Of a DNA stretch of 64,000 bases, positions 1 through 64,000 are shown piece by piece. Positions within the stretch are counted from its first letter, which is position 1. Each line of letters opens with the position of its first letter. Position numbers and translations under genes: made by a program. The stretch lies in assembly GCA_004321715.1 (NCBI GenBank), contig SGYN01000007.1, positions 1-64,000 on the forward strand, in the 5' to 3' direction. The DNA is from a bacterium. GTDB lineage: Bacteria; Fidelibacterota; Marinisomatia; Marinisomatales; TCS55. The notes beneath the pieces were generated by a model. It was not told where the DNA came from and did no database searches. It was given only the letters and a program-made list of their open reading frames with translations.

Positions 1-2
1 TC

Positions 3-143
3 GGTATTTATCAAGAAGCGGCTACAAAAAGAATTTATAATGATTTAAAAAAACTTTTAAATACAAAAAAGATGCAGGTAACCACAATTTATAATACAAG
101 AGGTGGCTTTGATACTACATGCGTTGAAGGAACGTTGGATTAA
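3..143 (+). CDS. queF: C-terminal end of a probable QueF-type 7-cyano-7-deazaguanine reductase (partial)
   Basis: An open frame enters from the left edge and ends at a TAA at 141-143; only about 46 residues are visible. They include an IYNDLKKLL helix followed by a strand ending in [10 protein letters not shown]. This resembles the end of QueF enzymes, where a helix of similar pattern precedes an RGG(I/L) turn. QueF reduces preQ0 to preQ1 with NADPH in queuosine biosynthesis. The catalytic region lies outside the window, so the name rests on this short tail alone. Another tunnelling-fold enzyme is possible. It ends 7 nt before the probable upp start, so the two are probably co-transcribed. 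Confidence 0.5.
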
Positions 144-150
144 TTTAAAC

Positions 151-786
151 ATGAATATTCCAGATAATTTTCATATTGTTGACCACGCTTTAATTAAGCA
201 TAAGCTATCTATTCTGAGACATATAAAAACTAAATCTAAAGAGTTCCGAGAGTTGACCACAGAAATAACAAGCCTCCTTGCATATCAAGCAACAAAGAAT
301 CTCGCACTATCAAGTTGTGAAATTGAAACTCCAATTACAGTTACAAAAGGATATAAGGTTAAATTAGATAATATTGTATTCGTCCCTATTCTCCGGGCTG
401 GTTTAGGTATGATAGAAGGAATGTTAAGTCTAATCCCAAATGGACGTGTTGGTTATATAGGAATGGAAAGAGATCATAATACACATAAACCTGTAGATTA
501 TTATTTTAAAATACCTAAACAAGCAGATCAAAAAACTTTTATAGTTTTGGACCCAATGCTAGCAACAGGTGGAACAATGATTGCTGCTATAGACAGGCTA
601 AAAGATCTTGGAGCCAAAGATATTCATTCAATTTGTATAATTTCTTCTCCTGAAGGAATGAACCAATTTTGTAATAATCATCGGGATGTTAACATATATA
701 CTGGTGTATTAGATGAGAAGCTTAATGAAAATAAATATATTGTTCCTGGGCTGGGGGATGCAGGCGATCGTCTTTATGGTACATAA
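151..786 (+). CDS. upp: uracil phosphoribosyltransferase
   Basis: This cytosolic enzyme converts uracil and PRPP to UMP in pyrimidine salvage. The frame is open back to an ATG at 103, but that start would overlap the preceding frame. The ATG at 151 gives 211 residues beginning MNIPDNFHIVDH, which is close to the usual family length. A purine-rich AAGGA lies about 20 nt upstream, too far to be a convincing ribosome site. Visible family features are FVPILRAGLGM near the first third, the PRPP-binding loop VLDPMLATGGTM, and the C-terminal uracil-binding PGLGDAGDR. It appears to share a transcript with the queF-like gene. Salvage here complements the de novo genes carA and carB at 10.4-14.7 kb. 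Confidence 0.95.
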   Translation: MNIPDNFHIVDHALIKHKLSILRHIKTKSKEFRELTTEITSLLAYQATKNLALSSCEIETPITVTKGYKVKLDNIVFVPILRAGLGMIEGMLSLIPNGRVGYIGMERDHNTHKPVDYYFKIPKQADQKTFIVLDPMLATGGTMIAAIDRLKDLGAKDIHSICIISSPEGMNQFCNNHRDVNIYTGVLDEKLNENKYIVPGLGDAGDRLYGT

Positions 787-866
787 TAATTTTAATAGAA
801 TGATAATTTCCGATACTATTCACGCTAACAAATAGCTAACTTTGGCACCTTATTTTAGCATAAGAT

Positions 867-939
867 GATCCCGTAGCTCAGTTGGTAGAGCAGTGGCCTT
901 TTAAGCCATTGGTCGTGCGTTCGAGTCGCACCGGGATCA
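867..939 (+). tRNA. tRNA-Lys (anticodon TTT)
   Basis: A 73-nt cloverleaf folds by eye. The acceptor stem GATCCCG pairs with CGGGATC (932-938). The D arm contains GCTCAGTTGGTAGAGC, the anticodon stem is GTGGC/GCCAT with loop CTTTTAA and anticodon TTT at 900-902, and the T arm contains GTTCGAGTC. The discriminator base is A939 and the CCA end is not encoded. Confidence 0.96.
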
Positions 940-984
940 CAATAAATAATTTTTCTATTTATTCACTACTAATCTTTTTAATAC

Positions 985-1938
985 TTATTCTTTATTAAGA
1001 AATTTTTTATACGGTTTTATATATCTTTTTATATAGGAAGGGTAGATATCCTCAATAGTAACAATTATTGCCGCAGCGTAGGATGATCCAAAATTAGAAT
1101 CAAATACTGGATCAAAAACTTTTAAAGAATTTGAAGCGTTGTAATAACTTTTCATCAGCGGAGGTATAATCGTATTATGCTCCTTTGCTATCAACTGAAG
1201 CGATTTAAAATCTTCTTTTACATCTGTCATGTTTATTTTCTTCTTTAAATAACTAATAGGTGTTTCTAAGGATAGGGGTTCCTTGGCTTGCAAAAGAGAT
1301 ACATCTCCTTTAAGATGTTTTTGGAAAAAATAGAATATTGAATCGCGGACAGTAGAATTGTAATTTGAAAAAAAGGTAAGTCTTCCAAAATAATATTTTA
1401 AGAAAGGATATTTTATGACAAGCGCACCTAATCCATCCCATATATTATCCAATGAAAAAGCTGCTTTTCTACCTGCATATTTAGGTTGGAACATCGGTTG
1501 TATAAATGCACGCGAAAGTTCAACTAAATATGGTATATACTCTGAAACAAAATTATCTGAAATATTGTAAAGAGATTTATTTAATAATGGTACATCTTTT
1601 AAGTCTTTATTTTTTAAATCATAAAAAATATTAAACCTATATCCACCAATTATCTCTTTATGTTTTGGATCCCATACAATTAATTGTTTACAACAATTTT
1701 CATCAGTATCATATTCATCAATATCAACTTGTTTCCCAAATCCAGCTCCCGCTTCTCGGAATGTTAATTCTCTGAGTCTGCCAACCTCTTGCATTAAATT
1801 TGGACAGCTTTCTGAGGAAAAAATATAAACCTCATTGTTCCCAACCCTTGTGGGGCGCAAAAATAGCGCAGTTTTTAATTCATCAATTAAAACTTTCTTA
1901 GAAATTGGTTTAATTATATCTTGTAGATTTTTGGTCAT
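985..1938 (-). CDS. GNAT-fold N-acyltransferase of the OlsB/GlsB type
   Basis: The protein has about 317 residues and resembles the Acetyltransf_5 (hemolysin-like) GNAT family. Members transfer acyl groups from acyl-ACP to the amino group of ornithine or glycine in aminolipid synthesis. The N-terminal half carries the recognisable core: VGRLRELTFREAGAGFG, then a WDPKHKEIIGGYRF strand and an LSRAFIQP segment. A GTG at 1941 could also start it. The ATG at 1938 is preferred because it gives a TGATG stop/start overlap with the upstream acyltransferase gene, indicating translational coupling. The order acyltransferase-GNAT matches the two steps of aminolipid synthesis. Substrate cannot be read from the sequence. 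Confidence 0.75.
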   Translation of the reverse strand: MTKNLQDIIKPISKKVLIDELKTALFLRPTRVGNNEVYIFSSESCPNLMQEVGRLRELTFREAGAGFGKQVDIDEYDTDENCCKQLIVWDPKHKEIIGGYRFNIFYDLKNKDLKDVPLLNKSLYNISDNFVSEYIPYLVELSRAFIQPMFQPKYAGRKAAFSLDNIWDGLGALVIKYPFLKYYFGRLTFFSNYNSTVRDSIFYFFQKHLKGDVSLLQAKEPLSLETPISYLKKKINMTDVKEDFKSLQLIAKEHNTIIPPLMKSYYNASNSLKVFDPVFDSNFGSSYAAAIIVTIEDIYPSYIKRYIKPYKKFLNKE

Positions 1939-2804
1939 CACAATACTGAATTAAAATCAGGAATTATTTCTGTTGAACTATACTCTTTATTTCCAATTAA
2001 ATAAACATATTCTCTAACTTTTTGTGCCCACTCATAATCAGTCTTTGATCTGTCAAAAGTGCTATGGGGGATTGGTCTTCCAAAAGTTATCTTAAGAGTA
2101 TGACCTTTTTTATTAAACATTTCTCTGGGTAGCAAAAACATTTCAAAATTAGATTTTATAAAAAAAAATTTTCTCAATGTTGCAATATTATAAAATAAAC
2201 TTGAATTATACGCATTGATATGTACTGGTATAATATTTCTTTCAAATTGTATAGCTTTCCGAATAAAAAACTTGTTCCACTTCAAATCACAAACTCTCAT
2301 TGGGTTTCTTTTTGATACAGAACCTGCAGGATGAAGAACTATGTTAATATTTGAAGAAAATGCATCGTTAATTGATTTAGCATCTTTTCTATTAATATTT
2401 CCAAAACGAGATATGTAAATACAAATAGATTCTAGCCCTTTAACTACTTTTAATAAATCATTTACAATAAATCTTGTCTTTGCATTTACTTTTGCTATTT
2501 CTGATATAACACATAAACCATCTAAGCCGCCAGTTGGATGATTGGCAGAAAAAATATTTCTGTCATTAATTGGGATTAGATCGTGACCGCGAACTTTAAC
2601 TTTAATACCAAAATGTTTAATTAGCCAATTCACCATTTCTATACCACGCAAATGGCTGCTTTGATCTATAATGGAATTCATTTCATCTTGTAAAATAATT
2701 TTTTCAATTAACCCCAAGATATAATCTGGTATTTTTTTATATGTACCCGGAATTTTATCCTTTATAGATAACGATACATTAATATGTTTATGAGAATTAT
2801 TCAT
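1938..2804 (-). CDS. lysophospholipid acyltransferase (PlsC/OlsA/GlsA-like)
   Basis: The protein has about 288 residues and matches the glycerophosphate acyltransferase fold. The catalytic block reads SANHPTGGLDG, the HPxGGLD variant common in FCB-group proteins rather than the classic HX4D. It is followed by an HPAGSVSKR block that fits the substrate-binding motif. No clear membrane helix or signal peptide is seen, so it is probably a peripheral inner-membrane enzyme. The reading frame starts with a GTG at 2816, but the ATG at 2804 seems more natural; neither has a good ribosome site. It is the first gene of a two-gene unit with the GNAT acyltransferase and is divergent from the CPBP protease gene. 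Confidence 0.75.
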   Translation of the reverse strand: MNNSHKHINVSLSIKDKIPGTYKKIPDYILGLIEKIILQDEMNSIIDQSSHLRGIEMVNWLIKHFGIKVKVRGHDLIPINDRNIFSANHPTGGLDGLCVISEIAKVNAKTRFIVNDLLKVVKGLESICIYISRFGNINRKDAKSINDAFSSNINIVLHPAGSVSKRNPMRVCDLKWNKFFIRKAIQFERNIIPVHINAYNSSLFYNIATLRKFFFIKSNFEMFLLPREMFNKKGHTLKITFGRPIPHSTFDRSKTDYEWAQKVREYVYLIGNKEYSSTEIIPDFNSVL

Positions 2805-2816
2805 TTTTAAAAACAC

Positions 2817-2888
2817 AATAACTATTGGTTTAATTATAATAGAATTTATATTCCATGACTTTTATTTGGAGTTTTAATTGGAGAAAAT
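2817..2888. promoter_or_regulatory. divergent intergenic region between the acyltransferase pair and the CPBP gene
   Basis: This AT-rich spacer must hold the starts of two divergent transcripts. On the plus strand a TATAAT at 2835-2840 could be a -10 element, but no good -35 is visible. A GGAG at 2880-2883 lies 5 nt before the ATG at 2889 and supports that start. Confidence 0.4.
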
Positions 2889-5800
2889 ATGTTAATGCGT
2901 AAACCAGTATTTTGGATATTTGCTAGCTTTTTATTTGTTGCCGGCCTTTACTATAGCGCAAAAGTATTTCCGAAGGCATTTGCTATATTAAATGTAGAGT
3001 TAAAGATGGATCGTGAAAGCGCATTTAGTAAAGCAAAATCACTATCAAATACTAATAATTGGGGACCAGCAAACTATAATCAGGCAGCAACTTTTTATCA
3101 TGATTCACAAACGCAGAATTTTGTGGAATTAGATGCTGGTGGTTCAGATAAAGTCGTAATGTTAATGAAAAACCATTTATATCATTTTTATACTTGGAAA
3201 GTACGGCATTATAAAGAATTAGAGCCGAATGAAACAATAATCACTTTCACTCCGTCAGGAAAATTTTACGGTTTTAAAGAAATATTATCAGAAACTCAAA
3301 AAAGAGCATCATTATCACAAGATAATGCAAGAATAATTGCTGAAAATTTTATTCAGATGAATACATCTATTGACCTTTCAAATTATAAGGAAATTGAAGC
3401 ATCTGAAGAAGTATTTCCCAGCGAACGAATAGACCATACCTTTGTATATGAAAGATTAAATACGACCATTGGAAGTGGTTCCTTCCGGTTAAAAACAATG
3501 GTTAGTGGTAATAAAGTTTCGGAAATAAAACACTACATAAAAATTCCTGAAACTTTCACACGACGTTTTGAAGAAATGCGTTCAGCCAATAATACTATAG
3601 CATCTACTGCTAGTATGGCCATGTTTTTATTATATGGATTTGGAGGGGTCATTGTTGGTCTTTTTATCATGATGAGAAAACGTTGGGTTGTATGGAAACA
3701 AGCAATACTATGGGGAACTTTTGTAGCAGTATTTGGCGCATTAGGGGAAATAAATTTTTGGCCTTTAATGTGGATGTATTATCCAACTGCATTATCAGAG
3801 CAAAGCTTTTTTGTTCAAAATATTTTTTCTATGGTAGCAAATACACTCTTAATGGGCATTATATATTCTTTATCATTCATGGCGGCTGAAACTTTAACAA
3901 GAAGAGCATTCCCTCAACAAATAAATTTTTGGAATTTATGGTCGAAGGGAGCATCAAATTCAATCCAAGTATTAGGGCGAACAGTTGGTGGCTATTTCAT
4001 GATCGGATTCGATCTTGCCTTTGTTATTACTTTTTATCTTTTAACCAAACAATTCTTTGGATGGTGGGATCCTGCCTCGACTTTATTTGATCCTGATGTA
4101 ATAGCAACTCCTTTTCCATGGATATCATCAGTTAGTAGAGCCCTCGGTGCTGGGTTTTGGGAAGAATGCCTTTTTAGGGCAGTGCCAATAGCTGGAGCTG
4201 CACTTATTGGTGATCGCCTAGGGCGCAGAAATCAATGGATTATAATTGGATTTGTAATTCAATCACTAATTTTTGCTGGCGCTCACGCAAACTATCCATC
4301 GTATCCCGCGTATGCACGCTTAGTTGAATTAATTATTCCGTCAATTATTTTTGGAATACTATATTTACAATTTGGACTTTTACCTGCTATTATTTCACAC
4401 TTTATTTATAATGCTGTGCTAATGTCGATTCCAATATTTTCATCTAGTGCAACTGGTATGTGGTTTGATCAATTAATGGTAATTATTCTATGCCTTGTTC
4501 CAGTGTGGATACTAATCATTGGTAGAATTAAAGAAAAAAACTGGGTTGAGCTCGATAATAAGTTTTATAATAGCTCATTTAAACCACCACCAGTAAAAAA
4601 GACTAAATCAAGAAAAACCTCCGTCAAGATTCCAAAATATAATAGAAATAATAAAAATATTTCGATCACATTTGGACTTATAGGCATAGTTTTATTATTT
4701 CTATTTAAATCAGATAAATATGCACCTGGTCTTGACTTAAATCGAAATAAAGCAATTTCTATTGCAGAAAAATATCTTGTAGATAATGGAGTCGATCTTG
4801 GTGATGAATGGAATAGATTAGTTTTCGTAAGCCCTTCTGGACCAGGAAAACAAAATAGATTTATTTGGCAAACTGTAGGAAAAGAAACATATGCTTTTTT
4901 AATGGGTGATTATATTGAAGCGCCTGGATTCACTGTGCGATTTGCAAAATTCGATGGAGATCTAAATGAACGGGCTGAAGAATATACAGTTGATTTAAAT
5001 AACAGAGGGAATCCATTACGCATTAATCATACCCTACCAGAAGATAAAGAGGGGCTCGAGTTAACTGAAGAAGACGCAAAGAAACTTGCATTAAATACAA
5101 TACTTAAATATTATAACTTATCAGAAAATGTTCTAGAGTTAATTTCTGCTGAGCCTTCTAAAAGACCCAAAAGAATGGATTGGGAGTTTGTATTCAAAGA
5201 TATTGCTCCAAATAAGTTTTATGATGGGGATAAACGTTTACGAGTAGTAATTAATGGTGATAATATCAAAACTCATGAAAAATTTATTTTTGTTCCAGAA
5301 GAATGGGAGCGAAATGAAAGAGACCAAAGGGCAATACTAGATGTGGCGTCAAGCTCAATGTCCCTATTATTAAATATTTTAGTAATTACAGCAGTTGTTT
5401 TAGGGGCTATCTATTGGACAAACAATAAAATTACTACTAAACTGATATTCTATATCTTTTCACCATTGTTAATTATTACAGTAGTTTCATTTATTAATCA
5501 ATTGCCTTCTTTAATTGCAAATTTCTCTACCGCCCAACCATATAGTAATCAGTTGGGTGTTTTAATTGCTGGAACTATTGTTAGCGGATTATTTGTATCG
5601 ATGATCCCAAGCATATTAGTAGCATCTATTCATTTTCAAATAAATGAACAAAAAAAGATTAAAGAAAAGCCGGGTTTATTTGAAGCAATGTTTATTGGAG
5701 TAGGTATTGCAGGTGTTTTTACGATGACAAATACCTTTCAACCAAGTCTATCTCCAGACTGGCCAAATGTATTTAATGGCGCATCTAGAGTTCCATTTTT

Positions 5801-6209
5801 AAGCATAGTTAGCAATCTTAGCGGATTTCTTATATCTGCTGGATTCACCACATTTATTGTTTTATTTATATCAAAAAAAACAAAATTATGGACCATTAAA
5901 AAAGGTCTCTTTTCAATGCTATTTATATTATTTGGGTTAATAGTTATTGGTTCTAATAATATTACTGGAATAGGTGGCTGGATATCAAGTGGTATCATTG
6001 TTGGCGTTTTATTTAGATGGGTTTATATATCTACCTTGCGCTATAATCCTGAATTGACATTACACATTATTAGTTCTATAACGGTTATAAGTTTAATATC
6101 TGAAATCATAACCCCAGCATTTCCTGGGGCGGCACTTGGGAGTTCATTAATAATAATCTCTATAATTGTACTGAATTACTGTTGGGTACATTTTTCAGCA
6201 AAAAACTAA
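2889..6209 (+). CDS. large CPBP-family intramembrane metalloprotease with internal duplication
   Basis: The protein has 1,106 residues, far longer than a simple CPBP (Rce1/CAAX-like) protease of 200-300. It begins with one membrane helix (about 6-25) and an exported domain (about 30-235). A multi-helix membrane region follows with all CPBP motifs: EECLFR at 425-430, FxxxH ending at H466, and HFIYN with H504 and N508. A basic linker (about 565-590) leads to a second helix, a second exported domain (about 617-820) and a second multi-helix region. I find no EExxxR, FxxxH or HxxxN in that second half. The two exported domains look related. Substrate is unknown; such proteases cleave within or near membranes. 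GcvP starts 4 nt downstream. Confidence 0.85.
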   Translation: MLMRKPVFWIFASFLFVAGLYYSAKVFPKAFAILNVELKMDRESAFSKAKSLSNTNNWGPANYNQAATFYHDSQTQNFVELDAGGSDKVVMLMKNHLYHFYTWKVRHYKELEPNETIITFTPSGKFYGFKEILSETQKRASLSQDNARIIAENFIQMNTSIDLSNYKEIEASEEVFPSERIDHTFVYERLNTTIGSGSFRLKTMVSGNKVSEIKHYIKIPETFTRRFEEMRSANNTIASTASMAMFLLYGFGGVIVGLFIMMRKRWVVWKQAILWGTFVAVFGALGEINFWPLMWMYYPTALSEQSFFVQNIFSMVANTLLMGIIYSLSFMAAETLTRRAFPQQINFWNLWSKGASNSIQVLGRTVGGYFMIGFDLAFVITFYLLTKQFFGWWDPASTLFDPDVIATPFPWISSVSRALGAGFWEECLFRAVPIAGAALIGDRLGRRNQWIIIGFVIQSLIFAGAHANYPSYPAYARLVELIIPSIIFGILYLQFGLLPAIISHFIYNAVLMSIPIFSSSATGMWFDQLMVIILCLVPVWILIIGRIKEKNWVELDNKFYNSSFKPPPVKKTKSRKTSVKIPKYNRNNKNISITFGLIGIVLLFLFKSDKYAPGLDLNRNKAISIAEKYLVDNGVDLGDEWNRLVFVSPSGPGKQNRFIWQTVGKETYAFLMGDYIEAPGFTVRFAKFDGDLNERAEEYTVDLNNRGNPLRINHTLPEDKEGLELTEEDAKKLALNTILKYYNLSENVLELISAEPSKRPKRMDWEFVFKDIAPNKFYDGDKRLRVVINGDNIKTHEKFIFVPEEWERNERDQRAILDVASSSMSLLLNILVITAVVLGAIYWTNNKITTKLIFYIFSPLLIITVVSFINQLPSLIANFSTAQPYSNQLGVLIAGTIVSGLFVSMIPSILVASIHFQINEQKKIKEKPGLFEAMFIGVGIAGVFTMTNTFQPSLSPDWPNVFNGASRVPFLSIVSNLSGFLISAGFTTFIVLFISKKTKLWTIKKGLFSMLFILFGLIVIGSNNITGIGGWISSGIIVGVLFRWVYISTLRYNPELTLHIISSITVISLISEIITPAFPGAALGSSLIIISIIVLNYCWVHFSAKN

Positions 6210-6213
6210 AAAT

Positions 6214-9054
6214 ATGAAAAAAGATAAAATCGATTCATACGATCAGTTTGTTGATAGGCATATTGGCCCTAACAAAAATGACATCAAGCAAATGCTTCAA
6301 AAGCTTGGACTAAGTTCTATGGAAGAATTAATTAATTCTTCTGTACCTAAATCAATACGATCAAATGAAAAATTAAAAATTGGTGCTGGAGTTTCTGAAA
6401 AAAAATTAATTGAAAAATTAAAAATAATTGCTCAAAAAAATATACTAATGAATTCATACATTGGTATGGGTTATTACAATTGTATAACTCCACCTGTTAT
6501 ACAGCGAAATATATTAGAAAATCCAGGATGGTATACTCAATACACACCGTATCAAGCAGAAATCAGTCAAGGTAGACTTGAGGCTTTAATTAACTTTCAA
6601 ACAATGGTTTGCGACCTTACTGCATTACCTATTTCTAATGCATCTCTTTTAGATGAAGCAACGGCTGCCGCAGAAGCAATGATAATGGCATTCAGAATGA
6701 GTAAAGATAGAAATACATTTTTAGTATCAAATAATTGTCATCCACAAACAATTGAAGTATTGAAAACAAGATCAGAACCTCTGGGAATAAATATTCAATT
6801 ATGTGATGAAAGTGAATTTATTTTTAATAATAAAGTATTTGGTTCTATTCTACAATATCCAGATACTAATGGCTTGGTGAATAATTTCCAGAAAATTGCA
6901 GATGATGCTCATAAAGAATCTGCTTATGTAATTGTTGCAACGGATCTCATGAGTCTAGCTTTACTAAAGCCCCCTGGAGAACTTGGAGCAGATGTTGCTA
7001 TTGGATCATCTCAACGTTTTGGAGTACCTATGGGATACGGAGGTCCGCATGCTGCTTTTTTTGCAGTTACTACTGACTTCAAGCGATTTTTGCCAGGCCG
7101 ACTAATTGGTGTATCAATAGACTCCCATGGAAATCAGGCTTATCGTATGTCATTACAAACAAGAGAACAACATATTAGAAGGGAAAAAGCTACATCAAAT
7201 ATATGTACTGCTCAGGTATTGTTAGCAATTATGTCTGGAATGTATGCAGTGTATCATGGCCCGAAGGGAATTAAAGGGATAGCTGAAACTATCCATCAAC
7301 ATACTTGTGATTTAGCAATAAGCTTATCAAATGCTGGATTCACAATACTTAATGATACTTTTTTTGACACAATTCACTTTACAGGTCCAGATAAAACAAA
7401 AGAAACATTACTAGAACACAATATAAATATTAGAGAATTTTCAGATGGAACATTTGGAATTTCAATGGATGAAACCGTATCAATTGATGAACTAAAACAA
7501 TTATTATCTGCTTTGCAGGTAGAATATAATGAAAATAATAATTCACATATTCCACCAGACCTTCGAAGAGATTCATTGTTTTTAACTCATCCTGTATTTA
7601 ATAATTATCATTCAGAAACAGAAATGCTGCGATATATACATCGATTAGAGTCAAAAGACTTATCTTTAAATACGAGCATGATACCATTAGGATCTTGTAC
7701 AATGAAATTGAATGCTACTTCAGAAATGATTGGAATTACTTGGCCAGAGTTTGGTGCTCTTCATCCATTTGTCCCTTTAAACCAAGCGCAAGGATATAAA
7801 CATTTGTTTGATAATCTATCAAGTTGGCTTGGAGATATAACTGGGTTACCTGGTGTTTCTCTACAACCAAATTCTGGAGCACAGGGGGAATACGCTGGAT
7901 TAATGGTAATTAGAGCATTTCATATTGCTCAAGGAAATACAAATCGTACTATCTGTCTCATACCAGAATCAGCACATGGTACAAATCCTGCCAGTGCAAT
8001 CATGTGTGGAATGGAAGTGGTGGTTGTTAAGTGTGATGATAAAGGAAATATTGATTTGGATGATTTGAAAAATAAAGCTTTGCAACATCAAAACAATCTT
8101 GCGGCTCTTATGATTACATATCCATCAACACATGGTGTATTTGAAAATACTGTTCAGGAAATATGCTCTATTATTCATGATTATGATGGGCAAGTATACA
8201 TGGATGGGGCAAATTTGAATGCGATGGTAGGTATTAGTAGAGTTTCTAATATTGGTGTTGATGTTTGTCATATAAATTTACATAAAACATTCGCAATACC
8301 ACATGGTGGTGGTGGACCAGGAATGGGTCCAATATGCGCTGCAACACATCTCGAGCCATTTCTTCCATCTCATGCGGTTATATCATGTAATGATTCAGCT
8401 AATGCAATATCCGCTGTATCTGCAGCGCCCTGGGGAAGTGCTGGTGTGTTGCCAATAAGCTGGAGTTATATGGCGTTATTAGGAAATGCTGGGATGGAAA
8501 AAGCAACATCGATTGCAATCTTAAATGCAAACTATATGGCAAAATTGCTTGAAGATCATTTTCCAATTTTATACAGAGGGGAAAAAGGATTCAATGCACA
8601 TGAGTTTATTATTGACTTACGTCCAATAAGAAAAGAATCTGGAATTACTGATGAAGATATCGCTAAGCGATTAATGGATTACAGTTTTCATGCGCCCACA
8701 ATGTCATGGCCAGTTCCTGGAACATTAATGATAGAACCAACAGAAAGTGAATCAAAGAATGAGCTTGATAAATTTTGTTCTGCGATGATTTCTATAAAAA
8801 AAGAAATAAATGATGTTATAAGTGGAAAATCAGATTCTAAAAATAATATGCTTAAAAATTCTCCGCATACAGTGCAAAGCATAACACAGGAAAGCTGGGA
8901 TCATCCATATTCTAGAGAAGATGCTGTTTTCCCAGAACATTGGTTAAAAGAATTTAAATACTGGCCTCCTGTTGGTCGGGTTGAAAATGCTGCAGGGGAT
9001 CGAAATCTTGTTTGTACATGTCCTGATATATCAGAGTATGAACAAAAAGATTAA
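6214..9054 (+). CDS. gcvP: glycine dehydrogenase (decarboxylating), P-protein of the glycine cleavage system
   Basis: This PLP enzyme decarboxylates glycine and passes the aminomethyl group to lipoylated H-protein. At 946 residues it is the single-chain form, with both halves (GcvPA- and GcvPB-like) fused. The N-terminus carries DQFVDRHIGPN. The first half includes GVPMGYGGPHAAFFA. The second half has the PLP-lysine block INLHKTFAIPHGGGGPG with K691 as the expected Schiff-base lysine. It begins 4 nt after the CPBP stop, so the two are probably co-transcribed. The genes for T-, H- and L-proteins are not in the window, and no glycine riboswitch is seen upstream. It converges on mtaB with 5 nt between the stops. 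Confidence 0.97.
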   Translation: MKKDKIDSYDQFVDRHIGPNKNDIKQMLQKLGLSSMEELINSSVPKSIRSNEKLKIGAGVSEKKLIEKLKIIAQKNILMNSYIGMGYYNCITPPVIQRNILENPGWYTQYTPYQAEISQGRLEALINFQTMVCDLTALPISNASLLDEATAAAEAMIMAFRMSKDRNTFLVSNNCHPQTIEVLKTRSEPLGINIQLCDESEFIFNNKVFGSILQYPDTNGLVNNFQKIADDAHKESAYVIVATDLMSLALLKPPGELGADVAIGSSQRFGVPMGYGGPHAAFFAVTTDFKRFLPGRLIGVSIDSHGNQAYRMSLQTREQHIRREKATSNICTAQVLLAIMSGMYAVYHGPKGIKGIAETIHQHTCDLAISLSNAGFTILNDTFFDTIHFTGPDKTKETLLEHNINIREFSDGTFGISMDETVSIDELKQLLSALQVEYNENNNSHIPPDLRRDSLFLTHPVFNNYHSETEMLRYIHRLESKDLSLNTSMIPLGSCTMKLNATSEMIGITWPEFGALHPFVPLNQAQGYKHLFDNLSSWLGDITGLPGVSLQPNSGAQGEYAGLMVIRAFHIAQGNTNRTICLIPESAHGTNPASAIMCGMEVVVVKCDDKGNIDLDDLKNKALQHQNNLAALMITYPSTHGVFENTVQEICSIIHDYDGQVYMDGANLNAMVGISRVSNIGVDVCHINLHKTFAIPHGGGGPGMGPICAATHLEPFLPSHAVISCNDSANAISAVSAAPWGSAGVLPISWSYMALLGNAGMEKATSIAILNANYMAKLLEDHFPILYRGEKGFNAHEFIIDLRPIRKESGITDEDIAKRLMDYSFHAPTMSWPVPGTLMIEPTESESKNELDKFCSAMISIKKEINDVISGKSDSKNNMLKNSPHTVQSITQESWDHPYSREDAVFPEHWLKEFKYWPPVGRVENAAGDRNLVCTCPDISEYEQKD

Positions 9055-9059
9055 ATAAT

Positions 9060-10355
9060 CTAGATTATTTCCCCTTGCATATAGCTTCCTTTGTTATCAT
9101 TTAATAATACAGAAATGATAGTATTTTGACAGGACAAATTATTATCAATATTTACCTTAATATAATTATCAGTAAACCCTTGAATTTTCCCATTAATTGA
9201 TTGTTCAACTAATACGGGGCGTATTGTATTAATAGATTGATTATAAAATTCTGTGCGTTTTTTATTAGATAAAACATGTAAGGCTTTACTTCGATAATCC
9301 TTGTTTTCTTTCGTTACTTGATTGCTTAACGATGCTGCTCGAGTATCTTGTCTTTGTGAATAAGAAAAAACATGTAAATAAGAAATATCTATACTTTCTA
9401 GAAATAATTTTGTTTGTTCAAAATGTTCTTCTTCCTCACCTGGATACCCAACAATCACATCTACCCCTATACAACAATCGGGAATTAGTTTTTTAATATA
9501 TTCTACTCTAGACCTATATAAATCTGCATTATATCTTCTTTTCATACTTTTTAAAATTGAATCCGATCCAGATTGAAGTGGTATATGAAAATGAGGGACA
9601 AATTTGCTTGATTCTGCACAAAATGATATTATTTCATTATCAAGTAGATTTGGTTCTATTGAGGAAATACGGAACCGCTCAATACCTTTTAAATTGTCTA
9701 AAGTCATAATAAGCTGCAAAAAATTTTCATCTTTTTTAGAACCAAAATCTCCTATATTTATTCCGGTAAGCACTATTTCCTTGGCTCCTGAATCAGCAAT
9801 ATTCTGTGCAATTTTAACAGTATTTTCTATTGTGTTGCTCCTACTTATTCCTCTAGCTAATGGAATAGTACAAAAAGAACAATTATAATTACATCCATCT
9901 TGTATTTTAAGATATGATCTTGTTCTTTCACCGTTAGTATATGATGGTTGAAAAGAGCTAATATTTTTTATAGATGATCTGATAATTTTTGATTCATTGG
10001 TATCATTCAATGAGTTTAGGTGCGATAGTAAGTTAAATTTTTCTGCAGCTCCAAGGACCAAATCCACACCAGGAATTTTTGATATCTGATCTGGCTGTAA
10101 CTGCGCATAACATCCTATTACTGCAATTTTTGCAAGAGGGTTAAGCTTTTGTGCTTTTCGGATTAGTTTTCGTGCTTCCTTATCGGCGTTTTCAGTTACA
10201 GAACATGTATTTAGTACATAAATATCTGCCTCTTCTTTATAGCTAACTTTTTCATAACCATAGCTTTGCATTTCGCCACTTATTATAGAGGATTCTGAAA
10301 AATTAGTTTTACACCCCATCGTATGAAAGGCGATCCTTGTTGTCGGAGTACTCAT
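9060..10355 (-). CDS. mtaB: tRNA t6A37 methylthiotransferase MtaB
   Basis: This radical-SAM enzyme converts t6A to ms2t6A at position 37 of tRNAs reading ANN codons. The 431-residue protein has the three N-terminal cluster cysteines C15 (MGCKTN), C51 (NTCSVT) and C82 (GCYAQ). The radical-SAM triad is CNYNCSFC, with C155, C159 and C162, followed by the QSGSDSILKSMKRRY block. The C-terminal region fits a TRAM-like RNA-binding domain. The N-terminal HTMGCKTN pattern fits MtaB better than MiaB or RimO. It lies 57 nt after carB on the same strand, and its stop lies in a palindrome shared with the gcvP stop. Confidence 0.9.
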   Translation of the reverse strand: MSTPTTRIAFHTMGCKTNFSESSIISGEMQSYGYEKVSYKEEADIYVLNTCSVTENADKEARKLIRKAQKLNPLAKIAVIGCYAQLQPDQISKIPGVDLVLGAAEKFNLLSHLNSLNDTNESKIIRSSIKNISSFQPSYTNGERTRSYLKIQDGCNYNCSFCTIPLARGISRSNTIENTVKIAQNIADSGAKEIVLTGINIGDFGSKKDENFLQLIMTLDNLKGIERFRISSIEPNLLDNEIISFCAESSKFVPHFHIPLQSGSDSILKSMKRRYNADLYRSRVEYIKKLIPDCCIGVDVIVGYPGEEEEHFEQTKLFLESIDISYLHVFSYSQRQDTRAASLSNQVTKENKDYRSKALHVLSNKKRTEFYNQSINTIRPVLVEQSINGKIQGFTDNYIKVNIDNNLSCQNTIISVLLNDNKGSYMQGEII

Positions 10356-10412
10356 ATCTTATATCCTTATTAGAAAATAATTTTAGAAATTAATATTTCC
10401 AAATCATGCTTA

Positions 10413-13400
10413 TCAAGAATGATAAGATTGTAAAGACTTAACCGTCTTCCTTTTTCGAGATCGAATCGCTCGAACTGCAGCATTCGCACCAGATAAAGTA
10501 GTAATTGCCATAATACTTTTTTGAATACATGCTCGTCCAATTGCTTCTTCATCATAACGGGACTTGGACCCTAAAGGAGTATTAATGACCATCTGAATTT
10601 CATTATTCATAATATGATCAAGAATATTAGGCCTTCCTTCCCCTACTTTAAAAACGGTTTTTGCAGGTATTCCATTTCTATTAAGCTCACGCGATGTTCC
10701 TTCCGTAGCAACAATTTTATACCCCAGTTCTTGCAGATCACGAGCTATTGGTATTGCATTCAATTTATCTGGATTATTTACAGAGAAAAAGACGGTTCCT
10801 TTATAAAAAATTTTATTTCCTGAACTTATTATAGCTCTTTTAAATGATTCACCAAATGTTTTTGATATTCCCATGACTTCTCCTGTTGATTTCATTTCAG
10901 GACTTAAAAATATAGATTCTTCAGGAAATTTATTAAATGGTAATACCGCTTCTTTTACAGAAACATGATTTATCATATCCCAACTAGGTAAAGTAAAATC
11001 TTTCAGTTTTTTTCCAGTTGCTATTTGTGCTGCAATTCTTGCTAATGGAACATTGGTGGTTTTACTCACAAAAGGAATTGTCCTACTAGCTCTGGGGTTT
11101 ACTTCAAGTACGTAAACTTTTGCTCCTTTGTATGCAAACTGAATATTAATTAATCCTAAAACATTTAGTTCCATAGCAAGATCGTTTGTAATTCGTATAA
11201 TTTCATCCAATGCTTCTGCTTTAATGCGGTACGGAGGGAGAACACATGCAGAATCCCCTGAATGTATTCCTGCCTCTTCAATATGTTGCATTACCCCACC
11301 AATATGTACTTCATCACCATCACATAGAGCATCTACATCAAATTCAAATGCGTCTTCCAAGAATTCATCAATTAAAATTGGGTGTCCTTCCGTAACATCT
11401 GCTGATCTTGCTATATAGTCGATTAATTGATCTTTTGAGTAAACAATTTCCATAGCTCTACCACCCAAAACATAGCTTGGCCTAGCTAATACAGGATAAC
11501 CAATTTTTTCCGCAACGTCTATAACCTCATCTAGCGTTCTCCCCGTTCCAAACTGTGGACATGTAATACCTAACTTATTTAATATTTTTCCAAATTTTTC
11601 GCGATCCTCCGCTAAATCAATACTCTTAGGAGATGTACCAATAATTGGTACACCAGCTGCTTCCAATGAATTAGCAATCTTTAGAGGGGTTTGACCTCCA
11701 AATTGAACAAGAACTCCATCTGGTTTTTCAAATTCAACTATATTTAATACATCTTCAAATGTTACAGGTTCAAAATACAATCGGTCCACTAAGTCAAAAT
11801 CAGTACTTACAGTCTCAGGATTACAATTAACCATGATAGTCTTATACTTTAAATCTTGTAAACCAAATACTGCCTGTACACAACAATAATCAAATTCTAT
11901 TCCCTGTCCAATACGATTTGGACCTCCCCCCAAAATCATTATTTTTTTACCATTTATAGGTTCAATTTCATTTTCATTATCATATGTTGAATAACAATAT
12001 GGAGTTTTTGCTTCAAACTCTGCAGCGCATGTATCCACAACTTTATATGAAGGGATAATGCCCCTTTTAATTCTTTCAGTTCTTATAACATGAGAGGATT
12101 TATTTGTTAATCGTCCAATTTGTTCATCTGAAAATCCATATTCTTTTAATTGTAGTATATCAGATGATTTATTAATAGTTACAATTTCTTGTATCTGAAA
12201 AAGAAACCAGGGGTCAATACCTGTAATATCATGAACTTCTTCAATAGTTTGTCCTTGAATAAATGCTTCCCGTATTTTTAATAATCTAAATGCAGTAGCA
12301 TACCGAAGAGTGGTCATATCTAACGATCGGGCACGTTCAACATCTGGATCACCCTCCGCAAGGGGTTTTGGCTCTAATCCGTCAAGACCAACCTCTAAAG
12401 AACGAAACGCTTTTTGCAGGCTTTCTTTAAAAGTTCTTCCTATGGACATAACCTCTCCTACGCTTTGCATTTGCACACCTAAATGGCCAGAAGCCGTAGG
12501 AAATTTTTCAAAATCAAATCTAGGTATTTTTGTTACAATATAGTCTATTGTTGGTTCAAAAGCTGCCAACGTTTTTCCTGTAATATCATTGGGTAATTCA
12601 TCCAGCGTATAACCTATTGCAAGCTTTGCAGCAATTTTTGCAATAGGAAATCCTGTTGCTTTGCTGGCGAGAGCAGATGAACGACTGACCCGCGGATTCA
12701 TCTCTATAATTACCCTTCTTCCATCACCCGGATTAACAGCAAATTGAACATTTGAACCCCCAGTCTCAACCCCTATGGTCCGTAAACATAAAATTGCATC
12801 ATTCCTCATTTGTTGATATTCTTTATCAGATAAAGTCATGGCAGGGGCAACGGTTGTTGAATCACCAGTATGCACTCCCATCGGATCAATATTTTCAATC
12901 GAGCAAATAATAATAGCATTATCAGCTTTATCCCGAATTACTTCTAATTCAAACTCCTTCCAACCTAATAAAGATTCTTCCACTAATACTTCATTTATGG
13001 GGCTAGCGTTTAACCCGTTTTCAACGAGCGGTTGATACTCATCATAATTGTATGCCACTGACCCCCCTGTCCCACCTAACGTAAATGAAGGTCGAATAAT
13101 CACAGGAAAATGTAAATCATCAATTAATCCTTTCGCTTCTTCCCAGGAATGCACAAAGCCACCCTGCGCAGTATCGATACCAACATCATCCATTGCTTTT
13201 TTAAATTGCTCTCTATCTTCTGCTTTATCAATAGCGTCTACTTGGGCACCAATTAATTGAACGTTATATTTATCTAGTACTCCTTCTTTAAATAATTCCA
13301 TGGAAAGGTTTAGCCCCGTTTGTCCACCAACTGTTGGCAGTATAGCATCTGGCTTTTCTTTTTTGATAATTTCTGTTATATAATCAACAGTGATTGGCTC

Positions 13401-13598
13401 AATATATGTTGCGTCAGCTAAATCAGGGTCTGTCATAATCGTAGCTGGATTTGAATTAATTAAAATAACACGATACCCTTCATCTTTTAAAGCTCTAGTT
13501 GCTTGAGTACCAGAATAATCAAACTCACACGCTTGGCCAATAACTATAGGTCCTGCGCCGATAATTAATATGGATTTTATATCAGTTCTTTTTGGCAT
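10413..13598 (-). CDS. carB: carbamoyl-phosphate synthase large subunit
   Basis: The large subunit makes carbamoyl phosphate from bicarbonate, ATP and ammonia supplied by CarA, for arginine and pyrimidine synthesis. At 1,061 residues it is complete. It contains two homologous ATP-grasp halves: the first opens with [23 protein letters not shown], shown here shortened as [18 protein letters not shown], and the second with [19 protein letters not shown]. The C-terminal MGS-like allosteric domain includes [14 protein letters not shown] and VINTP. Its start overlaps the carA 3-prime end by 17 nt, which suggests translational coupling. The order carA-carB is standard. Confidence 0.97.
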
Positions 13599-14685
13599 CT
13601 TTCATCATGTTTATAAAATTATTAAATAAGTATCTACTGTCATGAGGACCTGGGCTTGATTCTGGGTGATATTGTACAGAGAATGCATGAATATCATTGC
13701 ATCGTAATCCTGCGGAGGTATTATCATTCAAATTGATATGTGTTGGTATCACATTAGATGGAAGAGATTCTAAATCAACAGCAAATCCATGATTCTGACT
13801 AGTAATTTCCACATCGCCTGTTTGTAAGTTTTTAACAGGGTGATTAATTCCTCTATGTCCAAATTTTAATTTGAATGTCTTGGCTCCTAAAGCAAGAGCT
13901 AAAATTTGATGACCTAAACAAATACCAAATATTGGTTTTTTTCCTAAAAGATTTTTTACCATGGAAACTCCATATGTAACAGCAGATGGATCACCCGGTC
14001 CATTACTTAAAAAAATACCATCAGGGTTGAAATCAATAATTTCTTTGGCAGTGGTTTCTGCTGGAAAAACAGTTACATCACAAGAATGTTTTTCTAACAA
14101 ACGTAGAATATTGTGCTTGATACCATAATCAATAGCAGCAACTGTATAATTCATTTTATTGTTATTCTTTGTCCATCGAAATTTATTTTTTGTTGTCACA
14201 ACTTTTGCTAGATCAAGACCATTCATGGATGGTGATTTAGATAGTTTACGTTTTAAACTATCAACGTTAACGGAGGTTGAAGATATAATACCATTCATGG
14301 ATCCTTGATTTCGAATATGTCGTGTTAAAGCACGAGTATCTATTGATTTAATACCAACTATTTTCTCTTTTTTCAAATAATTACCAATTGATTGAACCGA
14401 ACGCCAATTCGATGGAATTAATGTTTCTTCCTTTATCGCAAAACCGGCAACCTGAATATTTTCTGATTCAATATCTTCTGGATTAATTCCATAGTTTCCA
14501 ATATGCGGTGAAGTCATTGTTACTATTTGTTTGCAATACGATGGGTCGGTTAAAATTTCTTGATAACCAGACATGCCTGTATTAAAACAAACTTCTCCAA
14601 TTGTTTGACCTATATAACCAAAGGACTGTCCAGAAAATACACGCCCATCTTCCAGTAATAAAACCGTAGGTTTGTTAGCGCTCAA
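13582..14685 (-). CDS. carA: carbamoyl-phosphate synthase small (glutaminase) subunit
   Basis: CarA hydrolyses glutamine and channels ammonia to CarB. The 367-residue protein has an N-terminal CPSase_sm domain ([13 protein letters not shown]) and a class-I glutamine amidotransferase domain. The nucleophile is C256 in FGICLGHQ, with H340 and E342 in VQYHPE. The start is a TTG at 14685, supported by GGGG about 7 nt upstream and by the conserved N-terminal sequence beginning right after it. It is the first gene of carA-carB-mtaB. The 150 nt upstream hold the terminator of the neighbouring operon and presumably the car promoter; I recognise no attenuator. Confidence 0.96.
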
Positions 14686-14738
14686 AATTTCCCCATAAAA
14701 TAATGAAAAATGAAATTCTAATTAATATACCGTTATAT

Positions 14739-14773
14739 AAAAATTGGCCATCCTTTCGGAAAAGGATGGCCAA
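14739..14773 (-). terminator. strong Rho-independent terminator after the sulfotransferase-like gene
   Basis: A perfect 13-bp stem (TTGGCCATCCTTT at 14744-14756 with its complement at 14761-14773) closes a 4-nt loop. On the minus strand it is followed at once by TTTTT. It lies 66 nt past the stop at 14839 and separates that operon from carAB. Confidence 0.9.
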
Positions 14774-14838
14774 TCGATTGAATTCCATGCTAGAAATTCA
14801 TAAAAAACAACCAAAGATAAAACACTATAAAATTTATT

Positions 14839-15561
14839 TTATGCGGTTTGGACACGGTACTGATATAATTCGTCATATATGTTAATACACTCCTCTAAAA
14901 TATCTTTATATGCATCATCAATAATTGATTCTTTTTCTTCGTATAAAGAAAATGTTGTTGATTCCCATAATTTATCATACCAGTACTTTCCCCATATCCC
15001 ATCTTGTGGATGTGCACCTTTATCCCAAGAAAGCATTTTCTCTTCAAAAACAATATTAAATAAAAAACAAAGTTTCCTTAATATCCCTTCTGGGTTTAGT
15101 AGGATATCTTTTGCATCAACTATGGGAATTTGATTATCATGATATTGAAATATTTTGAGAAGCTGAGTATAGCCTAATTCATCTATATTTTTTAAATCAT
15201 TTTTTTTTATGTAACTAGCAATTACATAATTAGGATCTCGAATTAATAAGCAATTCAAAAAACTATTTGTCCATTTCAAATTATCATTTGGATCTAAATG
15301 GTGTGCCATATGCTTTTGATACCAAATAGATTTTTTATTGGGTATATGATTAATTAACCTGTTCATTATATGGTCATAATCCGTTGTATTTGATTGCAAT
15401 ATTTGTTCATACCCAGGATGGGTGACCCCTGATCTTTTTAAGTAATATGCATAGAATGGTTCATCCGTTACATGCGTATCGGAACGTGAGCTGAATGACC
15501 GCATCATGGTTGTTGATATATTTCTTGGTCCAGACCACATTGCTATACGAATCGGTTTCAT
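14839..15561 (-). CDS. sulfotransferase-like P-loop protein next to an aminotransferase
   Basis: The protein has 240 residues and starts with MKPIRIAMWSGPRNISTTM. The SGPRNISTTMMRSF stretch looks like the 5-prime-phosphosulfate-binding loop of the Sulfotransfer_5-like family. An LLIRDPNYVIASY segment matches the 3-prime-phosphate-binding RDP..V block. No signal peptide is seen, so it is cytosolic. It starts 6 nt after the aminotransferase stop, a pairing I recall in other bacteria. The real acceptor, and whether PAPS is used at all, is unknown. It is the last gene before a strong terminator. Confidence 0.7.
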   Translation of the reverse strand: MKPIRIAMWSGPRNISTTMMRSFSSRSDTHVTDEPFYAYYLKRSGVTHPGYEQILQSNTTDYDHIMNRLINHIPNKKSIWYQKHMAHHLDPNDNLKWTNSFLNCLLIRDPNYVIASYIKKNDLKNIDELGYTQLLKIFQYHDNQIPIVDAKDILLNPEGILRKLCFLFNIVFEEKMLSWDKGAHPQDGIWGKYWYDKLWESTTFSLYEEKESIIDDAYKDILEECINIYDELYQYRVQTA

Positions 15562-15567
15562 GATTAA

Positions 15568-16485
15568 TTATTTTTTTGGATATAAATTATTTACTTCCAT
15601 TGTATATAGACTTTGAAGTCTATCTGTAATAACACCTTTTTTTCCATTAGATAATATATGTTCATCAATTTTTGTTACAGGAAGAACACCTGCAAAAGTC
15701 CCCGTAACAAATGCCTCATCTGCTGTATGAACATCATCTATGATAAAATTCTTTTCATATATTTTTATATCATTAGATTTACAAAGATTAATGATTGCTT
15801 CTCTCGTGACTCCATTTAGACAATATTCACCAGTGGAAGTCCATACTTCAGATTGTCTAACGATAAAAAAGTTGGTAGAGTTACACGTGGATACATATCC
15901 ATTTAAATCGAGCATTAATCCTTCATCTGCCCCTAAACGGTCTGCCTCGATACATGCTTGGATACAATTAAATTTACTAAGGGAATTTATCTTAGGATCT
16001 TGTGTTATTTCGGAAGAACGAATGGTGTTTACACAAACTAATTCCAAGCCGTTATCTTTTGAGTCTTCTGTCACAATTTTGTATTCTGGAATTATTACAA
16101 TTGTGGGCCCACCTATATTTACTCTGGGGTGTTGATACGGTGTGCTCTTTATTCCTCTAGATACTATCAAACGTAAATGGATATTCGAATACATATTGTT
16201 CGCTTCTATCGTTTGTATAATCTTACTTGTTAAATCATCTGGAGACATACCAATATCCATCCCTATTGAATTAGCACCAGTATATAGTCTATCTAAATGC
16301 TCTTTAAGAAAAACTAGTTGACCATTGTGCAGTCGAATTCCTTCCCATACTCCATCACCCAATAGAAATCCGCTATCAAAAACAGATATTTTTGCTTCCG
16401 GTCGTGGAATAATCTTTCCATCAATATATATGAGGATATTTTCGTTTCGGGGATCTTGAATATATTCGTGTGTACCGCTAGGCAT
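15568..16485 (-). CDS. class-IV PLP aminotransferase-like protein (branched-chain/D-amino-acid type fold)
   Basis: The protein has 305 residues with the fold-type-IV pattern: FDSGFLLGDGVWEGIR near 36-51, EHLDRLY, and the PLP lysine K171 in NSLSKFN. The C-terminal half has YCLNGVTREAI and DEAFVTGTFAGVLPV, which match IlvE and DAAT proteins. One expected residue differs: the glutamate that contacts the pyridine nitrogen of PLP (E in the VSEG..EN pattern of IlvE) is a threonine, T200 in GYVSTCNSTNFF. The fold assignment is firm, but calling it a branched-chain aminotransferase would be unsafe. It sits between the cyclase and the sulfotransferase-like gene with gaps of 17 and 6 nt. Confidence 0.85.
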   Translation of the reverse strand: MPSGTHEYIQDPRNENILIYIDGKIIPRPEAKISVFDSGFLLGDGVWEGIRLHNGQLVFLKEHLDRLYTGANSIGMDIGMSPDDLTSKIIQTIEANNMYSNIHLRLIVSRGIKSTPYQHPRVNIGGPTIVIIPEYKIVTEDSKDNGLELVCVNTIRSSEITQDPKINSLSKFNCIQACIEADRLGADEGLMLDLNGYVSTCNSTNFFIVRQSEVWTSTGEYCLNGVTREAIINLCKSNDIKIYEKNFIIDDVHTADEAFVTGTFAGVLPVTKIDEHILSNGKKGVITDRLQSLYTMEVNNLYPKK

Positions 16486-16502
16486 GCTTTAAATAAAAAC
16501 GA

Positions 16503-18794
16503 TTATTTTGAGGTTAGAGTCCAAACTCCATCCCAGTCATCGCCAGGAGGATTTTCTTTCCAATGATCACATCGTGGTATATACACTCTACTTGGATTTG
16601 TTTTTCTGCCAGCAAACATATCTTCTAATTCATCGGCAGCTTGAAATGCTTCCTTGGCCTTATCCCAATCTTGATTGCGGTATAGTGCAAGTGCCTCGTG
16701 GTATGCCTGAAGAAAGGTTTTTTCTTTATCCGTTTCTTCACCTGCAATGGCTACTAATTCATACACTTGAGCAGGCTCCGTTTTTCCCATTACCCGTACA
16801 AAATCTAAATCTCTCCATACAAATTTATCTTTGCAGGCAATGTAACTCTCATTTGCAACTTGTATATAAATTCCATATTGCTTTGCAGATGATTCAAGTC
16901 TCGCAGCAAGATTTACAGTGTCTCCCATCATCGTATAGTTCATCCGCATCGTTGATCCCATGTTCCCCGTAACCATTTGACCCGTATTGATACCAATTCG
17001 ATTTTGCATATTATGAACAATTTCTGGCCATCGATCTCCCTCGCCGCGCCATTTTTCCCTCATTTCACTAAGTCTTTTTTGCATTATAACAGCAGTACGA
17101 CAAGCATAATATTCGTGATCATTAACAGGTGCAGGTGCTCCGTAAAAAGCAACAATCGCATCTCCTATATATTTATCTAATGTTCCTCTATTATCCAATA
17201 AGATATCCGTCATTTCTGTTAAATAATCATTCAATAGTTCCACAAGGTCCGAAGCAGATAGTTTTTCAGAAAAGGCTGAGAAACTTTGAATATCAGTAAA
17301 AAACGCTGTATGATATCCTTCTTCTCCACCCAACTGCGGCTCCTCTTTTGCATCAAACATTTGATCAATTAATTCTGGTGATATATATGTGCTGAATGTG
17401 TTTTTCAAGAACCGTTTATCTTTCTCTGCTCCAAAAAAGTTATATAAGAATACTCCTCCATATGTTCCAAAAATAGATAGCATAGGACGAACAGTTTCCC
17501 ACATTACGAGATGATTAAAAAATTGAAAAAGGGTAAACGCCCACCAAGCAATCATTCCTATAATTGGTACGGGAATAGTATATAAAGTCTTTTTAGGTAG
17601 ACTGATAATAATTCCAGTTAGAATAGTAAGAATTAAAATCGTATTTAAATTTTTTGATTCACTTGTCTTGTTGACAAACTGATTTTGCAAAATACTATTC
17701 ATCACGTTTGCATGAATTTCCACACCTGCGAACGTTTCCTGAACTGGTGTGTTACGTAAATCCATTAATCCAGGTAAAGATGCTCCAACCATCGCAACCT
17801 TACCCTCCCAGTATGTTGGGTCAAGCATTTCTGGATCCATACAATACATATATGGTAAATAATAATACGTTTTAAATCGTCCATAATAATTAACGAACAT
17901 TCGGCCTTCTTCATCAATAGGTATTTCTCTAACTACCGTTCCAGTCGTATCGCTAAGACGCAGCACCATATTATCAAAATCATAATCAAATCCATCTCCT
18001 GGAACACCTAAAATATCCATTGCTGCTGCCATAACTAATGTCGGATATACATGGTTTGGTCCTTCAAAATGTATGGCTGTTGGCGCTCTTCGTATAATGC
18101 CATCCTGGTCCTGTGGAAAGTTTGCGCTTCCCGCACGTTTTGCTACGCTTATTAAATCGATATGCGTGTTTGTTAATCTATCCGCCTGAGGAAGTCTCTT
18201 GGCCTGATCCATAGGGATCGTAAGCAAATGATCTGGCCGGGAATAGCCTTCTGGTTCGCTATCCATCTTATATTGAAAATTTAACGTATCTTCCTGTTCA
18301 AAGACGAGCGCATGATATACATTATTGCTTTCATAAGTAGACTGAACAAATCGATACGGATCATTGCTAATAAGAAATTGTTGTGTTGCTTGTGATAAAT
18401 TTTCTTCCTCTGGGGTATTCTCATTTGCTAGCGCATTGACAAGTTCATAATTATATGTATTCTCCGGATCAAAAATGATATCAAATAGAAGAGCCTTTGG
18501 GTTTCCAGAAGATACTACATCAATTAATTGACCATGATAGGCGTGTGGCCAATCAAAATAATTCCCTAATCCTTCAATAGAGTTTTGTTCAATATCAATG
18601 ATAACAACGGTGTCTATGGACGCTTCTTCAACCGTGCTTACTTTAAATTTCATGCGGCTATCATATGAAAGATATTCATATTTATCCAAAAACGAACTAA
18701 CCGCAGGAAGCTTATCAACTAGCACACCAACTAGCATGGTTACCACTAGACCAATAAGTACGCCAACCCCAAGGCGTTTTAACAAATCATTCAT
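16503..18794 (-). CDS. CHASE2-domain class III adenylate cyclase
   Basis: The 763-residue membrane sensor would make cyclic AMP. An N-terminal helix (about 8-28) is followed by a large extracytoplasmic CHASE2 domain (about 35-375), two or three helices (about 385-460), and a cytosolic class III cyclase domain (about 490-680). The metal aspartates D501 (FFTDIQSF) and D545 (KYIGDAIVAF) are present. K541 fits an adenine-selecting lysine, and GDTVNLAARLES supplies the transition-state Asn and Arg. A C-terminal tail of about 70 residues contains a TPR-like segment. It follows the fecR-like gene by 9 nt, the common FecR-CHASE2 cyclase pairing. Guanylate cyclase activity is less likely. Confidence 0.9.
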   Translation of the reverse strand: MNDLLKRLGVGVLIGLVVTMLVGVLVDKLPAVSSFLDKYEYLSYDSRMKFKVSTVEEASIDTVVIIDIEQNSIEGLGNYFDWPHAYHGQLIDVVSSGNPKALLFDIIFDPENTYNYELVNALANENTPEEENLSQATQQFLISNDPYRFVQSTYESNNVYHALVFEQEDTLNFQYKMDSEPEGYSRPDHLLTIPMDQAKRLPQADRLTNTHIDLISVAKRAGSANFPQDQDGIIRRAPTAIHFEGPNHVYPTLVMAAAMDILGVPGDGFDYDFDNMVLRLSDTTGTVVREIPIDEEGRMFVNYYGRFKTYYYLPYMYCMDPEMLDPTYWEGKVAMVGASLPGLMDLRNTPVQETFAGVEIHANVMNSILQNQFVNKTSESKNLNTILILTILTGIIISLPKKTLYTIPVPIIGMIAWWAFTLFQFFNHLVMWETVRPMLSIFGTYGGVFLYNFFGAEKDKRFLKNTFSTYISPELIDQMFDAKEEPQLGGEEGYHTAFFTDIQSFSAFSEKLSASDLVELLNDYLTEMTDILLDNRGTLDKYIGDAIVAFYGAPAPVNDHEYYACRTAVIMQKRLSEMREKWRGEGDRWPEIVHNMQNRIGINTGQMVTGNMGSTMRMNYTMMGDTVNLAARLESSAKQYGIYIQVANESYIACKDKFVWRDLDFVRVMGKTEPAQVYELVAIAGEETDKEKTFLQAYHEALALYRNQDWDKAKEAFQAADELEDMFAGRKTNPSRVYIPRCDHWKENPPGDDWDGVWTLTSK

Positions 18795-18803
18795 AAAGAA
18801 TGT

Positions 18804-19586
18804 TTATTCTTTAGAATCTTGTTCTTTATTCCATTTGACAAAATCAAGATCTTCATCTTTCCCTTGATCAAATTCAAACATGTGATATTTTCCATCTTTT
18901 CGGACGTTTATCTGCATCCCTTCTGCTAATGTAATCCATTCTTCAAGAGTTACTTCATACGGTCCAGATACTTGGGTGGGTGCTTTTATTTCTGTAACAG
19001 GCCCTAATGTAAATTTTGGTTGACCAGTTGGGCCTCCAGGAGCAAATGATTTTCTTTTTTCTTGTCGTTCTTCAATTACATTTTTTGCAGCATTTACATC
19101 CACTTTTCCATTATATACTAAGACTTCACTTTCGTCCCCACCAGCTTTTGCCCTGTATTTCGTTCCACGAATAGCTGCAACAGCAGTAGGTGTGCGAACA
19201 GATACATTCTTCTTTTCGCCAAATGCAGCTTTAGCAGATACCCATATATTTCCTTTATTTAAACTGGCATTAAAATTTTTCTCCATTGGCTTTACGCTAG
19301 CCTTATTCAGAACCAATTCCGAATTTTCTCCTATACGCATTTTTCCCCCACCAATTAATGTAATCTCTGCTCTAGATTTTGCTAGTGTTCGAATAATATC
19401 TCCCTCACTTACAGGAAAATTTGGTTTTGCTTTTACCCAATCACCTGCTCCACCAGATTGAACTTCAACTTTACCAAGCGGTAATGAAATTTTTCCAAAC
19501 TTTTTTGCACCAGATTGATTAGCAAAAACCACTACTACTAATAGAGCAGTTATAAATGATAATATAAGTGTTGTCTGTTTTACCAT
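18804..19586 (-). CDS. FecR-domain exported protein
   Basis: The 260-residue protein starts with a signal peptide (hydrophobic about 5-23, ending near ANQSGA). It carries a FecR domain: GKVEVQSGGAGDWVKAKPNF, then SEGDIIRTLAKSRAEI and a VRTPTAVAAIRGTKYRA block. That last block is typical of stand-alone FecR proteins rather than TonB-linked anti-sigma factors. No sigma factor or TonB receptor gene is nearby. The partner is the CHASE2 cyclase encoded 9 nt downstream, so a periplasmic sensory or ligand-presenting role is likely. It is the first gene after the terminator of the giant-protein operon and so needs its own promoter; I see no clear one. Confidence 0.85.
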   Translation of the reverse strand: MVKQTTLILSFITALLVVVVFANQSGAKKFGKISLPLGKVEVQSGGAGDWVKAKPNFPVSEGDIIRTLAKSRAEITLIGGGKMRIGENSELVLNKASVKPMEKNFNASLNKGNIWVSAKAAFGEKKNVSVRTPTAVAAIRGTKYRAKAGGDESEVLVYNGKVDVNAAKNVIEERQEKRKSFAPGGPTGQPKFTLGPVTEIKAPTQVSGPYEVTLEEWITLAEGMQINVRKDGKYHMFEFDQGKDEDLDFVKWNKEQDSKE

Positions 19587-19631
19587 GAGATCATACCTAT
19601 AAATTATTTATTCAATGAAAGCAATATAATA

Positions 19632-19658
19632 AAAAAGGGCAGTATATCTGCCCTTTTT
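19632..19658. terminator. intrinsic terminator after the giant gene (bidirectional shape)
   Basis: An 11-bp stem AAAAAGGGCAG (19632-19642) pairs with CTGCCCTTTTT (19648-19658) around a TATAT loop. It lies 16 nt beyond the stop of the giant gene, and its U-rich 3-prime arm works on the minus strand. The symmetric A/T arms would also work on the plus strand. Confidence 0.9.
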
Positions 19659-19673
19659 GATCATAAATAAATC

Positions 19674-19965
19674 TTATTTTACAAGAATCATCTTATGCGT
19701 ATCGCTTATGAGTAAATCCCCTTTTGGAGATATAACACGTGCCATATAAAAATAAACACCACTAGCTACACGCTCGTTATCCTTATTCAATCCTTTCCAG
19801 ATAAAATTATGATAACCTGCAGGTCGATACTCATTATTAGCTAATACTGCAACCTCTTCTCCTAATAAGTTATATACAACAAGACTTATCGTCGCTTCAT
19901 CTTGCATAGTAAGAAGAATAGATGTTTGCGGGTTAAATGGGTTTGGATAGTTCTGACTTAACGCA
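19674..19965 (-). other. C-terminal sorting domain of the giant protein (NYPNPFNP/FlgD-like)
   Basis: The last 95 or so residues carry LSQNYPNPFNPQTSI, then VVYNLLGEEVAVL and GVYFYMARV. This is the pattern of the FlgD-Ig/type IX-type sorting tail found across FCB-group secreted proteins. It implies export through the outer membrane by a type IX-like route. No type IX secretion genes are visible in the window. Confidence 0.85.
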
Positions 19966-22900
19966 TAACGATCCGGGAAAAGCTCTATCCCCGCATTATT
20001 TTTTTGTAAGAATTCTCTAGTACCTGCAATAAATCGCACTTCATGTTTCTGCGATGGATTGGTAACTGCATATTTATATACGTGTCTCCAACGTAAATCT
20101 TGAGCTGTTCCAAGCGTAATATCGATTGCAAACACATCTAAATCTTCTGGGATCAAATCTAAATCTTCAAATGTAAGATATACATTATGTTCATCATCTT
20201 GTGCTATTACTTCTAAGTCCCAGTATTCTCCTTCTTCTTTCGGCATACGAATGTCACGTGTATAGGTATCACCATGTTCTGGCCAGTCTCTATTATTTAC
20301 TCGAACAGATATTCCACCTGGGACTAATGGCGGCTCAAACGCATCCTGATTATCATAGGTATCCATTGCGCCCTGCAATAAGCCAACTTCATTAAATTGA
20401 TCTCTACCTAATCCATTACGAGCAGATATATTGACTAACCATTCATTATCTTCCAAAATAATTTCTGAATCAGCCACGCTTCTTCCTAATAATCCTCCGC
20501 CTCCATTACCTGGATTAATAAAGATACTAGATGCACTGGAAGATTTGTAGATATATCCCCCCCATGGTTCAAGTGAGGAAGCATTTGTCCAACTACCACC
20601 ATCATAGGTGTAAAAATTTGGATCGCCAGATAACGATGTTGAATCTTGTGTTAATACGCTACTTAATGGAACAGAAAAATCAAATGGATTTCCAATAAAT
20701 GTCCAATCACCGCTGGTTAAGTTAATTTGATACGGTTGATTGGTTTCAATCGTATATGTTTGACCTGTGTTAATACTAAACCCAGGATCTTTTATCAAAA
20801 TAAAATAGCTTTCTCCGCTATTTAATGTAGATAACTGCTCAAACTCTGTCCATGCCCCAGAGCCTGCGTATGCAAAGGCTCTCCATTTGGTATTATCAAA
20901 TGCAGCATCAGGCATATCATCTACAATAAGATTCACAGGAGAAGAACTTGTTGGGTTTCCTGGGAAAGACCACAATTGATAACTGCTTGCATCTGAACCA
21001 TTAGGAACTCCAGTTGGCCAACGATCTGTGCTTGCAAGACCATTTGGTATTGTAACAGAAATGGATGTAAAACCATCCACAGGTTTTTTGGTTATATTCC
21101 CGGCAACATCTTCCGAATATAAGTAATACTCAATTCCAGATGAGGTAGAATATGCACTTGCAATTTGATACGAGCTTAATGTTGACATATCTACAGGTGG
21201 CTGCCAGTTTGATTCTCCTCCACGACGATAATATAATTCTGCTTTATCAATACCTGACTGACCAGATCCATCTTCCGTAAATACTGCATTAATTACAACA
21301 GCCGTATTTTCTGTAGCTTCTTGAACAGGATTATGTGTAATTCCAGGAGGAGTATGATCTACACTAATTGTTTGTGGATTCGATGTCTCCATAGCGTTCC
21401 CAGCGCTATCATATGCAGTTACGGTCCAACTGTGCGATCCTTGTGCAAGACCAAACGCAGGAGAAAATCCTGTTGAGTCTGGTGAAATTTCCGCTGTTTC
21501 ACTTCCACCATTTAATGAGAACATATAATGACTGATCCCGGAAGTCGCATCACCTGAAGATTCCCATTCAAAACGATATTCTGTTTGATTGTACCATCCA
21601 GCGAGTGGCTTTATTAAGTCAAATGTTTGGGGAGAGGTATCATCCCATTTTGCAGTGACCATCATTGCAGTGGACTCATCATCATTATCGGCATTATCCT
21701 GGAGCCATAATTTTATGGTGCGAGAATCATTTGCCGGCATGGAAAAACTCAATGTTTGAATGCCTGAACCAGCAACATACTCTGAAGACTCTCCATCAAT
21801 TTCATAATGAGCGCCCGCTACACCAGAATGCTCGGATGGATTTGTCCAGGTTAATGAAAACGTATTATTTGATGTCCAGGAGGAAGGACTAATGCTTAAA
21901 GAAGAGACCGAAGCTGGAGCAGTAACATCATCAATTCTATATGATCCAGTGGTATCACTTATTCCTTCTACCGTAGCAATAATTTTAAATGAAAAGTCCC
22001 ATGTGGCACTGCTTGCAACTTCCAGAGCAATAGCTGCTTGACCGCTTGTAGTTGCATTATCTTGACTTACAATAGTTACATTGTTAGATGAAGGACTTAC
22101 TTCCCACGAAACAGGCGTGTTATTGCGGACAAGATTTCCAAATTGATCCTGCGCATCCAAAGTAAAGCCAAACTGGTCGTTTAATTCTAAATCTTGCGCA
22201 ACCTGAGGAACGTTACTTAATGAAGCCGTTACACCTGGCCATACAAGAACAACTGCCGATGTGTCATCTAAATCATATGCCGCAACCCGATTAATATTGC
22301 GCTCCACACTAGATGAAGAAACAATCTGCGCCGGAACAAATTGACCGGGTCTGCTGTCTACTTCAATTTCATTACTTCTAATAAATGAGGATGATTTACC
22401 AGAAATATCCTGTTTAATAGAATTAGATAAAGAACGAATCGTAGATATATTTGAACGGTTATTAGTTGCCGTTATAGTGGAAGAAACATTGGAAGTATTA
22501 TTTGCTAGAGACTCAAAACTACCAAAGGCATTTAATAATGAACTTTCTGTTACCCAACAACGAACCTGATACTCTGTCCCAGATATTGTATTTGTATTTA
22601 ATCGTGTACTTGCAACACCCTGCGCATTGGTATTGCTCGTTCCAGCGCTTAAGCTTTCACCCGTTCCAGAACCAGTTACTACTTCCCATACAACTTCTAC
22701 ATTTTCTAATGGATTATCAAACGTATCCACTAATGCAGTATAAAAATCAATGAAAGCAGTATCAGCAGAAACGCCCAGTTCTTCCGATGTTAGGCCTTCA
22801 TCTAAAGTAAGATTATATATATCCGATGGGATAATTATCACCACGGAGCTTACATGAGAACCAGAACCAGCATTGGCCGTAACCGTAACCTGGTCTCCAA

Positions 22901-25900
22901 CACTCAGTGTGTTATCTGTTGGGTCCGTATATAGGATAACCGTAGCATTTCCAACCGCATCTGTTGCCGTGGTATCAGAACTTAAGCGATATCCATCACC
23001 AGATCCACTTACCGAATTAATACTCCACACTACATGTTCACCAAGGCGGACTGAATTAGAAAATTGATCATATACATTGGCAGAAAATGTTAGGCTGTCT
23101 AACTGCGTCATTGTAGCAGACGGAACGGCAACCGCTACAGAATCGGGTGTACCTGGCTCTACTAGATAAAACCCAGAGGTTGAGGACGCATCATCAGCAG
23201 ATACAGTAAATGAGTTGTAACTACCAGAGACCGTACTAGTGATATACTGGTTGCTTATGATTCCATTTAGATTGGTTGAATCAGTTGAAACAACGGAAAA
23301 CGATCCGGTATTATTTACCGATGCCCATGTTACCGATCCTTTTGTTTTATAACGACCATATGTATTAAATAACTGTATGTTTGACGTGAGGCCAATGGTG
23401 GTACTCGTATCGGGACTTGCTAGAACGGTATCTCCAACCGCCGGTTGAAGAACCGTAATGGATGTTACAGGATAACTGCTTTGATTATGGTAGTATGCAC
23501 CTGCATCTCCATACGTATAATCAGGATCCACTTTATTGGTATCTACATCAATGCCTGCTGCTGCTGCAAGCAATGTAAAATCATCATTGGCGTAATCGGT
23601 AAACTGATCCGTACTGCTGGTAAAGGATCCAACACTATTTACCGTACCATCTACCTGTCCCTCTAAAATAGAATAATTAAGATCCACTGTACCGGAAGCA
23701 ACAGACAGCGAAGTTGCATTATCGTTCCCTGCAATGGTTATATGGTTCAATATGGCATCCCCATCTACGGTAAGAGGAACAGAGGCTGCCTCTACTCCAG
23801 AAATTTGAATATAACTATAGACATTATGGTTAGTTCTACCTCTATCGCCAGTAACTGTTAACCCTCCCCATGTAGAATCAGGATGTGTAGGTAAGAAGGA
23901 TATAGCTCCTCCATCTTCATTCCCCTCTGCATCAAGAGCTCCAGAAACCATTAGGCTAACTCCAGGACTAAAAAACAATTCTGCACCTGCATCTAATTCT
24001 AATGTATCATTTTCTGATACCGTAAAGTCATCGGTGATGATTACAACCGTGTCCGCAGACACAGTAATGTCACCTTGGGAATCTCCAGACAAAAGAACTC
24101 GCTGACGAGGGAATGCGCCCATGTCCACCACGGTATTATCTGCATCATATGTAGAGCTTGTATCCCCTGCATCAATACATGGACTTAAAATATTTAGTGC
24201 AAAATCTTTTTCAGAAGCATTCAAAAATAATGGATCTACATTTACATTGCCTGTTCCTGTATACCCACCCTGTATATTGGAATAGGTAATAGTTGGGTCA
24301 CCAGCAACGGCGTTTGTATTTCCCCAGATTATTGTATTTACAACAGATACTGATCCGGTTGAGCTATCAACAAGAGCATATTCATTTCCATATAATGTTA
24401 CATTGGAAATAGTAGCATCTGCCGCACCGCTAAGCGCAATCGCTTCCCCGCTTACACTGTCAATGAGAACATACGAAATATCAATAGATCCAGCAGATAC
24501 AACAACCCCATCACCAGCATCAGCATGAATAGAAAGCATATGAAGTGAACTGCTTCCACCGCTGAATTGTATTTCTTCACCAATCCATACATCCGCAGGG
24601 TTCAGATTGCTTCCTCTTAGGTGAGCCGATTTTCCCCAATTACTAAATCCATGATCGTAATACCCTGGATGTATAATTACAGAATCTCCTTCTAATACAT
24701 GATCCATTACCCAGTCAATAGATTCAAAAGAACCAGTAGACGCAGAAAAATTACTATAAATTACTTCATCTGTTCCCGTGGTGTCTACGTGCCAAGTAAC
24801 AGAGGTATATGCGCTTGGCGCATGTAAGCTATTTTCATAAGCACCCATATCTGGATTCGCAGTATCCGGCCTTGCAACGCCAGCAATATCTGCTGCTACT
24901 ACGTTGATTGAACGGGCAACACCAATCATTGGTGACCAGTCTAATAACGTTACATTTCCATTCTCCGCATCCGTAAATCCTGGGCGACCATTCATATTTC
25001 CTTCGCCATCAAAACCACCCATTACATTCGAAAATGCAACCGATGCTTCTTCATCCATATCATGGTTTCCCCAATAAATACTATTCAACATTTCTACTGC
25101 GCCAGAAGAGACAATAGAAATCCCGGTTGTATCATCGGAAGTATTATTAATAAATGTACAGTGATCCAATGTGATTGTACCGCCATCTACATACATTGCG
25201 CCACCATCGGCACTTTGGTTGCCATCAAATACACAATTGGTAAAACTTGATTGGGAATCATTAAGATATATGGCACCACCATTACCAGCGCCGCTATTAT
25301 CCCGAAAGATCATATTTTCAAATACAGGGTCAGCACCCGTTATGGATATTGCACCCCCATTGGAACCATTACCATTGATAATGGTTAATCCTGAAATATG
25401 CACCGAATCACTTTCCCCATTATTAAATACAAATGCAGTACCCAGATTTTGACAATCAATAATCGTAGTTGCCGCTCCAGATGTAGAACGAACAATACGT
25501 GTCAATCCTTGCATATTTAAATTGCGGTTATTGACTCCATTGTAAGTACCTGCTGCAAGCTCTAGAGTGTCTCGATTGGAAGATTTATTTAATGCACTTG
25601 CAATTGTTTTCAGTGCGGTTGCGCTTGTCAATCCATCATTATTATTATTCCCATTGGTATCATTTATATAATAAACCAAACGCTTTGGTTCACTAAGAAC
25701 ATGTTCATACGCTCCTATATCAGGGCTGGAACCAGCTGGGTTTGGCCTTGGGTTTCCATATAAGTCAATTACAGGGTGTAATATATCGTTTTCATCAACA
25801 TCTTCTATGCTTGCACCACCCTTGCCTATGGCAGAACTGTAGGCGGAAAGTGTACCCAAGCTATCTTCAAATAATGGATCAAAATCATAACAATATTCAT

Positions 25901-28900
25901 CTTCATCAAAGAACGACTCACTGGAACCTCCTTCAAAAATAGAATTGGTGATCGCAACATATTGTCCACTATTTTGTTGAATATATGTCTGGACCGCGGA
26001 TGGTACGATTCCGCCTCCACCAGTGTTCCTATTTATGTTCCCAGCAATAATGGAATTAAAAATGACAATCTGCTCACCATCAGATCCACCAATTTCCAAA
26101 GCAGTGCCTGAACCTGAAGCTTGATTAACTATCCCCTGATTTCCTGTAATAGTGGAGTTAATGATCGCTAATTCTGCATTCCAAGCATATAATCCAGAAC
26201 CATAATTGCCACTGCCGTTATTCCAGCTTGCTGTATAATTACCGGCAATAAGAGAATTAATTACATATATGGCGCTATTATCTGCATACACTCCTGCTCC
26301 TCTATGGAACTCACCTCCATTACCAGTGTTGTCAGTATAATTATCCAAGACTTTTGTTCTGTCTAGGATAAGTTTCCCCTGTTGCTGCACCTTGATTCCT
26401 GCGCCATCTAATTGACCAGATCCGTTATTATGATTACGGTTATTCTTGATAATACAGTTACGGAAAATAGCCCCAGCTCCATTTTCTACTACAATAGCTG
26501 GGCTCTGGCTATCTGAATCCTTAATCACACAATTTTCAAATACTGCCCCTGAAGGATTATAATTATCGTTACCATTTGTTTGGCCTACATACACACCAGC
26601 AACAGAAACCGCTGCTCCACCAACATCCCCACCACCATTTTGAATAGTGAAACCAATAATTTTTAATGTAGTATCATTTTGTGTGTCAATCGTAAACAAC
26701 TGTTTATTATCTTCTCCATCCAGGATAGTGGAATCAGGACCACCACGAGCAAATAAAATAATATTTTTAGGGGTAATGGATCCAGTATTTTGGTTTTCTA
26801 CAGCAAATTGTAATTCCTGATCCGCATTACGATCATACGTCCCAGGAAGAACCATTACTGTATCTCCTTCATCTGCCGCATCAATCGCATCTTGAATTTC
26901 TCGGAATGCGTCTGCAATGCTTCCTTCACCAGATCCAGATCCGTTTGCTGCATCTACATACCACACAGGACCCAAATATGTTGGTGTTGCAACAATCTGC
27001 ATAGATGGGGAGCTTTCATAACCAGCAGTATCCACACTGGTGACATAAAACCAATAACGCTCATTATTTGTTAAACCTGTTACGGTTCCTTCCGTACTGT
27101 ATAAACCTGTAGTAGAATCTACCAAAGTAAAATTGGTAGAATCAGCACTCGAATAAATTCGATACTGCACCACATCTCTTGCATCAGTTGCTGACCACAA
27201 CAATAGAACGGATTGATTATCTTCCGTTGCAAACAAATCTGATGGAGAATCTGGATATGGGGAAACAGCTAAACTGTTTTCCCATGCACCAACATCAGGG
27301 TTGGAACCTGCAGGGTTTGGTCTAACGTTCCCTGCAAAATCTATTTGAGGTGCGTTAATAATGTTCCCAAGTGCATCTTCTCCCTCCGCAACACCAGCTC
27401 CAATTGCGGAGCTACGAGGATGCAGAGCAAAAGTACTATCAAGAAATTCCGGTACAAGATTAAGAATATCATCACCACTCAGGTCATCATCCCCGCCGAT
27501 AATAGAATAAGAAGCGTACACTTCCGAACCGTCATTCTGATTGTCATAAATAGCAAACTGCCCATTATTTGTTGTGGTTTCAGTTTGAGAACCAGCTCTT
27601 GTTACAATGGTATTGCTGTGAATAATACTGTTAAAAATTGTAAGGTGTGGTGAATTTCCATCACTATTTACATCAGTCATACCTATCACACTGCCAGTAT
27701 GTTCATAAATAAGCCCATCATTAATTGTGGTCGTCTGGTTATTAACAACAGTGCTATTAATTAATTTTAAATGGCCACTGCCGCTATTGTAAGATATAAC
27801 CCCACCAGACGGATAAAAGTTTGAAATAGAAGCATATGATAAAGAATTGTTCGCAACAATTGTATTTACTAGCGTTACATCAGCTGATCCATAAGAATCT
27901 ACAGCTAAAACTGCACCAGATATATTACCCCCCACCTGGCCTGTCTTTTTTAGAGTGATATTGGTTAGTTTCGATCGATTAAAAAGTAGCGTACCTCCTT
28001 TAAGTAAAACAGCACCTCCATAACTAGTATTACCGCTACTGGGATTATCAACGGTTATATTTGTAAACTCACAATTATCAAAAACAGTATTTGAAATGTC
28101 GATGTAAACAGCTGCCTGCTCCCAATCTGATGCTGCTTCAAGATCTCCAGAATCAAACATCGTAAACACACAATTTTTAAACGTGACCCCAGAAGTGTAA
28201 TATGTACTTTGACTATTGTTATTCCAGAGTTGGTAGCCTTGTATTTTCACAACTGAGCCAGATCCATCATCTTCACCACCATTGCTTGCTGTGATAGTAA
28301 AACCAATAATTTGAAGTGTCGTATCTGTTTGATCTTCAATATTAAATACCCGTTTATTTTCTCCATCAAGAAATGTAGTTGCTGCACCATCACGAGACAT
28401 TAACACAATGTTTTTACCCGAAGTAGTCCCATCGGAATTCGAAGTAACAAATTCTAACTGCTGGTCATCCGGACGATCATACGTACCAGGCAAGACCAAT
28501 ACTGTATCTCCTGCGCTAGCAACATCAATGGCGTCCTGTACTTCGCGAAATGGATCATCGGGGCTTCCTTCATGGGCACCTGCGCCAGACCCATCATCCA
28601 CATACCATACTGGACCATTATAAAATGGTGTTAATTTTATCTGTTCAGATGCAGTACTTTGATAATTTGAAGTGTCAATAGAAGTAACATAAAAAGTATA
28701 TCTTGTATTGTTCGTTAGCCCTGTAATTGATGCGGAAGTATTGGTTAAACCTGTGATTGTATCCACTACTGAAAATGATGACCATCCGCTGCTGCTTGAA
28801 TCCGCCTGATATACATAATACTTGGAAACATCATCTGCTGATGGGGCGGACCAAGAAACAGTTGCCGATATATGTCCGGCAGTACCAGCAATATTAGCTG

Positions 28901-31900
28901 GAGCATCTGGATACGGAGTAACAGCCAAGCTGTTTTCTTGAGCTCCCATATCTGGGCGAGATCCTGCAGGGCTTGGTCTAGCATTCCCAGAATAATCAAG
29001 TGCAGGAGCAACAATATCATTGTCCTCTGCATCTATAGTTGTACTAGCACCCGCACCAATAGCTAAACTAGAGCTGCTTAAAGTAAAGTTCGTATCTGCA
29101 AAGACAGGATTAACATCTAAATTTCCATCCCCGTAATCATCTCCATCTATCCCAGCAAGAATTGAATATGAAAAACTATATTCATAATAACTGTTGCTAG
29201 AGCCGAAATTACTCGACAAATAAATTTCATGCTCTGCGCCACTATTGCCATATATAATAGAATTGAAAATGGTAAGATGGCAATTATTGCTACTACTAGC
29301 ATTAGAAACATGAATTGCGCTTCCATTACTATAAGTATTAGTTGACCCATCTATTTCATTGCCAGTTATGGTTGAGTTAATTATAGAATAAGACCCTCCA
29401 TATTCTAGCGTAAGCGCTCCACCCTGGGCATTGGAAGTATGCTCCACTGTATTATTAGCAATAATTGAGTTAACTATTGTAAGCTTATCGCCATCTGTAT
29501 AAATAACACCTCTAGCGGTCCCATTCGTAGCCTTCACTGTATTTCTAACTATCTTACAACCTTCTATATATAAAGTGTTATCACTGTACTGAGCCTCATC
29601 CATCATGATTATTCCATCGGATGAGCCATATCCAATACTAGAATTATCCCGGATAACACAATTAATAAGTCGCAGATGTGCTTGATCCATATAAATAATA
29701 CTCATCGCACCGTAATTATTATTTACAGTACGATCATGATCGGTATCAGCAAATACACAATTTTTAAAGGTTACACCATTAACCTGTGGATTGCTGCCTT
29801 CAGAACCTTGAATATGAACAACGCCACCCATGCCATTATTATAATTTATATCTCCTCCTGAGCTGGCTGTGATGGTAAACCCAATGATCTGCAAAGATGT
29901 ATCATTAACAAACTGATTATTGGAATAACGAAGAGTAAAAACGTGGGAACTTCTACCATCCAAAATGGTAGTTGCAGCTCCATCTCTGGACATCAATACA
30001 ATATTTTTATGCGATGTAACTTGTCCATCTGTATTCACTGCTTGAAAATTTAATTCTCTATTGCCGTTCCCATCATATGTTCCAGGTAATACCATTACTG
30101 TATCACCTGCGGATGCCGCATCAATCCCATCTTCTATATTGCGGAATGGTAGTGCGGGGCTTCCATCTCCACCTGAATTTGCACTGTCATTTACATACCA
30201 TACGGGACCTTTATATTCTGGCGCACCAGACACCTCATTAGAATACCCGGATACATATCCATCTGCATCCATAACTACAACCCGAAAATAATATGTGGTA
30301 CCGTTGGTTAAACCGCCGATACTTTTTGATGTAAAACTTGCGCCAGCACTATCCACTAATGTAGCAGCATTTGCTGAAGTACCTTTGTATATACGATACC
30401 GAACTAAATCCGTTTCCGAACCCGCAGTCCAGCTTAAAGTGACCGTATTATTGTTCACACTGCTTACGGTTAATCCAGAAGGACTGTCTGGATAAGGAGT
30501 GGTAGACAATGAATTTTCAAATGCTCCCAGATCTGGACTGGATCCAGTAGGAACCGGCCGCCCTGTATTTAGATAGTCATATACAGGTGTAGTGATATTT
30601 TCAAACACGCTTGTCCCTGCGCCAATGGCAGGGCTTGCTGCAGATAGGGTATATACGGTTGCTCCTGCAGAAAAATTTGGATCGGATGATAAAATATTAT
30701 CTTCATCAATTCCAGCATCACTTGCATACTGAATCAAAGAATAATCAACCTCAGAATTGCTTGTACCCCACCCGGAGCCGGCAGTAGACATATTTACTGT
30801 TGACGGAGTAACGTTTCCTGTGGAGGTAGTGTTTCCATACATAATGGAATTAAATATTACCGCATCATAGTTAGAAGCATATCGGTAAATACCTGCGCCA
30901 TAATAATTATTAGCCGGAGTGCTAGTGCTAACAGGGTTTACTTGATTATCTGCGATGGTAGAGTTAATAACCTGTATTTCAGGATCTTTTGATGTATAGT
31001 TGGGATTATCACCAAAACTTGCCAAAAGGTCGTAATAAATTGCTCCACCGCGCGCACTCCCATGATAGCTTGTGCTTGTACTGCTTGTACTGCGCAAGTA
31101 TTTTGAGTTTGCTTTATTTTGCACCAGAACTGAATTTATAAAGTGTGTCTGACCAAATCTTGTAAATACGCCTCCACCCCAAACATAAGTACCATTGATT
31201 GTATTATAACTAATGGATGAATTCACAAACCGTATAGGAGGGTTATTCTTTGGCCCTCTGTCTATATGAACAGCTCCTCCATAACTGTTAGAATAACCGA
31301 AACTTCCTGTATACAGATTTGGCGCTGTTCCTTGATAATCACCACCTGCTTCAATTTTATTGGAATCAATACGCGTATTTTCAAAATACGGTGATGAGTT
31401 AATTCCAACAGAAATAGCTCCGCCATAGAAACTGGAACCAGTGTTCGTGGATTCAGAATCCAACTCATTGGAGTTTCCTGCTATTACACAATTTTTAAAC
31501 TTGGGCCGGTAAACTACAGAATCTTGTACAATATAGGATCCATTTGAAGAAAAATAGCCTTCATTCCCTTTCATCCTAATTGGAGCATAAAAATTGCTAG
31601 ATCCAGTTCCTCCATCATTGGTTGTTTTTAAACCGCGAAATACACATCCATCAAACGTCGGGCTGGCACGGTAAATAGTGATCACAGTTCGATCTTGTTG
31701 CCAGGATGACAGTGAATGCGCCACCGTGGAATTCATAAAACGACAGTTCTCAAATACCGGATTCCATGGAACACGGTTGGAGCTGCTGCTGGTATAGCTA
31801 GGGCCCTCTATATCTACCAAGGGGTAGTCTTCATCCCCATTTTTAATGGTAAAACCAATAATTTTTGTGCTGCTTGAATATCCGGCTAATCCTGATTCTA

Positions 31901-34900
31901 AACCATCCTGATAATTCATACTGATAGCAGTACGCTCTCCTTCTCCATCAATTATGGTTGTCGCTGGACCTGCTACGGATTCAATAACAACATTTCTTCC
32001 AGTAAACTCTACCACAGGGTGATCCCCATGATCGGGCCCAGTATAGGTTCCTGGTTGTACCAAAATCTGAATACCATCAGAAGTAATGCTTTCCAATGCG
32101 GCTTGAATCGTATAATAAGCATTAGTTTCTTCTCCATTTGGATTCGAAGGCGCAGTGGATGGGCTATTATCTACATATATAGTGGTACCTGAAAATATAG
32201 GCGTTGCACTGACCTCACCAGAATAACGACTCTCATAGTTGTCGGAATCAATTGCCGTAATGCGGAAAAAATACTCCACACTATTACTCAAATTTGTTAC
32301 GGTTGTGGTGACCGTTGTACGCCCACTTACGTCACCCTGCTTTACCGTTGGGCCACTGGAAGCCCCATAATAAATCCCATACTTGGACACATCTGTGTCA
32401 GTATGCGCTGTCCAGGTAAGGACCACCTGTCCATTACCAGCCGATGCTGCAAGACCCGTAGGTGCTGCAGGAACCGGGCTTGAGCCCAATGTGCTTTCAT
32501 AGGCACCCATGTCAATAGTAGATCCAGAGGGGTTGGGTCGAACCGTTCCAGAAAGATCTGTTGTTGGAGCATTTTTACCATCAAAACTTGCGGCACCTTC
32601 TCCAAGCAAAGTACTGTACAGCGAAAGGGTGTAGTTTCCGGCTGATGCATCCGTGAACTGTGGGTCTACATCCAATGAATTATTCCCAAACCAGCTCTGT
32701 CCAGTTCCTCCTTCTATATCATTATAATCGGAGGTAAGGCTTGAGCCAGGTACAAGGATGTTATCAGAGGATTCCGCTGTGTTATCCCAAACAATAGAGT
32801 TAAACATGATAACATCTTCATTTGCATTAATATTTATACCCCCTCCGTACGAAGTATAGCTACTTGGGGCAAAAATAGAATTTCCTACTATAGTCGAATT
32901 AACAATCAGCACTTCTCCAACTTCACTTCCATAGGAAGCTAAGTCAACGTGTATACCTCCACCATATGCATGGCGAGCAGGAGACGAACCTGTATTGCCT
33001 GCAATCAGACAGCCAGAAAGGACTGCCTCTCTTTGAATCCCTAGCCCTCCTCCATACACATATCCATTATAAGTGGAAGTATTCGAATTACCGATAAATT
33101 GACATCGTCTAAAAGTAACAGGATCCGTATTGCGATGATCGCTTTGCGCCAAATATACGGCCCCACCCATACCATAATATCTTGCGCTAGTGGTATTATA
33201 GTTTATTTGACAATCTGTAAATACAGGTGAACCGGTGTAAACATAAATTGCTCCCCCCGAAGCAGAGTTTGATCCTGATCCTATAGTTTCTGCAGTATTC
33301 GACACAATCTGACAATTGGAAAAAGTTGGGGAAGAACTAGTCCCTGTAATATATATCGCTCCCCCATACACAGTGGCGCTAGCGGAAGCAGTGTTATCCC
33401 GAATAGTACAGTTTTTGAATTTTGGACTTGCACTGTTTATGTATACGGAACCACCGGAAGTATTTTGACCGTTTTTCAAGGTAAGGCCGATTACTTCAAA
33501 CGTAGAGCCTACTCCGCTGTTAAAAGTAAAATGTCTCGATGCAGCTCCTGCGTCTAGAATAGAAGAAGCAGCTCCATTCAATGAATTGATCACTACATTT
33601 TTACTGCTGGAAAACGTGATGTTCCTGTTTCCAGAACCCGTAAACGTACCATCTTTAAATGTAATTGTGTCCCCATTCGCTGCAGCATTATAAGCGGAAG
33701 ATAAAGTTGAAAATGGACTGGAAGAGCTTCCTGCGTTCGTGGAGCTTCCATTGGTTGCAACCCACCATACGGGACCTGCATAGGCAGGAACTACAGAAAC
33801 CTGTGTAGCATACAAACCTTCATTTCCGTCCGTATCTATAGCGGATAATGAAAAATAATATGTGGTGCCATTAGTTAAACCTGTTGCCGTATATGTAACA
33901 GTGGGGTGACTTAGTGTCGCCAGCAGGGTTGTACTGGATGGTGTAAACCCTGATGTAGTGCTTTTATAAATTTTATAGGACGCCATATCCGAATCGGTAT
34001 TAGCCGACCAAGATAAAACGGCTCCGCCATCTCTGGAAGCAACGCTCAGCCCTTGTACTTGCCCAGGATTTGGAGATCCACTTTGAGCGCTTTCATGTGC
34101 CCCTAAGTCTGGACTCGTTCCAGAAGGATTGGGTCTAGCAGAAGATGCAATGTCATTTGTAGGAGCTGCAATACCATCAAATGTGCTCGCGCCTGCACCA
34201 GCCAAATAACTGGAGCTGGATAAGGTGTAATCATTATTGCTTGCATTGGTAAACCCTGGGTCAATAGCCGTTGAGTTTGATGCCAAGGTATAATCATAGT
34301 CCGCGATGTTATTATAGTCAAAGGTTAATGTGATATTGGAGTGTCGATAAATGCTCTCATAGTCATCCGCTGTGTTTCCCCAAACGATGGTATTGAACAT
34401 GGTAAATTCAGAAGATGCTGAAGAATATGCATATATACCACCACCCCAATCATAAGAACTATAGACAGATGAAGCAGTGTTTCCTGCAATGGTACAATTA
34501 ATGATTTTCAAATCACTTGATGTGTTCAAGTAAATTGCCCCACCACGACCATAATAATTCAATGCTTCGCTGTTGGTCGTTGCCGTATTCCCTGTTATGG
34601 AACAGTTGACTAATTCAACTCCTATATTATTTGCATGCAATGCACCTCCAAACCCATTCTGTTTCCCTTTGGCGGTGTTGCCTCGGAAATAACAACGAGT
34701 AAACTTTAATGGGGTGACATCTTCATGATCAGACTCACCATACACAGCTCCTCCCAATCCAGAATAGCGGCCTGATTCCGCTTTATTATCATCAAACACA
34801 CAATCAGTAAATGAAGCAGTAAAGTCAGAGTCGCTATCTCTGCTATTAAAAAAGATAGCTCCGCCATAATTACTCGTCAACTGACTACCGCTACTCAATG

Positions 34901-37391
34901 CATTGTTCTCAGTAAAGGTACAACTTCTAAAAACAAGGTCACCTTCGTACCCTTCTATAGTAATTGCTCCGCCACTGATTTTCGCGCTATTATTATTAAA
35001 GGTACAGTTTTGAAATACTGGGGACGTTGAATAGGTGTCATCATTTGTATCTTTAATCCATAGCGCACCACCATGGCCTAAATACGATCTATTATTTTCA
35101 AACACACAGTTTTTGAATCGAGGGCTGGAGTTATACACATAGATAGAGCCACCGTTGGTGCTATAATTACTATTTTTAAATGTTAGACCAATAAAGACCA
35201 CACCTGTATCTAAAGTTGTCGAATTACCTATAGTAAAATGTCGATAATTATTATTCTGTAGATCCAGAGAAGTTGAGTCTGCTCCACCCTGGGTTCCTGT
35301 ACCGGACATAATTACAATATTTTTTGCTATGGTAATGTTTCTATTTCCTGTACCGGTATAAGTACCATGTTTTAATTTGATGGTGTCTCCTTCGGCTGCA
35401 GCATTATACGCGTCTTGAATCGTTGAAAATGGACTGTTAAAGCTTCCTTCGTTAGAAGAGCTTCCATTGGTTGCTACCCACCATACGGGTCCAGCATAAG
35501 ACGGTGTTGCCGAAACAGTGGTCGCCGCAGCACTTAGAGAATTATCATCCCCTTGGGAGCGCACCGTAAAATAATATAACGTGCTATTATTTAGACCTGT
35601 AATTGTTTTGGATGTTACGCTACCGCTAGTAGTACTAGCTACTTGAGACAAATTACTAGAGCTAGTTCCTTGATAAATAAGTGTCCGCGCTACTCCGCTA
35701 CCTGTAGCAGCTGTCCAGTTCAAGGTTACTTGACCTTCACCAGCAGTAACCGATAAAGCAGTTGGCGGTGCAACAGAAGGAGTTCCACTTGCTGTAGGCA
35801 TAAAAAGACTATAATCTCCACTCGAAGTTTTTGATTTGATTCCATAGTAGTATGTAGTTCCATTGGTTAGCCCATCATCTGCATAGGAAGATATATTCGC
35901 AGCTACTGAATCATGCTCAGATAAATTAGAAGCGCTAGAACCACGGTATAGCACATAATTATTTACACTTGGGGTGCTAGATGCTGTCCAACTTAGTGTA
36001 TTTGTTTGATAAGAAGGTGTTACCGTAAAATCTGTTGGCGGTATAACCCCTGCATTAATATCTAAAATGCGAATTGCCCATTCTTCTTTCGGTAGGCCTG
36101 ACGGGTTTCCATTATATACTATCTGTGTCCCAATTTCTTTTGTTTGATCCTGCCAACCAACCGTAGCAGAAGTAATTGCTGATGCTCCTCCGTTCAATTC
36201 CTTATACTGATAAATAATTTCACCACTAGCTTTTAAGATCACCTGGAATGTCAATGTTGAGGTTGCTGACCTGTAAAGGGGCATTTCATCATATGTGATA
36301 ACCAACTGATTACCGTCGCTATAGTAAGAGGTTAAATTTTGACCTGTTGGCGGTCTTAAATCATCCCAGAATGGAGCTAGCAATGCCTCTGGTGCACTTG
36401 CAGATGGTATGCCAATATTCGTATAAGCGCTAGATGTGCTAGTAAAACTGATGAAACCATTCGTGCTAATACGAAACGTGGTGTAGTTTTCTCCATAGTA
36501 GGGAAAGGTAAACCCAATAGGGTGCGGACCCGTATTCTGGTCATCACCTGACATAGAAATTGTGGTTCCTGTAGACGAGATATCAACCCATTGATAGGTT
36601 GGCCCACCTGTATCATCACTGGTAGCCCATTGATAATTTGGTTCGTTACTAACTACAGGAGTTTCCTCACTCCAAGTAGCGCCTGTAATTGTACCAGAGT
36701 TACTATTGGAGGTCACGTCTGCAATGGTAGATCCTGACCCTTCATTCATGAGCCAATATGCTTTTAAATCATTGGAAGAAGTATAGTCTCCAGCATTCGT
36801 GCTGGCAGATAATGGTGCACCTGAGTTATATAAAGCCGTTACTTCCGCAGCAGTTAAGTCATCATTCCAGACCGCTACTTCATCCATCTGTCCAACAAAC
36901 TCATTGGTAAGATCTTGTGAGTCATACTCTGCCCCAATTGTCCATCGATGTGTACTATACATAGAGTTGGCTGCTGAATGAGTGCCTTGAGAAACTCCAT
37001 TTAGATAAACAGTACCAGTATATCCGCTCCGAGAATAGACAATATGGTTCCATTGCCCATCTGTTGCAGCCGTGCTTCCGGTAATCTCAATAGAACCTTC
37101 AAAAACGATAGGGTATCCTGTGGTTTTCTTTAAACCAACCATAAGAATATTTCCACCTGTGCTAGTATTCACCGCAAAAAGGTACGAATCGTTTTCTGGA
37201 AAAGAGGCCAGAGTTGGTCGAGCCCAGAAAGATACAGCCCAATCGGTAGTTCCCGATACTTGATCCGCAACCGTATTCACGTTCACATAGTCCTGATCTC
37301 CATCAAAATTAAGCGATTGAGATACTAACCGTTGTGGAATCGCCAATGCGAAAACAAGCAATACTATATATACTGTGTATACTTTATTCAT
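19674..37391 (-). CDS. giant secreted multidomain beta-helix/fibronectin-III surface protein
   Basis: The protein has about 5,905 residues in one open frame of 17.7 kb. The ATG at 37391 follows an in-frame TTG at 37397. In order it shows a signal peptide (1-25), a LamG/concanavalin-like domain (about 25-240), a domain with PYYGENYTTFRISTNGF (about 255-440), and two fibronectin-III domains (about 445-630). Eight right-handed beta-helix modules follow, beginning near 631, 1204, 1734, 2393, 2924, 3474, 3904 and 4197; modules 2 to 6 each follow an fn3 domain. Ig-like domains come next (about 4640-5460), then a WPTGVPNGSD..WSFPGNP segment and a C-terminal FlgD/T9SS-type tail with NYPNPFNP near 5815. 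It is probably surface-displayed, with adhesive or glycan-binding roles inferred. I see no protease or glycosidase motif. Confidence 0.9.
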   Translation of the reverse strand: MNKVYTVYIVLLVFALAIPQRLVSQSLNFDGDQDYVNVNTVADQVSGTTDWAVSFWARPTLASFPENDSYLFAVNTSTGGNILMVGLKKTTGYPIVFEGSIEITGSTAATDGQWNHIVYSRSGYTGTVYLNGVSQGTHSAANSMYSTHRWTIGAEYDSQDLTNEFVGQMDEVAVWNDDLTAAEVTALYNSGAPLSASTNAGDYTSSNDLKAYWLMNEGSGSTIADVTSNSNSGTITGATWSEETPVVSNEPNYQWATSDDTGGPTYQWVDISSTGTTISMSGDDQNTGPHPIGFTFPYYGENYTTFRISTNGFISFTSTSSAYTNIGIPSASAPEALLAPFWDDLRPPTGQNLTSYYSDGNQLVITYDEMPLYRSATSTLTFQVILKASGEIIYQYKELNGGASAITSATVGWQDQTKEIGTQIVYNGNPSGLPKEEWAIRILDINAGVIPPTDFTVTPSYQTNTLSWTASSTPSVNNYVLYRGSSASNLSEHDSVAANISSYADDGLTNGTTYYYGIKSKTSSGDYSLFMPTASGTPSVAPPTALSVTAGEGQVTLNWTAATGSGVARTLIYQGTSSSNLSQVASTTSGSVTSKTITGLNNSTLYYFTVRSQGDDNSLSAAATTVSATPSYAGPVWWVATNGSSSNEGSFNSPFSTIQDAYNAAAEGDTIKLKHGTYTGTGNRNITIAKNIVIMSGTGTQGGADSTSLDLQNNNYRHFTIGNSTTLDTGVVFIGLTFKNSNYSTNGGSIYVYNSSPRFKNCVFENNRSYLGHGGALWIKDTNDDTYSTSPVFQNCTFNNNSAKISGGAITIEGYEGDLVFRSCTFTENNALSSGSQLTSNYGGAIFFNSRDSDSDFTASFTDCVFDDNKAESGRYSGLGGAVYGESDHEDVTPLKFTRCYFRGNTAKGKQNGFGGALHANNIGVELVNCSITGNTATTNSEALNYYGRGGAIYLNTSSDLKIINCTIAGNTASSVYSSYDWGGGIYAYSSASSEFTMFNTIVWGNTADDYESIYRHSNITLTFDYNNIADYDYTLASNSTAIDPGFTNASNNDYTLSSSSYLAGAGASTFDGIAAPTNDIASSARPNPSGTSPDLGAHESAQSGSPNPGQVQGLSVASRDGGAVLSWSANTDSDMASYKIYKSTTSGFTPSSTTLLATLSHPTVTYTATGLTNGTTYYFSLSAIDTDGNEGLYATQVSVVPAYAGPVWWVATNGSSTNAGSSSSPFSTLSSAYNAAANGDTITFKDGTFTGSGNRNITFSSSKNVVINSLNGAASSILDAGAASRHFTFNSGVGSTFEVIGLTLKNGQNTSGGSVYINSASPKFKNCTIRDNTASASATVYGGAIYITGTSSSPTFSNCQIVSNTAETIGSGSNSASGGAIYVYTGSPVFTDCQINYNTTSARYYGMGGAVYLAQSDHRNTDPVTFRRCQFIGNSNTSTYNGYVYGGGLGIQREAVLSGCLIAGNTGSSPARHAYGGGIHVDLASYGSEVGEVLIVNSTIVGNSIFAPSSYTSYGGGININANEDVIMFNSIVWDNTAESSDNILVPGSSLTSDYNDIEGGTGQSWFGNNSLDVDPQFTDASAGNYTLSLYSTLLGEGAASFDGKNAPTTDLSGTVRPNPSGSTIDMGAYESTLGSSPVPAAPTGLAASAGNGQVVLTWTAHTDTDVSKYGIYYGASSGPTVKQGDVSGRTTVTTTVTNLSNSVEYFFRITAIDSDNYESRYSGEVSATPIFSGTTIYVDNSPSTAPSNPNGEETNAYYTIQAALESITSDGIQILVQPGTYTGPDHGDHPVVEFTGRNVVIESVAGPATTIIDGEGERTAISMNYQDGLESGLAGYSSSTKIIGFTIKNGDEDYPLVDIEGPSYTSSSSNRVPWNPVFENCRFMNSTVAHSLSSWQQDRTVITIYRASPTFDGCVFRGLKTTNDGGTGSSNFYAPIRMKGNEGYFSSNGSYIVQDSVVYRPKFKNCVIAGNSNELDSESTNTGSSFYGGAISVGINSSPYFENTRIDSNKIEAGGDYQGTAPNLYTGSFGYSNSYGGAVHIDRGPKNNPPIRFVNSSISYNTINGTYVWGGGVFTRFGQTHFINSVLVQNKANSKYLRSTSSTSTSYHGSARGGAIYYDLLASFGDNPNYTSKDPEIQVINSTIADNQVNPVSTSTPANNYYGAGIYRYASNYDAVIFNSIMYGNTTSTGNVTPSTVNMSTAGSGWGTSNSEVDYSLIQYASDAGIDEDNILSSDPNFSAGATVYTLSAASPAIGAGTSVFENITTPVYDYLNTGRPVPTGSSPDLGAFENSLSTTPYPDSPSGLTVSSVNNNTVTLSWTAGSETDLVRYRIYKGTSANAATLVDSAGASFTSKSIGGLTNGTTYYFRVVVMDADGYVSGYSNEVSGAPEYKGPVWYVNDSANSGGDGSPALPFRNIEDGIDAASAGDTVMVLPGTYDGNGNRELNFQAVNTDGQVTSHKNIVLMSRDGAATTILDGRSSHVFTLRYSNNQFVNDTSLQIIGFTITASSGGDINYNNGMGGVVHIQGSEGSNPQVNGVTFKNCVFADTDHDRTVNNNYGAMSIIYMDQAHLRLINCVIRDNSSIGYGSSDGIIMMDEAQYSDNTLYIEGCKIVRNTVKATNGTARGVIYTDGDKLTIVNSIIANNTVEHTSNAQGGALTLEYGGSYSIINSTITGNEIDGSTNTYSNGSAIHVSNASSSNNCHLTIFNSIIYGNSGAEHEIYLSSNFGSSNSYYEYSFSYSILAGIDGDDYGDGNLDVNPVFADTNFTLSSSSLAIGAGASTTIDAEDNDIVAPALDYSGNARPSPAGSRPDMGAQENSLAVTPYPDAPANIAGTAGHISATVSWSAPSADDVSKYYVYQADSSSSGWSSFSVVDTITGLTNTSASITGLTNNTRYTFYVTSIDTSNYQSTASEQIKLTPFYNGPVWYVDDGSGAGAHEGSPDDPFREVQDAIDVASAGDTVLVLPGTYDRPDDQQLEFVTSNSDGTTSGKNIVLMSRDGAATTFLDGENKRVFNIEDQTDTTLQIIGFTITASNGGEDDGSGSVVKIQGYQLWNNNSQSTYYTSGVTFKNCVFTMFDSGDLEAASDWEQAAVYIDISNTVFDNCEFTNITVDNPSSGNTSYGGAVLLKGGTLLFNRSKLTNITLKKTGQVGGNISGAVLAVDSYGSADVTLVNTIVANNSLSYASISNFYPSGGVISYNSGSGHLKLINSTVVNNQTTTINDGLIYEHTGSVIGMTDVNSDGNSPHLTIFNSIIHSNTIVTRAGSQTETTTNNGQFAIYDNQNDGSEVYASYSIIGGDDDLSGDDILNLVPEFLDSTFALHPRSSAIGAGVAEGEDALGNIINAPQIDFAGNVRPNPAGSNPDVGAWENSLAVSPYPDSPSDLFATEDNQSVLLLWSATDARDVVQYRIYSSADSTNFTLVDSTTGLYSTEGTVTGLTNNERYWFYVTSVDTAGYESSPSMQIVATPTYLGPVWYVDAANGSGSGEGSIADAFREIQDAIDAADEGDTVMVLPGTYDRNADQELQFAVENQNTGSITPKNIILFARGGPDSTILDGEDNKQLFTIDTQNDTTLKIIGFTIQNGGGDVGGAAVSVAGVYVGQTNGNDNYNPSGAVFENCVIKDSDSQSPAIVVENGAGAIFRNCIIKNNRNHNNGSGQLDGAGIKVQQQGKLILDRTKVLDNYTDNTGNGGEFHRGAGVYADNSAIYVINSLIAGNYTASWNNGSGNYGSGLYAWNAELAIINSTITGNQGIVNQASGSGTALEIGGSDGEQIVIFNSIIAGNINRNTGGGGIVPSAVQTYIQQNSGQYVAITNSIFEGGSSESFFDEDEYCYDFDPLFEDSLGTLSAYSSAIGKGGASIEDVDENDILHPVIDLYGNPRPNPAGSSPDIGAYEHVLSEPKRLVYYINDTNGNNNNDGLTSATALKTIASALNKSSNRDTLELAAGTYNGVNNRNLNMQGLTRIVRSTSGAATTIIDCQNLGTAFVFNNGESDSVHISGLTIINGNGSNGGAISITGADPVFENMIFRDNSGAGNGGAIYLNDSQSSFTNCVFDGNQSADGGAMYVDGGTITLDHCTFINNTSDDTTGISIVSSGAVEMLNSIYWGNHDMDEEASVAFSNVMGGFDGEGNMNGRPGFTDAENGNVTLLDWSPMIGVARSINVVAADIAGVARPDTANPDMGAYENSLHAPSAYTSVTWHVDTTGTDEVIYSNFSASTGSFESIDWVMDHVLEGDSVIIHPGYYDHGFSNWGKSAHLRGSNLNPADVWIGEEIQFSGGSSSLHMLSIHADAGDGVVVSAGSIDISYVLIDSVSGEAIALSGAADATISNVTLYGNEYALVDSSTGSVSVVNTIIWGNTNAVAGDPTITYSNIQGGYTGTGNVNVDPLFLNASEKDFALNILSPCIDAGDTSSTYDADNTVVDMGAFPRQRVLLSGDSQGDITVSADTVVIITDDFTVSENDTLELDAGAELFFSPGVSLMVSGALDAEGNEDGGAISFLPTHPDSTWGGLTVTGDRGRTNHNVYSYIQISGVEAASVPLTVDGDAILNHITIAGNDNATSLSVASGTVDLNYSILEGQVDGTVNSVGSFTSSTDQFTDYANDDFTLLAAAAGIDVDTNKVDPDYTYGDAGAYYHNQSSYPVTSITVLQPAVGDTVLASPDTSTTIGLTSNIQLFNTYGRYKTKGSVTWASVNNTGSFSVVSTDSTNLNGIISNQYITSTVSGSYNSFTVSADDASSTSGFYLVEPGTPDSVAVAVPSATMTQLDSLTFSANVYDQFSNSVRLGEHVVWSINSVSGSGDGYRLSSDTTATDAVGNATVILYTDPTDNTLSVGDQVTVTANAGSGSHVSSVVIIIPSDIYNLTLDEGLTSEELGVSADTAFIDFYTALVDTFDNPLENVEVVWEVVTGSGTGESLSAGTSNTNAQGVASTRLNTNTISGTEYQVRCWVTESSLLNAFGSFESLANNTSNVSSTITATNNRSNISTIRSLSNSIKQDISGKSSSFIRSNEIEVDSRPGQFVPAQIVSSSSVERNINRVAAYDLDDTSAVVLVWPGVTASLSNVPQVAQDLELNDQFGFTLDAQDQFGNLVRNNTPVSWEVSPSSNNVTIVSQDNATTSGQAAIALEVASSATWDFSFKIIATVEGISDTTGSYRIDDVTAPASVSSLSISPSSWTSNNTFSLTWTNPSEHSGVAGAHYEIDGESSEYVAGSGIQTLSFSMPANDSRTIKLWLQDNADNDDESTAMMVTAKWDDTSPQTFDLIKPLAGWYNQTEYRFEWESSGDATSGISHYMFSLNGGSETAEISPDSTGFSPAFGLAQGSHSWTVTAYDSAGNAMETSNPQTISVDHTPPGITHNPVQEATENTAVVINAVFTEDGSGQSGIDKAELYYRRGGESNWQPPVDMSTLSSYQIASAYSTSSGIEYYLYSEDVAGNITKKPVDGFTSISVTIPNGLASTDRWPTGVPNGSDASSYQLWSFPGNPTSSSPVNLIVDDMPDAAFDNTKWRAFAYAGSGAWTEFEQLSTLNSGESYFILIKDPGFSINTGQTYTIETNQPYQINLTSGDWTFIGNPFDFSVPLSSVLTQDSTSLSGDPNFYTYDGGSWTNASSLEPWGGYIYKSSSASSIFINPGNGGGGLLGRSVADSEIILEDNEWLVNISARNGLGRDQFNEVGLLQGAMDTYDNQDAFEPPLVPGGISVRVNNRDWPEHGDTYTRDIRMPKEEGEYWDLEVIAQDDEHNVYLTFEDLDLIPEDLDVFAIDITLGTAQDLRWRHVYKYAVTNPSQKHEVRFIAGTREFLQKNNAGIELFPDRYALSQNYPNPFNPQTSILLTMQDEATISLVVYNLLGEEVAVLANNEYRPAGYHNFIWKGLNKDNERVASGVYFYMARVISPKGDLLISDTHKMILVK
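24100..35510 (-). repeat. eight tandem beta-helix modules inside the giant gene
   Basis: Each of the first six modules has an entry strand such as GPVWWVATNGSS or GPVWYVDD, a DUF1565-like segment ending in GDT..(V/L)PGTY, many parallel beta-helix coils, and an exit motif RPNPxGSxPDxGAxE. Entries lie near 35490, 33770, 32190, 30210, 28615, 26970, 25675 and 24795. Entries 7 and 8 (VYYINDTNG, VTWHVDTTG) are diverged and lack a preceding fn3 domain. Coils repeatedly carry GGA(I/V/L)Y and an F..C.F cysteine position. Confidence 0.85.
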
Positions 37392-37399
37392 AAACAATT

Positions 37400-38491
37400 T
37401 TATTCTGGTAAGGCTGGCGGTTCCGGAAGAGCCGATGCTGCCTCCGGTTGTAAAAGCACAAACGCTGCTGCCGCTGCTAAGCCAAGTCCACCTAGAAGAG
37501 GCAAGCTAATGCTTATTCCGCCGCCGCCTGAGTCAGCCATATCGCCGCCTGCGTATTTACGTCGTTTTTTAATTAAATCTTTTGGAGCGTCTAATCCAAG
37601 AATCGTCCACGCTAAAATCTCAATTTCTACAATCATACCCTCTACTTTACCTTCATAGGTAACACTCTGCATATTTTCTGCTGCGCCAGTAGCAACGCTA
37701 AACATTTTTATATCAATGGTATAGGCATCTCCAAGCTTACCAATCGCGCCATTTACCATGAACTCTACACCAAGCATCGCTCCAACTTCTGCTGCGCATT
37801 CCTGGCTGCTACACTCTGCTCCAACCATTCCCTGCTCTTCTAATACTTCAGACATAACACCTCGCTCCACCATCTGAACGCGATCTGTTTTGCTCATAGC
37901 AGTAGTGAATCGATCCGTTAACGTTTGTGCTTCCATTAGTGAAATTCCACGTCCTTCAAAATCTAAAATAGCAACGGTTGATTTATTTTGTCCTCCACCA
38001 CGTTTTAATTTTAATCTACCGGGTGGCTGCAATCCCACAATCTCCCAAGCCAAAATCTGCATTTCGGTTAGAAGCCCAGCAATGTCCCCTTCATGTGTGG
38101 CATTCACAGATCTCTCTGTAGCCCCTGTTTCAACAGAAAACATTTTTACGTCAATGGTAAATGAGTCGCCCAGTTTTCCAATCGTACCACTTACCATAAA
38201 CTGCACTCCTAACAATTGACCCACTTCTGCAGCACATTCATCCGAAACACATCCCGATTGCGCAAGGCCCTGTTCTGCCATAATGCTTTCAATTGCTTTT
38301 CGCTCGATTAAACGCACAGCGTTGGTAGTCCCAATTTCTGAACGCATTCGTTCGGTAAGAGTTTGTACCTCTTGCACGCTGATGCCTTGGCCTTCAAAAT
38401 CTAAAATTGCCACTGTAGGTCGGCTATCTTGCGCCAAAACAGTAGCAATCATAAAAAAGGCTAGTGATATATATGTAAGATTATTTTTCAC
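37400..38491 (-). CDS. tandem CsgG/TolB-N-like exported protein
   Basis: The 363-residue protein starts at a GTG preceded by GAGGA with good spacing. A signal peptide (about 1-20, ending near VLAQ) is followed by two copies of one domain: VAILDFEGQGIS at about 27 and VAILDFEGRGIS at about 170. Both copies continue with LTER/LTDR, a V.L(I/M)ER segment, and a (C)x4C..AAEVG.(L/M)LGV.FMV block. This resembles the nucleotide-free CsgG/TolB-N fold of periplasmic and outer-membrane assembly proteins. A glycine-rich hydrophobic stretch (about 325-347) and a proline-rich tail end the protein. It ends 8 nt before the giant gene, which suggests a role in its export or anchoring. Confidence 0.75.
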   Translation of the reverse strand: MKNNLTYISLAFFMIATVLAQDSRPTVAILDFEGQGISVQEVQTLTERMRSEIGTTNAVRLIERKAIESIMAEQGLAQSGCVSDECAAEVGQLLGVQFMVSGTIGKLGDSFTIDVKMFSVETGATERSVNATHEGDIAGLLTEMQILAWEIVGLQPPGRLKLKRGGGQNKSTVAILDFEGRGISLMEAQTLTDRFTTAMSKTDRVQMVERGVMSEVLEEQGMVGAECSSQECAAEVGAMLGVEFMVNGAIGKLGDAYTIDIKMFSVATGAAENMQSVTYEGKVEGMIVEIEILAWTILGLDAPKDLIKKRRKYAGGDMADSGGGGISISLPLLGGLGLAAAAAFVLLQPEAASALPEPPALPE

Positions 38492-38553
38492 TTAAATCCT
38501 CACAAGTTATAACATGCGTTCTAAATATACAGTGCGCCAGAACACATATTCAA

Positions 38554-39225
38554 TTATTCATCTGCCTCAGCTAATAATATTTCTACCATAGATCCAACTT
38601 CGCCTTCGAAGTCTTCCCCTTCATGAAATCCTTTTTTTGCTAATCGAATTGTCTGGAACTTATCGATTACATAAAGCCTGGGTAGCGTTTTGGCTCCATA
38701 TCGTTCTTTTGCCACTCCTCGATTATCGTTTAATATTGGCATTGTAATCCCTTTTTTTGCTAAAAACGGTCCTGCTTTGGGGGAGTCTTCAAATCCAGGG
38801 CTAGTACGAGTTGCCTCTGTGATATCCACCAGGAACCATTTGACGCGCTTTCCATCAAACTTTTCATACAAATTTTGTAAAAGTGGCAATTCTTTCATAC
38901 AAGGCTTACACCATGTTGCAAAAAAACTAACAACTACCACATGCCGGTATGGCTGCGTAGTGCTTTTTCGTAGTCTTTTGCCACGCTCTACTGTCCAATT
39001 TTTTAAAAACTCGAACTTAGCTGGTGCGTACATGAGCGCCCATGATGGAGCAACACTTCCAGCTTTTAATCCGGGGTCCTTTATTCCATCCGCATCTGGC
39101 ACTACCGCCACTTCTGATTCATCTTCTTTTTTCACTTCTTCTTGCGCAATCAGCGGCATAGAAATTGCAAGGGCAAGAAACAATACAAAGTAAATTGGTT
39201 TCATCGTTGAGAATTTATAAGTCAT
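38554..39225 (-). CDS. TlpA/ResA-like exported thioredoxin-fold protein
   Basis: The ATG at 39225 is chosen over the one at 39237 because GGAG lies just upstream of it. The 223-residue product has a signal peptide (about 8-27), an acidic linker, and a thioredoxin fold with FFATWCKPCMKELP (C106, C109) and a cis-proline in KTLPRLYVID. TlpA-like proteins reduce or rearrange disulfides in the periplasm. The operon neighbours are unusually cysteine-patterned: the CsgG-like protein has a CxxxxC pair in each repeat, and the giant protein has cysteine ladders. That makes them plausible substrates. Confidence 0.85.
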   Translation of the reverse strand: MTYKFSTMKPIYFVLFLALAISMPLIAQEEVKKEDESEVAVVPDADGIKDPGLKAGSVAPSWALMYAPAKFEFLKNWTVERGKRLRKSTTQPYRHVVVVSFFATWCKPCMKELPLLQNLYEKFDGKRVKWFLVDITEATRTSPGFEDSPKAGPFLAKKGITMPILNDNRGVAKERYGAKTLPRLYVIDKFQTIRLAKKGFHEGEDFEGEVGSMVEILLAEADE

Positions 39226-39248
39226 TAATTTCTCCATCTGTTTATTAA

Positions 39249-40085
39249 TTAAAGTACTATTAATACTCTACAATCTTTTAAAATTCCATAAGAACTGTTT
39301 GCTGATCTTATGCGCATAATATCTGAATTGCCAATAATAACATCCACGTTATTTGACCCGGATGCGGCAACAGCTTTTACAACAAGAGGGTTTCCTTTTA
39401 CGCGATCATCTTCCTTGCCAGCATCCAACCCTTTTGCATAACCAGCAACTCCGTTCTTAATTGCATATTCCCTAGTATAATTGGAAGGACCGTACACAAT
39501 ACCGCCGTTTTGGTCTAGTATTTGTGGAGACATCGCTGGTCGGACACCCAGTCCGCTACAATCAATAATTAATCCTGTGATCGCTCCAGTAGTTGGGCTG
39601 TCTGCAGAAGTTGCAGCGTCTCCACTCGGAACGGCTGCGCTTGGAGCAAATGGGTCTAAAAATCCGCCTGGCGGTACTACAACCTCGGATATCCCGGACA
39701 TGGGCACTTCATAGACAACTTCAATAGATGTATCACTTAGATATTTTGGATCACCAATTTGAAATGCGCCACGGATTACCCCTTGCACCTGAGTTTTAAT
39801 CACATCATCAAACATGGCTCCACTCATTGTTGTTTCGCTTGTTAGCGTTACACCATTCACAATCTCAATTAATTGACGTAGCGCGTCTTGCTTGGCAATT
39901 CTCAGAGCTGCTCGACGAGCTTGCCCCGCATTAATTACATTTTGAGGGATATATCCAATTCCTGTTGCCTGTACTTTTCTACCATTATAATCTATTGATC
40001 CTCGATCAAATGTTTCTCCAACAAACCCGTCCTGGCCTATTAGAAGACTGCTAATTAAAAATGTTATATATACACTTTGTTTCAT
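39249..40085 (-). CDS. LPP20-like exported protein
   Basis: The 278-residue protein has a short signal peptide (about 1-17). An ATG preceded by AAGGAG at 7 nt gives a confident start. The core (about 35-130) matches the LPP20/FlgP-like pattern: VQATGIGYIP, then QARRAALRIAKQDALRQLIEIVNGV and VQGVIRGAF. A glycine/serine-rich linker follows. The C-terminal part (about 165-278) reads ITGLIIDCSGLGVRPAMSP and resembles the second domain of such outer-membrane-associated proteins. It lies 17 nt after the FlgT-like gene and just before the TlpA-like gene. No lipobox is visible. Confidence 0.7.
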   Translation of the reverse strand: MKQSVYITFLISSLLIGQDGFVGETFDRGSIDYNGRKVQATGIGYIPQNVINAGQARRAALRIAKQDALRQLIEIVNGVTLTSETTMSGAMFDDVIKTQVQGVIRGAFQIGDPKYLSDTSIEVVYEVPMSGISEVVVPPGGFLDPFAPSAAVPSGDAATSADSPTTGAITGLIIDCSGLGVRPAMSPQILDQNGGIVYGPSNYTREYAIKNGVAGYAKGLDAGKEDDRVKGNPLVVKAVAASGSNNVDVIIGNSDIMRIRSANSSYGILKDCRVLIVL

Positions 40086-40102
40086 TAACTCACTCCTTAA
40101 AA

Positions 40103-41212
40103 TTATTGAACAATTTCTGCTGTGATTCGATTCCCGGTCATTCCGGTAACCTTAAAATTTAACCCATCGGGCGTTGTTTGGCTTAGGCCCATCGCTAAAT
40201 CCATTGCCTTGCCTTCAAACTCAACCTCGTATTCCGCAACTCCATCATTTAAACTTTTTGAATATGCGTTTCGGATACCAGATACAGTTTGCGCACTTAA
40301 AAACGATTGAAACATCATGTACGACCCAAAATCCGCATTCTTCAATACAATAAATACTTTAACAAAATTGGACTGCTGGGTACTCCATTTTTGAATTAAT
40401 TGACGAATAATATCTTCTCCCATTTTTCCCGCAGCCTGATTCACCGCATTTACACCTGCTGTGGAAGGAGAAATATGCGGTTTTTTTCCATGAGCATTCG
40501 GAACAACGGCTAAAATTTCTCCCGTATCTACGCGAACAATTTTTCCATTTAAATCCGCCTGACCTGATGTCATTCCATAAAATTCTCCACCGGAGGATAT
40601 CTTTGCTGTACCGATAACGATTACTTCCGCCCCTAGCATTCCAGCAATTTTTGCAGCAGCAGCCACATTGCCTTCCAACGCCTGTTCAAAATCTGGCTTT
40701 CCTTTTAATGCTTGTACTAGTTGACGATCCACAACATCAAAACCCTTTTCATAGAACATGCTGAGTAGTTTGGTCTCTGCAAAATCTGTAGGCGTATTAT
40801 CAATTAAATTTTCTTCTCGAAGGAGAAAAATAATCCTGGGTCGGTTCATTGAGTTTAAGAGCGTTTGTAATGCCGCCTCATCCTGCATGACCTGATCTAG
40901 CATTTGAGTAACCTGCGCTGATATAGTAATCTCCCAGTTGCCATCGGGATCTTTTTTCTCATTCACAATCTCAAACTTTTTTACAAACCCTTGTGCTTTA
41001 GAATAAATGTTATCGCTTAAAGAGGTTGCTGTTACAACGGTTTCGGAGCTGATATAAGCACCCAACCCATTCTCTACTGCATCACGCTTTGCCTGTTCAA
41101 TGGCGGCATCCTTTGTTAATCCATAGCCAATTCCTTTGGCAGTTTGTGACTGCGACAAAAGAACCTCCATGGGTACAAAACACATTAATATGACCAAAAA
41201 ATATTTCTTCAT
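40103..41212 (-). CDS. FlgT-like/LPP20-CsgG exported protein
   Basis: The ATG at 41212 is preferred over an in-frame TTG at 41221. The 369-residue protein has a signal peptide (about 1-20). Its N-terminal domain has AKGIGYGLTKDAAIEQAKRDAVENGLG, given here as the AKGIGYG..DAAIEQAKRDA pattern. A middle TolB/CsgG-like domain (about 125-260) includes FAETKLLSMFYEKGFDVVD and GAEVIVIGTAKI. A C-terminal domain (about 275-369) completes a layout like flagellar FlgT. No flagellar genes are present, so it is a FlgT homologue in another envelope setting. It is the first gene of the five-gene operon ending with the giant protein. Confidence 0.7.
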   Translation of the reverse strand: MKKYFLVILMCFVPMEVLLSQSQTAKGIGYGLTKDAAIEQAKRDAVENGLGAYISSETVVTATSLSDNIYSKAQGFVKKFEIVNEKKDPDGNWEITISAQVTQMLDQVMQDEAALQTLLNSMNRPRIIFLLREENLIDNTPTDFAETKLLSMFYEKGFDVVDRQLVQALKGKPDFEQALEGNVAAAAKIAGMLGAEVIVIGTAKISSGGEFYGMTSGQADLNGKIVRVDTGEILAVVPNAHGKKPHISPSTAGVNAVNQAAGKMGEDIIRQLIQKWSTQQSNFVKVFIVLKNADFGSYMMFQSFLSAQTVSGIRNAYSKSLNDGVAEYEVEFEGKAMDLAMGLSQTTPDGLNFKVTGMTGNRITAEIVQ

Positions 41213-41221
41213 TTTATTCAA

Positions 41222-41415
41222 ACCCTATATTTACCTCGCTGAAAGTGCAAATCTATAACTAGATACAATTAATAATCTAAATTATTTAATATTATATCAT
41301 TAACCAACAATAAAGCTATTATTGTGATTTAAATCAAATTTGGACATTCAAGCCATTTATTTTCAAAGTTTTTCATCCTATATTCAAGCTGTTTAATCAA
41401 TGGTAAGGATAATAT
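41222..41415. promoter_or_regulatory. divergent regulatory region with a CRP/FNR-like palindrome
   Basis: This 194-nt spacer separates the giant-protein operon (-) from the TPR-SLH lipoprotein (+). It holds a perfect 12-bp palindrome TGATTTAAATCA at 41325-41336. The wider site TGTGATTTAAATCAAA (41323-41338) matches the FNR half-site pattern TTGAT-N4-ATCAA at 9 of 10 positions. A 7-bp inverted repeat ACAATAA/TTATTGT lies at 41307-41325. A minus-strand TATAAT (41291-41296) and a plus-strand TATATT (41379-41384) could be -10 elements. ATTCAAGC occurs twice (41346 and 41382). Transcription starts cannot be fixed by eye. Confidence 0.5.
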
Positions 41416-42540
41416 ATGAAACATTTATCTATTAGAATATTCGCAATATCTGCATTATTGTTTATTACAGGATGTGCAACAAAACCACAAAGCGATGTGG
41501 ATAGTCCTGAATATCATTTTCGTTCGGGGATGCGTTCTGTTGATACGGGAAATTATGATGCTGCATTGAATTCGTTTCAACGAGCACTGGACCTAGATAA
41601 AAAATTTGTTTCTGGGTATGCGGGGCTTGGATTGGCAAATGCACACTTAGGAAACACAAAAGCAGCCAAAAAGAATATTGGCAAAGCGGTAGATAAAGGA
41701 TCAAAAGATCCGGATGTTCTTGCAATTTGTGGTCGCGCTTGGATCGTACTGCGTAAGGATGAAAAAAAATGGTTTAAACAAGCTACAAAAATTCTTGATA
41801 AAGCATTAAAACGAGATAAACAACATGAAGCGTCCATGTATTATTATGGGTTAGCTCACTTGTATAAATATAATTTTAGTGATGCAGAGTCATACTTCCG
41901 AAAAGTAGTTGAACTAAAAGGAGATTTCTCAGGAAAAGCGGATGCGCAGTGGAAACGATCGCAAAAAATTGTTCGTGCAATGCCAGGTACGGAGGCAGGG
42001 AAAAAAATTGCGTTACAAGAACAAATTAACCGCGCAGATTTATCTGTTATATTTGCAGAAGAATTAAAAATAAGTGAATTGATGGCAAAGCTTCCATCGC
42101 AAAGCGGAGGATTTCAAACTCCAGGCCAAATGAACACAACCAGCCGATCGCAAAAGCCCTCAGATGCAAGTGGCCATTGGGCATCATCTTGGATAAATGA
42201 AGTGCTTCAATATGGTATTCTAGAAGTTGGCCCGGATGGTCGTTTCTATCCAGATGAAACAATTACTCGTGCTGAATATGCGATGGCTGTTCAACGGTTG
42301 CTTGTAGTTGCTACAAGAGATAACGATTTAGAAGTTCGTTATTTTGGTGAGAACCCATCTCGATTCAGTGATGTTCCTAGTAGTCATCCCGCCTATAATG
42401 CGATGGCCTTATGTAGTGAAAGAGGAATAATGCAATCTGATGTAATGACGGGAAAATTCAACCCTTCGGGAAAAATTGATGGTGCGGATGCGTTATTAAT
42501 AATACGCACCTTGCAAAATTCTTTGCGAATGACATTTTAG
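41416..42540 (+). CDS. TPR-SLH outer-membrane lipoprotein
   Basis: The 374-residue protein has a lipoprotein signal with lipobox FITGC (C20) and AAGGATA before the ATG. Three or four TPR-like helix pairs follow (about 30-165), including YHFRSGMRSVDTGNYDAALNSF, given here as the SGMRSVDTGNYDAALNSF hairpin. The C-terminal third has S-layer homology segments: HWASSWINEVLQYGI with ITRAEYAMAVQRLL (about 250-295), and FSDVPSSHPAYNAM with FNPSGKIDGADALLI (about 315-370). SLH domains bind peptidoglycan-linked polymers, so it could tether the outer membrane to the wall. It is divergent from the giant-protein operon and ends at its own terminator. Confidence 0.85.
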   Translation: MKHLSIRIFAISALLFITGCATKPQSDVDSPEYHFRSGMRSVDTGNYDAALNSFQRALDLDKKFVSGYAGLGLANAHLGNTKAAKKNIGKAVDKGSKDPDVLAICGRAWIVLRKDEKKWFKQATKILDKALKRDKQHEASMYYYGLAHLYKYNFSDAESYFRKVVELKGDFSGKADAQWKRSQKIVRAMPGTEAGKKIALQEQINRADLSVIFAEELKISELMAKLPSQSGGFQTPGQMNTTSRSQKPSDASGHWASSWINEVLQYGILEVGPDGRFYPDETITRAEYAMAVQRLLVVATRDNDLEVRYFGENPSRFSDVPSSHPAYNAMALCSERGIMQSDVMTGKFNPSGKIDGADALLIIRTLQNSLRMTF

Positions 42541-42561
42541 AATAAATAATATGGTTAATTT

Positions 42562-42588
42562 AAGGGGCAATATAATTGCCCCTTTTTT
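42562..42588 (+). terminator. intrinsic terminator after the TPR-SLH gene
   Basis: A 9-bp stem AAGGGGCAA/TTGCCCCTT with a TATAA loop is followed by a T run at 42583-42588. It lies 22 nt past the stop and closes a single-gene unit. Confidence 0.9.
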
Positions 42589-42628
42589 ATTCCATTTACA
42601 TTCAATATGTAACATTGTATTTTAAGTC

Positions 42629-43597
42629 ATGAGGTTACGAACTCTTCTTATCATTCTATATGTTGGTTTATTTGCGCCGAGTTGCGTAGAACACCTAGTT
42701 ACAATTAGAGTATTCCCAGATGGAAGATATTTAATGAACTTTGTTAGCCGTGGTGATTCTACAGATGTCTTCAATGAAGATTTTCCCCATCCTTATGGAG
42801 AACTATGGAGCACAAAAATTGAAACGGAAACATCCGATGATGAAACAACTTGGATCATGTCAACATCCGGCCTGCTTAGCGGGCCCGTTGCTTTTTCATC
42901 CTCCAATAATTCTTTGGTAGAGGTTGCGCATCCCATTGATGTGCGATCGGAAAAAAGCTTATTTGGAACGTATTATTACATGACACAGTTTTTCAAAGGA
43001 AGAGAAGTCTTTCGAAAATACCCAAAGTTTGGTAACAGCATGAGTAGCATTGATAATGATACTACGGAGTGGATTGGGGAGGCTTTGTACTATATCGGAT
43101 CTACAACTATTAGTGATTTGCAAACCGATTCCAGCACAAGAATCGACAACCTCCTTGCGGAAAGAATGGAAAATTATATACGCGGATACGTGGATAGAAA
43201 AAACTTTACTGAACTATATTCGATAGAAGATTCATCGACGTTATTTGTTCATGATATACTAAAACCATTTGCAGATGATCTTCCTTCAGGTTACAAATTA
43301 GTTTTTCAAAGTTTGGTAGATGTTTATTCACAAGAAATGCATATAACGGGACAACTAAAAGATGATCAGTTCAAGTTTCATGTTTTTTTACCAGGCGCCA
43401 TTTTAACCACAAATGCTGACTCCATTGCTGGGGACACATTAATGTGGACATTTGGATTAAAAGAGTTTCTTAATGATGATTATATATTACATGCGGAATC
43501 AATTGTCTATTCAAAGAAGCGAATTCAAATCGCTATTATTATTTTATTGGGCTTCATATTAATCATTGCATTTTTATTAATTAAATTCAAGCGATGA
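42629..43597 (+). CDS. unrecognised envelope protein with C-terminal membrane helix
   Basis: I do not recognise this 322-residue protein. It begins with a hydrophobic signal (about 5-18) ending FAPSC (C19), a weak lipobox. A soluble, probably beta-rich domain of about 270 residues follows. A single membrane helix (about 295-317, IAIIILLGFILIIAFLLI) ends in a KFKR tail, so the domain faces the periplasm. It overlaps the next gene by ATGA and heads a run of three envelope genes that reads into ligA. The signal is poor for lipidation and may simply be cleaved. Confidence 0.7.
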   Translation: MRLRTLLIILYVGLFAPSCVEHLVTIRVFPDGRYLMNFVSRGDSTDVFNEDFPHPYGELWSTKIETETSDDETTWIMSTSGLLSGPVAFSSSNNSLVEVAHPIDVRSEKSLFGTYYYMTQFFKGREVFRKYPKFGNSMSSIDNDTTEWIGEALYYIGSTTISDLQTDSSTRIDNLLAERMENYIRGYVDRKNFTELYSIEDSSTLFVHDILKPFADDLPSGYKLVFQSLVDVYSQEMHITGQLKDDQFKFHVFLPGAILTTNADSIAGDTLMWTFGLKEFLNDDYILHAESIVYSKKRIQIAIIILLGFILIIAFLLIKFKR

Positions 43598-44022
43598 AAT
43601 TGAAAATATTCATCCTTTTTAATTTAATTGTGCCATTATTATTTGCCGCAAAACCAAAATTCAGCGATAGTCAAATTATTGCCATGACACCTCATTATTT
43701 TGAACGAAACCACACTTCCCCTGATCTATTAGGTGTTAATATATATAAATCGCGTCAAGGAAGAGTATATCAAATTGATATTCAAGTGGATAGAAATAGA
43801 ATTAATGATGATTTAAGCTTCGCCTATTCTGCTTTAACAAACATGGGTCAGTACGCAAAGAAACCTATTAAACAATTAATTGTGGTGATGCATAGTGATA
43901 ATTATCGAACACCTCCACAGGTTTGCGTTGGGAAAGCAAAGTGCAGTATTGATTTTTGGGTTCATGAAAAAGGTGAATATCAAAGCTGGTACAAAGAATG
44001 TATCCATTTTAAAGAGCTCTAA
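43594..44022 (+). CDS. small unrecognised exported protein
   Basis: The 142-residue protein has a signal peptide (about 1-18, ending LLFAA) and no further membrane segment. It has two nearby cysteines (PQVCVGKAKC) and a third near the C-terminus that could form disulfides. It overlaps the previous gene by ATGA, which indicates coupled translation. No family is recognised. Confidence 0.65.
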   Translation: MKLKIFILFNLIVPLLFAAKPKFSDSQIIAMTPHYFERNHTSPDLLGVNIYKSRQGRVYQIDIQVDRNRINDDLSFAYSALTNMGQYAKKPIKQLIVVMHSDNYRTPPQVCVGKAKCSIDFWVHEKGEYQSWYKECIHFKEL

Positions 44023-44029
44023 TACTAGC

Positions 44030-46512
<2,483 letters not shown>

Positions 46513-46562
46513 TAATTGTTATCAACTTTGAAAATTCATAATAAACAGAAGGGAAAATTATC

Positions 46563-46895
46563 ATGATGAAAATTGAAACAATCGTAGGGGATGTGGTTTT
46601 GCTTGTTCTTCAAGATATTGAAAGTTTAAAAGAAATGGGCATTCAAAAAAATAAGATTTATGTCCGAATAGTTGGATACGATGAAAACGGAATTTGGATA
46701 GAACATCCAAATTTTCAAATTCCTCGAATTGCGGATCCATCCAATAAAGAAAGTGAAGTAACTACAGAAAGTGTTACGGCATCTGTATTAATCGCATGGC
46801 CATTTATTACATCAATAGTTCATTTTCCAAATGTAGAGGGTTTTGATTTTCCAAATCCCTTCGATTTACATTTTGGTTTCGATATAGAAAATTGA
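46563..46895 (+). CDS. small unrecognised cytosolic protein preceding an ABC transporter
   Basis: The 110-residue protein has no signal peptide. GAAGGG lies about 9 nt before the ATG at 46563; a second ATG follows directly. It has short beta-like segments (KIYVRIVGYDENGIWIEHP) and an aromatic, proline-rich C-terminus. Its TGA overlaps the TTG start of the ABC ATPase, which suggests coupling. No family is recognised. Confidence 0.6.
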   Translation: MMKIETIVGDVVLLVLQDIESLKEMGIQKNKIYVRIVGYDENGIWIEHPNFQIPRIADPSNKESEVTTESVTASVLIAWPFITSIVHFPNVEGFDFPNPFDLHFGFDIEN

Positions 46896-47815
46896 AAAAC
46901 CCCGCAGTTAAAATCCGTGGATTAAAAAAATCCTTTGGAGATGTAAAAGCTCTTGATGGAGTTGAATTAACAATTAAACAAGGAGAGTTTTTAGGCTTGT
47001 TAGGGCCTAATGGTGCAGGGAAAACCACAACGATTAACATTCTTACTGGTTTAGTCATCAGACAAGAGGGAACAACAGAAATATTTGGCAAAGATACAGT
47101 AAAAGATTATCGGTTTACTAGATCAAAGGTTGGCATTGCAGCACAAGAAATATCGATAGATTGGTTCTTTCCTATAGAAAAACTACTTTTATTTCATGCT
47201 GGTTATTATGGTTTACCCATTAACCAAGCAAAAGAACGGGTTGGTTTAATTATAGAAAAACTGGGCCTTGTTGAAAAAAGGAATACTAGATTACGACAAC
47301 TTTCTGGAGGAATGAAACGTCGCTATCAATTAGCAAAGGCTCTAATTCATGATCCTGAAATAATTATTTTAGATGAGCCTACTGCTGGTGTTGATGTAGA
47401 GCTTCGACATGAATTATGGGAGTATTTGCGCCAACTCCATCATGAAGGAAAAACCATACTTCTTACAACACACTATATTGAAGAGGCAGAATTATTATGT
47501 GAACGTGTTGCCATTATTAATAAAGGCAAAATAATAAAAGAAGGTTCCCCAAATGAGCTTACTAAGCAATTGGGACAATCGGGGTTATCTGTGCATGTAT
47601 CCGGATGGGAAAATCAAAAAAGTGATTTACTAAATGATTTTACGTTTACTTATGATAATGGGAGATTACATTTTTCACTAATAGATCCAGAAAAAGAGAT
47701 GGCAACTATTATTAATATTTTAACAGGAAATAATTGTCATATCCAAAGTATAAGTGCAGATAACGCATCTCTAGAGGATGTTTTTCTAGATCTTACAGGG
47801 GAGAAAATTAATTAA
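46892..47815 (+). CDS. ABC transporter ATP-binding protein (ABC-2 exporter type)
   Basis: The 307-residue protein has Walker A GPNGAGKTT, a signature LSGGMKRR, Walker B IIILDEPTAGVD and the H-loop TTHYIEEAE. These are typical of multidrug, polyketide or lipid ABC-2 exporters. The start is a TTG at 46892, inside the TGA of the preceding gene. The C-terminal 80 residues form a DUF4162-like extension. Its partner permease starts at the stop codon (TAATG). The substrate is unknown. Confidence 0.9.
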   Translation: MKNPAVKIRGLKKSFGDVKALDGVELTIKQGEFLGLLGPNGAGKTTTINILTGLVIRQEGTTEIFGKDTVKDYRFTRSKVGIAAQEISIDWFFPIEKLLLFHAGYYGLPINQAKERVGLIIEKLGLVEKRNTRLRQLSGGMKRRYQLAKALIHDPEIIILDEPTAGVDVELRHELWEYLRQLHHEGKTILLTTHYIEEAELLCERVAIINKGKIIKEGSPNELTKQLGQSGLSVHVSGWENQKSDLLNDFTFTYDNGRLHFSLIDPEKEMATIINILTGNNCHIQSISADNASLEDVFLDLTGEKIN

Positions 47816-48585
47816 TGGGAAAAATAAATTGGATTGGTTTATGGACATTAATTAAACGGGAAGTAGGGCGTTTTTTTTCTGTATATCGTCAAACTGTCCT
47901 ACCTGGATTAATATCATCTGGTCTATATATTTTAGTTTTTGGTTTCACTCTTGAGAGACGTATTGATGAAATAAATGGAGTGCCTTATACTTTATTTATA
48001 CTCCCGGGGCTATTAATGATGAACACACTAACAAATGCTACTTCCAATACATCATCCTCTATGTTACAAATGAAGCTGCTACAACAATTACCAGATATTT
48101 TAACTGCACCATTATCAGCTATAGAAATTTCTATAGCATATATTATTGGGGGTACAGTTCGTGGGTTTGTTAATGGAGTTTTAGTAATGATTTTAGGAAT
48201 TATATTAATTGATTTACCTGTCCATTCTCCAGTATTAACAATTTGCTTTATAATAATGGTCTCTTGGGCTTTTTCAAGTCTGGGTTTAGTTTTGGGTCAA
48301 TTGTCTGATTCTTGGGATCAGCTTGCAATGATGCAAAACTTTTTTTTGACACCTTTGAGCTTTCTTGGCGGTGTGTTCTATTCAATAAATATGTTACCTC
48401 AATGGGCCCAGGTAATTAGTTTATTTAATCCAATTTATTATATGATAAATGGAATACGATATACGACACTTGGTATAGCAGATACCTCCCCATTGACTAG
48501 TTTTGTAATGGCTTTAATTATGACTATTATATTCACATTTTCAGCCATAATACTAATGCAAAGTGGAAAAAAGATTAAACAATGA
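47815..48585 (+). CDS. ABC-2 type transporter permease
   Basis: The 256-residue protein has six predicted membrane helices and an ABC-2 membrane signature (FLGGVFYSINMLPQWAQVISLFNPIYYM, shown here as FLGGVFYSINMLP and FNPIYYM). An amphipathic N-terminus precedes helix 1. It is encoded directly after its ATPase with a one-base overlap and overlaps the next gene by ATGA. The substrate is unknown. Confidence 0.9.
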   Translation: MGKINWIGLWTLIKREVGRFFSVYRQTVLPGLISSGLYILVFGFTLERRIDEINGVPYTLFILPGLLMMNTLTNATSNTSSSMLQMKLLQQLPDILTAPLSAIEISIAYIIGGTVRGFVNGVLVMILGIILIDLPVHSPVLTICFIIMVSWAFSSLGLVLGQLSDSWDQLAMMQNFFLTPLSFLGGVFYSINMLPQWAQVISLFNPIYYMINGIRYTTLGIADTSPLTSFVMALIMTIIFTFSAIILMQSGKKIKQ

Positions 48586-49307
48586 GGATGCTAAAACAGA
48601 TTATAATAGCCATTATAATTAGTTCATTATACAATGTTGTGTTAGCCGAAAAAACTAAATTGGGTTCGGTGAATTGGAAACAATATATAAGGGGCGGTTT
48701 AGTGCAAGTCTCAATGGACAATGGTTTTTCAGGGTATTATCGTATTAACCGAACAAGTGATTATAGTTTTGGTGATCTTAGATTGTATTATTATAGTTTA
48801 AAAAATAGTTCGTACATATTTATTCGCTATAAGAATAGTAGCAAATATCGTGGGTATTCTAGACTATATAGGTTCAGTACAATTGCGTATCAAAAAAATA
48901 AAAAAGCAGGTGTAGCATTAAGATATCACTTCAATCAAGGACTGGGTTATTTTTTATTGCCGTATGATAATGGTCATATAATTACGGAAGTTGCGCACGC
49001 ATATGATATGTCAGACTATCTTAATGATAGCAGGAAAACATCTTACGCACGTGGTGGCATATACTGGGATTATGATACAAAGTTTTTCAGTTCCAAGTTA
49101 GAAATAGAATATTTTCACCAGATAAGTGAAATAGTCGAAGATGATCTATCAAGAACTCAAATCATGTCTGAAATAATTATACCATTGAAAAATAAGATAT
49201 CGGCAAGTTTGATTTATGAGACAGAGAAATACAATCAATTAAACAATAATCCAAATTCAATATCATTATCAATAGGATGGAAAGGAAATGTGAAATGGAA
49301 CTTCTAA
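48582..49307 (+). CDS. probable outer-membrane beta-barrel (DUF481-like)
   Basis: The 241-residue protein has a signal peptide (about 1-22, ending VVLA). Alternating aromatic and polar strands follow, such as GDLRLYYYSLKNSSYIFIRY and SISLSIGWKGNVKWNF, with a terminal aromatic residue typical of outer-membrane barrels. The pattern resembles DUF481 (YdiY-like) proteins, though this is not certain. It overlaps the ABC permease by ATGA, which suggests it belongs to the same export or envelope unit. Confidence 0.6.
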   Translation: MRMLKQIIIAIIISSLYNVVLAEKTKLGSVNWKQYIRGGLVQVSMDNGFSGYYRINRTSDYSFGDLRLYYYSLKNSSYIFIRYKNSSKYRGYSRLYRFSTIAYQKNKKAGVALRYHFNQGLGYFLLPYDNGHIITEVAHAYDMSDYLNDSRKTSYARGGIYWDYDTKFFSSKLEIEYFHQISEIVEDDLSRTQIMSEIIIPLKNKISASLIYETEKYNQLNNNPNSISLSIGWKGNVKWNF

Positions 49308-49308
49308 A

Positions 49309-50508
49309 CTAATTTGATAATAAATCTTTTACTGTTTCTAAATCACCATCAATTTTTTCATATGGTTTAATGCCAAGAATATGCGCGACTAGAGGATATA
49401 TATGAATGTTTTCAAATTCCTCACGTTTATAACCAGATTTAAATGATGGCCCATTGGCAATAAATATTGCCTTCATATTATCTAACAAATTATCATAGCC
49501 ATGCGATCCTTTTGGATTATAAGAACCATGCCCCAAAGGCATTAAGCTCCATCCTTCATCAGCAAGTACAAGAATGTCAGGTATGCGTACATGATTACGA
49601 TAATGAAATCGTTTCGGTATTTTATTTTTCCAATAGATATTGGCATTATTAATACTTTTTAAATCATTATAAGCATTTTTTAATAACTTTTTGGAATCAG
49701 ATGAAATAAAAACTGTAGGGCCTGCTCCAGAAACGCTTAATAAAGATAGATCTGTATATGAAGATAAATCAATAGAGTTTTCAGGATAAACATCTGTCAT
49801 GCCATGATCGCTAACGATAATAATGTTTAGTTTAGATGATATATCCAGTTTATTAATTTTAGAAATTAAATTACCAAGAACGTTGTCCAAACGTTCAATT
49901 TGCATTACAATTTCTGGACTATTTGGACCGTATTCATGCCCCGTTCCATCCGGTTCATGAAAATATAATAAAGCTAATCTAGGTCTCTGTTTGATTGGAT
50001 AAGAAAACCAAGTCATGACAGTATCAATTCGGGATTCAAATGAAGCTTTTTGATCGTATCTTTTCCAATAAGTAGGTTGAACTCCATTAATAGAGGCTTC
50101 TGACCCTACCCAAAAATAACTGGCAGTTTTTACTCCTTGGTTTTCTGCTGTAACCCAAATGGGCTCTCCATCATAAAATTGTCCATTTTCAACTGCTTTT
50201 CGATCTCTAATGGAATATGTTTTGTCTAGATCTGGAGCATAAAATGAGTTAGCAATCAAGCCATGATTTTCAGCATACATTCCTGTTGCTATACTATAAT
50301 GATTTGGAAAGGTTTTCGAAATAAATATAGGTACTAATGCTTTAGCGCTTGCGCCTGTTTTGACAATCTTATCAAAATTAGGGGTATAAGCTTTTTCTAA
50401 ATAATCATATCTGAAGCCATCCATAGAGATTAATAAAACGTATTCATCACTATCAGAAGCATACAACGAGTGCGTTAGTAGATATAATATGATAAATCTG
50501 CAAAACAT
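49309..50508 (-). CDS. nucleotide pyrophosphatase/phosphodiesterase-like alkaline phosphatase superfamily protein
   Basis: The ATG at 50508 is preferred over an in-frame TTG at 50517. The 399-residue exported protein has a signal peptide (about 1-17, ending SLYA). Metal-site and catalytic motifs of the NPP (Phosphodiest) family are present: LISMDGFRYDY with D30, KTFPNHYS with nucleophile T66, HEPDGTGHEYG, VSDHGMTDV, and GSHGYDN near the C-terminus. NPPs hydrolyse extracellular nucleotides or phosphodiesters, probably releasing phosphate and nucleosides in the periplasm. It is convergent with the barrel gene, with 1 nt between the stops. Confidence 0.9.
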   Translation of the reverse strand: MFCRFIILYLLTHSLYASDSDEYVLLISMDGFRYDYLEKAYTPNFDKIVKTGASAKALVPIFISKTFPNHYSIATGMYAENHGLIANSFYAPDLDKTYSIRDRKAVENGQFYDGEPIWVTAENQGVKTASYFWVGSEASINGVQPTYWKRYDQKASFESRIDTVMTWFSYPIKQRPRLALLYFHEPDGTGHEYGPNSPEIVMQIERLDNVLGNLISKINKLDISSKLNIIIVSDHGMTDVYPENSIDLSSYTDLSLLSVSGAGPTVFISSDSKKLLKNAYNDLKSINNANIYWKNKIPKRFHYRNHVRIPDILVLADEGWSLMPLGHGSYNPKGSHGYDNLLDNMKAIFIANGPSFKSGYKREEFENIHIYPLVAHILGIKPYEKIDGDLETVKDLLSN

Positions 50509-50517
50509 AAGGGTCAA

Positions 50518-50680
50518 TATTAAAAGTATTTTATGTTATGGAGTAAGGGGAAAATTAAATATTATTAACTATTTATAATTAAGAAGAGTATAAATCATAT
50601 ATGTGTATATATTGTTTATTATATAGATTTAATGTGTATACATTGTAAAGGTTATAAAATATTTATACACATTGTATAAA
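50518..50680. promoter_or_regulatory. AT-rich spacer with repeated TGTGTATA elements
   Basis: This 163-nt spacer lies between the zincin/propeller gene and the NPP gene, both on the minus strand. ATGTGTATA recurs near 50600 and 50632. AATGTGTATA (50631-50640) has an exact inverted copy TATACACATT at 50664-50673. The pair would form a 10-bp stem with a 23-nt loop, or serve as a two-half-site operator. No T run follows, so it is not an obvious terminator. Confidence 0.4.
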
Positions 50681-53629
50681 TTAAAAGGGGTTTACTAAGC
50701 TCATTTGTAAATAATTACTGGGCGATTTATTATCTTTCCATCTATTAAAATCTTGAGCTGTCCCATATGCTAATATTATAAGGCCTAAATTAATTTTAAC
50801 TTCATACCCAGTTGTATAAAGCATATCTGGCTTTACTTTTCCTTTATACCACGCATTACCAAAATCAACAAAACATGATAATACAAATTGCTTATTACCA
50901 AATCGTGGCTCAATAGTCCCATGTATAAGATTATCCCCCAAGCGCCAGCTATTCCACCCTCTAAGTCTAATTACTTCATTTCCTCCTAGCACATTTTGAC
51001 CCATTAGATATATTGGTGAATTATTTGTAATTGCTGGTAAATCTTGTACTGGAATTTTATCACCGTAAACTGACATAGCTTTTATTCTTGAATAAATTGT
51101 TATTGGAATATTTTTTGGTGAATAATTAACAAACATATCTGTAATTAGCCTTGTATTATCAAATTCCCCATATATTTTTGAATTAGAATGTTCTATGTTA
51201 AGATTTATTCCATATCCTTGTTTAGGTAAAATAGAGTTAATAGTACTTGGCCTCCTGTTTAACCATTGATACTCTAATTTTAATTTTAATTCTTTACCTG
51301 ATAGTGGTAACGGCATATAAGCTGTTACTGTGTCATATGTAAATTCTTCTAAATTATCATCAAACCCATCTATCAAATTGGCATTACGATTAGATAATTT
51401 TATACTACCAAAGTATTGATGATTATCAGACATAGAATTACCTTTGTTATGCAAAAGCTGAAACCACATTTCTAAACTGGTATTATCCTCATATAAGCCC
51501 CATTTGGTATTATCATAGGGTTTAAACATAATATCTAACCTTTTACTAAACCTTATCCCCCATAGTGGTCCGCTCATTGCATTTAGATACTGAAATAAAT
51601 ATAAGTGATTCCTATCTCCTGTTAAGTCGTAAACACCTAATCCAGTGAACAAGTGTCTGGTCATTTTATCTGACCACTGTGTAAATCCTGATATAGACCT
51701 GCTGTCTGGTACAATTAATGACCCTTGATGTCTAAATACATCAAAGGATCTATATGGTGAATTACTTAATATATTGATTTCTTTATTAACATCTATGTTG
51801 GTTAATCGTTTGCCCGGGCTAGCATTCTTCCAGCTGGAATAATGTTCTCGAATCTCTAATTTACCAGTGCTAATCTCCCTGTGAGGATCGACTCTAACCA
51901 AACGCACCGTATCTACGTCAGTTAGGGTTTGTGCTGTAATACTTGAATCATTTGGTGACCATTGTGTTGCCCAAATTGCATCACCAACATCTGTAATAAA
52001 TTTATCAACTTTCGTGTTAACATTTAAAGTGTGTATGTTTGGTGTGTGTCCTGAATGTGAAGTATAAGATATATATTGTCCGTCGGGGTGCCATATAGGG
52101 TCATAATCTGCAGCCGGGTCAGTGGTTAACCTTTCAGTATTTTCGCTATTAATATTTCTTATATATAAATCTAAATTAGCATTTTGATCTGCTTTACAAT
52201 AAACAATATGTTTTCCATCAGGACTATATTTTGGGCTTAATATTTGCGTATCGTATGTATAATTCGTTAATTGTTTATGTTCTTGGTCCCATTTATCTAC
52301 TTCAACTTCATATAGGTTTGCTATACTGTTATTATGCGCTACATACACTAACTTTTGTCCATCCGGCGACCAAGATGGGTATGTGGCTCTTTTTGAATTT
52401 GTAATCCATTTTGTGGTATTATATTTTTGATCATATACTTTAATATCATACACCAAAGATTGATATTTCCCATATCTATATTTGGAATAAGCAACCAAAT
52501 CATTTGTTGGTGCCCAGCTTAATTCAGAATGAAAACTTCCATAGTCAATTTCTTTCTTTTCCCACGCAATTACTGGTTTGTACTTTTTTTCTTTTGATAC
52601 ATCCTTATCCTTGTTTTTAAATATACTATTTAGTAACCCCGGCTTTTTGTCTTCACCAGATTTTAATCTTTTTTCCCTTATTTGTTTCTCTTTTAAGGTA
52701 TCTCTATTGAATACATATAAAGACATATCTCTTTGTATTTTATTGTCCATACCTATAATAGCCATTTTAGTGCTATCACTTGAAAAGTTAAATCCAATTA
52801 ATTTATCTATCGGTAACGTAAAAACCTGACCTACCTCCTCAATAGATTCTTTCTGTGATCTATAGCCATAATAATACGTATTCATATGCCTACGCCAATC
52901 CTCATTAAATTGATCAACATCTATCCCAACATTTTTCTTAAAAGATGATTTAAAATCAAATAGGCCAAAATTGTTACGATCTGATAGAGTTTGTACAATA
53001 GTTGAATCACCAAACCTACTTGACCAGTATAATAATTTTGAAAAACCATCATGATGCGGGTCCATATTATCCATATCATTTTTCAACACATGATATTTGT
53101 GGCTAATCTCCGCACGGTATGGCCGCCATTTTTCAGTTTCATATTCTGCTAGTCCCTCAACCACCCAACCAGGTGTTTTAGATAATAAATATGACCATGG
53201 TTCAGGAAGCCAAGTTTTTACACGATGAAAAAAGACGATATGTTGTAATTCGTGAGAAACTACTTGAAACAGCCATTTTTCATCTTCAAGCCAAATCGCT
53301 GCGTCATTTTGATCTACCCATATAAATGTTTGATATGTTGGCCCTGCAAAACCATTCATTATTTCATCTTCTGTTGTAAAAATAATATCGATTATTGGAA
53401 TATCTTTTAGATCCATTTGTTCTAATAATATGGGGAGAGCTTGTTCGGAAATTGAAGCTCCTTCTTTAGCTATTTGTTCAATCCCATTATGGTAATGTAC
53501 TCTAAAGTGTTCAGTGGTTATCGTGTTCCAATCTAGTTCACCATGCGTTCTATTTGTCCATGCCCATGTCTGACAATAGCCTATAGTATTAATTAACAGT
53601 ATTAATAATATTTTTTTAATAACCATCAA
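50681..53629 (-). CDS. zincin-like peptidase/TolB propeller/outer-membrane barrel fusion
   Basis: The 982-residue protein has a signal peptide (about 1-20). A peptidase-MA-like domain follows with H126-E127-x-x-H130 (SHELQHIVFF) and a third-ligand candidate E158 in WVVEGLAEY. A PD40/TolB-type propeller (about 270-600) has repeats such as PSWSPDGQKLVYVAH, SPKYSPDGKHIVYCK and PIWHPDGQYISYTSH. The C-terminal 350 residues are barrel-like and end in a terminal phenylalanine. Zinc ligands look intact, so activity is plausible. The 5-prime end overlaps the preceding lipoprotein gene by 14 nt. Confidence 0.8.
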   Translation of the reverse strand: MMVIKKILLILLINTIGYCQTWAWTNRTHGELDWNTITTEHFRVHYHNGIEQIAKEGASISEQALPILLEQMDLKDIPIIDIIFTTEDEIMNGFAGPTYQTFIWVDQNDAAIWLEDEKWLFQVVSHELQHIVFFHRVKTWLPEPWSYLLSKTPGWVVEGLAEYETEKWRPYRAEISHKYHVLKNDMDNMDPHHDGFSKLLYWSSRFGDSTIVQTLSDRNNFGLFDFKSSFKKNVGIDVDQFNEDWRRHMNTYYYGYRSQKESIEEVGQVFTLPIDKLIGFNFSSDSTKMAIIGMDNKIQRDMSLYVFNRDTLKEKQIREKRLKSGEDKKPGLLNSIFKNKDKDVSKEKKYKPVIAWEKKEIDYGSFHSELSWAPTNDLVAYSKYRYGKYQSLVYDIKVYDQKYNTTKWITNSKRATYPSWSPDGQKLVYVAHNNSIANLYEVEVDKWDQEHKQLTNYTYDTQILSPKYSPDGKHIVYCKADQNANLDLYIRNINSENTERLTTDPAADYDPIWHPDGQYISYTSHSGHTPNIHTLNVNTKVDKFITDVGDAIWATQWSPNDSSITAQTLTDVDTVRLVRVDPHREISTGKLEIREHYSSWKNASPGKRLTNIDVNKEINILSNSPYRSFDVFRHQGSLIVPDSRSISGFTQWSDKMTRHLFTGLGVYDLTGDRNHLYLFQYLNAMSGPLWGIRFSKRLDIMFKPYDNTKWGLYEDNTSLEMWFQLLHNKGNSMSDNHQYFGSIKLSNRNANLIDGFDDNLEEFTYDTVTAYMPLPLSGKELKLKLEYQWLNRRPSTINSILPKQGYGINLNIEHSNSKIYGEFDNTRLITDMFVNYSPKNIPITIYSRIKAMSVYGDKIPVQDLPAITNNSPIYLMGQNVLGGNEVIRLRGWNSWRLGDNLIHGTIEPRFGNKQFVLSCFVDFGNAWYKGKVKPDMLYTTGYEVKINLGLIILAYGTAQDFNRWKDNKSPSNYLQMSLVNPF

Positions 53630-54509
53630 CTGAAAAATTTATTGCTGCTCCGAGATTCTCATCATCCGTAGCAAAAATTATTTTATTTCCATTTATTGTA
53701 AGGGCTTCTACCTTATTATTATTAAATACAAATTTCTTTGGAAAAGTATCAGAAATATTAAAATATAATTTCTCTTTTGAAATTTCAAAGTTTCCTATTT
53801 TATATATTGCAGATTGATATGGGCCATCATCTCCTGGATCTGACGTTGCTGATGTCCATATCGCATTATTATCATCAATATCCATATCGCTCATATGTCT
53901 TTTTGATTTGATAGGCCAGGGTAGATTAATAAAAACACTATCTTCTACGCTGATGTTTATATTATCATCAAACAAGCTTATGGAACCCCAAAATAATATG
54001 GATTCTTCATTATCCGAGCCTCTATGCGCCCAAGTAGCATATGTATTGTTATTTTTTCTTATTATTAAAAAACTTTCAAGATTTAAAGGTGGCCCACTAT
54101 CAGGTATTCTAAATTCTTTAATTAGATCTAAAGTATTTGATTGGAGATCTAATTTTATCCAATAACAGAACCCCCAACTTCCCATTGCTATATATTCATT
54201 TTGCAATCCAGGAATATTTGATAACGCTTCAAGATCTATAGGCAAGGTTTCGCCTGGCCATTTTAACCCTTCATATAGCGAATCTGCAGCTAGGTTAATT
54301 AATCCAACCCGCAACTGGCCTTTCTTTTTATTGTCATGTACAACAAGATATTTATTAGTATCACTTGTTGGAGAAATCCCACTTATTGCAATTTCTCTTT
54401 TCCCGCTAACAAATTGCCAGCGCTCATCTATTGGCCTTAAGTCTGTTTGGCAACCAAATAAGATTAATATAAATATATATACGATCAAGGGGTAAGTGTC
54501 TCTTTTCAT
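53616..54509 (-). CDS. unrecognised lipoprotein with propeller-like sequence
   Basis: The 297-residue protein has a lipobox LFGC with C20. The rest reads like repeated beta strands, for example NEYIAMGSWGFCYWIKLDLQ and MDIDDNNAIWTSATSDPGDDG, and could be a small propeller. No family is recognised. It overlaps the zincin/propeller gene by 14 nt, so the two are probably translated together and may form an outer-membrane complex. No ribosome-binding site is visible upstream of the ATG. Confidence 0.65.
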   Translation of the reverse strand: MKRDTYPLIVYIFILILFGCQTDLRPIDERWQFVSGKREIAISGISPTSDTNKYLVVHDNKKKGQLRVGLINLAADSLYEGLKWPGETLPIDLEALSNIPGLQNEYIAMGSWGFCYWIKLDLQSNTLDLIKEFRIPDSGPPLNLESFLIIRKNNNTYATWAHRGSDNEESILFWGSISLFDDNINISVEDSVFINLPWPIKSKRHMSDMDIDDNNAIWTSATSDPGDDGPYQSAIYKIGNFEISKEKLYFNISDTFPKKFVFNNNKVEALTINGNKIIFATDDENLGAAINFSVDGY

Positions 54510-54583
54510 AAGGAGTTATTATATATAAATCTAAGTCATTAATATTCTATTTATAATAAATCTTGAAAATAATATTTTTAGAA

Positions 54584-55204
54584 TTACCATTTAAAAGGAC
54601 CCTCTGCTAATCTCCATAAATACCAAGAAGCCAGTGTGCGGTATGGAATCCAAGTTTCAGCTCTTTCTATCATTTGATTGGGCTTAGGGGGCTCATCTAA
54701 TTCAAAAAACAATTGAAATCCTTTTTGAATACCAAGATCCGTTACAGGAAACACATCCGGTCTATTTAGCGTGAACATGAGAAACATTTGCGCTGTCCAG
54801 ATGCCAACACCTTTAATTGTTGTTAAACAATCAATAACTTCATTATCACTTGTAGTTACAATATTATCCGTTACTATTTCAGCTTTAAATGCAATAGCTA
54901 TATTATGTATATAGGAAGCTTTTTGATTCGATAACCCTACAGAAACAAGCTCTTCATGTGATCTTTGCATAACAATGGAGGGGGAGAGAATTTTATCATT
55001 AGCGAAAAGGGCTTTAAATCTTTTATAGATCGTTGCAGCTGCTTTACCGCTTAACTGCTGATATACAATAGCTCTAACTAATGCTTCAAAATAATTTGTG
55101 TCCTTTTTGAATTGAGGTTTTTCAAATTCGGCAATAAGCCGGCCCATTTTATCATCCCTTTGTTTAAGATGCTTCAGACCTTTATCAATATTTATTTGGT
55201 GCAT
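54584..55204 (-). CDS. DNA-3-methyladenine glycosylase II-like (AlkA family, HhH-GPD)
   Basis: The 206-residue protein matches the short, AlkA-like HhH-GPD glycosylases. It has an N-terminal helix bundle with FEALVRAIVYQQLSGKAA, the hairpin IKGVGIWTAQMFLMF, and the catalytic aspartate D156 in FPVTDLGIQKG. It lacks the four-cysteine iron-sulfur loop of Nth/MutY. It excises alkylated bases in base-excision repair. It overlaps the methyltransferase gene by 13 nt and ends the long minus-strand run. Confidence 0.9.
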   Translation of the reverse strand: MHQINIDKGLKHLKQRDDKMGRLIAEFEKPQFKKDTNYFEALVRAIVYQQLSGKAAATIYKRFKALFANDKILSPSIVMQRSHEELVSVGLSNQKASYIHNIAIAFKAEIVTDNIVTTSDNEVIDCLTTIKGVGIWTAQMFLMFTLNRPDVFPVTDLGIQKGFQLFFELDEPPKPNQMIERAETWIPYRTLASWYLWRLAEGPFKW

Positions 55205-55923
55205 GAATAAATTTGTAAATGACTTTCACTGCTAAATGGAGACATATCATAATCCCCAAATTTGTCATTAATCACAAATCCTGATTCATTTAATAATCTA
55301 TCCATAGTGTCTGGATATATCATGTGCATATCAAATATGAATTGATCCACTCTTGATGACTCAAAGAACCATTTAATTTTATTGATTTGCGTATCAGGAT
55401 CATATTGATTTATTTCATTAACAATGCATCTCTCGCCATTAGGTAGATCGAATTCCATAACATAAGTCTTGTGTTTTGGTCTATAAAGAAAAATGGGGTT
55501 TGGCACAAAAGTATCAATAAGAAACAATCCTCCATCCATTAAATGTGCATATACACAATTAAAAAATGCTGATAATTCTTGGTTAGTTAACAAATGACAG
55601 ATTGAATTAAACCCTATAAAAATAAATTTATATTTTTGTTTGAGGTCAATACTTTTCATATCGCCCTGAACGATATTATAGTTAGTGTTAATTGAAGTTA
55701 ATTTTTTTTTTGTAAATTCTACAAAAGGTTCGCTTATTTCTACACCTGTATAATTGAATCCTTTTTTAATTAAAGGCACTGCAAGCCTTCCCGTCCCTGA
55801 TGCCATTTCTAATATCGGATCACCGTGCTCTAAAGCGCAATTAGTAATAAATTCTATATCGTTAGTTTTCCATACATGGGCAGCATCATAGAGATGCGGA
55901 TCTGAATAAATATCAATTTGCAA
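55192..55923 (-). CDS. class I SAM-dependent methyltransferase, substrate unknown
   Basis: The 243-residue protein has the Rossmann SAM-binding block DPILEMASGTGRLAVPL, followed by YTGVEISEPF and a GDMKSID motif. The frame needs a TTG start at 55923, because no ATG occurs before the SAM motif and no ribosome site is clear. It lies 5 nt after the M24 peptidase gene and overlaps the glycosylase gene by 13 nt. The substrate cannot be inferred from the sequence. Confidence 0.8.
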   Translation of the reverse strand: MQIDIYSDPHLYDAAHVWKTNDIEFITNCALEHGDPILEMASGTGRLAVPLIKKGFNYTGVEISEPFVEFTKKKLTSINTNYNIVQGDMKSIDLKQKYKFIFIGFNSICHLLTNQELSAFFNCVYAHLMDGGLFLIDTFVPNPIFLYRPKHKTYVMEFDLPNGERCIVNEINQYDPDTQINKIKWFFESSRVDQFIFDMHMIYPDTMDRLLNESGFVINDKFGDYDMSPFSSESHLQIYSCTK

Positions 55924-55928
55924 AAAAA

Positions 55929-57011
55929 TTAATTTAAAGCAACTAAATCTTTGTTGGTTTTATTAAGTATCTCGCATCCATCTTTTTTTATTATAACATC
56001 ATCTTCAATCCGCACTCCACCCCATCCAGGTATATAAATACCTGGTTCAATAGTTACTACATTATTTTCATCTAAAATTTGTGTGCTTAATTGACTCATT
56101 CGAGGCTCAGTATGTATTTCAAGCCCTAAACCATGTCCAGTTCCATGATTATAATACTGACCATATCCTCTTTCAGTAATAAAGTCCCTAGTGATTGTAT
56201 CCATTTCTTTACAGCTAACACCTGATTTAGCCGCATCGCATCCTGCTTGTTGGGACCCTTTAACAATTTCATATATTTCATGATGCCTGTCTGTTGGGTT
56301 GCCAATTAACGGTGTTCGTGTCATATCCGCATGATATCCTGCATATTTTGCTGCTGCATCTATAACAATAAAGTCACCATCTTTAAATGGTCGATCGCTC
56401 GGTACAGCATGCGGCAATGCTCCGTTTTCTCCGCCAGCAACAATAGGATTATAAGCCTCTCCATCACTTTCTTGTCTGTATCGTAAAACTAACTGGTTTG
56501 CGACATCTTTTTCTGTGACGCCCGGTTTTAGCATAGGTAATATTTCTTGATATATAACATCTGTTATTTCTACTGCTGTACGTATTGCATCTAATTCAGA
56601 ATCATCTTTTACCGCTTGCAAATTCTCCATAAGCATTGATGTAGGGTTCCATTGCGTATTTGGAAAACTATCAGAAATTTTCTTATACTGGCTAAAGCTT
56701 GTGTGGTCTCCTTCAAAGGCTAATTTTTGACCATCCTTAATAAGTTTATTCTTTTCAATTATTGATATATGATCTCCAAAATCTATATATCGTATCATGT
56801 TATTAACCTGTTTTTTTGATTGCACATCGTACCTACCATCAGAAATAAAATAACAATCATCTACAGTGATTAAGCAAGAACCAGCAGACCCTGTGAACCC
56901 TGAAATGTATCTAACGCTTGTTAAATTTGTTAAATAAATTCCATCTAAACCCTTATTTGCCAGTATTTGCTTTAGCTTATCTAGTCTTGATAAAAATATA
57001 TTACTGCTCAT
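55929..57011 (-). CDS. M24-family Xaa-Pro aminopeptidase/dipeptidase
   Basis: The 360-residue protein has a creatinase-like N-terminal domain (about 1-130) and a pita-bread catalytic domain. Metal-ligand motifs are visible in order: VIDAAAKYAGYHADMTRT (two Asp), GHGTGHGLGLEIHTEP given as TGHGLGLEIHTEP (His), and TIEPGIYIPGWGGVRIEDD (two Glu). The enzyme would release residues N-terminal to proline, in peptide turnover. No signal peptide is present. It starts 3 nt after the TPR gene. PepP-like or PepQ-like specificity cannot be told apart. Confidence 0.92.
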   Translation of the reverse strand: MSSNIFLSRLDKLKQILANKGLDGIYLTNLTSVRYISGFTGSAGSCLITVDDCYFISDGRYDVQSKKQVNNMIRYIDFGDHISIIEKNKLIKDGQKLAFEGDHTSFSQYKKISDSFPNTQWNPTSMLMENLQAVKDDSELDAIRTAVEITDVIYQEILPMLKPGVTEKDVANQLVLRYRQESDGEAYNPIVAGGENGALPHAVPSDRPFKDGDFIVIDAAAKYAGYHADMTRTPLIGNPTDRHHEIYEIVKGSQQAGCDAAKSGVSCKEMDTITRDFITERGYGQYYNHGTGHGLGLEIHTEPRMSQLSTQILDENNVVTIEPGIYIPGWGGVRIEDDVIIKKDGCEILNKTNKDLVALN

Positions 57012-57014
57012 AAA

Positions 57015-57692
57015 TTAATTACTTTCTTCTTTAATAAGATCCTTGATCGCATCCCGCTCTTGTTCAATCTTTACTGCATCAGCGCCTTTTGTTACAAGTA
57101 TATCTAAAACATCAAGCGCTTGGTAAAATAGTTTTTGATTCTTCAATACATTTACCATTGTAAAGGTTGCTATTCTAGGGCTTATAGCTAATTGTGGACC
57201 GTCATCTTTTTTTGAGGATGATTTTCTGCGTTTTATAGATTTTTTACTATTTTTGGGTTTAGCTCTTTTAATTGTTTTGGAAGGTTTTTCACCTTTTTCA
57301 ATAATTGAGAGAATCGATTTTGCCTCTCTGTTCTCTGGATCTAAATCAATAACCTTATTCCAGCTCTTTTGTAAAGTAGATTCTGCTCTACCCAGTGATT
57401 GCTGAACGACGGCTAATTGAAATGCTGCCTGCAAATGATCAGTGCCTGATGAAACAACATCTTTTAATAATTTTTCTGCTTCTCGTTCGTTGCCTATTTC
57501 TAGTTCGACCATTGCAAGTATAAATTTTCCATCCACATGATCCGGGTGATAACCTAAACCTATATCACAGACCTTTCTAGCTCTATCTATATCCCTATTT
57601 TGAAGATACATGTCTGCTAAAATAGGGAATAAAACCGTATCGAAATTATCAGCAAAATACGCTTCCAATTCTGATTGATTATTTAAATTCAT
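57015..57692 (-). CDS. TPR-repeat protein with a basic segment
   Basis: The 225-residue protein has TPR-like helices (about 1-125), including YLQNRDIDRARKVCDIGLGY and MVELEIGNEREAEKLLKDV. A strongly basic, low-complexity stretch (about 137-165, KRAKPKNSKKSIKRRKSSSKK) follows, then a final helical pair. The basic stretch could bind nucleic acid or be a flexible linker. It lies between the B12-binding mutase subunit and the M24 peptidase with 3-nt gaps. Its role is unknown. Confidence 0.7.
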   Translation of the reverse strand: MNLNNQSELEAYFADNFDTVLFPILADMYLQNRDIDRARKVCDIGLGYHPDHVDGKFILAMVELEIGNEREAEKLLKDVVSSGTDHLQAAFQLAVVQQSLGRAESTLQKSWNKVIDLDPENREAKSILSIIEKGEKPSKTIKRAKPKNSKKSIKRRKSSSKKDDGPQLAISPRIATFTMVNVLKNQKLFYQALDVLDILVTKGADAVKIEQERDAIKDLIKEESN

Positions 57693-57695
57693 TTT

Positions 57696-58100
57696 CTAAC
57701 GCCTATTATTTTTAACCCAATTAATTATATAATCTACAGTTTCTTGTACAGGAGTTCCAGGACCAAATAATTGACCAATTCCAATGTCAGTTAATGATTC
57801 TTTATCTTTATCCGATATTATTCCACCACCAGTTAATAATACATCATCAATTTCATTTTCTTTCATAAGATCTATAACCCTAGGAAACACTGTCATATGT
57901 GCACCTGATAGCACAGATAACGCTATTACATCCGCATCCTCTTGTATGGCTGCAGAAACTATCATCTCAGGTGTTTGTCGCAACCCTAAATAAATGACCT
58001 CCATTCCAGCATCTCTATATGCGCTCGCTAAAACTTTTATTCCTCTATCATGCCCATCTAATCCGGGCTTTGCCATTACTATACGTATTTTTCTATCCAT
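57696..58100 (-). CDS. B12-binding subunit of methylmalonyl-CoA mutase-type enzyme
   Basis: The 134-residue protein is a stand-alone cobalamin-binding domain with the DxHxxG signature GLDGHDRG (D15, H17, G20), whose histidine is the lower cobalt ligand. LTGGGIISDKDK and QLFGPGTP match MCM small subunits that work with a separate catalytic chain. The catalytic subunit is not in the window. It would take part in methylmalonyl-CoA/succinyl-CoA interconversion, or the related ethylmalonyl or isobutyryl reactions. It starts 52 nt after the dtd stop. Confidence 0.9.
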   Translation of the reverse strand: MDRKIRIVMAKPGLDGHDRGIKVLASAYRDAGMEVIYLGLRQTPEMIVSAAIQEDADVIALSVLSGAHMTVFPRVIDLMKENEIDDVLLTGGGIISDKDKESLTDIGIGQLFGPGTPVQETVDYIINWVKNNRR

Positions 58101-58152
58101 AATTATTTAAATTTTATAGAAATTTCATTGTAAACAAGGAAATTTTAATATT

Positions 58153-58599
58153 TTATAAATTATTTGAATCAATAACAAATGTTACAGGACCATTATTAAC
58201 AATTGTTACATCCATATGTGCACCAAACTCACCGGTTTTTACATCAACACTTTTTTGTTTAAACAACTTTACGAAATCATTATATAAAACCATCGCTTTT
58301 TTAGGATGCGCAGCATTTAAAAAACTTGGTCTTCTGCCTTTATATGTATCTCCGCAAAGGGTGAATTGACTTATAATTAATACAGAGCCATTGACGTCTA
58401 ATAATGAATAGTTCATCTTATTATTTTTATCATTAAAAATTCTTAAACTAATTATTTTATCGACAAGATAAGTAATATCTTTTTCTGTATCATTTTTATG
58501 AAGTCCTAATAGGATTACTAATCCATGATTAATAGTTCTTTGTTCTGAATTATTGATTTTGACATTTGCATTAATTACACGCTGTATAACTGCTATCAT
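58153..58599 (-). CDS. dtd: D-aminoacyl-tRNA deacylase
   Basis: Dtd hydrolyses D-aminoacyl-tRNAs (and Gly-tRNA-Ala), protecting translation. The 148-residue protein has the two family motifs SQFTLCGDT and NNGPVTFVID, the latter carrying the Gly-cisPro pair. The N-terminus reads MIAVIQRVINANVKIN, as expected. It follows dnaE by 9 nt. Confidence 0.96.
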   Translation of the reverse strand: MIAVIQRVINANVKINNSEQRTINHGLVILLGLHKNDTEKDITYLVDKIISLRIFNDKNNKMNYSLLDVNGSVLIISQFTLCGDTYKGRRPSFLNAAHPKKAMVLYNDFVKLFKQKSVDVKTGEFGAHMDVTIVNNGPVTFVIDSNNL

Positions 58600-58608
58600 A
58601 CAAATTGA

Positions 58609-61600
58609 TTACTCTACCCAAACATTATTTTTCCCACACTTGTCCCGTAATTTTGTTAAATACTCTCTAGTGGATGATACTCGAATGTTGTGTGATAAAA
58701 TTCTCTTTTTTCTATTATTATCATCCTTATAATGGAACATTAAATTGCATTTTCCAGGGTACAGCTTTGATAGGTCATGTAAAGCTTCAATTTGTTTAGT
58801 ATCCATATTAATAAAATCTAAATATACGTTAACTCTTTTTGCATAATAGTCTCTTACTTTTTCAAGCGGAACAATTTCTGCAGCAACTAATTTTAGGTCA
58901 CTAAAATCATAATCATCTGTAGGCTTACCGGTTATAAACAAAATATTGTCCTCAAAAATTATATCTTTAAACTTGGAGTATGTTTTACTAAATACCAATA
59001 TTTCTGCTCTTCCACCCAAACATTCCAATGTAAAGAATGCCATCTGGTTATTTTTTTTGTCATAATGAATCTTCAGATTCTGAATTAATCCTCCTATCCG
59101 AACTTTTTTATTAGTAGTTGAATTTATTTTTTCAGAAAAATCATGACTGCTAAAATCCTCTAAATCATCTGCAAACTCCAATAGTGGATGACCCGTTAAA
59201 TAAAGCCCTAAAACCTCTTTCTCATTGCCAAGTGATTCTTTTTCAGACCACGGTCGCACTTCCTGTAATTTAGGCATCATTGAAATGCCCGGGTTATTTG
59301 AGGTGCTTCCAAATAAGTCTACTTGATTCTTGCTCTTATCAGATTGTACATTTTGACCATATCGAATAGCAGTGTCAATTGTTGAAAATTTTTCTGCCCT
59401 AGATCCATCAATATGATCCATAGCACCAGACATAATTAAACTTTCTAATACTTTTTTATTTACAGCCTGCAACTCTACTCGGCTAGTAAAATCAAATAAT
59501 GAAACAAATGGGCCATCATTATCTCTTGCGATAACAATTTGTTCTAACGCTTTAACCCCTACATTTTTAATCGCGTTTAGACCAAAAGAAATTGTTTCAT
59601 CATCCATTGGTTGGAAATGAATATCTGATACATTTATATCTGGCGGATGAATATCAATATTCATTTTTCTACATTCATTAATTAAAATGACAACCCTGTC
59701 TATATTGGTCATTTCGCTTGTTAAGTTTGCCGCCATAAACTCTGCAGGATAATACGTTTTTAACCAAGCGGTTTGATAAGCTATATAAGAATAAGCAGTT
59801 GAATGGCTTTTGTTAAAACCATACTGAGCAAACTTTTCAATTAAATCATATATGTCTTTAGCATTGTTTTTTGAAATTCCATTATTAGAAGCGCCTTCAA
59901 TAAACCTAACCTTTAAGGCCTCCATCTGTTCATTGTCTTTTTTACCAATTGCTCTTCTTAAAATATCAGCCTGCGCAAGCGTGAAATCTGCTATCTCGTT
60001 TACTATTTGCATTACCTGCTCTTGATAAACAATGATACCATATGTTTCATCTAATATTGGTTTTAATAAAGGAGAAATATATTTTATTTTTTTCTTTGTG
60101 GATTTGCGATTAATAAACTTATCAATATTTTGCATAGGTCCTGGCCTATACAAAGCATTCATTGCTATTAAATCCTCAAACTGTGTGGGCTGTAATTTTT
60201 TTAAAAACTCTCTCATGCCTGCGGACTCAAATTGAAATACACCAATTGTTCGCCCTTTTGAAAACAACTGATAAACCTTCGGATCATCCATAGGAATATT
60301 TCCGATATCAACTGATATATTTTTTTTATTTAACATATTAATTGTATGATTAATTACAGTAAGGTTGCGCAATCCAAGAAAATCCATTTTCAATAAACCA
60401 AGATTTTCCAAGTTCTTCATATCGTATTGACTCGTAACATCCCCCTGGCTTGATTTATATAAAGGCATGTAGTCGGTTAATTCTCCTGGGGTTACAACAA
60501 CACCTGCAGCATGAGTCGATGCATGCCTATTCATGCCTTCTAATACTTTTGAAAATTCAATTAATTCTTTGTATTCACCATTGGCCATCGTTTGTAAATC
60601 AGGGCTTTTTGCTAATGCTTTGTCTAGGGTAATGTTTAATTCATTTGGAATAGCCTTAGCTACACGGTCAACATCTCCAAAAGAATAACCCATTACCCTG
60701 CCAACATCGCGAACTACTTGCTTGGCCTTCATTTTCCCAAATGTAATTATCTGCGTGACAGAGTTTTCCCCATATTGATTTTTAATATAATCAATTACCT
60801 CTCCTCTTCTTTCAATACAAAAATCTATATCGATATCGGGCATACTTATACGATCTTCATTTAAAAATCGTTCAAAAATTAAATTATGTTTCATTGGGTC
60901 AATATCTGTTATACCAAGAGCATAAGAAACGATACTACCAGCAGCTGAACCCCTTCCAGGCCCCACTGGGATATTATTATCATGCGCATATTTAACAAAA
61001 TCTTGAGTTATTAAAAAATACCCTGAAAAGCCCATCTTCTTTATAACGCTCAACTCATGATCTACTCTCTTCTTAAGGTCTGGTGTCAATTCTCCATATT
61101 TTTCATTAATTCCATTGCTACATAGTGTCTTCAAATATTCGTCAGGGTCAGTAACATCCTGATCGGGAGGTAAGGGAAAATTTGGCAAATGATATTCACC
61201 TGTTGGTATAGATAAATCGATACTGTCCGCAATTAATCTTGTGTTTTCAATTGCATGAGGAACGCTTTTAAAAAGCTTATACATTTCATCCTGTGATTTA
61301 AAATAAAATTCTGGCGTTGCATATCGAAGTCTATTAACATCGTTTCTTTCTTTACCAGTGCCCAAACAAATATGTATATCATGCGCTTCCCAATGATCGT
61401 GCTTAGCATAATGAGCATCATTGGTTGCAACTAAAGGCAAGTTTAATTCCTTAGATAATTTTTGCATTTTATCAACATTTACTTGTTCATGATCAATTCC
61501 ATGATTCTGCACTTCTAAATAATATCGATTAGGAAAAATTTCAGCAAACTCTAAAGCAGACTGCTTTGCTCCTTCCCAATCTCCATTGACAAGTTTTTCT

Positions 61601-62040
61601 GGAACCTCTCCCTTCAAACACGCTGATAAACAAATTAATCCATCACTAAACTCTCTTAGAAGATCTTTATCAATTCTTGGGCGATAATAAAAGCCCTCAA
61701 GATAGCCTAGAGAGATTAATTTCATCAAATTTTTGTACCCTGTATAATTTTGAGCTAGTAAAATCAGATGATTATTCCCCCATCCTCCCTCAGCTCTAGG
61801 TTTTTTATCAAACCGATTGTTTACTGCTACATAGACCTCACTACCGATGATTGGCTTAACTCCAGTCTTGTTTGCATTATTGTAAAAATTTACGGCACTA
61901 AACATATTTCCATGTTCCGTTAATGCAACCGCATCCATTTTTAAATCATCTATAGTATTAACTAAAGTCTGAACAGTTTGGGCACCATCTAAAAGACTAT
62001 AATCAGAGTGATTATGTAAATGAACAAATTCAGCTGACAT
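58609..62040 (-). CDS. dnaE: DNA polymerase III alpha subunit
   Basis: This is the main replicative polymerase subunit, with 1,143 residues. It has an N-terminal PHP domain (HLHNHSDYSLLDGAQ), a polymerase C-family palm with catalytic aspartates D402 and D404 (PDIDIDF), a fingers region (YNKSHSTAYS), tandem helix-hairpin-helix and an OB fold in the last 200 residues. The single-exonuclease-free layout and length fit DnaE1 rather than PolC. The start overlaps the upstream prenyltransferase gene by 11 nt. Confidence 0.97.
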   Translation of the reverse strand: MSAEFVHLHNHSDYSLLDGAQTVQTLVNTIDDLKMDAVALTEHGNMFSAVNFYNNANKTGVKPIIGSEVYVAVNNRFDKKPRAEGGWGNNHLILLAQNYTGYKNLMKLISLGYLEGFYYRPRIDKDLLREFSDGLICLSACLKGEVPEKLVNGDWEGAKQSALEFAEIFPNRYYLEVQNHGIDHEQVNVDKMQKLSKELNLPLVATNDAHYAKHDHWEAHDIHICLGTGKERNDVNRLRYATPEFYFKSQDEMYKLFKSVPHAIENTRLIADSIDLSIPTGEYHLPNFPLPPDQDVTDPDEYLKTLCSNGINEKYGELTPDLKKRVDHELSVIKKMGFSGYFLITQDFVKYAHDNNIPVGPGRGSAAGSIVSYALGITDIDPMKHNLIFERFLNEDRISMPDIDIDFCIERRGEVIDYIKNQYGENSVTQIITFGKMKAKQVVRDVGRVMGYSFGDVDRVAKAIPNELNITLDKALAKSPDLQTMANGEYKELIEFSKVLEGMNRHASTHAAGVVVTPGELTDYMPLYKSSQGDVTSQYDMKNLENLGLLKMDFLGLRNLTVINHTINMLNKKNISVDIGNIPMDDPKVYQLFSKGRTIGVFQFESAGMREFLKKLQPTQFEDLIAMNALYRPGPMQNIDKFINRKSTKKKIKYISPLLKPILDETYGIIVYQEQVMQIVNEIADFTLAQADILRRAIGKKDNEQMEALKVRFIEGASNNGISKNNAKDIYDLIEKFAQYGFNKSHSTAYSYIAYQTAWLKTYYPAEFMAANLTSEMTNIDRVVILINECRKMNIDIHPPDINVSDIHFQPMDDETISFGLNAIKNVGVKALEQIVIARDNDGPFVSLFDFTSRVELQAVNKKVLESLIMSGAMDHIDGSRAEKFSTIDTAIRYGQNVQSDKSKNQVDLFGSTSNNPGISMMPKLQEVRPWSEKESLGNEKEVLGLYLTGHPLLEFADDLEDFSSHDFSEKINSTTNKKVRIGGLIQNLKIHYDKKNNQMAFFTLECLGGRAEILVFSKTYSKFKDIIFEDNILFITGKPTDDYDFSDLKLVAAEIVPLEKVRDYYAKRVNVYLDFINMDTKQIEALHDLSKLYPGKCNLMFHYKDDNNRKKRILSHNIRVSSTREYLTKLRDKCGKNNVWVE

Positions 62041-62875
62041 AATGATCGGTAAAAATTGCTATTAATCCTGCTATTATACTGAATTTTAACAAATCAGTAC
62101 TCTTTTTAGCTGAACTTATTACAGGTAATTTCACAAAATAGTATATAATTATAAACAAAGGAATCTCGACCCCAAGAATTAATAAAATTAAATAATAATT
62201 TCCATAAATATTAAAATAATATGGCATTAAAGATCCAAATCCAATTATAAATATTAAAAAATATGATACAAAGATAGACTTTTCTTCTCCAATTACTATA
62301 GGTAGGGTTTTCAGATTATTTTCCTTATCTCCCACAATATCTGCAATATCCTTGATTAATTCTCTTAATAATGTTAATCCAAAAGCTAAAAAGCTAGGAA
62401 CTATCATTGGCAAAATATTTCCGTGTGATAATCCAAAAAATATAAAAGATAGGCCAAGTATCATTGACACAACTATATTACCTATAATTAGAATACCTTT
62501 TAATCTTAAACTATAAATAATTATCAATGGGAGAGCTATGCCAACAGAAACTATAGTGGCTTTTAATGGCAACAATAACGCGACTAAAGAACCAATAAGA
62601 AACATTAGTATTGAAAATATAAAAGCTTCATTGCTATTTATTGTCCCACGACTTAATGGCCTATTTGGACGATTAATTAAATCTATTTCATAGTCACAAT
62701 AATCATTGAATGCATTTGCTCCACCAGTATAAAAAATGACAATAATCAATGTGCATATACTAGTTAAACTATAATAAAAATTTTCCAAAATATATGCACT
62801 CATTATAGCTGCAAGTGCAGCAACTACAACATTAATAGGGCGCATAATAATTATATATGCAATAATCTTATTCAA
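62030..62875 (-). CDS. UbiA-family prenyltransferase
   Basis: The 281-residue membrane protein has about eight helices. The first aspartate-rich motif is NDYCDYEID with RPNRPLSRG after it, and the second is DIADIVGDKEN. UbiA enzymes attach polyprenyl chains to aromatic or glycerol-phosphate acceptors. The sequence resembles the digeranylgeranylglyceryl-phosphate-synthase/MenA-like group. The acceptor cannot be decided: quinone or archaeal-type ether lipid are both possible. It overlaps prmC by 4 nt and dnaE by 11 nt. Confidence 0.88.
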   Translation of the reverse strand: MNKIIAYIIIMRPINVVVAALAAIMSAYILENFYYSLTSICTLIIVIFYTGGANAFNDYCDYEIDLINRPNRPLSRGTINSNEAFIFSILMFLIGSLVALLLPLKATIVSVGIALPLIIIYSLRLKGILIIGNIVVSMILGLSFIFFGLSHGNILPMIVPSFLAFGLTLLRELIKDIADIVGDKENNLKTLPIVIGEEKSIFVSYFLIFIIGFGSLMPYYFNIYGNYYLILLILGVEIPLFIIIYYFVKLPVISSAKKSTDLLKFSIIAGLIAIFTDHYVS

Positions 62876-63744
62876 TTAACTAACGCCTTTAATATTCGCG
62901 GGTCACCATTTAAATCTGATACTATTTCTATTTGGGAATAAAGTTTGTCATCTAAAATATCTTTAACAAATTGAGGGTGTTGGTTTAACCCTACTTCAAG
63001 AAGTATATAGCCACCTGGAACAACTAATAAGGGCGCTAAGTCGTTTATTCTTTTGTAAAACGACAAACCATCAGATCCATCTGTAAGTGCTATTCTAGGT
63101 TCATATAGCTTCACATCATCCATCAATGAATCCATTTCATTCATTGGTATATACGGAGGGTTGCATACAATCATATCCAACTTATTTTTATATGTATCAA
63201 TTAATATATTTTTTTGTTCAAAGTTAATATACACATCATGGTTCTTCGCATTAAGCATTGCTATATCTAAAGCTTTATTTGAAATATCTATTGCACTAAT
63301 ATTTGGATTATTTAACTCTTTTGCTAATGTTATAGCTATACAGCCAGAACCTGTACAGATATCTAAAACATTTTGATTTGAATCACTTTCTATAACTGAT
63401 AATGCAATATCAATTAATGTTTCTGTTTCAGGTCGAGGTATAAAAACGTTATCGTTTACAAAAAATTTTCTTCCAAAAAATTCGCAGCTTTCTGTTATAT
63501 ACTGTAAAGGTTCTTTTTTTATTCTTCTATTAATCCAGCTGTGTAATATTTTAAGATTTTCTACAGATAATTCTTCATCGTAGCGAAGATATAAGTCTAA
63601 TTTCTTACAGTCTAATATTTCTTCTAATAGCCATTCAATTTCCTTTCTTGCATTGTTAAATCCATTTAATAAGAAATGGTTTTCCGCCCAGTTAATTATA
63701 TCTATAACCCGCGAATGGTTATTTTTTACTACGGGTTTTTGCAT
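62872..63744 (-). CDS. prmC: release factor glutamine N5-methyltransferase
   Basis: PrmC methylates the GGQ glutamine of release factors. The 290-residue protein has an N-terminal helical domain (about 1-90) that contacts the release factor, FIPRPETETLID, the SAM motif LDICTGSGCIAI, and the catalytic NPPYIP at 195-200. It lies 3 nt after prfA, the usual arrangement. It overlaps the UbiA gene by 4 nt. Confidence 0.96.
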   Translation of the reverse strand: MQKPVVKNNHSRVIDIINWAENHFLLNGFNNARKEIEWLLEEILDCKKLDLYLRYDEELSVENLKILHSWINRRIKKEPLQYITESCEFFGRKFFVNDNVFIPRPETETLIDIALSVIESDSNQNVLDICTGSGCIAITLAKELNNPNISAIDISNKALDIAMLNAKNHDVYINFEQKNILIDTYKNKLDMIVCNPPYIPMNEMDSLMDDVKLYEPRIALTDGSDGLSFYKRINDLAPLLVVPGGYILLEVGLNQHPQFVKDILDDKLYSQIEIVSDLNGDPRILKALVN

Positions 63745-63747
63745 TAC

Positions 63748-64000
63748 TTATTCAGTTTGAAGCAATGCTTGCTGATCAGCAATTTTTAATTGTTCAATAA
63801 ATTCGTTCAGCTGCCCATCCATAACGCTATCTAGTTGATATGATGTAAAGTTAATTCGATGATCTGTTATTCTACCCTGCGGAAAATTATACGTTCTTAT
63901 TTTTGCTGATCTATCGCCGGTAGATACCATAGATTTTCTTGCATCTGCTCTTTCTTTTGCAAGTCTTTCTTCTTCTTGTGCTAGAAGACGGGATTTCAGA
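63748..64000 (-). CDS. prfA: peptide chain release factor 1 (partial, C-terminal end)
   Basis: The frame runs off the right edge; about 84 residues are visible. They include [20 protein letters not shown] and [10 protein letters not shown], which mark the end of domain 3 in class-I release factors. The reading frame is continuous to the edge (..[19 protein letters not shown]), so an apparent ATG at 63930 is internal. The GGQ and PAT motifs lie outside. Adjacency to prmC supports prfA rather than prfB. Confidence 0.93.

Follow-up and report, generated by a model that had tools for sequence, protein, structure and literature searches.

A giant beta-helix/fn3 protein with a type IX secretion tail and a conserved operon in marine Neomarinimicrobiota, a probable surface strand

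The locus described here raises the question of how a single bacterial gene came to hold a long series of beta-helices, each closing with a motif normally seen once near a C-terminus, and what such a product may do for the cell. The window, i.e. the whole 64,000-nucleotide stretch that was analysed (positions 1 to 64,000 of contig SGYN01000007.1, assembly GCA_004321715.1), comes from an uncultured marine bacterium of the Candidatus Neomarinimicrobiota and carries on its reverse strand a gene for a long, acidic product of ~600 kDa with a regular architecture (Table 1). The N-terminus of this giant, MNKVYTVYIVLLVFALAIPQRLVSQ, read by eye after the likely ATG at 37391, resembles a Sec signal peptide. 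Judging from the gene, its relatives and structure prediction, we surmise that the giant is a beads-on-a-string surface strand exported by the type IX secretion system (T9SS), most likely an adhesin or tether and probably coupled to cAMP/cGMP signaling, a reading that we regard as probable rather than secure.

Table 1. Operon genes and parts of the giant in the window, listed 5' to 3' along the reverse strand
Feature	Position	Strand	Basis and remarks
FlgT/CsgG/LipL46-like secreted protein	40103..41221	(-)	NF033164 3e-11, below cut-off; CsgG 0.008; conserved
Conserved secreted protein, faint LPP20 similarity	39249..40085	(-)	PF02169 E 0.16 only
ResA/TlpA-like thioredoxin	38554..39237	(-)	Conserved
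LpoB/CsgG-like two-domain protein, directly upstream of giant	37400..38491	(-)	PF13036 4.8e-14, PF03783 9.5e-14; conserved
Giant gene	19674..37397	(-)	Single stop-free frame, 5907 codons from TTG 37397; likely ATG at 37391
Laminin_G_3 (ConA-like lectin) domain	36840..37304	(-)	Pfam PF13385, 4e-20
Nidogen-like (NIDO) region	36048..36476	(-)	PF06119, 2.8e-7, above cut-off
Two fn3 domains ahead of module 1	35493..36053	(-)	Block HMM, 96 and 106 bits
Module 1, beta-helix, exit RPNPSGTSPDLGAHE	34086..35492	(-)	Motif scan and block HMM
fn3 ahead of module 2	33777..34085	(-)	Block HMM and Pfam fn3
Module 2, beta-helix, exit RPNPSGSTIDMGAYE, co-orthologue of module 1	32490..33776	(-)	Motif, block HMM, NF041518 over cut-off
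fn3 ahead of module 3	32190..32489	(-)	Block HMM
Module 3, beta-helix, exit RPVPTGSSPDLGAFE	30510..32189	(-)	Motif, block HMM, NF041518
fn3 ahead of module 4	30210..30509	(-)	Block HMM
Module 4, beta-helix, exit RPSPAGSRPDMGAQE, absent from G003	28929..30209	(-)	Motif and block HMM
fn3 ahead of module 5, absent from G003	28617..28928	(-)	Block HMM
Module 5, beta-helix, exit RPNPAGSNPDVGAWE, structure predicted	27273..28616	(-)	Motif, block HMM, NF041518, model
fn3 ahead of module 6, predicted seven-strand fn3	26973..27272	(-)	Block HMM and model
Module 6, beta-helix, exit RPNPAGSSPDIGAYE, structure predicted	25698..26972	(-)	Motif, block HMM, model
Module 7, shorter beta-helix without fn3, exit RPDTANPDMGAYE	24828..25697	(-)	Motif, block HMM, NF041518
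Module 8, beta-helix without fn3, reduced exit DMGAFP	24105..24827	(-)	Motif and block HMM
Degenerate ninth helix-like stretch, ends GDAGAYYH	~23478..24104	(-)	Weak BLASTP to M7/M8; beta-rich in M6-M9 model
C-terminal region, bacterial Ig-like stretches	19950..23477	(-)	Weak Pfam matches
T9SS type A sorting-domain tail (QNYPNPFNP...)	19746..19949	(-)	TIGR04183 26.2 bits, cut-off 23
FecR-domain protein, directly downstream of giant	18804..19586	(-)	PF04773 1.3e-16; conserved
CHASE2 + class III adenylate/guanylate cyclase	16503..18794	(-)	PF05226 2.9e-42, PF00211 3.4e-22; conserved

Scanning of the giant for the short pattern D.GA.[EP] yielded eight copies (5' base of the D codon at 34109, 32513, 30533, 28952, 27296, 25721, 24851 and 24125), as compared with a mean of 0.24 and a maximum of 3 in 2000 shuffles of the protein; the full pattern RP.P.G..[PI]D.GA.E was found six times, once in each of modules 1-6, and in none of the shuffles. 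An earlier note on this DNA had proposed eight beta-helices closing with this motif and an fn3 domain ahead of modules 2-6. Eight such helices were indeed found, but only modules 1-6 have the motif in full, with the exit of module 7 (RPDTANPDMGAYE) lacking the PxGS part and that of module 8 shortened further, and a degenerate ninth helix follows; likewise, the fn3 domains ahead of modules 2-6 were recovered with block HMMs, but two more are located ahead of module 1. In the reading given by these HMMs, which were built from the N-cap (N), exit (C) and fn3 (F) regions, the giant comprises FF-NC-(FNC)x5-NC-NC, each helix having one N-cap and one exit block. The repeat at module scale that the note had anticipated was borne out by this pairing as well as by BLASTP between modules (M1/M2, 44% identity, E 9e-100; M4/M5, 42%, E 3e-92; M1/M7, 27%, E 7e-19); the fn3 domains of the giant share 25-49% identity with each other (BLASTP). 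As judged by sequence comparison, the modules are homologous and the unit of repetition is the module. The rungs of the beta-helices carry GGA[ILV] and F/I-x-x-N repeats. Among the 29 cysteine residues of the giant, 28 fall within the beta-helices (24105-35492), mostly at F-x-[NDSR]-C-x-[FI] rung positions, and a thioredoxin-like gene is found in the operon.

An AlphaFold model of module 5, the adjoining fn3 domain and module 6 (M5-fn3-M6; 29 sequences, mean pLDDT 85.8) revealed two separate right-handed beta-helices with the fn3 between them, an N-cap alpha helix opening each beta-helix (residues 26-32 and 574-580) and seven fn3 strands at residues 459-543; the relative orientation of the units is not fixed by this model (pTM 0.59). 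The breaks between modules that had been expected are therefore seen in the predicted structure, and one continuous helix is ruled out by the model for this segment, while the model of modules 6-9, with three N-cap helices and poor confidence (pLDDT 63.6), is too poor to decide this or to read the packing of the fn3-less end. These features would be in line with distinct rods joined by a hinge domain, each helix being predicted to have its own exit cap. Taking each helix to have 10-14 rungs at 0.48 nm and each fn3 to add ~4 nm, we estimate that the stretched array would reach ~60-75 nm, and a span of tens of nanometres appears plausible.

The view of the exit motif as a single C-terminal feature had to be given up. 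In the model, the exit motif of module 5 (residues ~411-446) is folded with a pLDDT of 92-95 and lies directly ahead of the fn3. In both the M5 and M6 copies, the residues D, R, D and E of the motif are invariant in 29/29 sequences, and nearly all giants of the relatives show exactly one exit block after each N-cap. NF041518, the model for choice-of-anchor Q proteins, matched modules 2, 3, 5 and 7 over its cut-off and one module below it (54 and 69 bits for the two halves of the whole protein), but in contrast to the single C-terminal motif of those proteins, the giant repeats the motif inside the chain, with every copy more than 1400 residues ahead of the T9SS tail rather than near the C-terminus. 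As modelled, each helix is closed by the exit motif as a folded C-cap, and the motif is not an anchor or C-terminal signal, with a role as anchor or sorting signal ruled out by the well-folded invariant cap and the 1:1 alternation of N-cap and exit. A C-cap would be expected once per helix, so the contrast with a motif normally seen once is mostly gone; elsewhere, the motif seems C-terminal because most such proteins have a single helix. The same genome also encodes a lone 499-aa lipoprotein (L010:6772-8271) comprising an fn3-like domain, a beta-helix and the exit motif at its very end, which fits the placement in choice-of-anchor Q proteins; its gene adjoins one for a TonB-dependent receptor plug domain.

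As to the origin of the array, the duplication of a whole secreted-protein unit, as put forward in the earlier note, stands in part. The gain or loss of helix+fn3 units as whole pieces is seen between close relatives, and the lone lipoprotein demonstrates that an fn3+helix+exit protein is present in the genome, but nothing in our comparison supports it as the source of the unit. In the nearest complete relative, from the same genus (G003), the giant is two units shorter than that of the window: its module 1 is equidistant from modules 1 and 2 of the window, and its third unit pairs an fn3 resembling the one that leads into window module 4 with a helix resembling window module 5. A single insertion or deletion covering module 4 together with the fn3 that follows it would account for this arrangement. 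What did not hold is a recent run of duplications. Such a burst is ruled out by the pairwise identities of 24-44% between modules, pointing to old events, and by positional orthology across genera, as evidenced by a tree of the N-cap and exit blocks in which modules 3, 5, 6, 7 and 8 cluster with modules of other genomes and not with their own neighbours, the cross-genus grouping of modules 3, 7 and 8 having strong support. The histories of fn3 and helix also differ in part, and a rigid fn3+helix unit that is always co-inherited is ruled out, as the fn3 and helix trees disagree for module 2 and for module 3 of G003. Relatives in the same slot within the order have 1-8 helices, with arrays of 3-8 in same-operon relatives, and in another class of the phylum a frame of 11,705 codons, its first part masked, harbors ten fn3-helix-exit units and sits between two LpoB/CsgG-like genes (G141:C141, L090-L092). 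As a result of whole-unit gain and loss, the length of the giant differs between lineages while the flanking operon stays.

The same differences would also be expected if the locus served to vary in length and sequence, with the array acting mainly as a recombination substrate that alters a surface protein, e.g. a phage receptor or a grazing target, and with adhesion being secondary. Whole units do differ among close relatives, contig breaks inside the giant gene are common, and a 167-base stretch where modules 1 and 2 each begin (within 32490-35492) is 78% identical as DNA vs. 44% protein identity of the two modules, as after gene conversion, which is a possible reading of this stretch. However, most of the modules are old, with positional orthologues across genera, and few DNA-level repeats are left, such that homologous recombination would now seldom switch the locus. 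We consider this alternative unlikely and retain an adhesin or tether as the preferred reading.

The solved folds that match the M5-fn3-M6 model comprise GH28, the pectate lyase Pel9A, Pel3 and PL6, along with many fn3 domains. These best matches being enzymes, the giant could be a multi-module polysaccharide-degrading enzyme, with catalytic helices akin to pectate or alginate lyases and with fn3 and LamG as carbohydrate-binding linkers; rhamnogalacturonan lyase is likewise found among the weak sequence matches, and LamG and fn3 occur in secreted CAZymes. However, the charged residues that are invariant across six modules lie only in the fold caps (D172 and the D/R/D/E of the exit), with no invariant D/E/K/R/H residue in the helix bodies across modules, and no CAZyme family was matched in Pfam or NCBIfam. 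The lack of an invariant charged residue inside the helix bodies renders an enzyme less likely, and we regard this possibility as quite improbable, with the surface strand again preferred.

For export of the giant by T9SS, the evidence came from its tail and from the remainder of the genome. The tail scored over the TIGR04183 cut-off of 23, with 26.2 bits for the last 117 aa and 25.3 bits in the genome search, and its match to Pfam PF18962 was below cut-off; matches to FlgD_ig and CHU_C at the C-terminus were near or below cut-off, and there was no type B model among the hits in Pfam or NCBIfam. In its own genome, an incomplete draft (67%), SprA was found (G000:C3; 764.8 bits with its neighbours, cut-off 200) together with 12 matches to the PorV family, and SprA was over cut-off in 38/41 genomes. 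GldM gave no match in four genomes, in a search without a positive control, as no control genome gave a match either. No model of an autotransporter beta-barrel (Pfam, NCBIfam) matched the giant, the C-terminus of which is the T9SS tail.

The giant lies in an operon on one strand whose order, kept across the taxonomic order, is FlgT/LipL46-like, LPP20-like, thioredoxin, LpoB/CsgG-like, giant, FecR and CHASE2-cyclase. Upstream of FecR, a large gene with a T9SS-like tail was present in 32/32 loci (all loci in genomes of the order that hold FecR and upstream sequence, with the tail recognised by a loose pattern), being adjacent or separated by one LpoB-like gene; given that only ~60-65 genes per genome bear a T9SS tail by TIGR04183, chance adjacency to FecR is negligible. 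The series from the FlgT-like gene through the LPP20-like, thioredoxin and LpoB-like genes to the giant recurs wherever the upstream side is complete, and in other classes of the phylum, too, LpoB-like genes stand ahead of giants (G141, G085, G149). In other genera, the slot holds cargos of ~1100-2150 residues without a helix array (~1400-2150 residues in several of them), indicating that the array is not essential to the operon. A sheath or matrix component, released as an extracellular filament rather than anchored, would suit a long and acidic protein of regular architecture, and T9SS cargos may be released or anchored, but the LpoB/CsgG-like partner and the sensor genes would fit a cell-attached role better, and we regard this alternative as improbable.

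For a cell-attached surface strand, we propose that Sec would carry the giant across the inner membrane, and that the LpoB/CsgG-like partner may handle it, either within the periplasm or at the outer membrane, with exit presumably by way of SprA/PorV. The giant would then be held at its C-terminus, thereby presenting the lectin-like N-terminus at a distance, and FecR and the CHASE2-cyclase, as the last genes of the operon, may report export or the state of the envelope as cAMP/cGMP. Extending this to the operon as a whole, it might serve specifically to export, and to sense, a single giant T9SS cargo that can be exchanged, with the LpoB/CsgG-like protein as a cargo-specific outer-membrane partner and with FecR and the CHASE2-cyclase reporting export of, or tension on, the strand as cAMP/cGMP; we put this forward tentatively, as a possible but doubtful extension. 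If it is true, a phylum of which hardly any members have been cultured would have a surface strand linked to a second messenger, and the constant pairing of LpoB/CsgG-like and FecR/CHASE2-cyclase genes predicts such a link between strand export and a second messenger. To our knowledge, almost no surface biology has been described for the abundant marine Neomarinimicrobiota, and the giant with its fixed operon offers a concrete handle on how these bacteria meet particles or other cells.

The T9SS cargo set of Prevotella intermedia includes proteins with one to three pectin-lyase-fold domains, with fn3 and choice-of-anchor domains being common (PMC11969387). The giant shares with these cargos a C-terminal T9SS tail and beta-helix domains, but differs in having 8-9 helices and a regular fn3-helix-exit unit, in its conserved operon, which includes a sensor-cyclase, and in the phylum of its host. 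Arrays of 8-10 separately capped helices on fn3 hinges would take this kind of T9SS protein, with its 1-3 beta-helices, to dimensions that could let it reach tens of nanometres out from the cell. SprB of Flavobacterium johnsoniae has a type B tail and moves on a gliding track, whereas the tail of the giant matches type A and its body is made of beta-helices and fn3. Both would be giant T9SS surface proteins of similar size, SprB being a secreted adhesin of 669 kDa (PMC7807042) and the export of the giant being predicted. With the Pmp proteins of Chlamydia, the giant has the GGA[ILV] and F/I-x-x-N rung repeats in common, including a sub-threshold Chlam_PMP match in module 7, but in place of an autotransporter barrel it has a T9SS tail and multiple helices with fn3. 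As for the sensor genes, the 'BiofilmReg' operon of Burkholderia, linked to biofilm, likewise places a gene for a FecR-domain protein immediately ahead of one for a CHASE2 sensor (PMC5192318); there, the output runs through a histidine kinase and its response regulator, in contrast to the nucleotide cyclase and giant T9SS protein here. Our search of the literature, in mostly open-access papers, found none combining CHASE2, adenylate cyclase and adhesin, and none combining beta-helix, fn3 and T9SS. The giant combines features of the Prevotella cargos, of SprB and of FecR-CHASE2 pairs at a larger scale.

A second giant of 6557 aa is encoded in the same genome (G000:C8, L008:7779 to L009:7452) beside a second CHASE2-cyclase, and comprises N-terminal FG-GAP-like repeats, many Ig-like repeats, LamG-like domains, one exit-motif beta-helix and a T9SS tail. 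Linkage of this second giant to CHASE2 is ruled out as a general rule, being confined to the genus of the window (G000:C8, and G003:C50 from its start), with the G008 locus having no giant. Close matches to the first giant among named genomes are from Candidatus Neomarinimicrobiota. A contig titled 'uncultured Legionellales' (L078, CAJWRJ010000027.1) also encodes the first part of a giant with 79-90% identity to that of the window; this contig is probably mislabelled or from a mixed bin.
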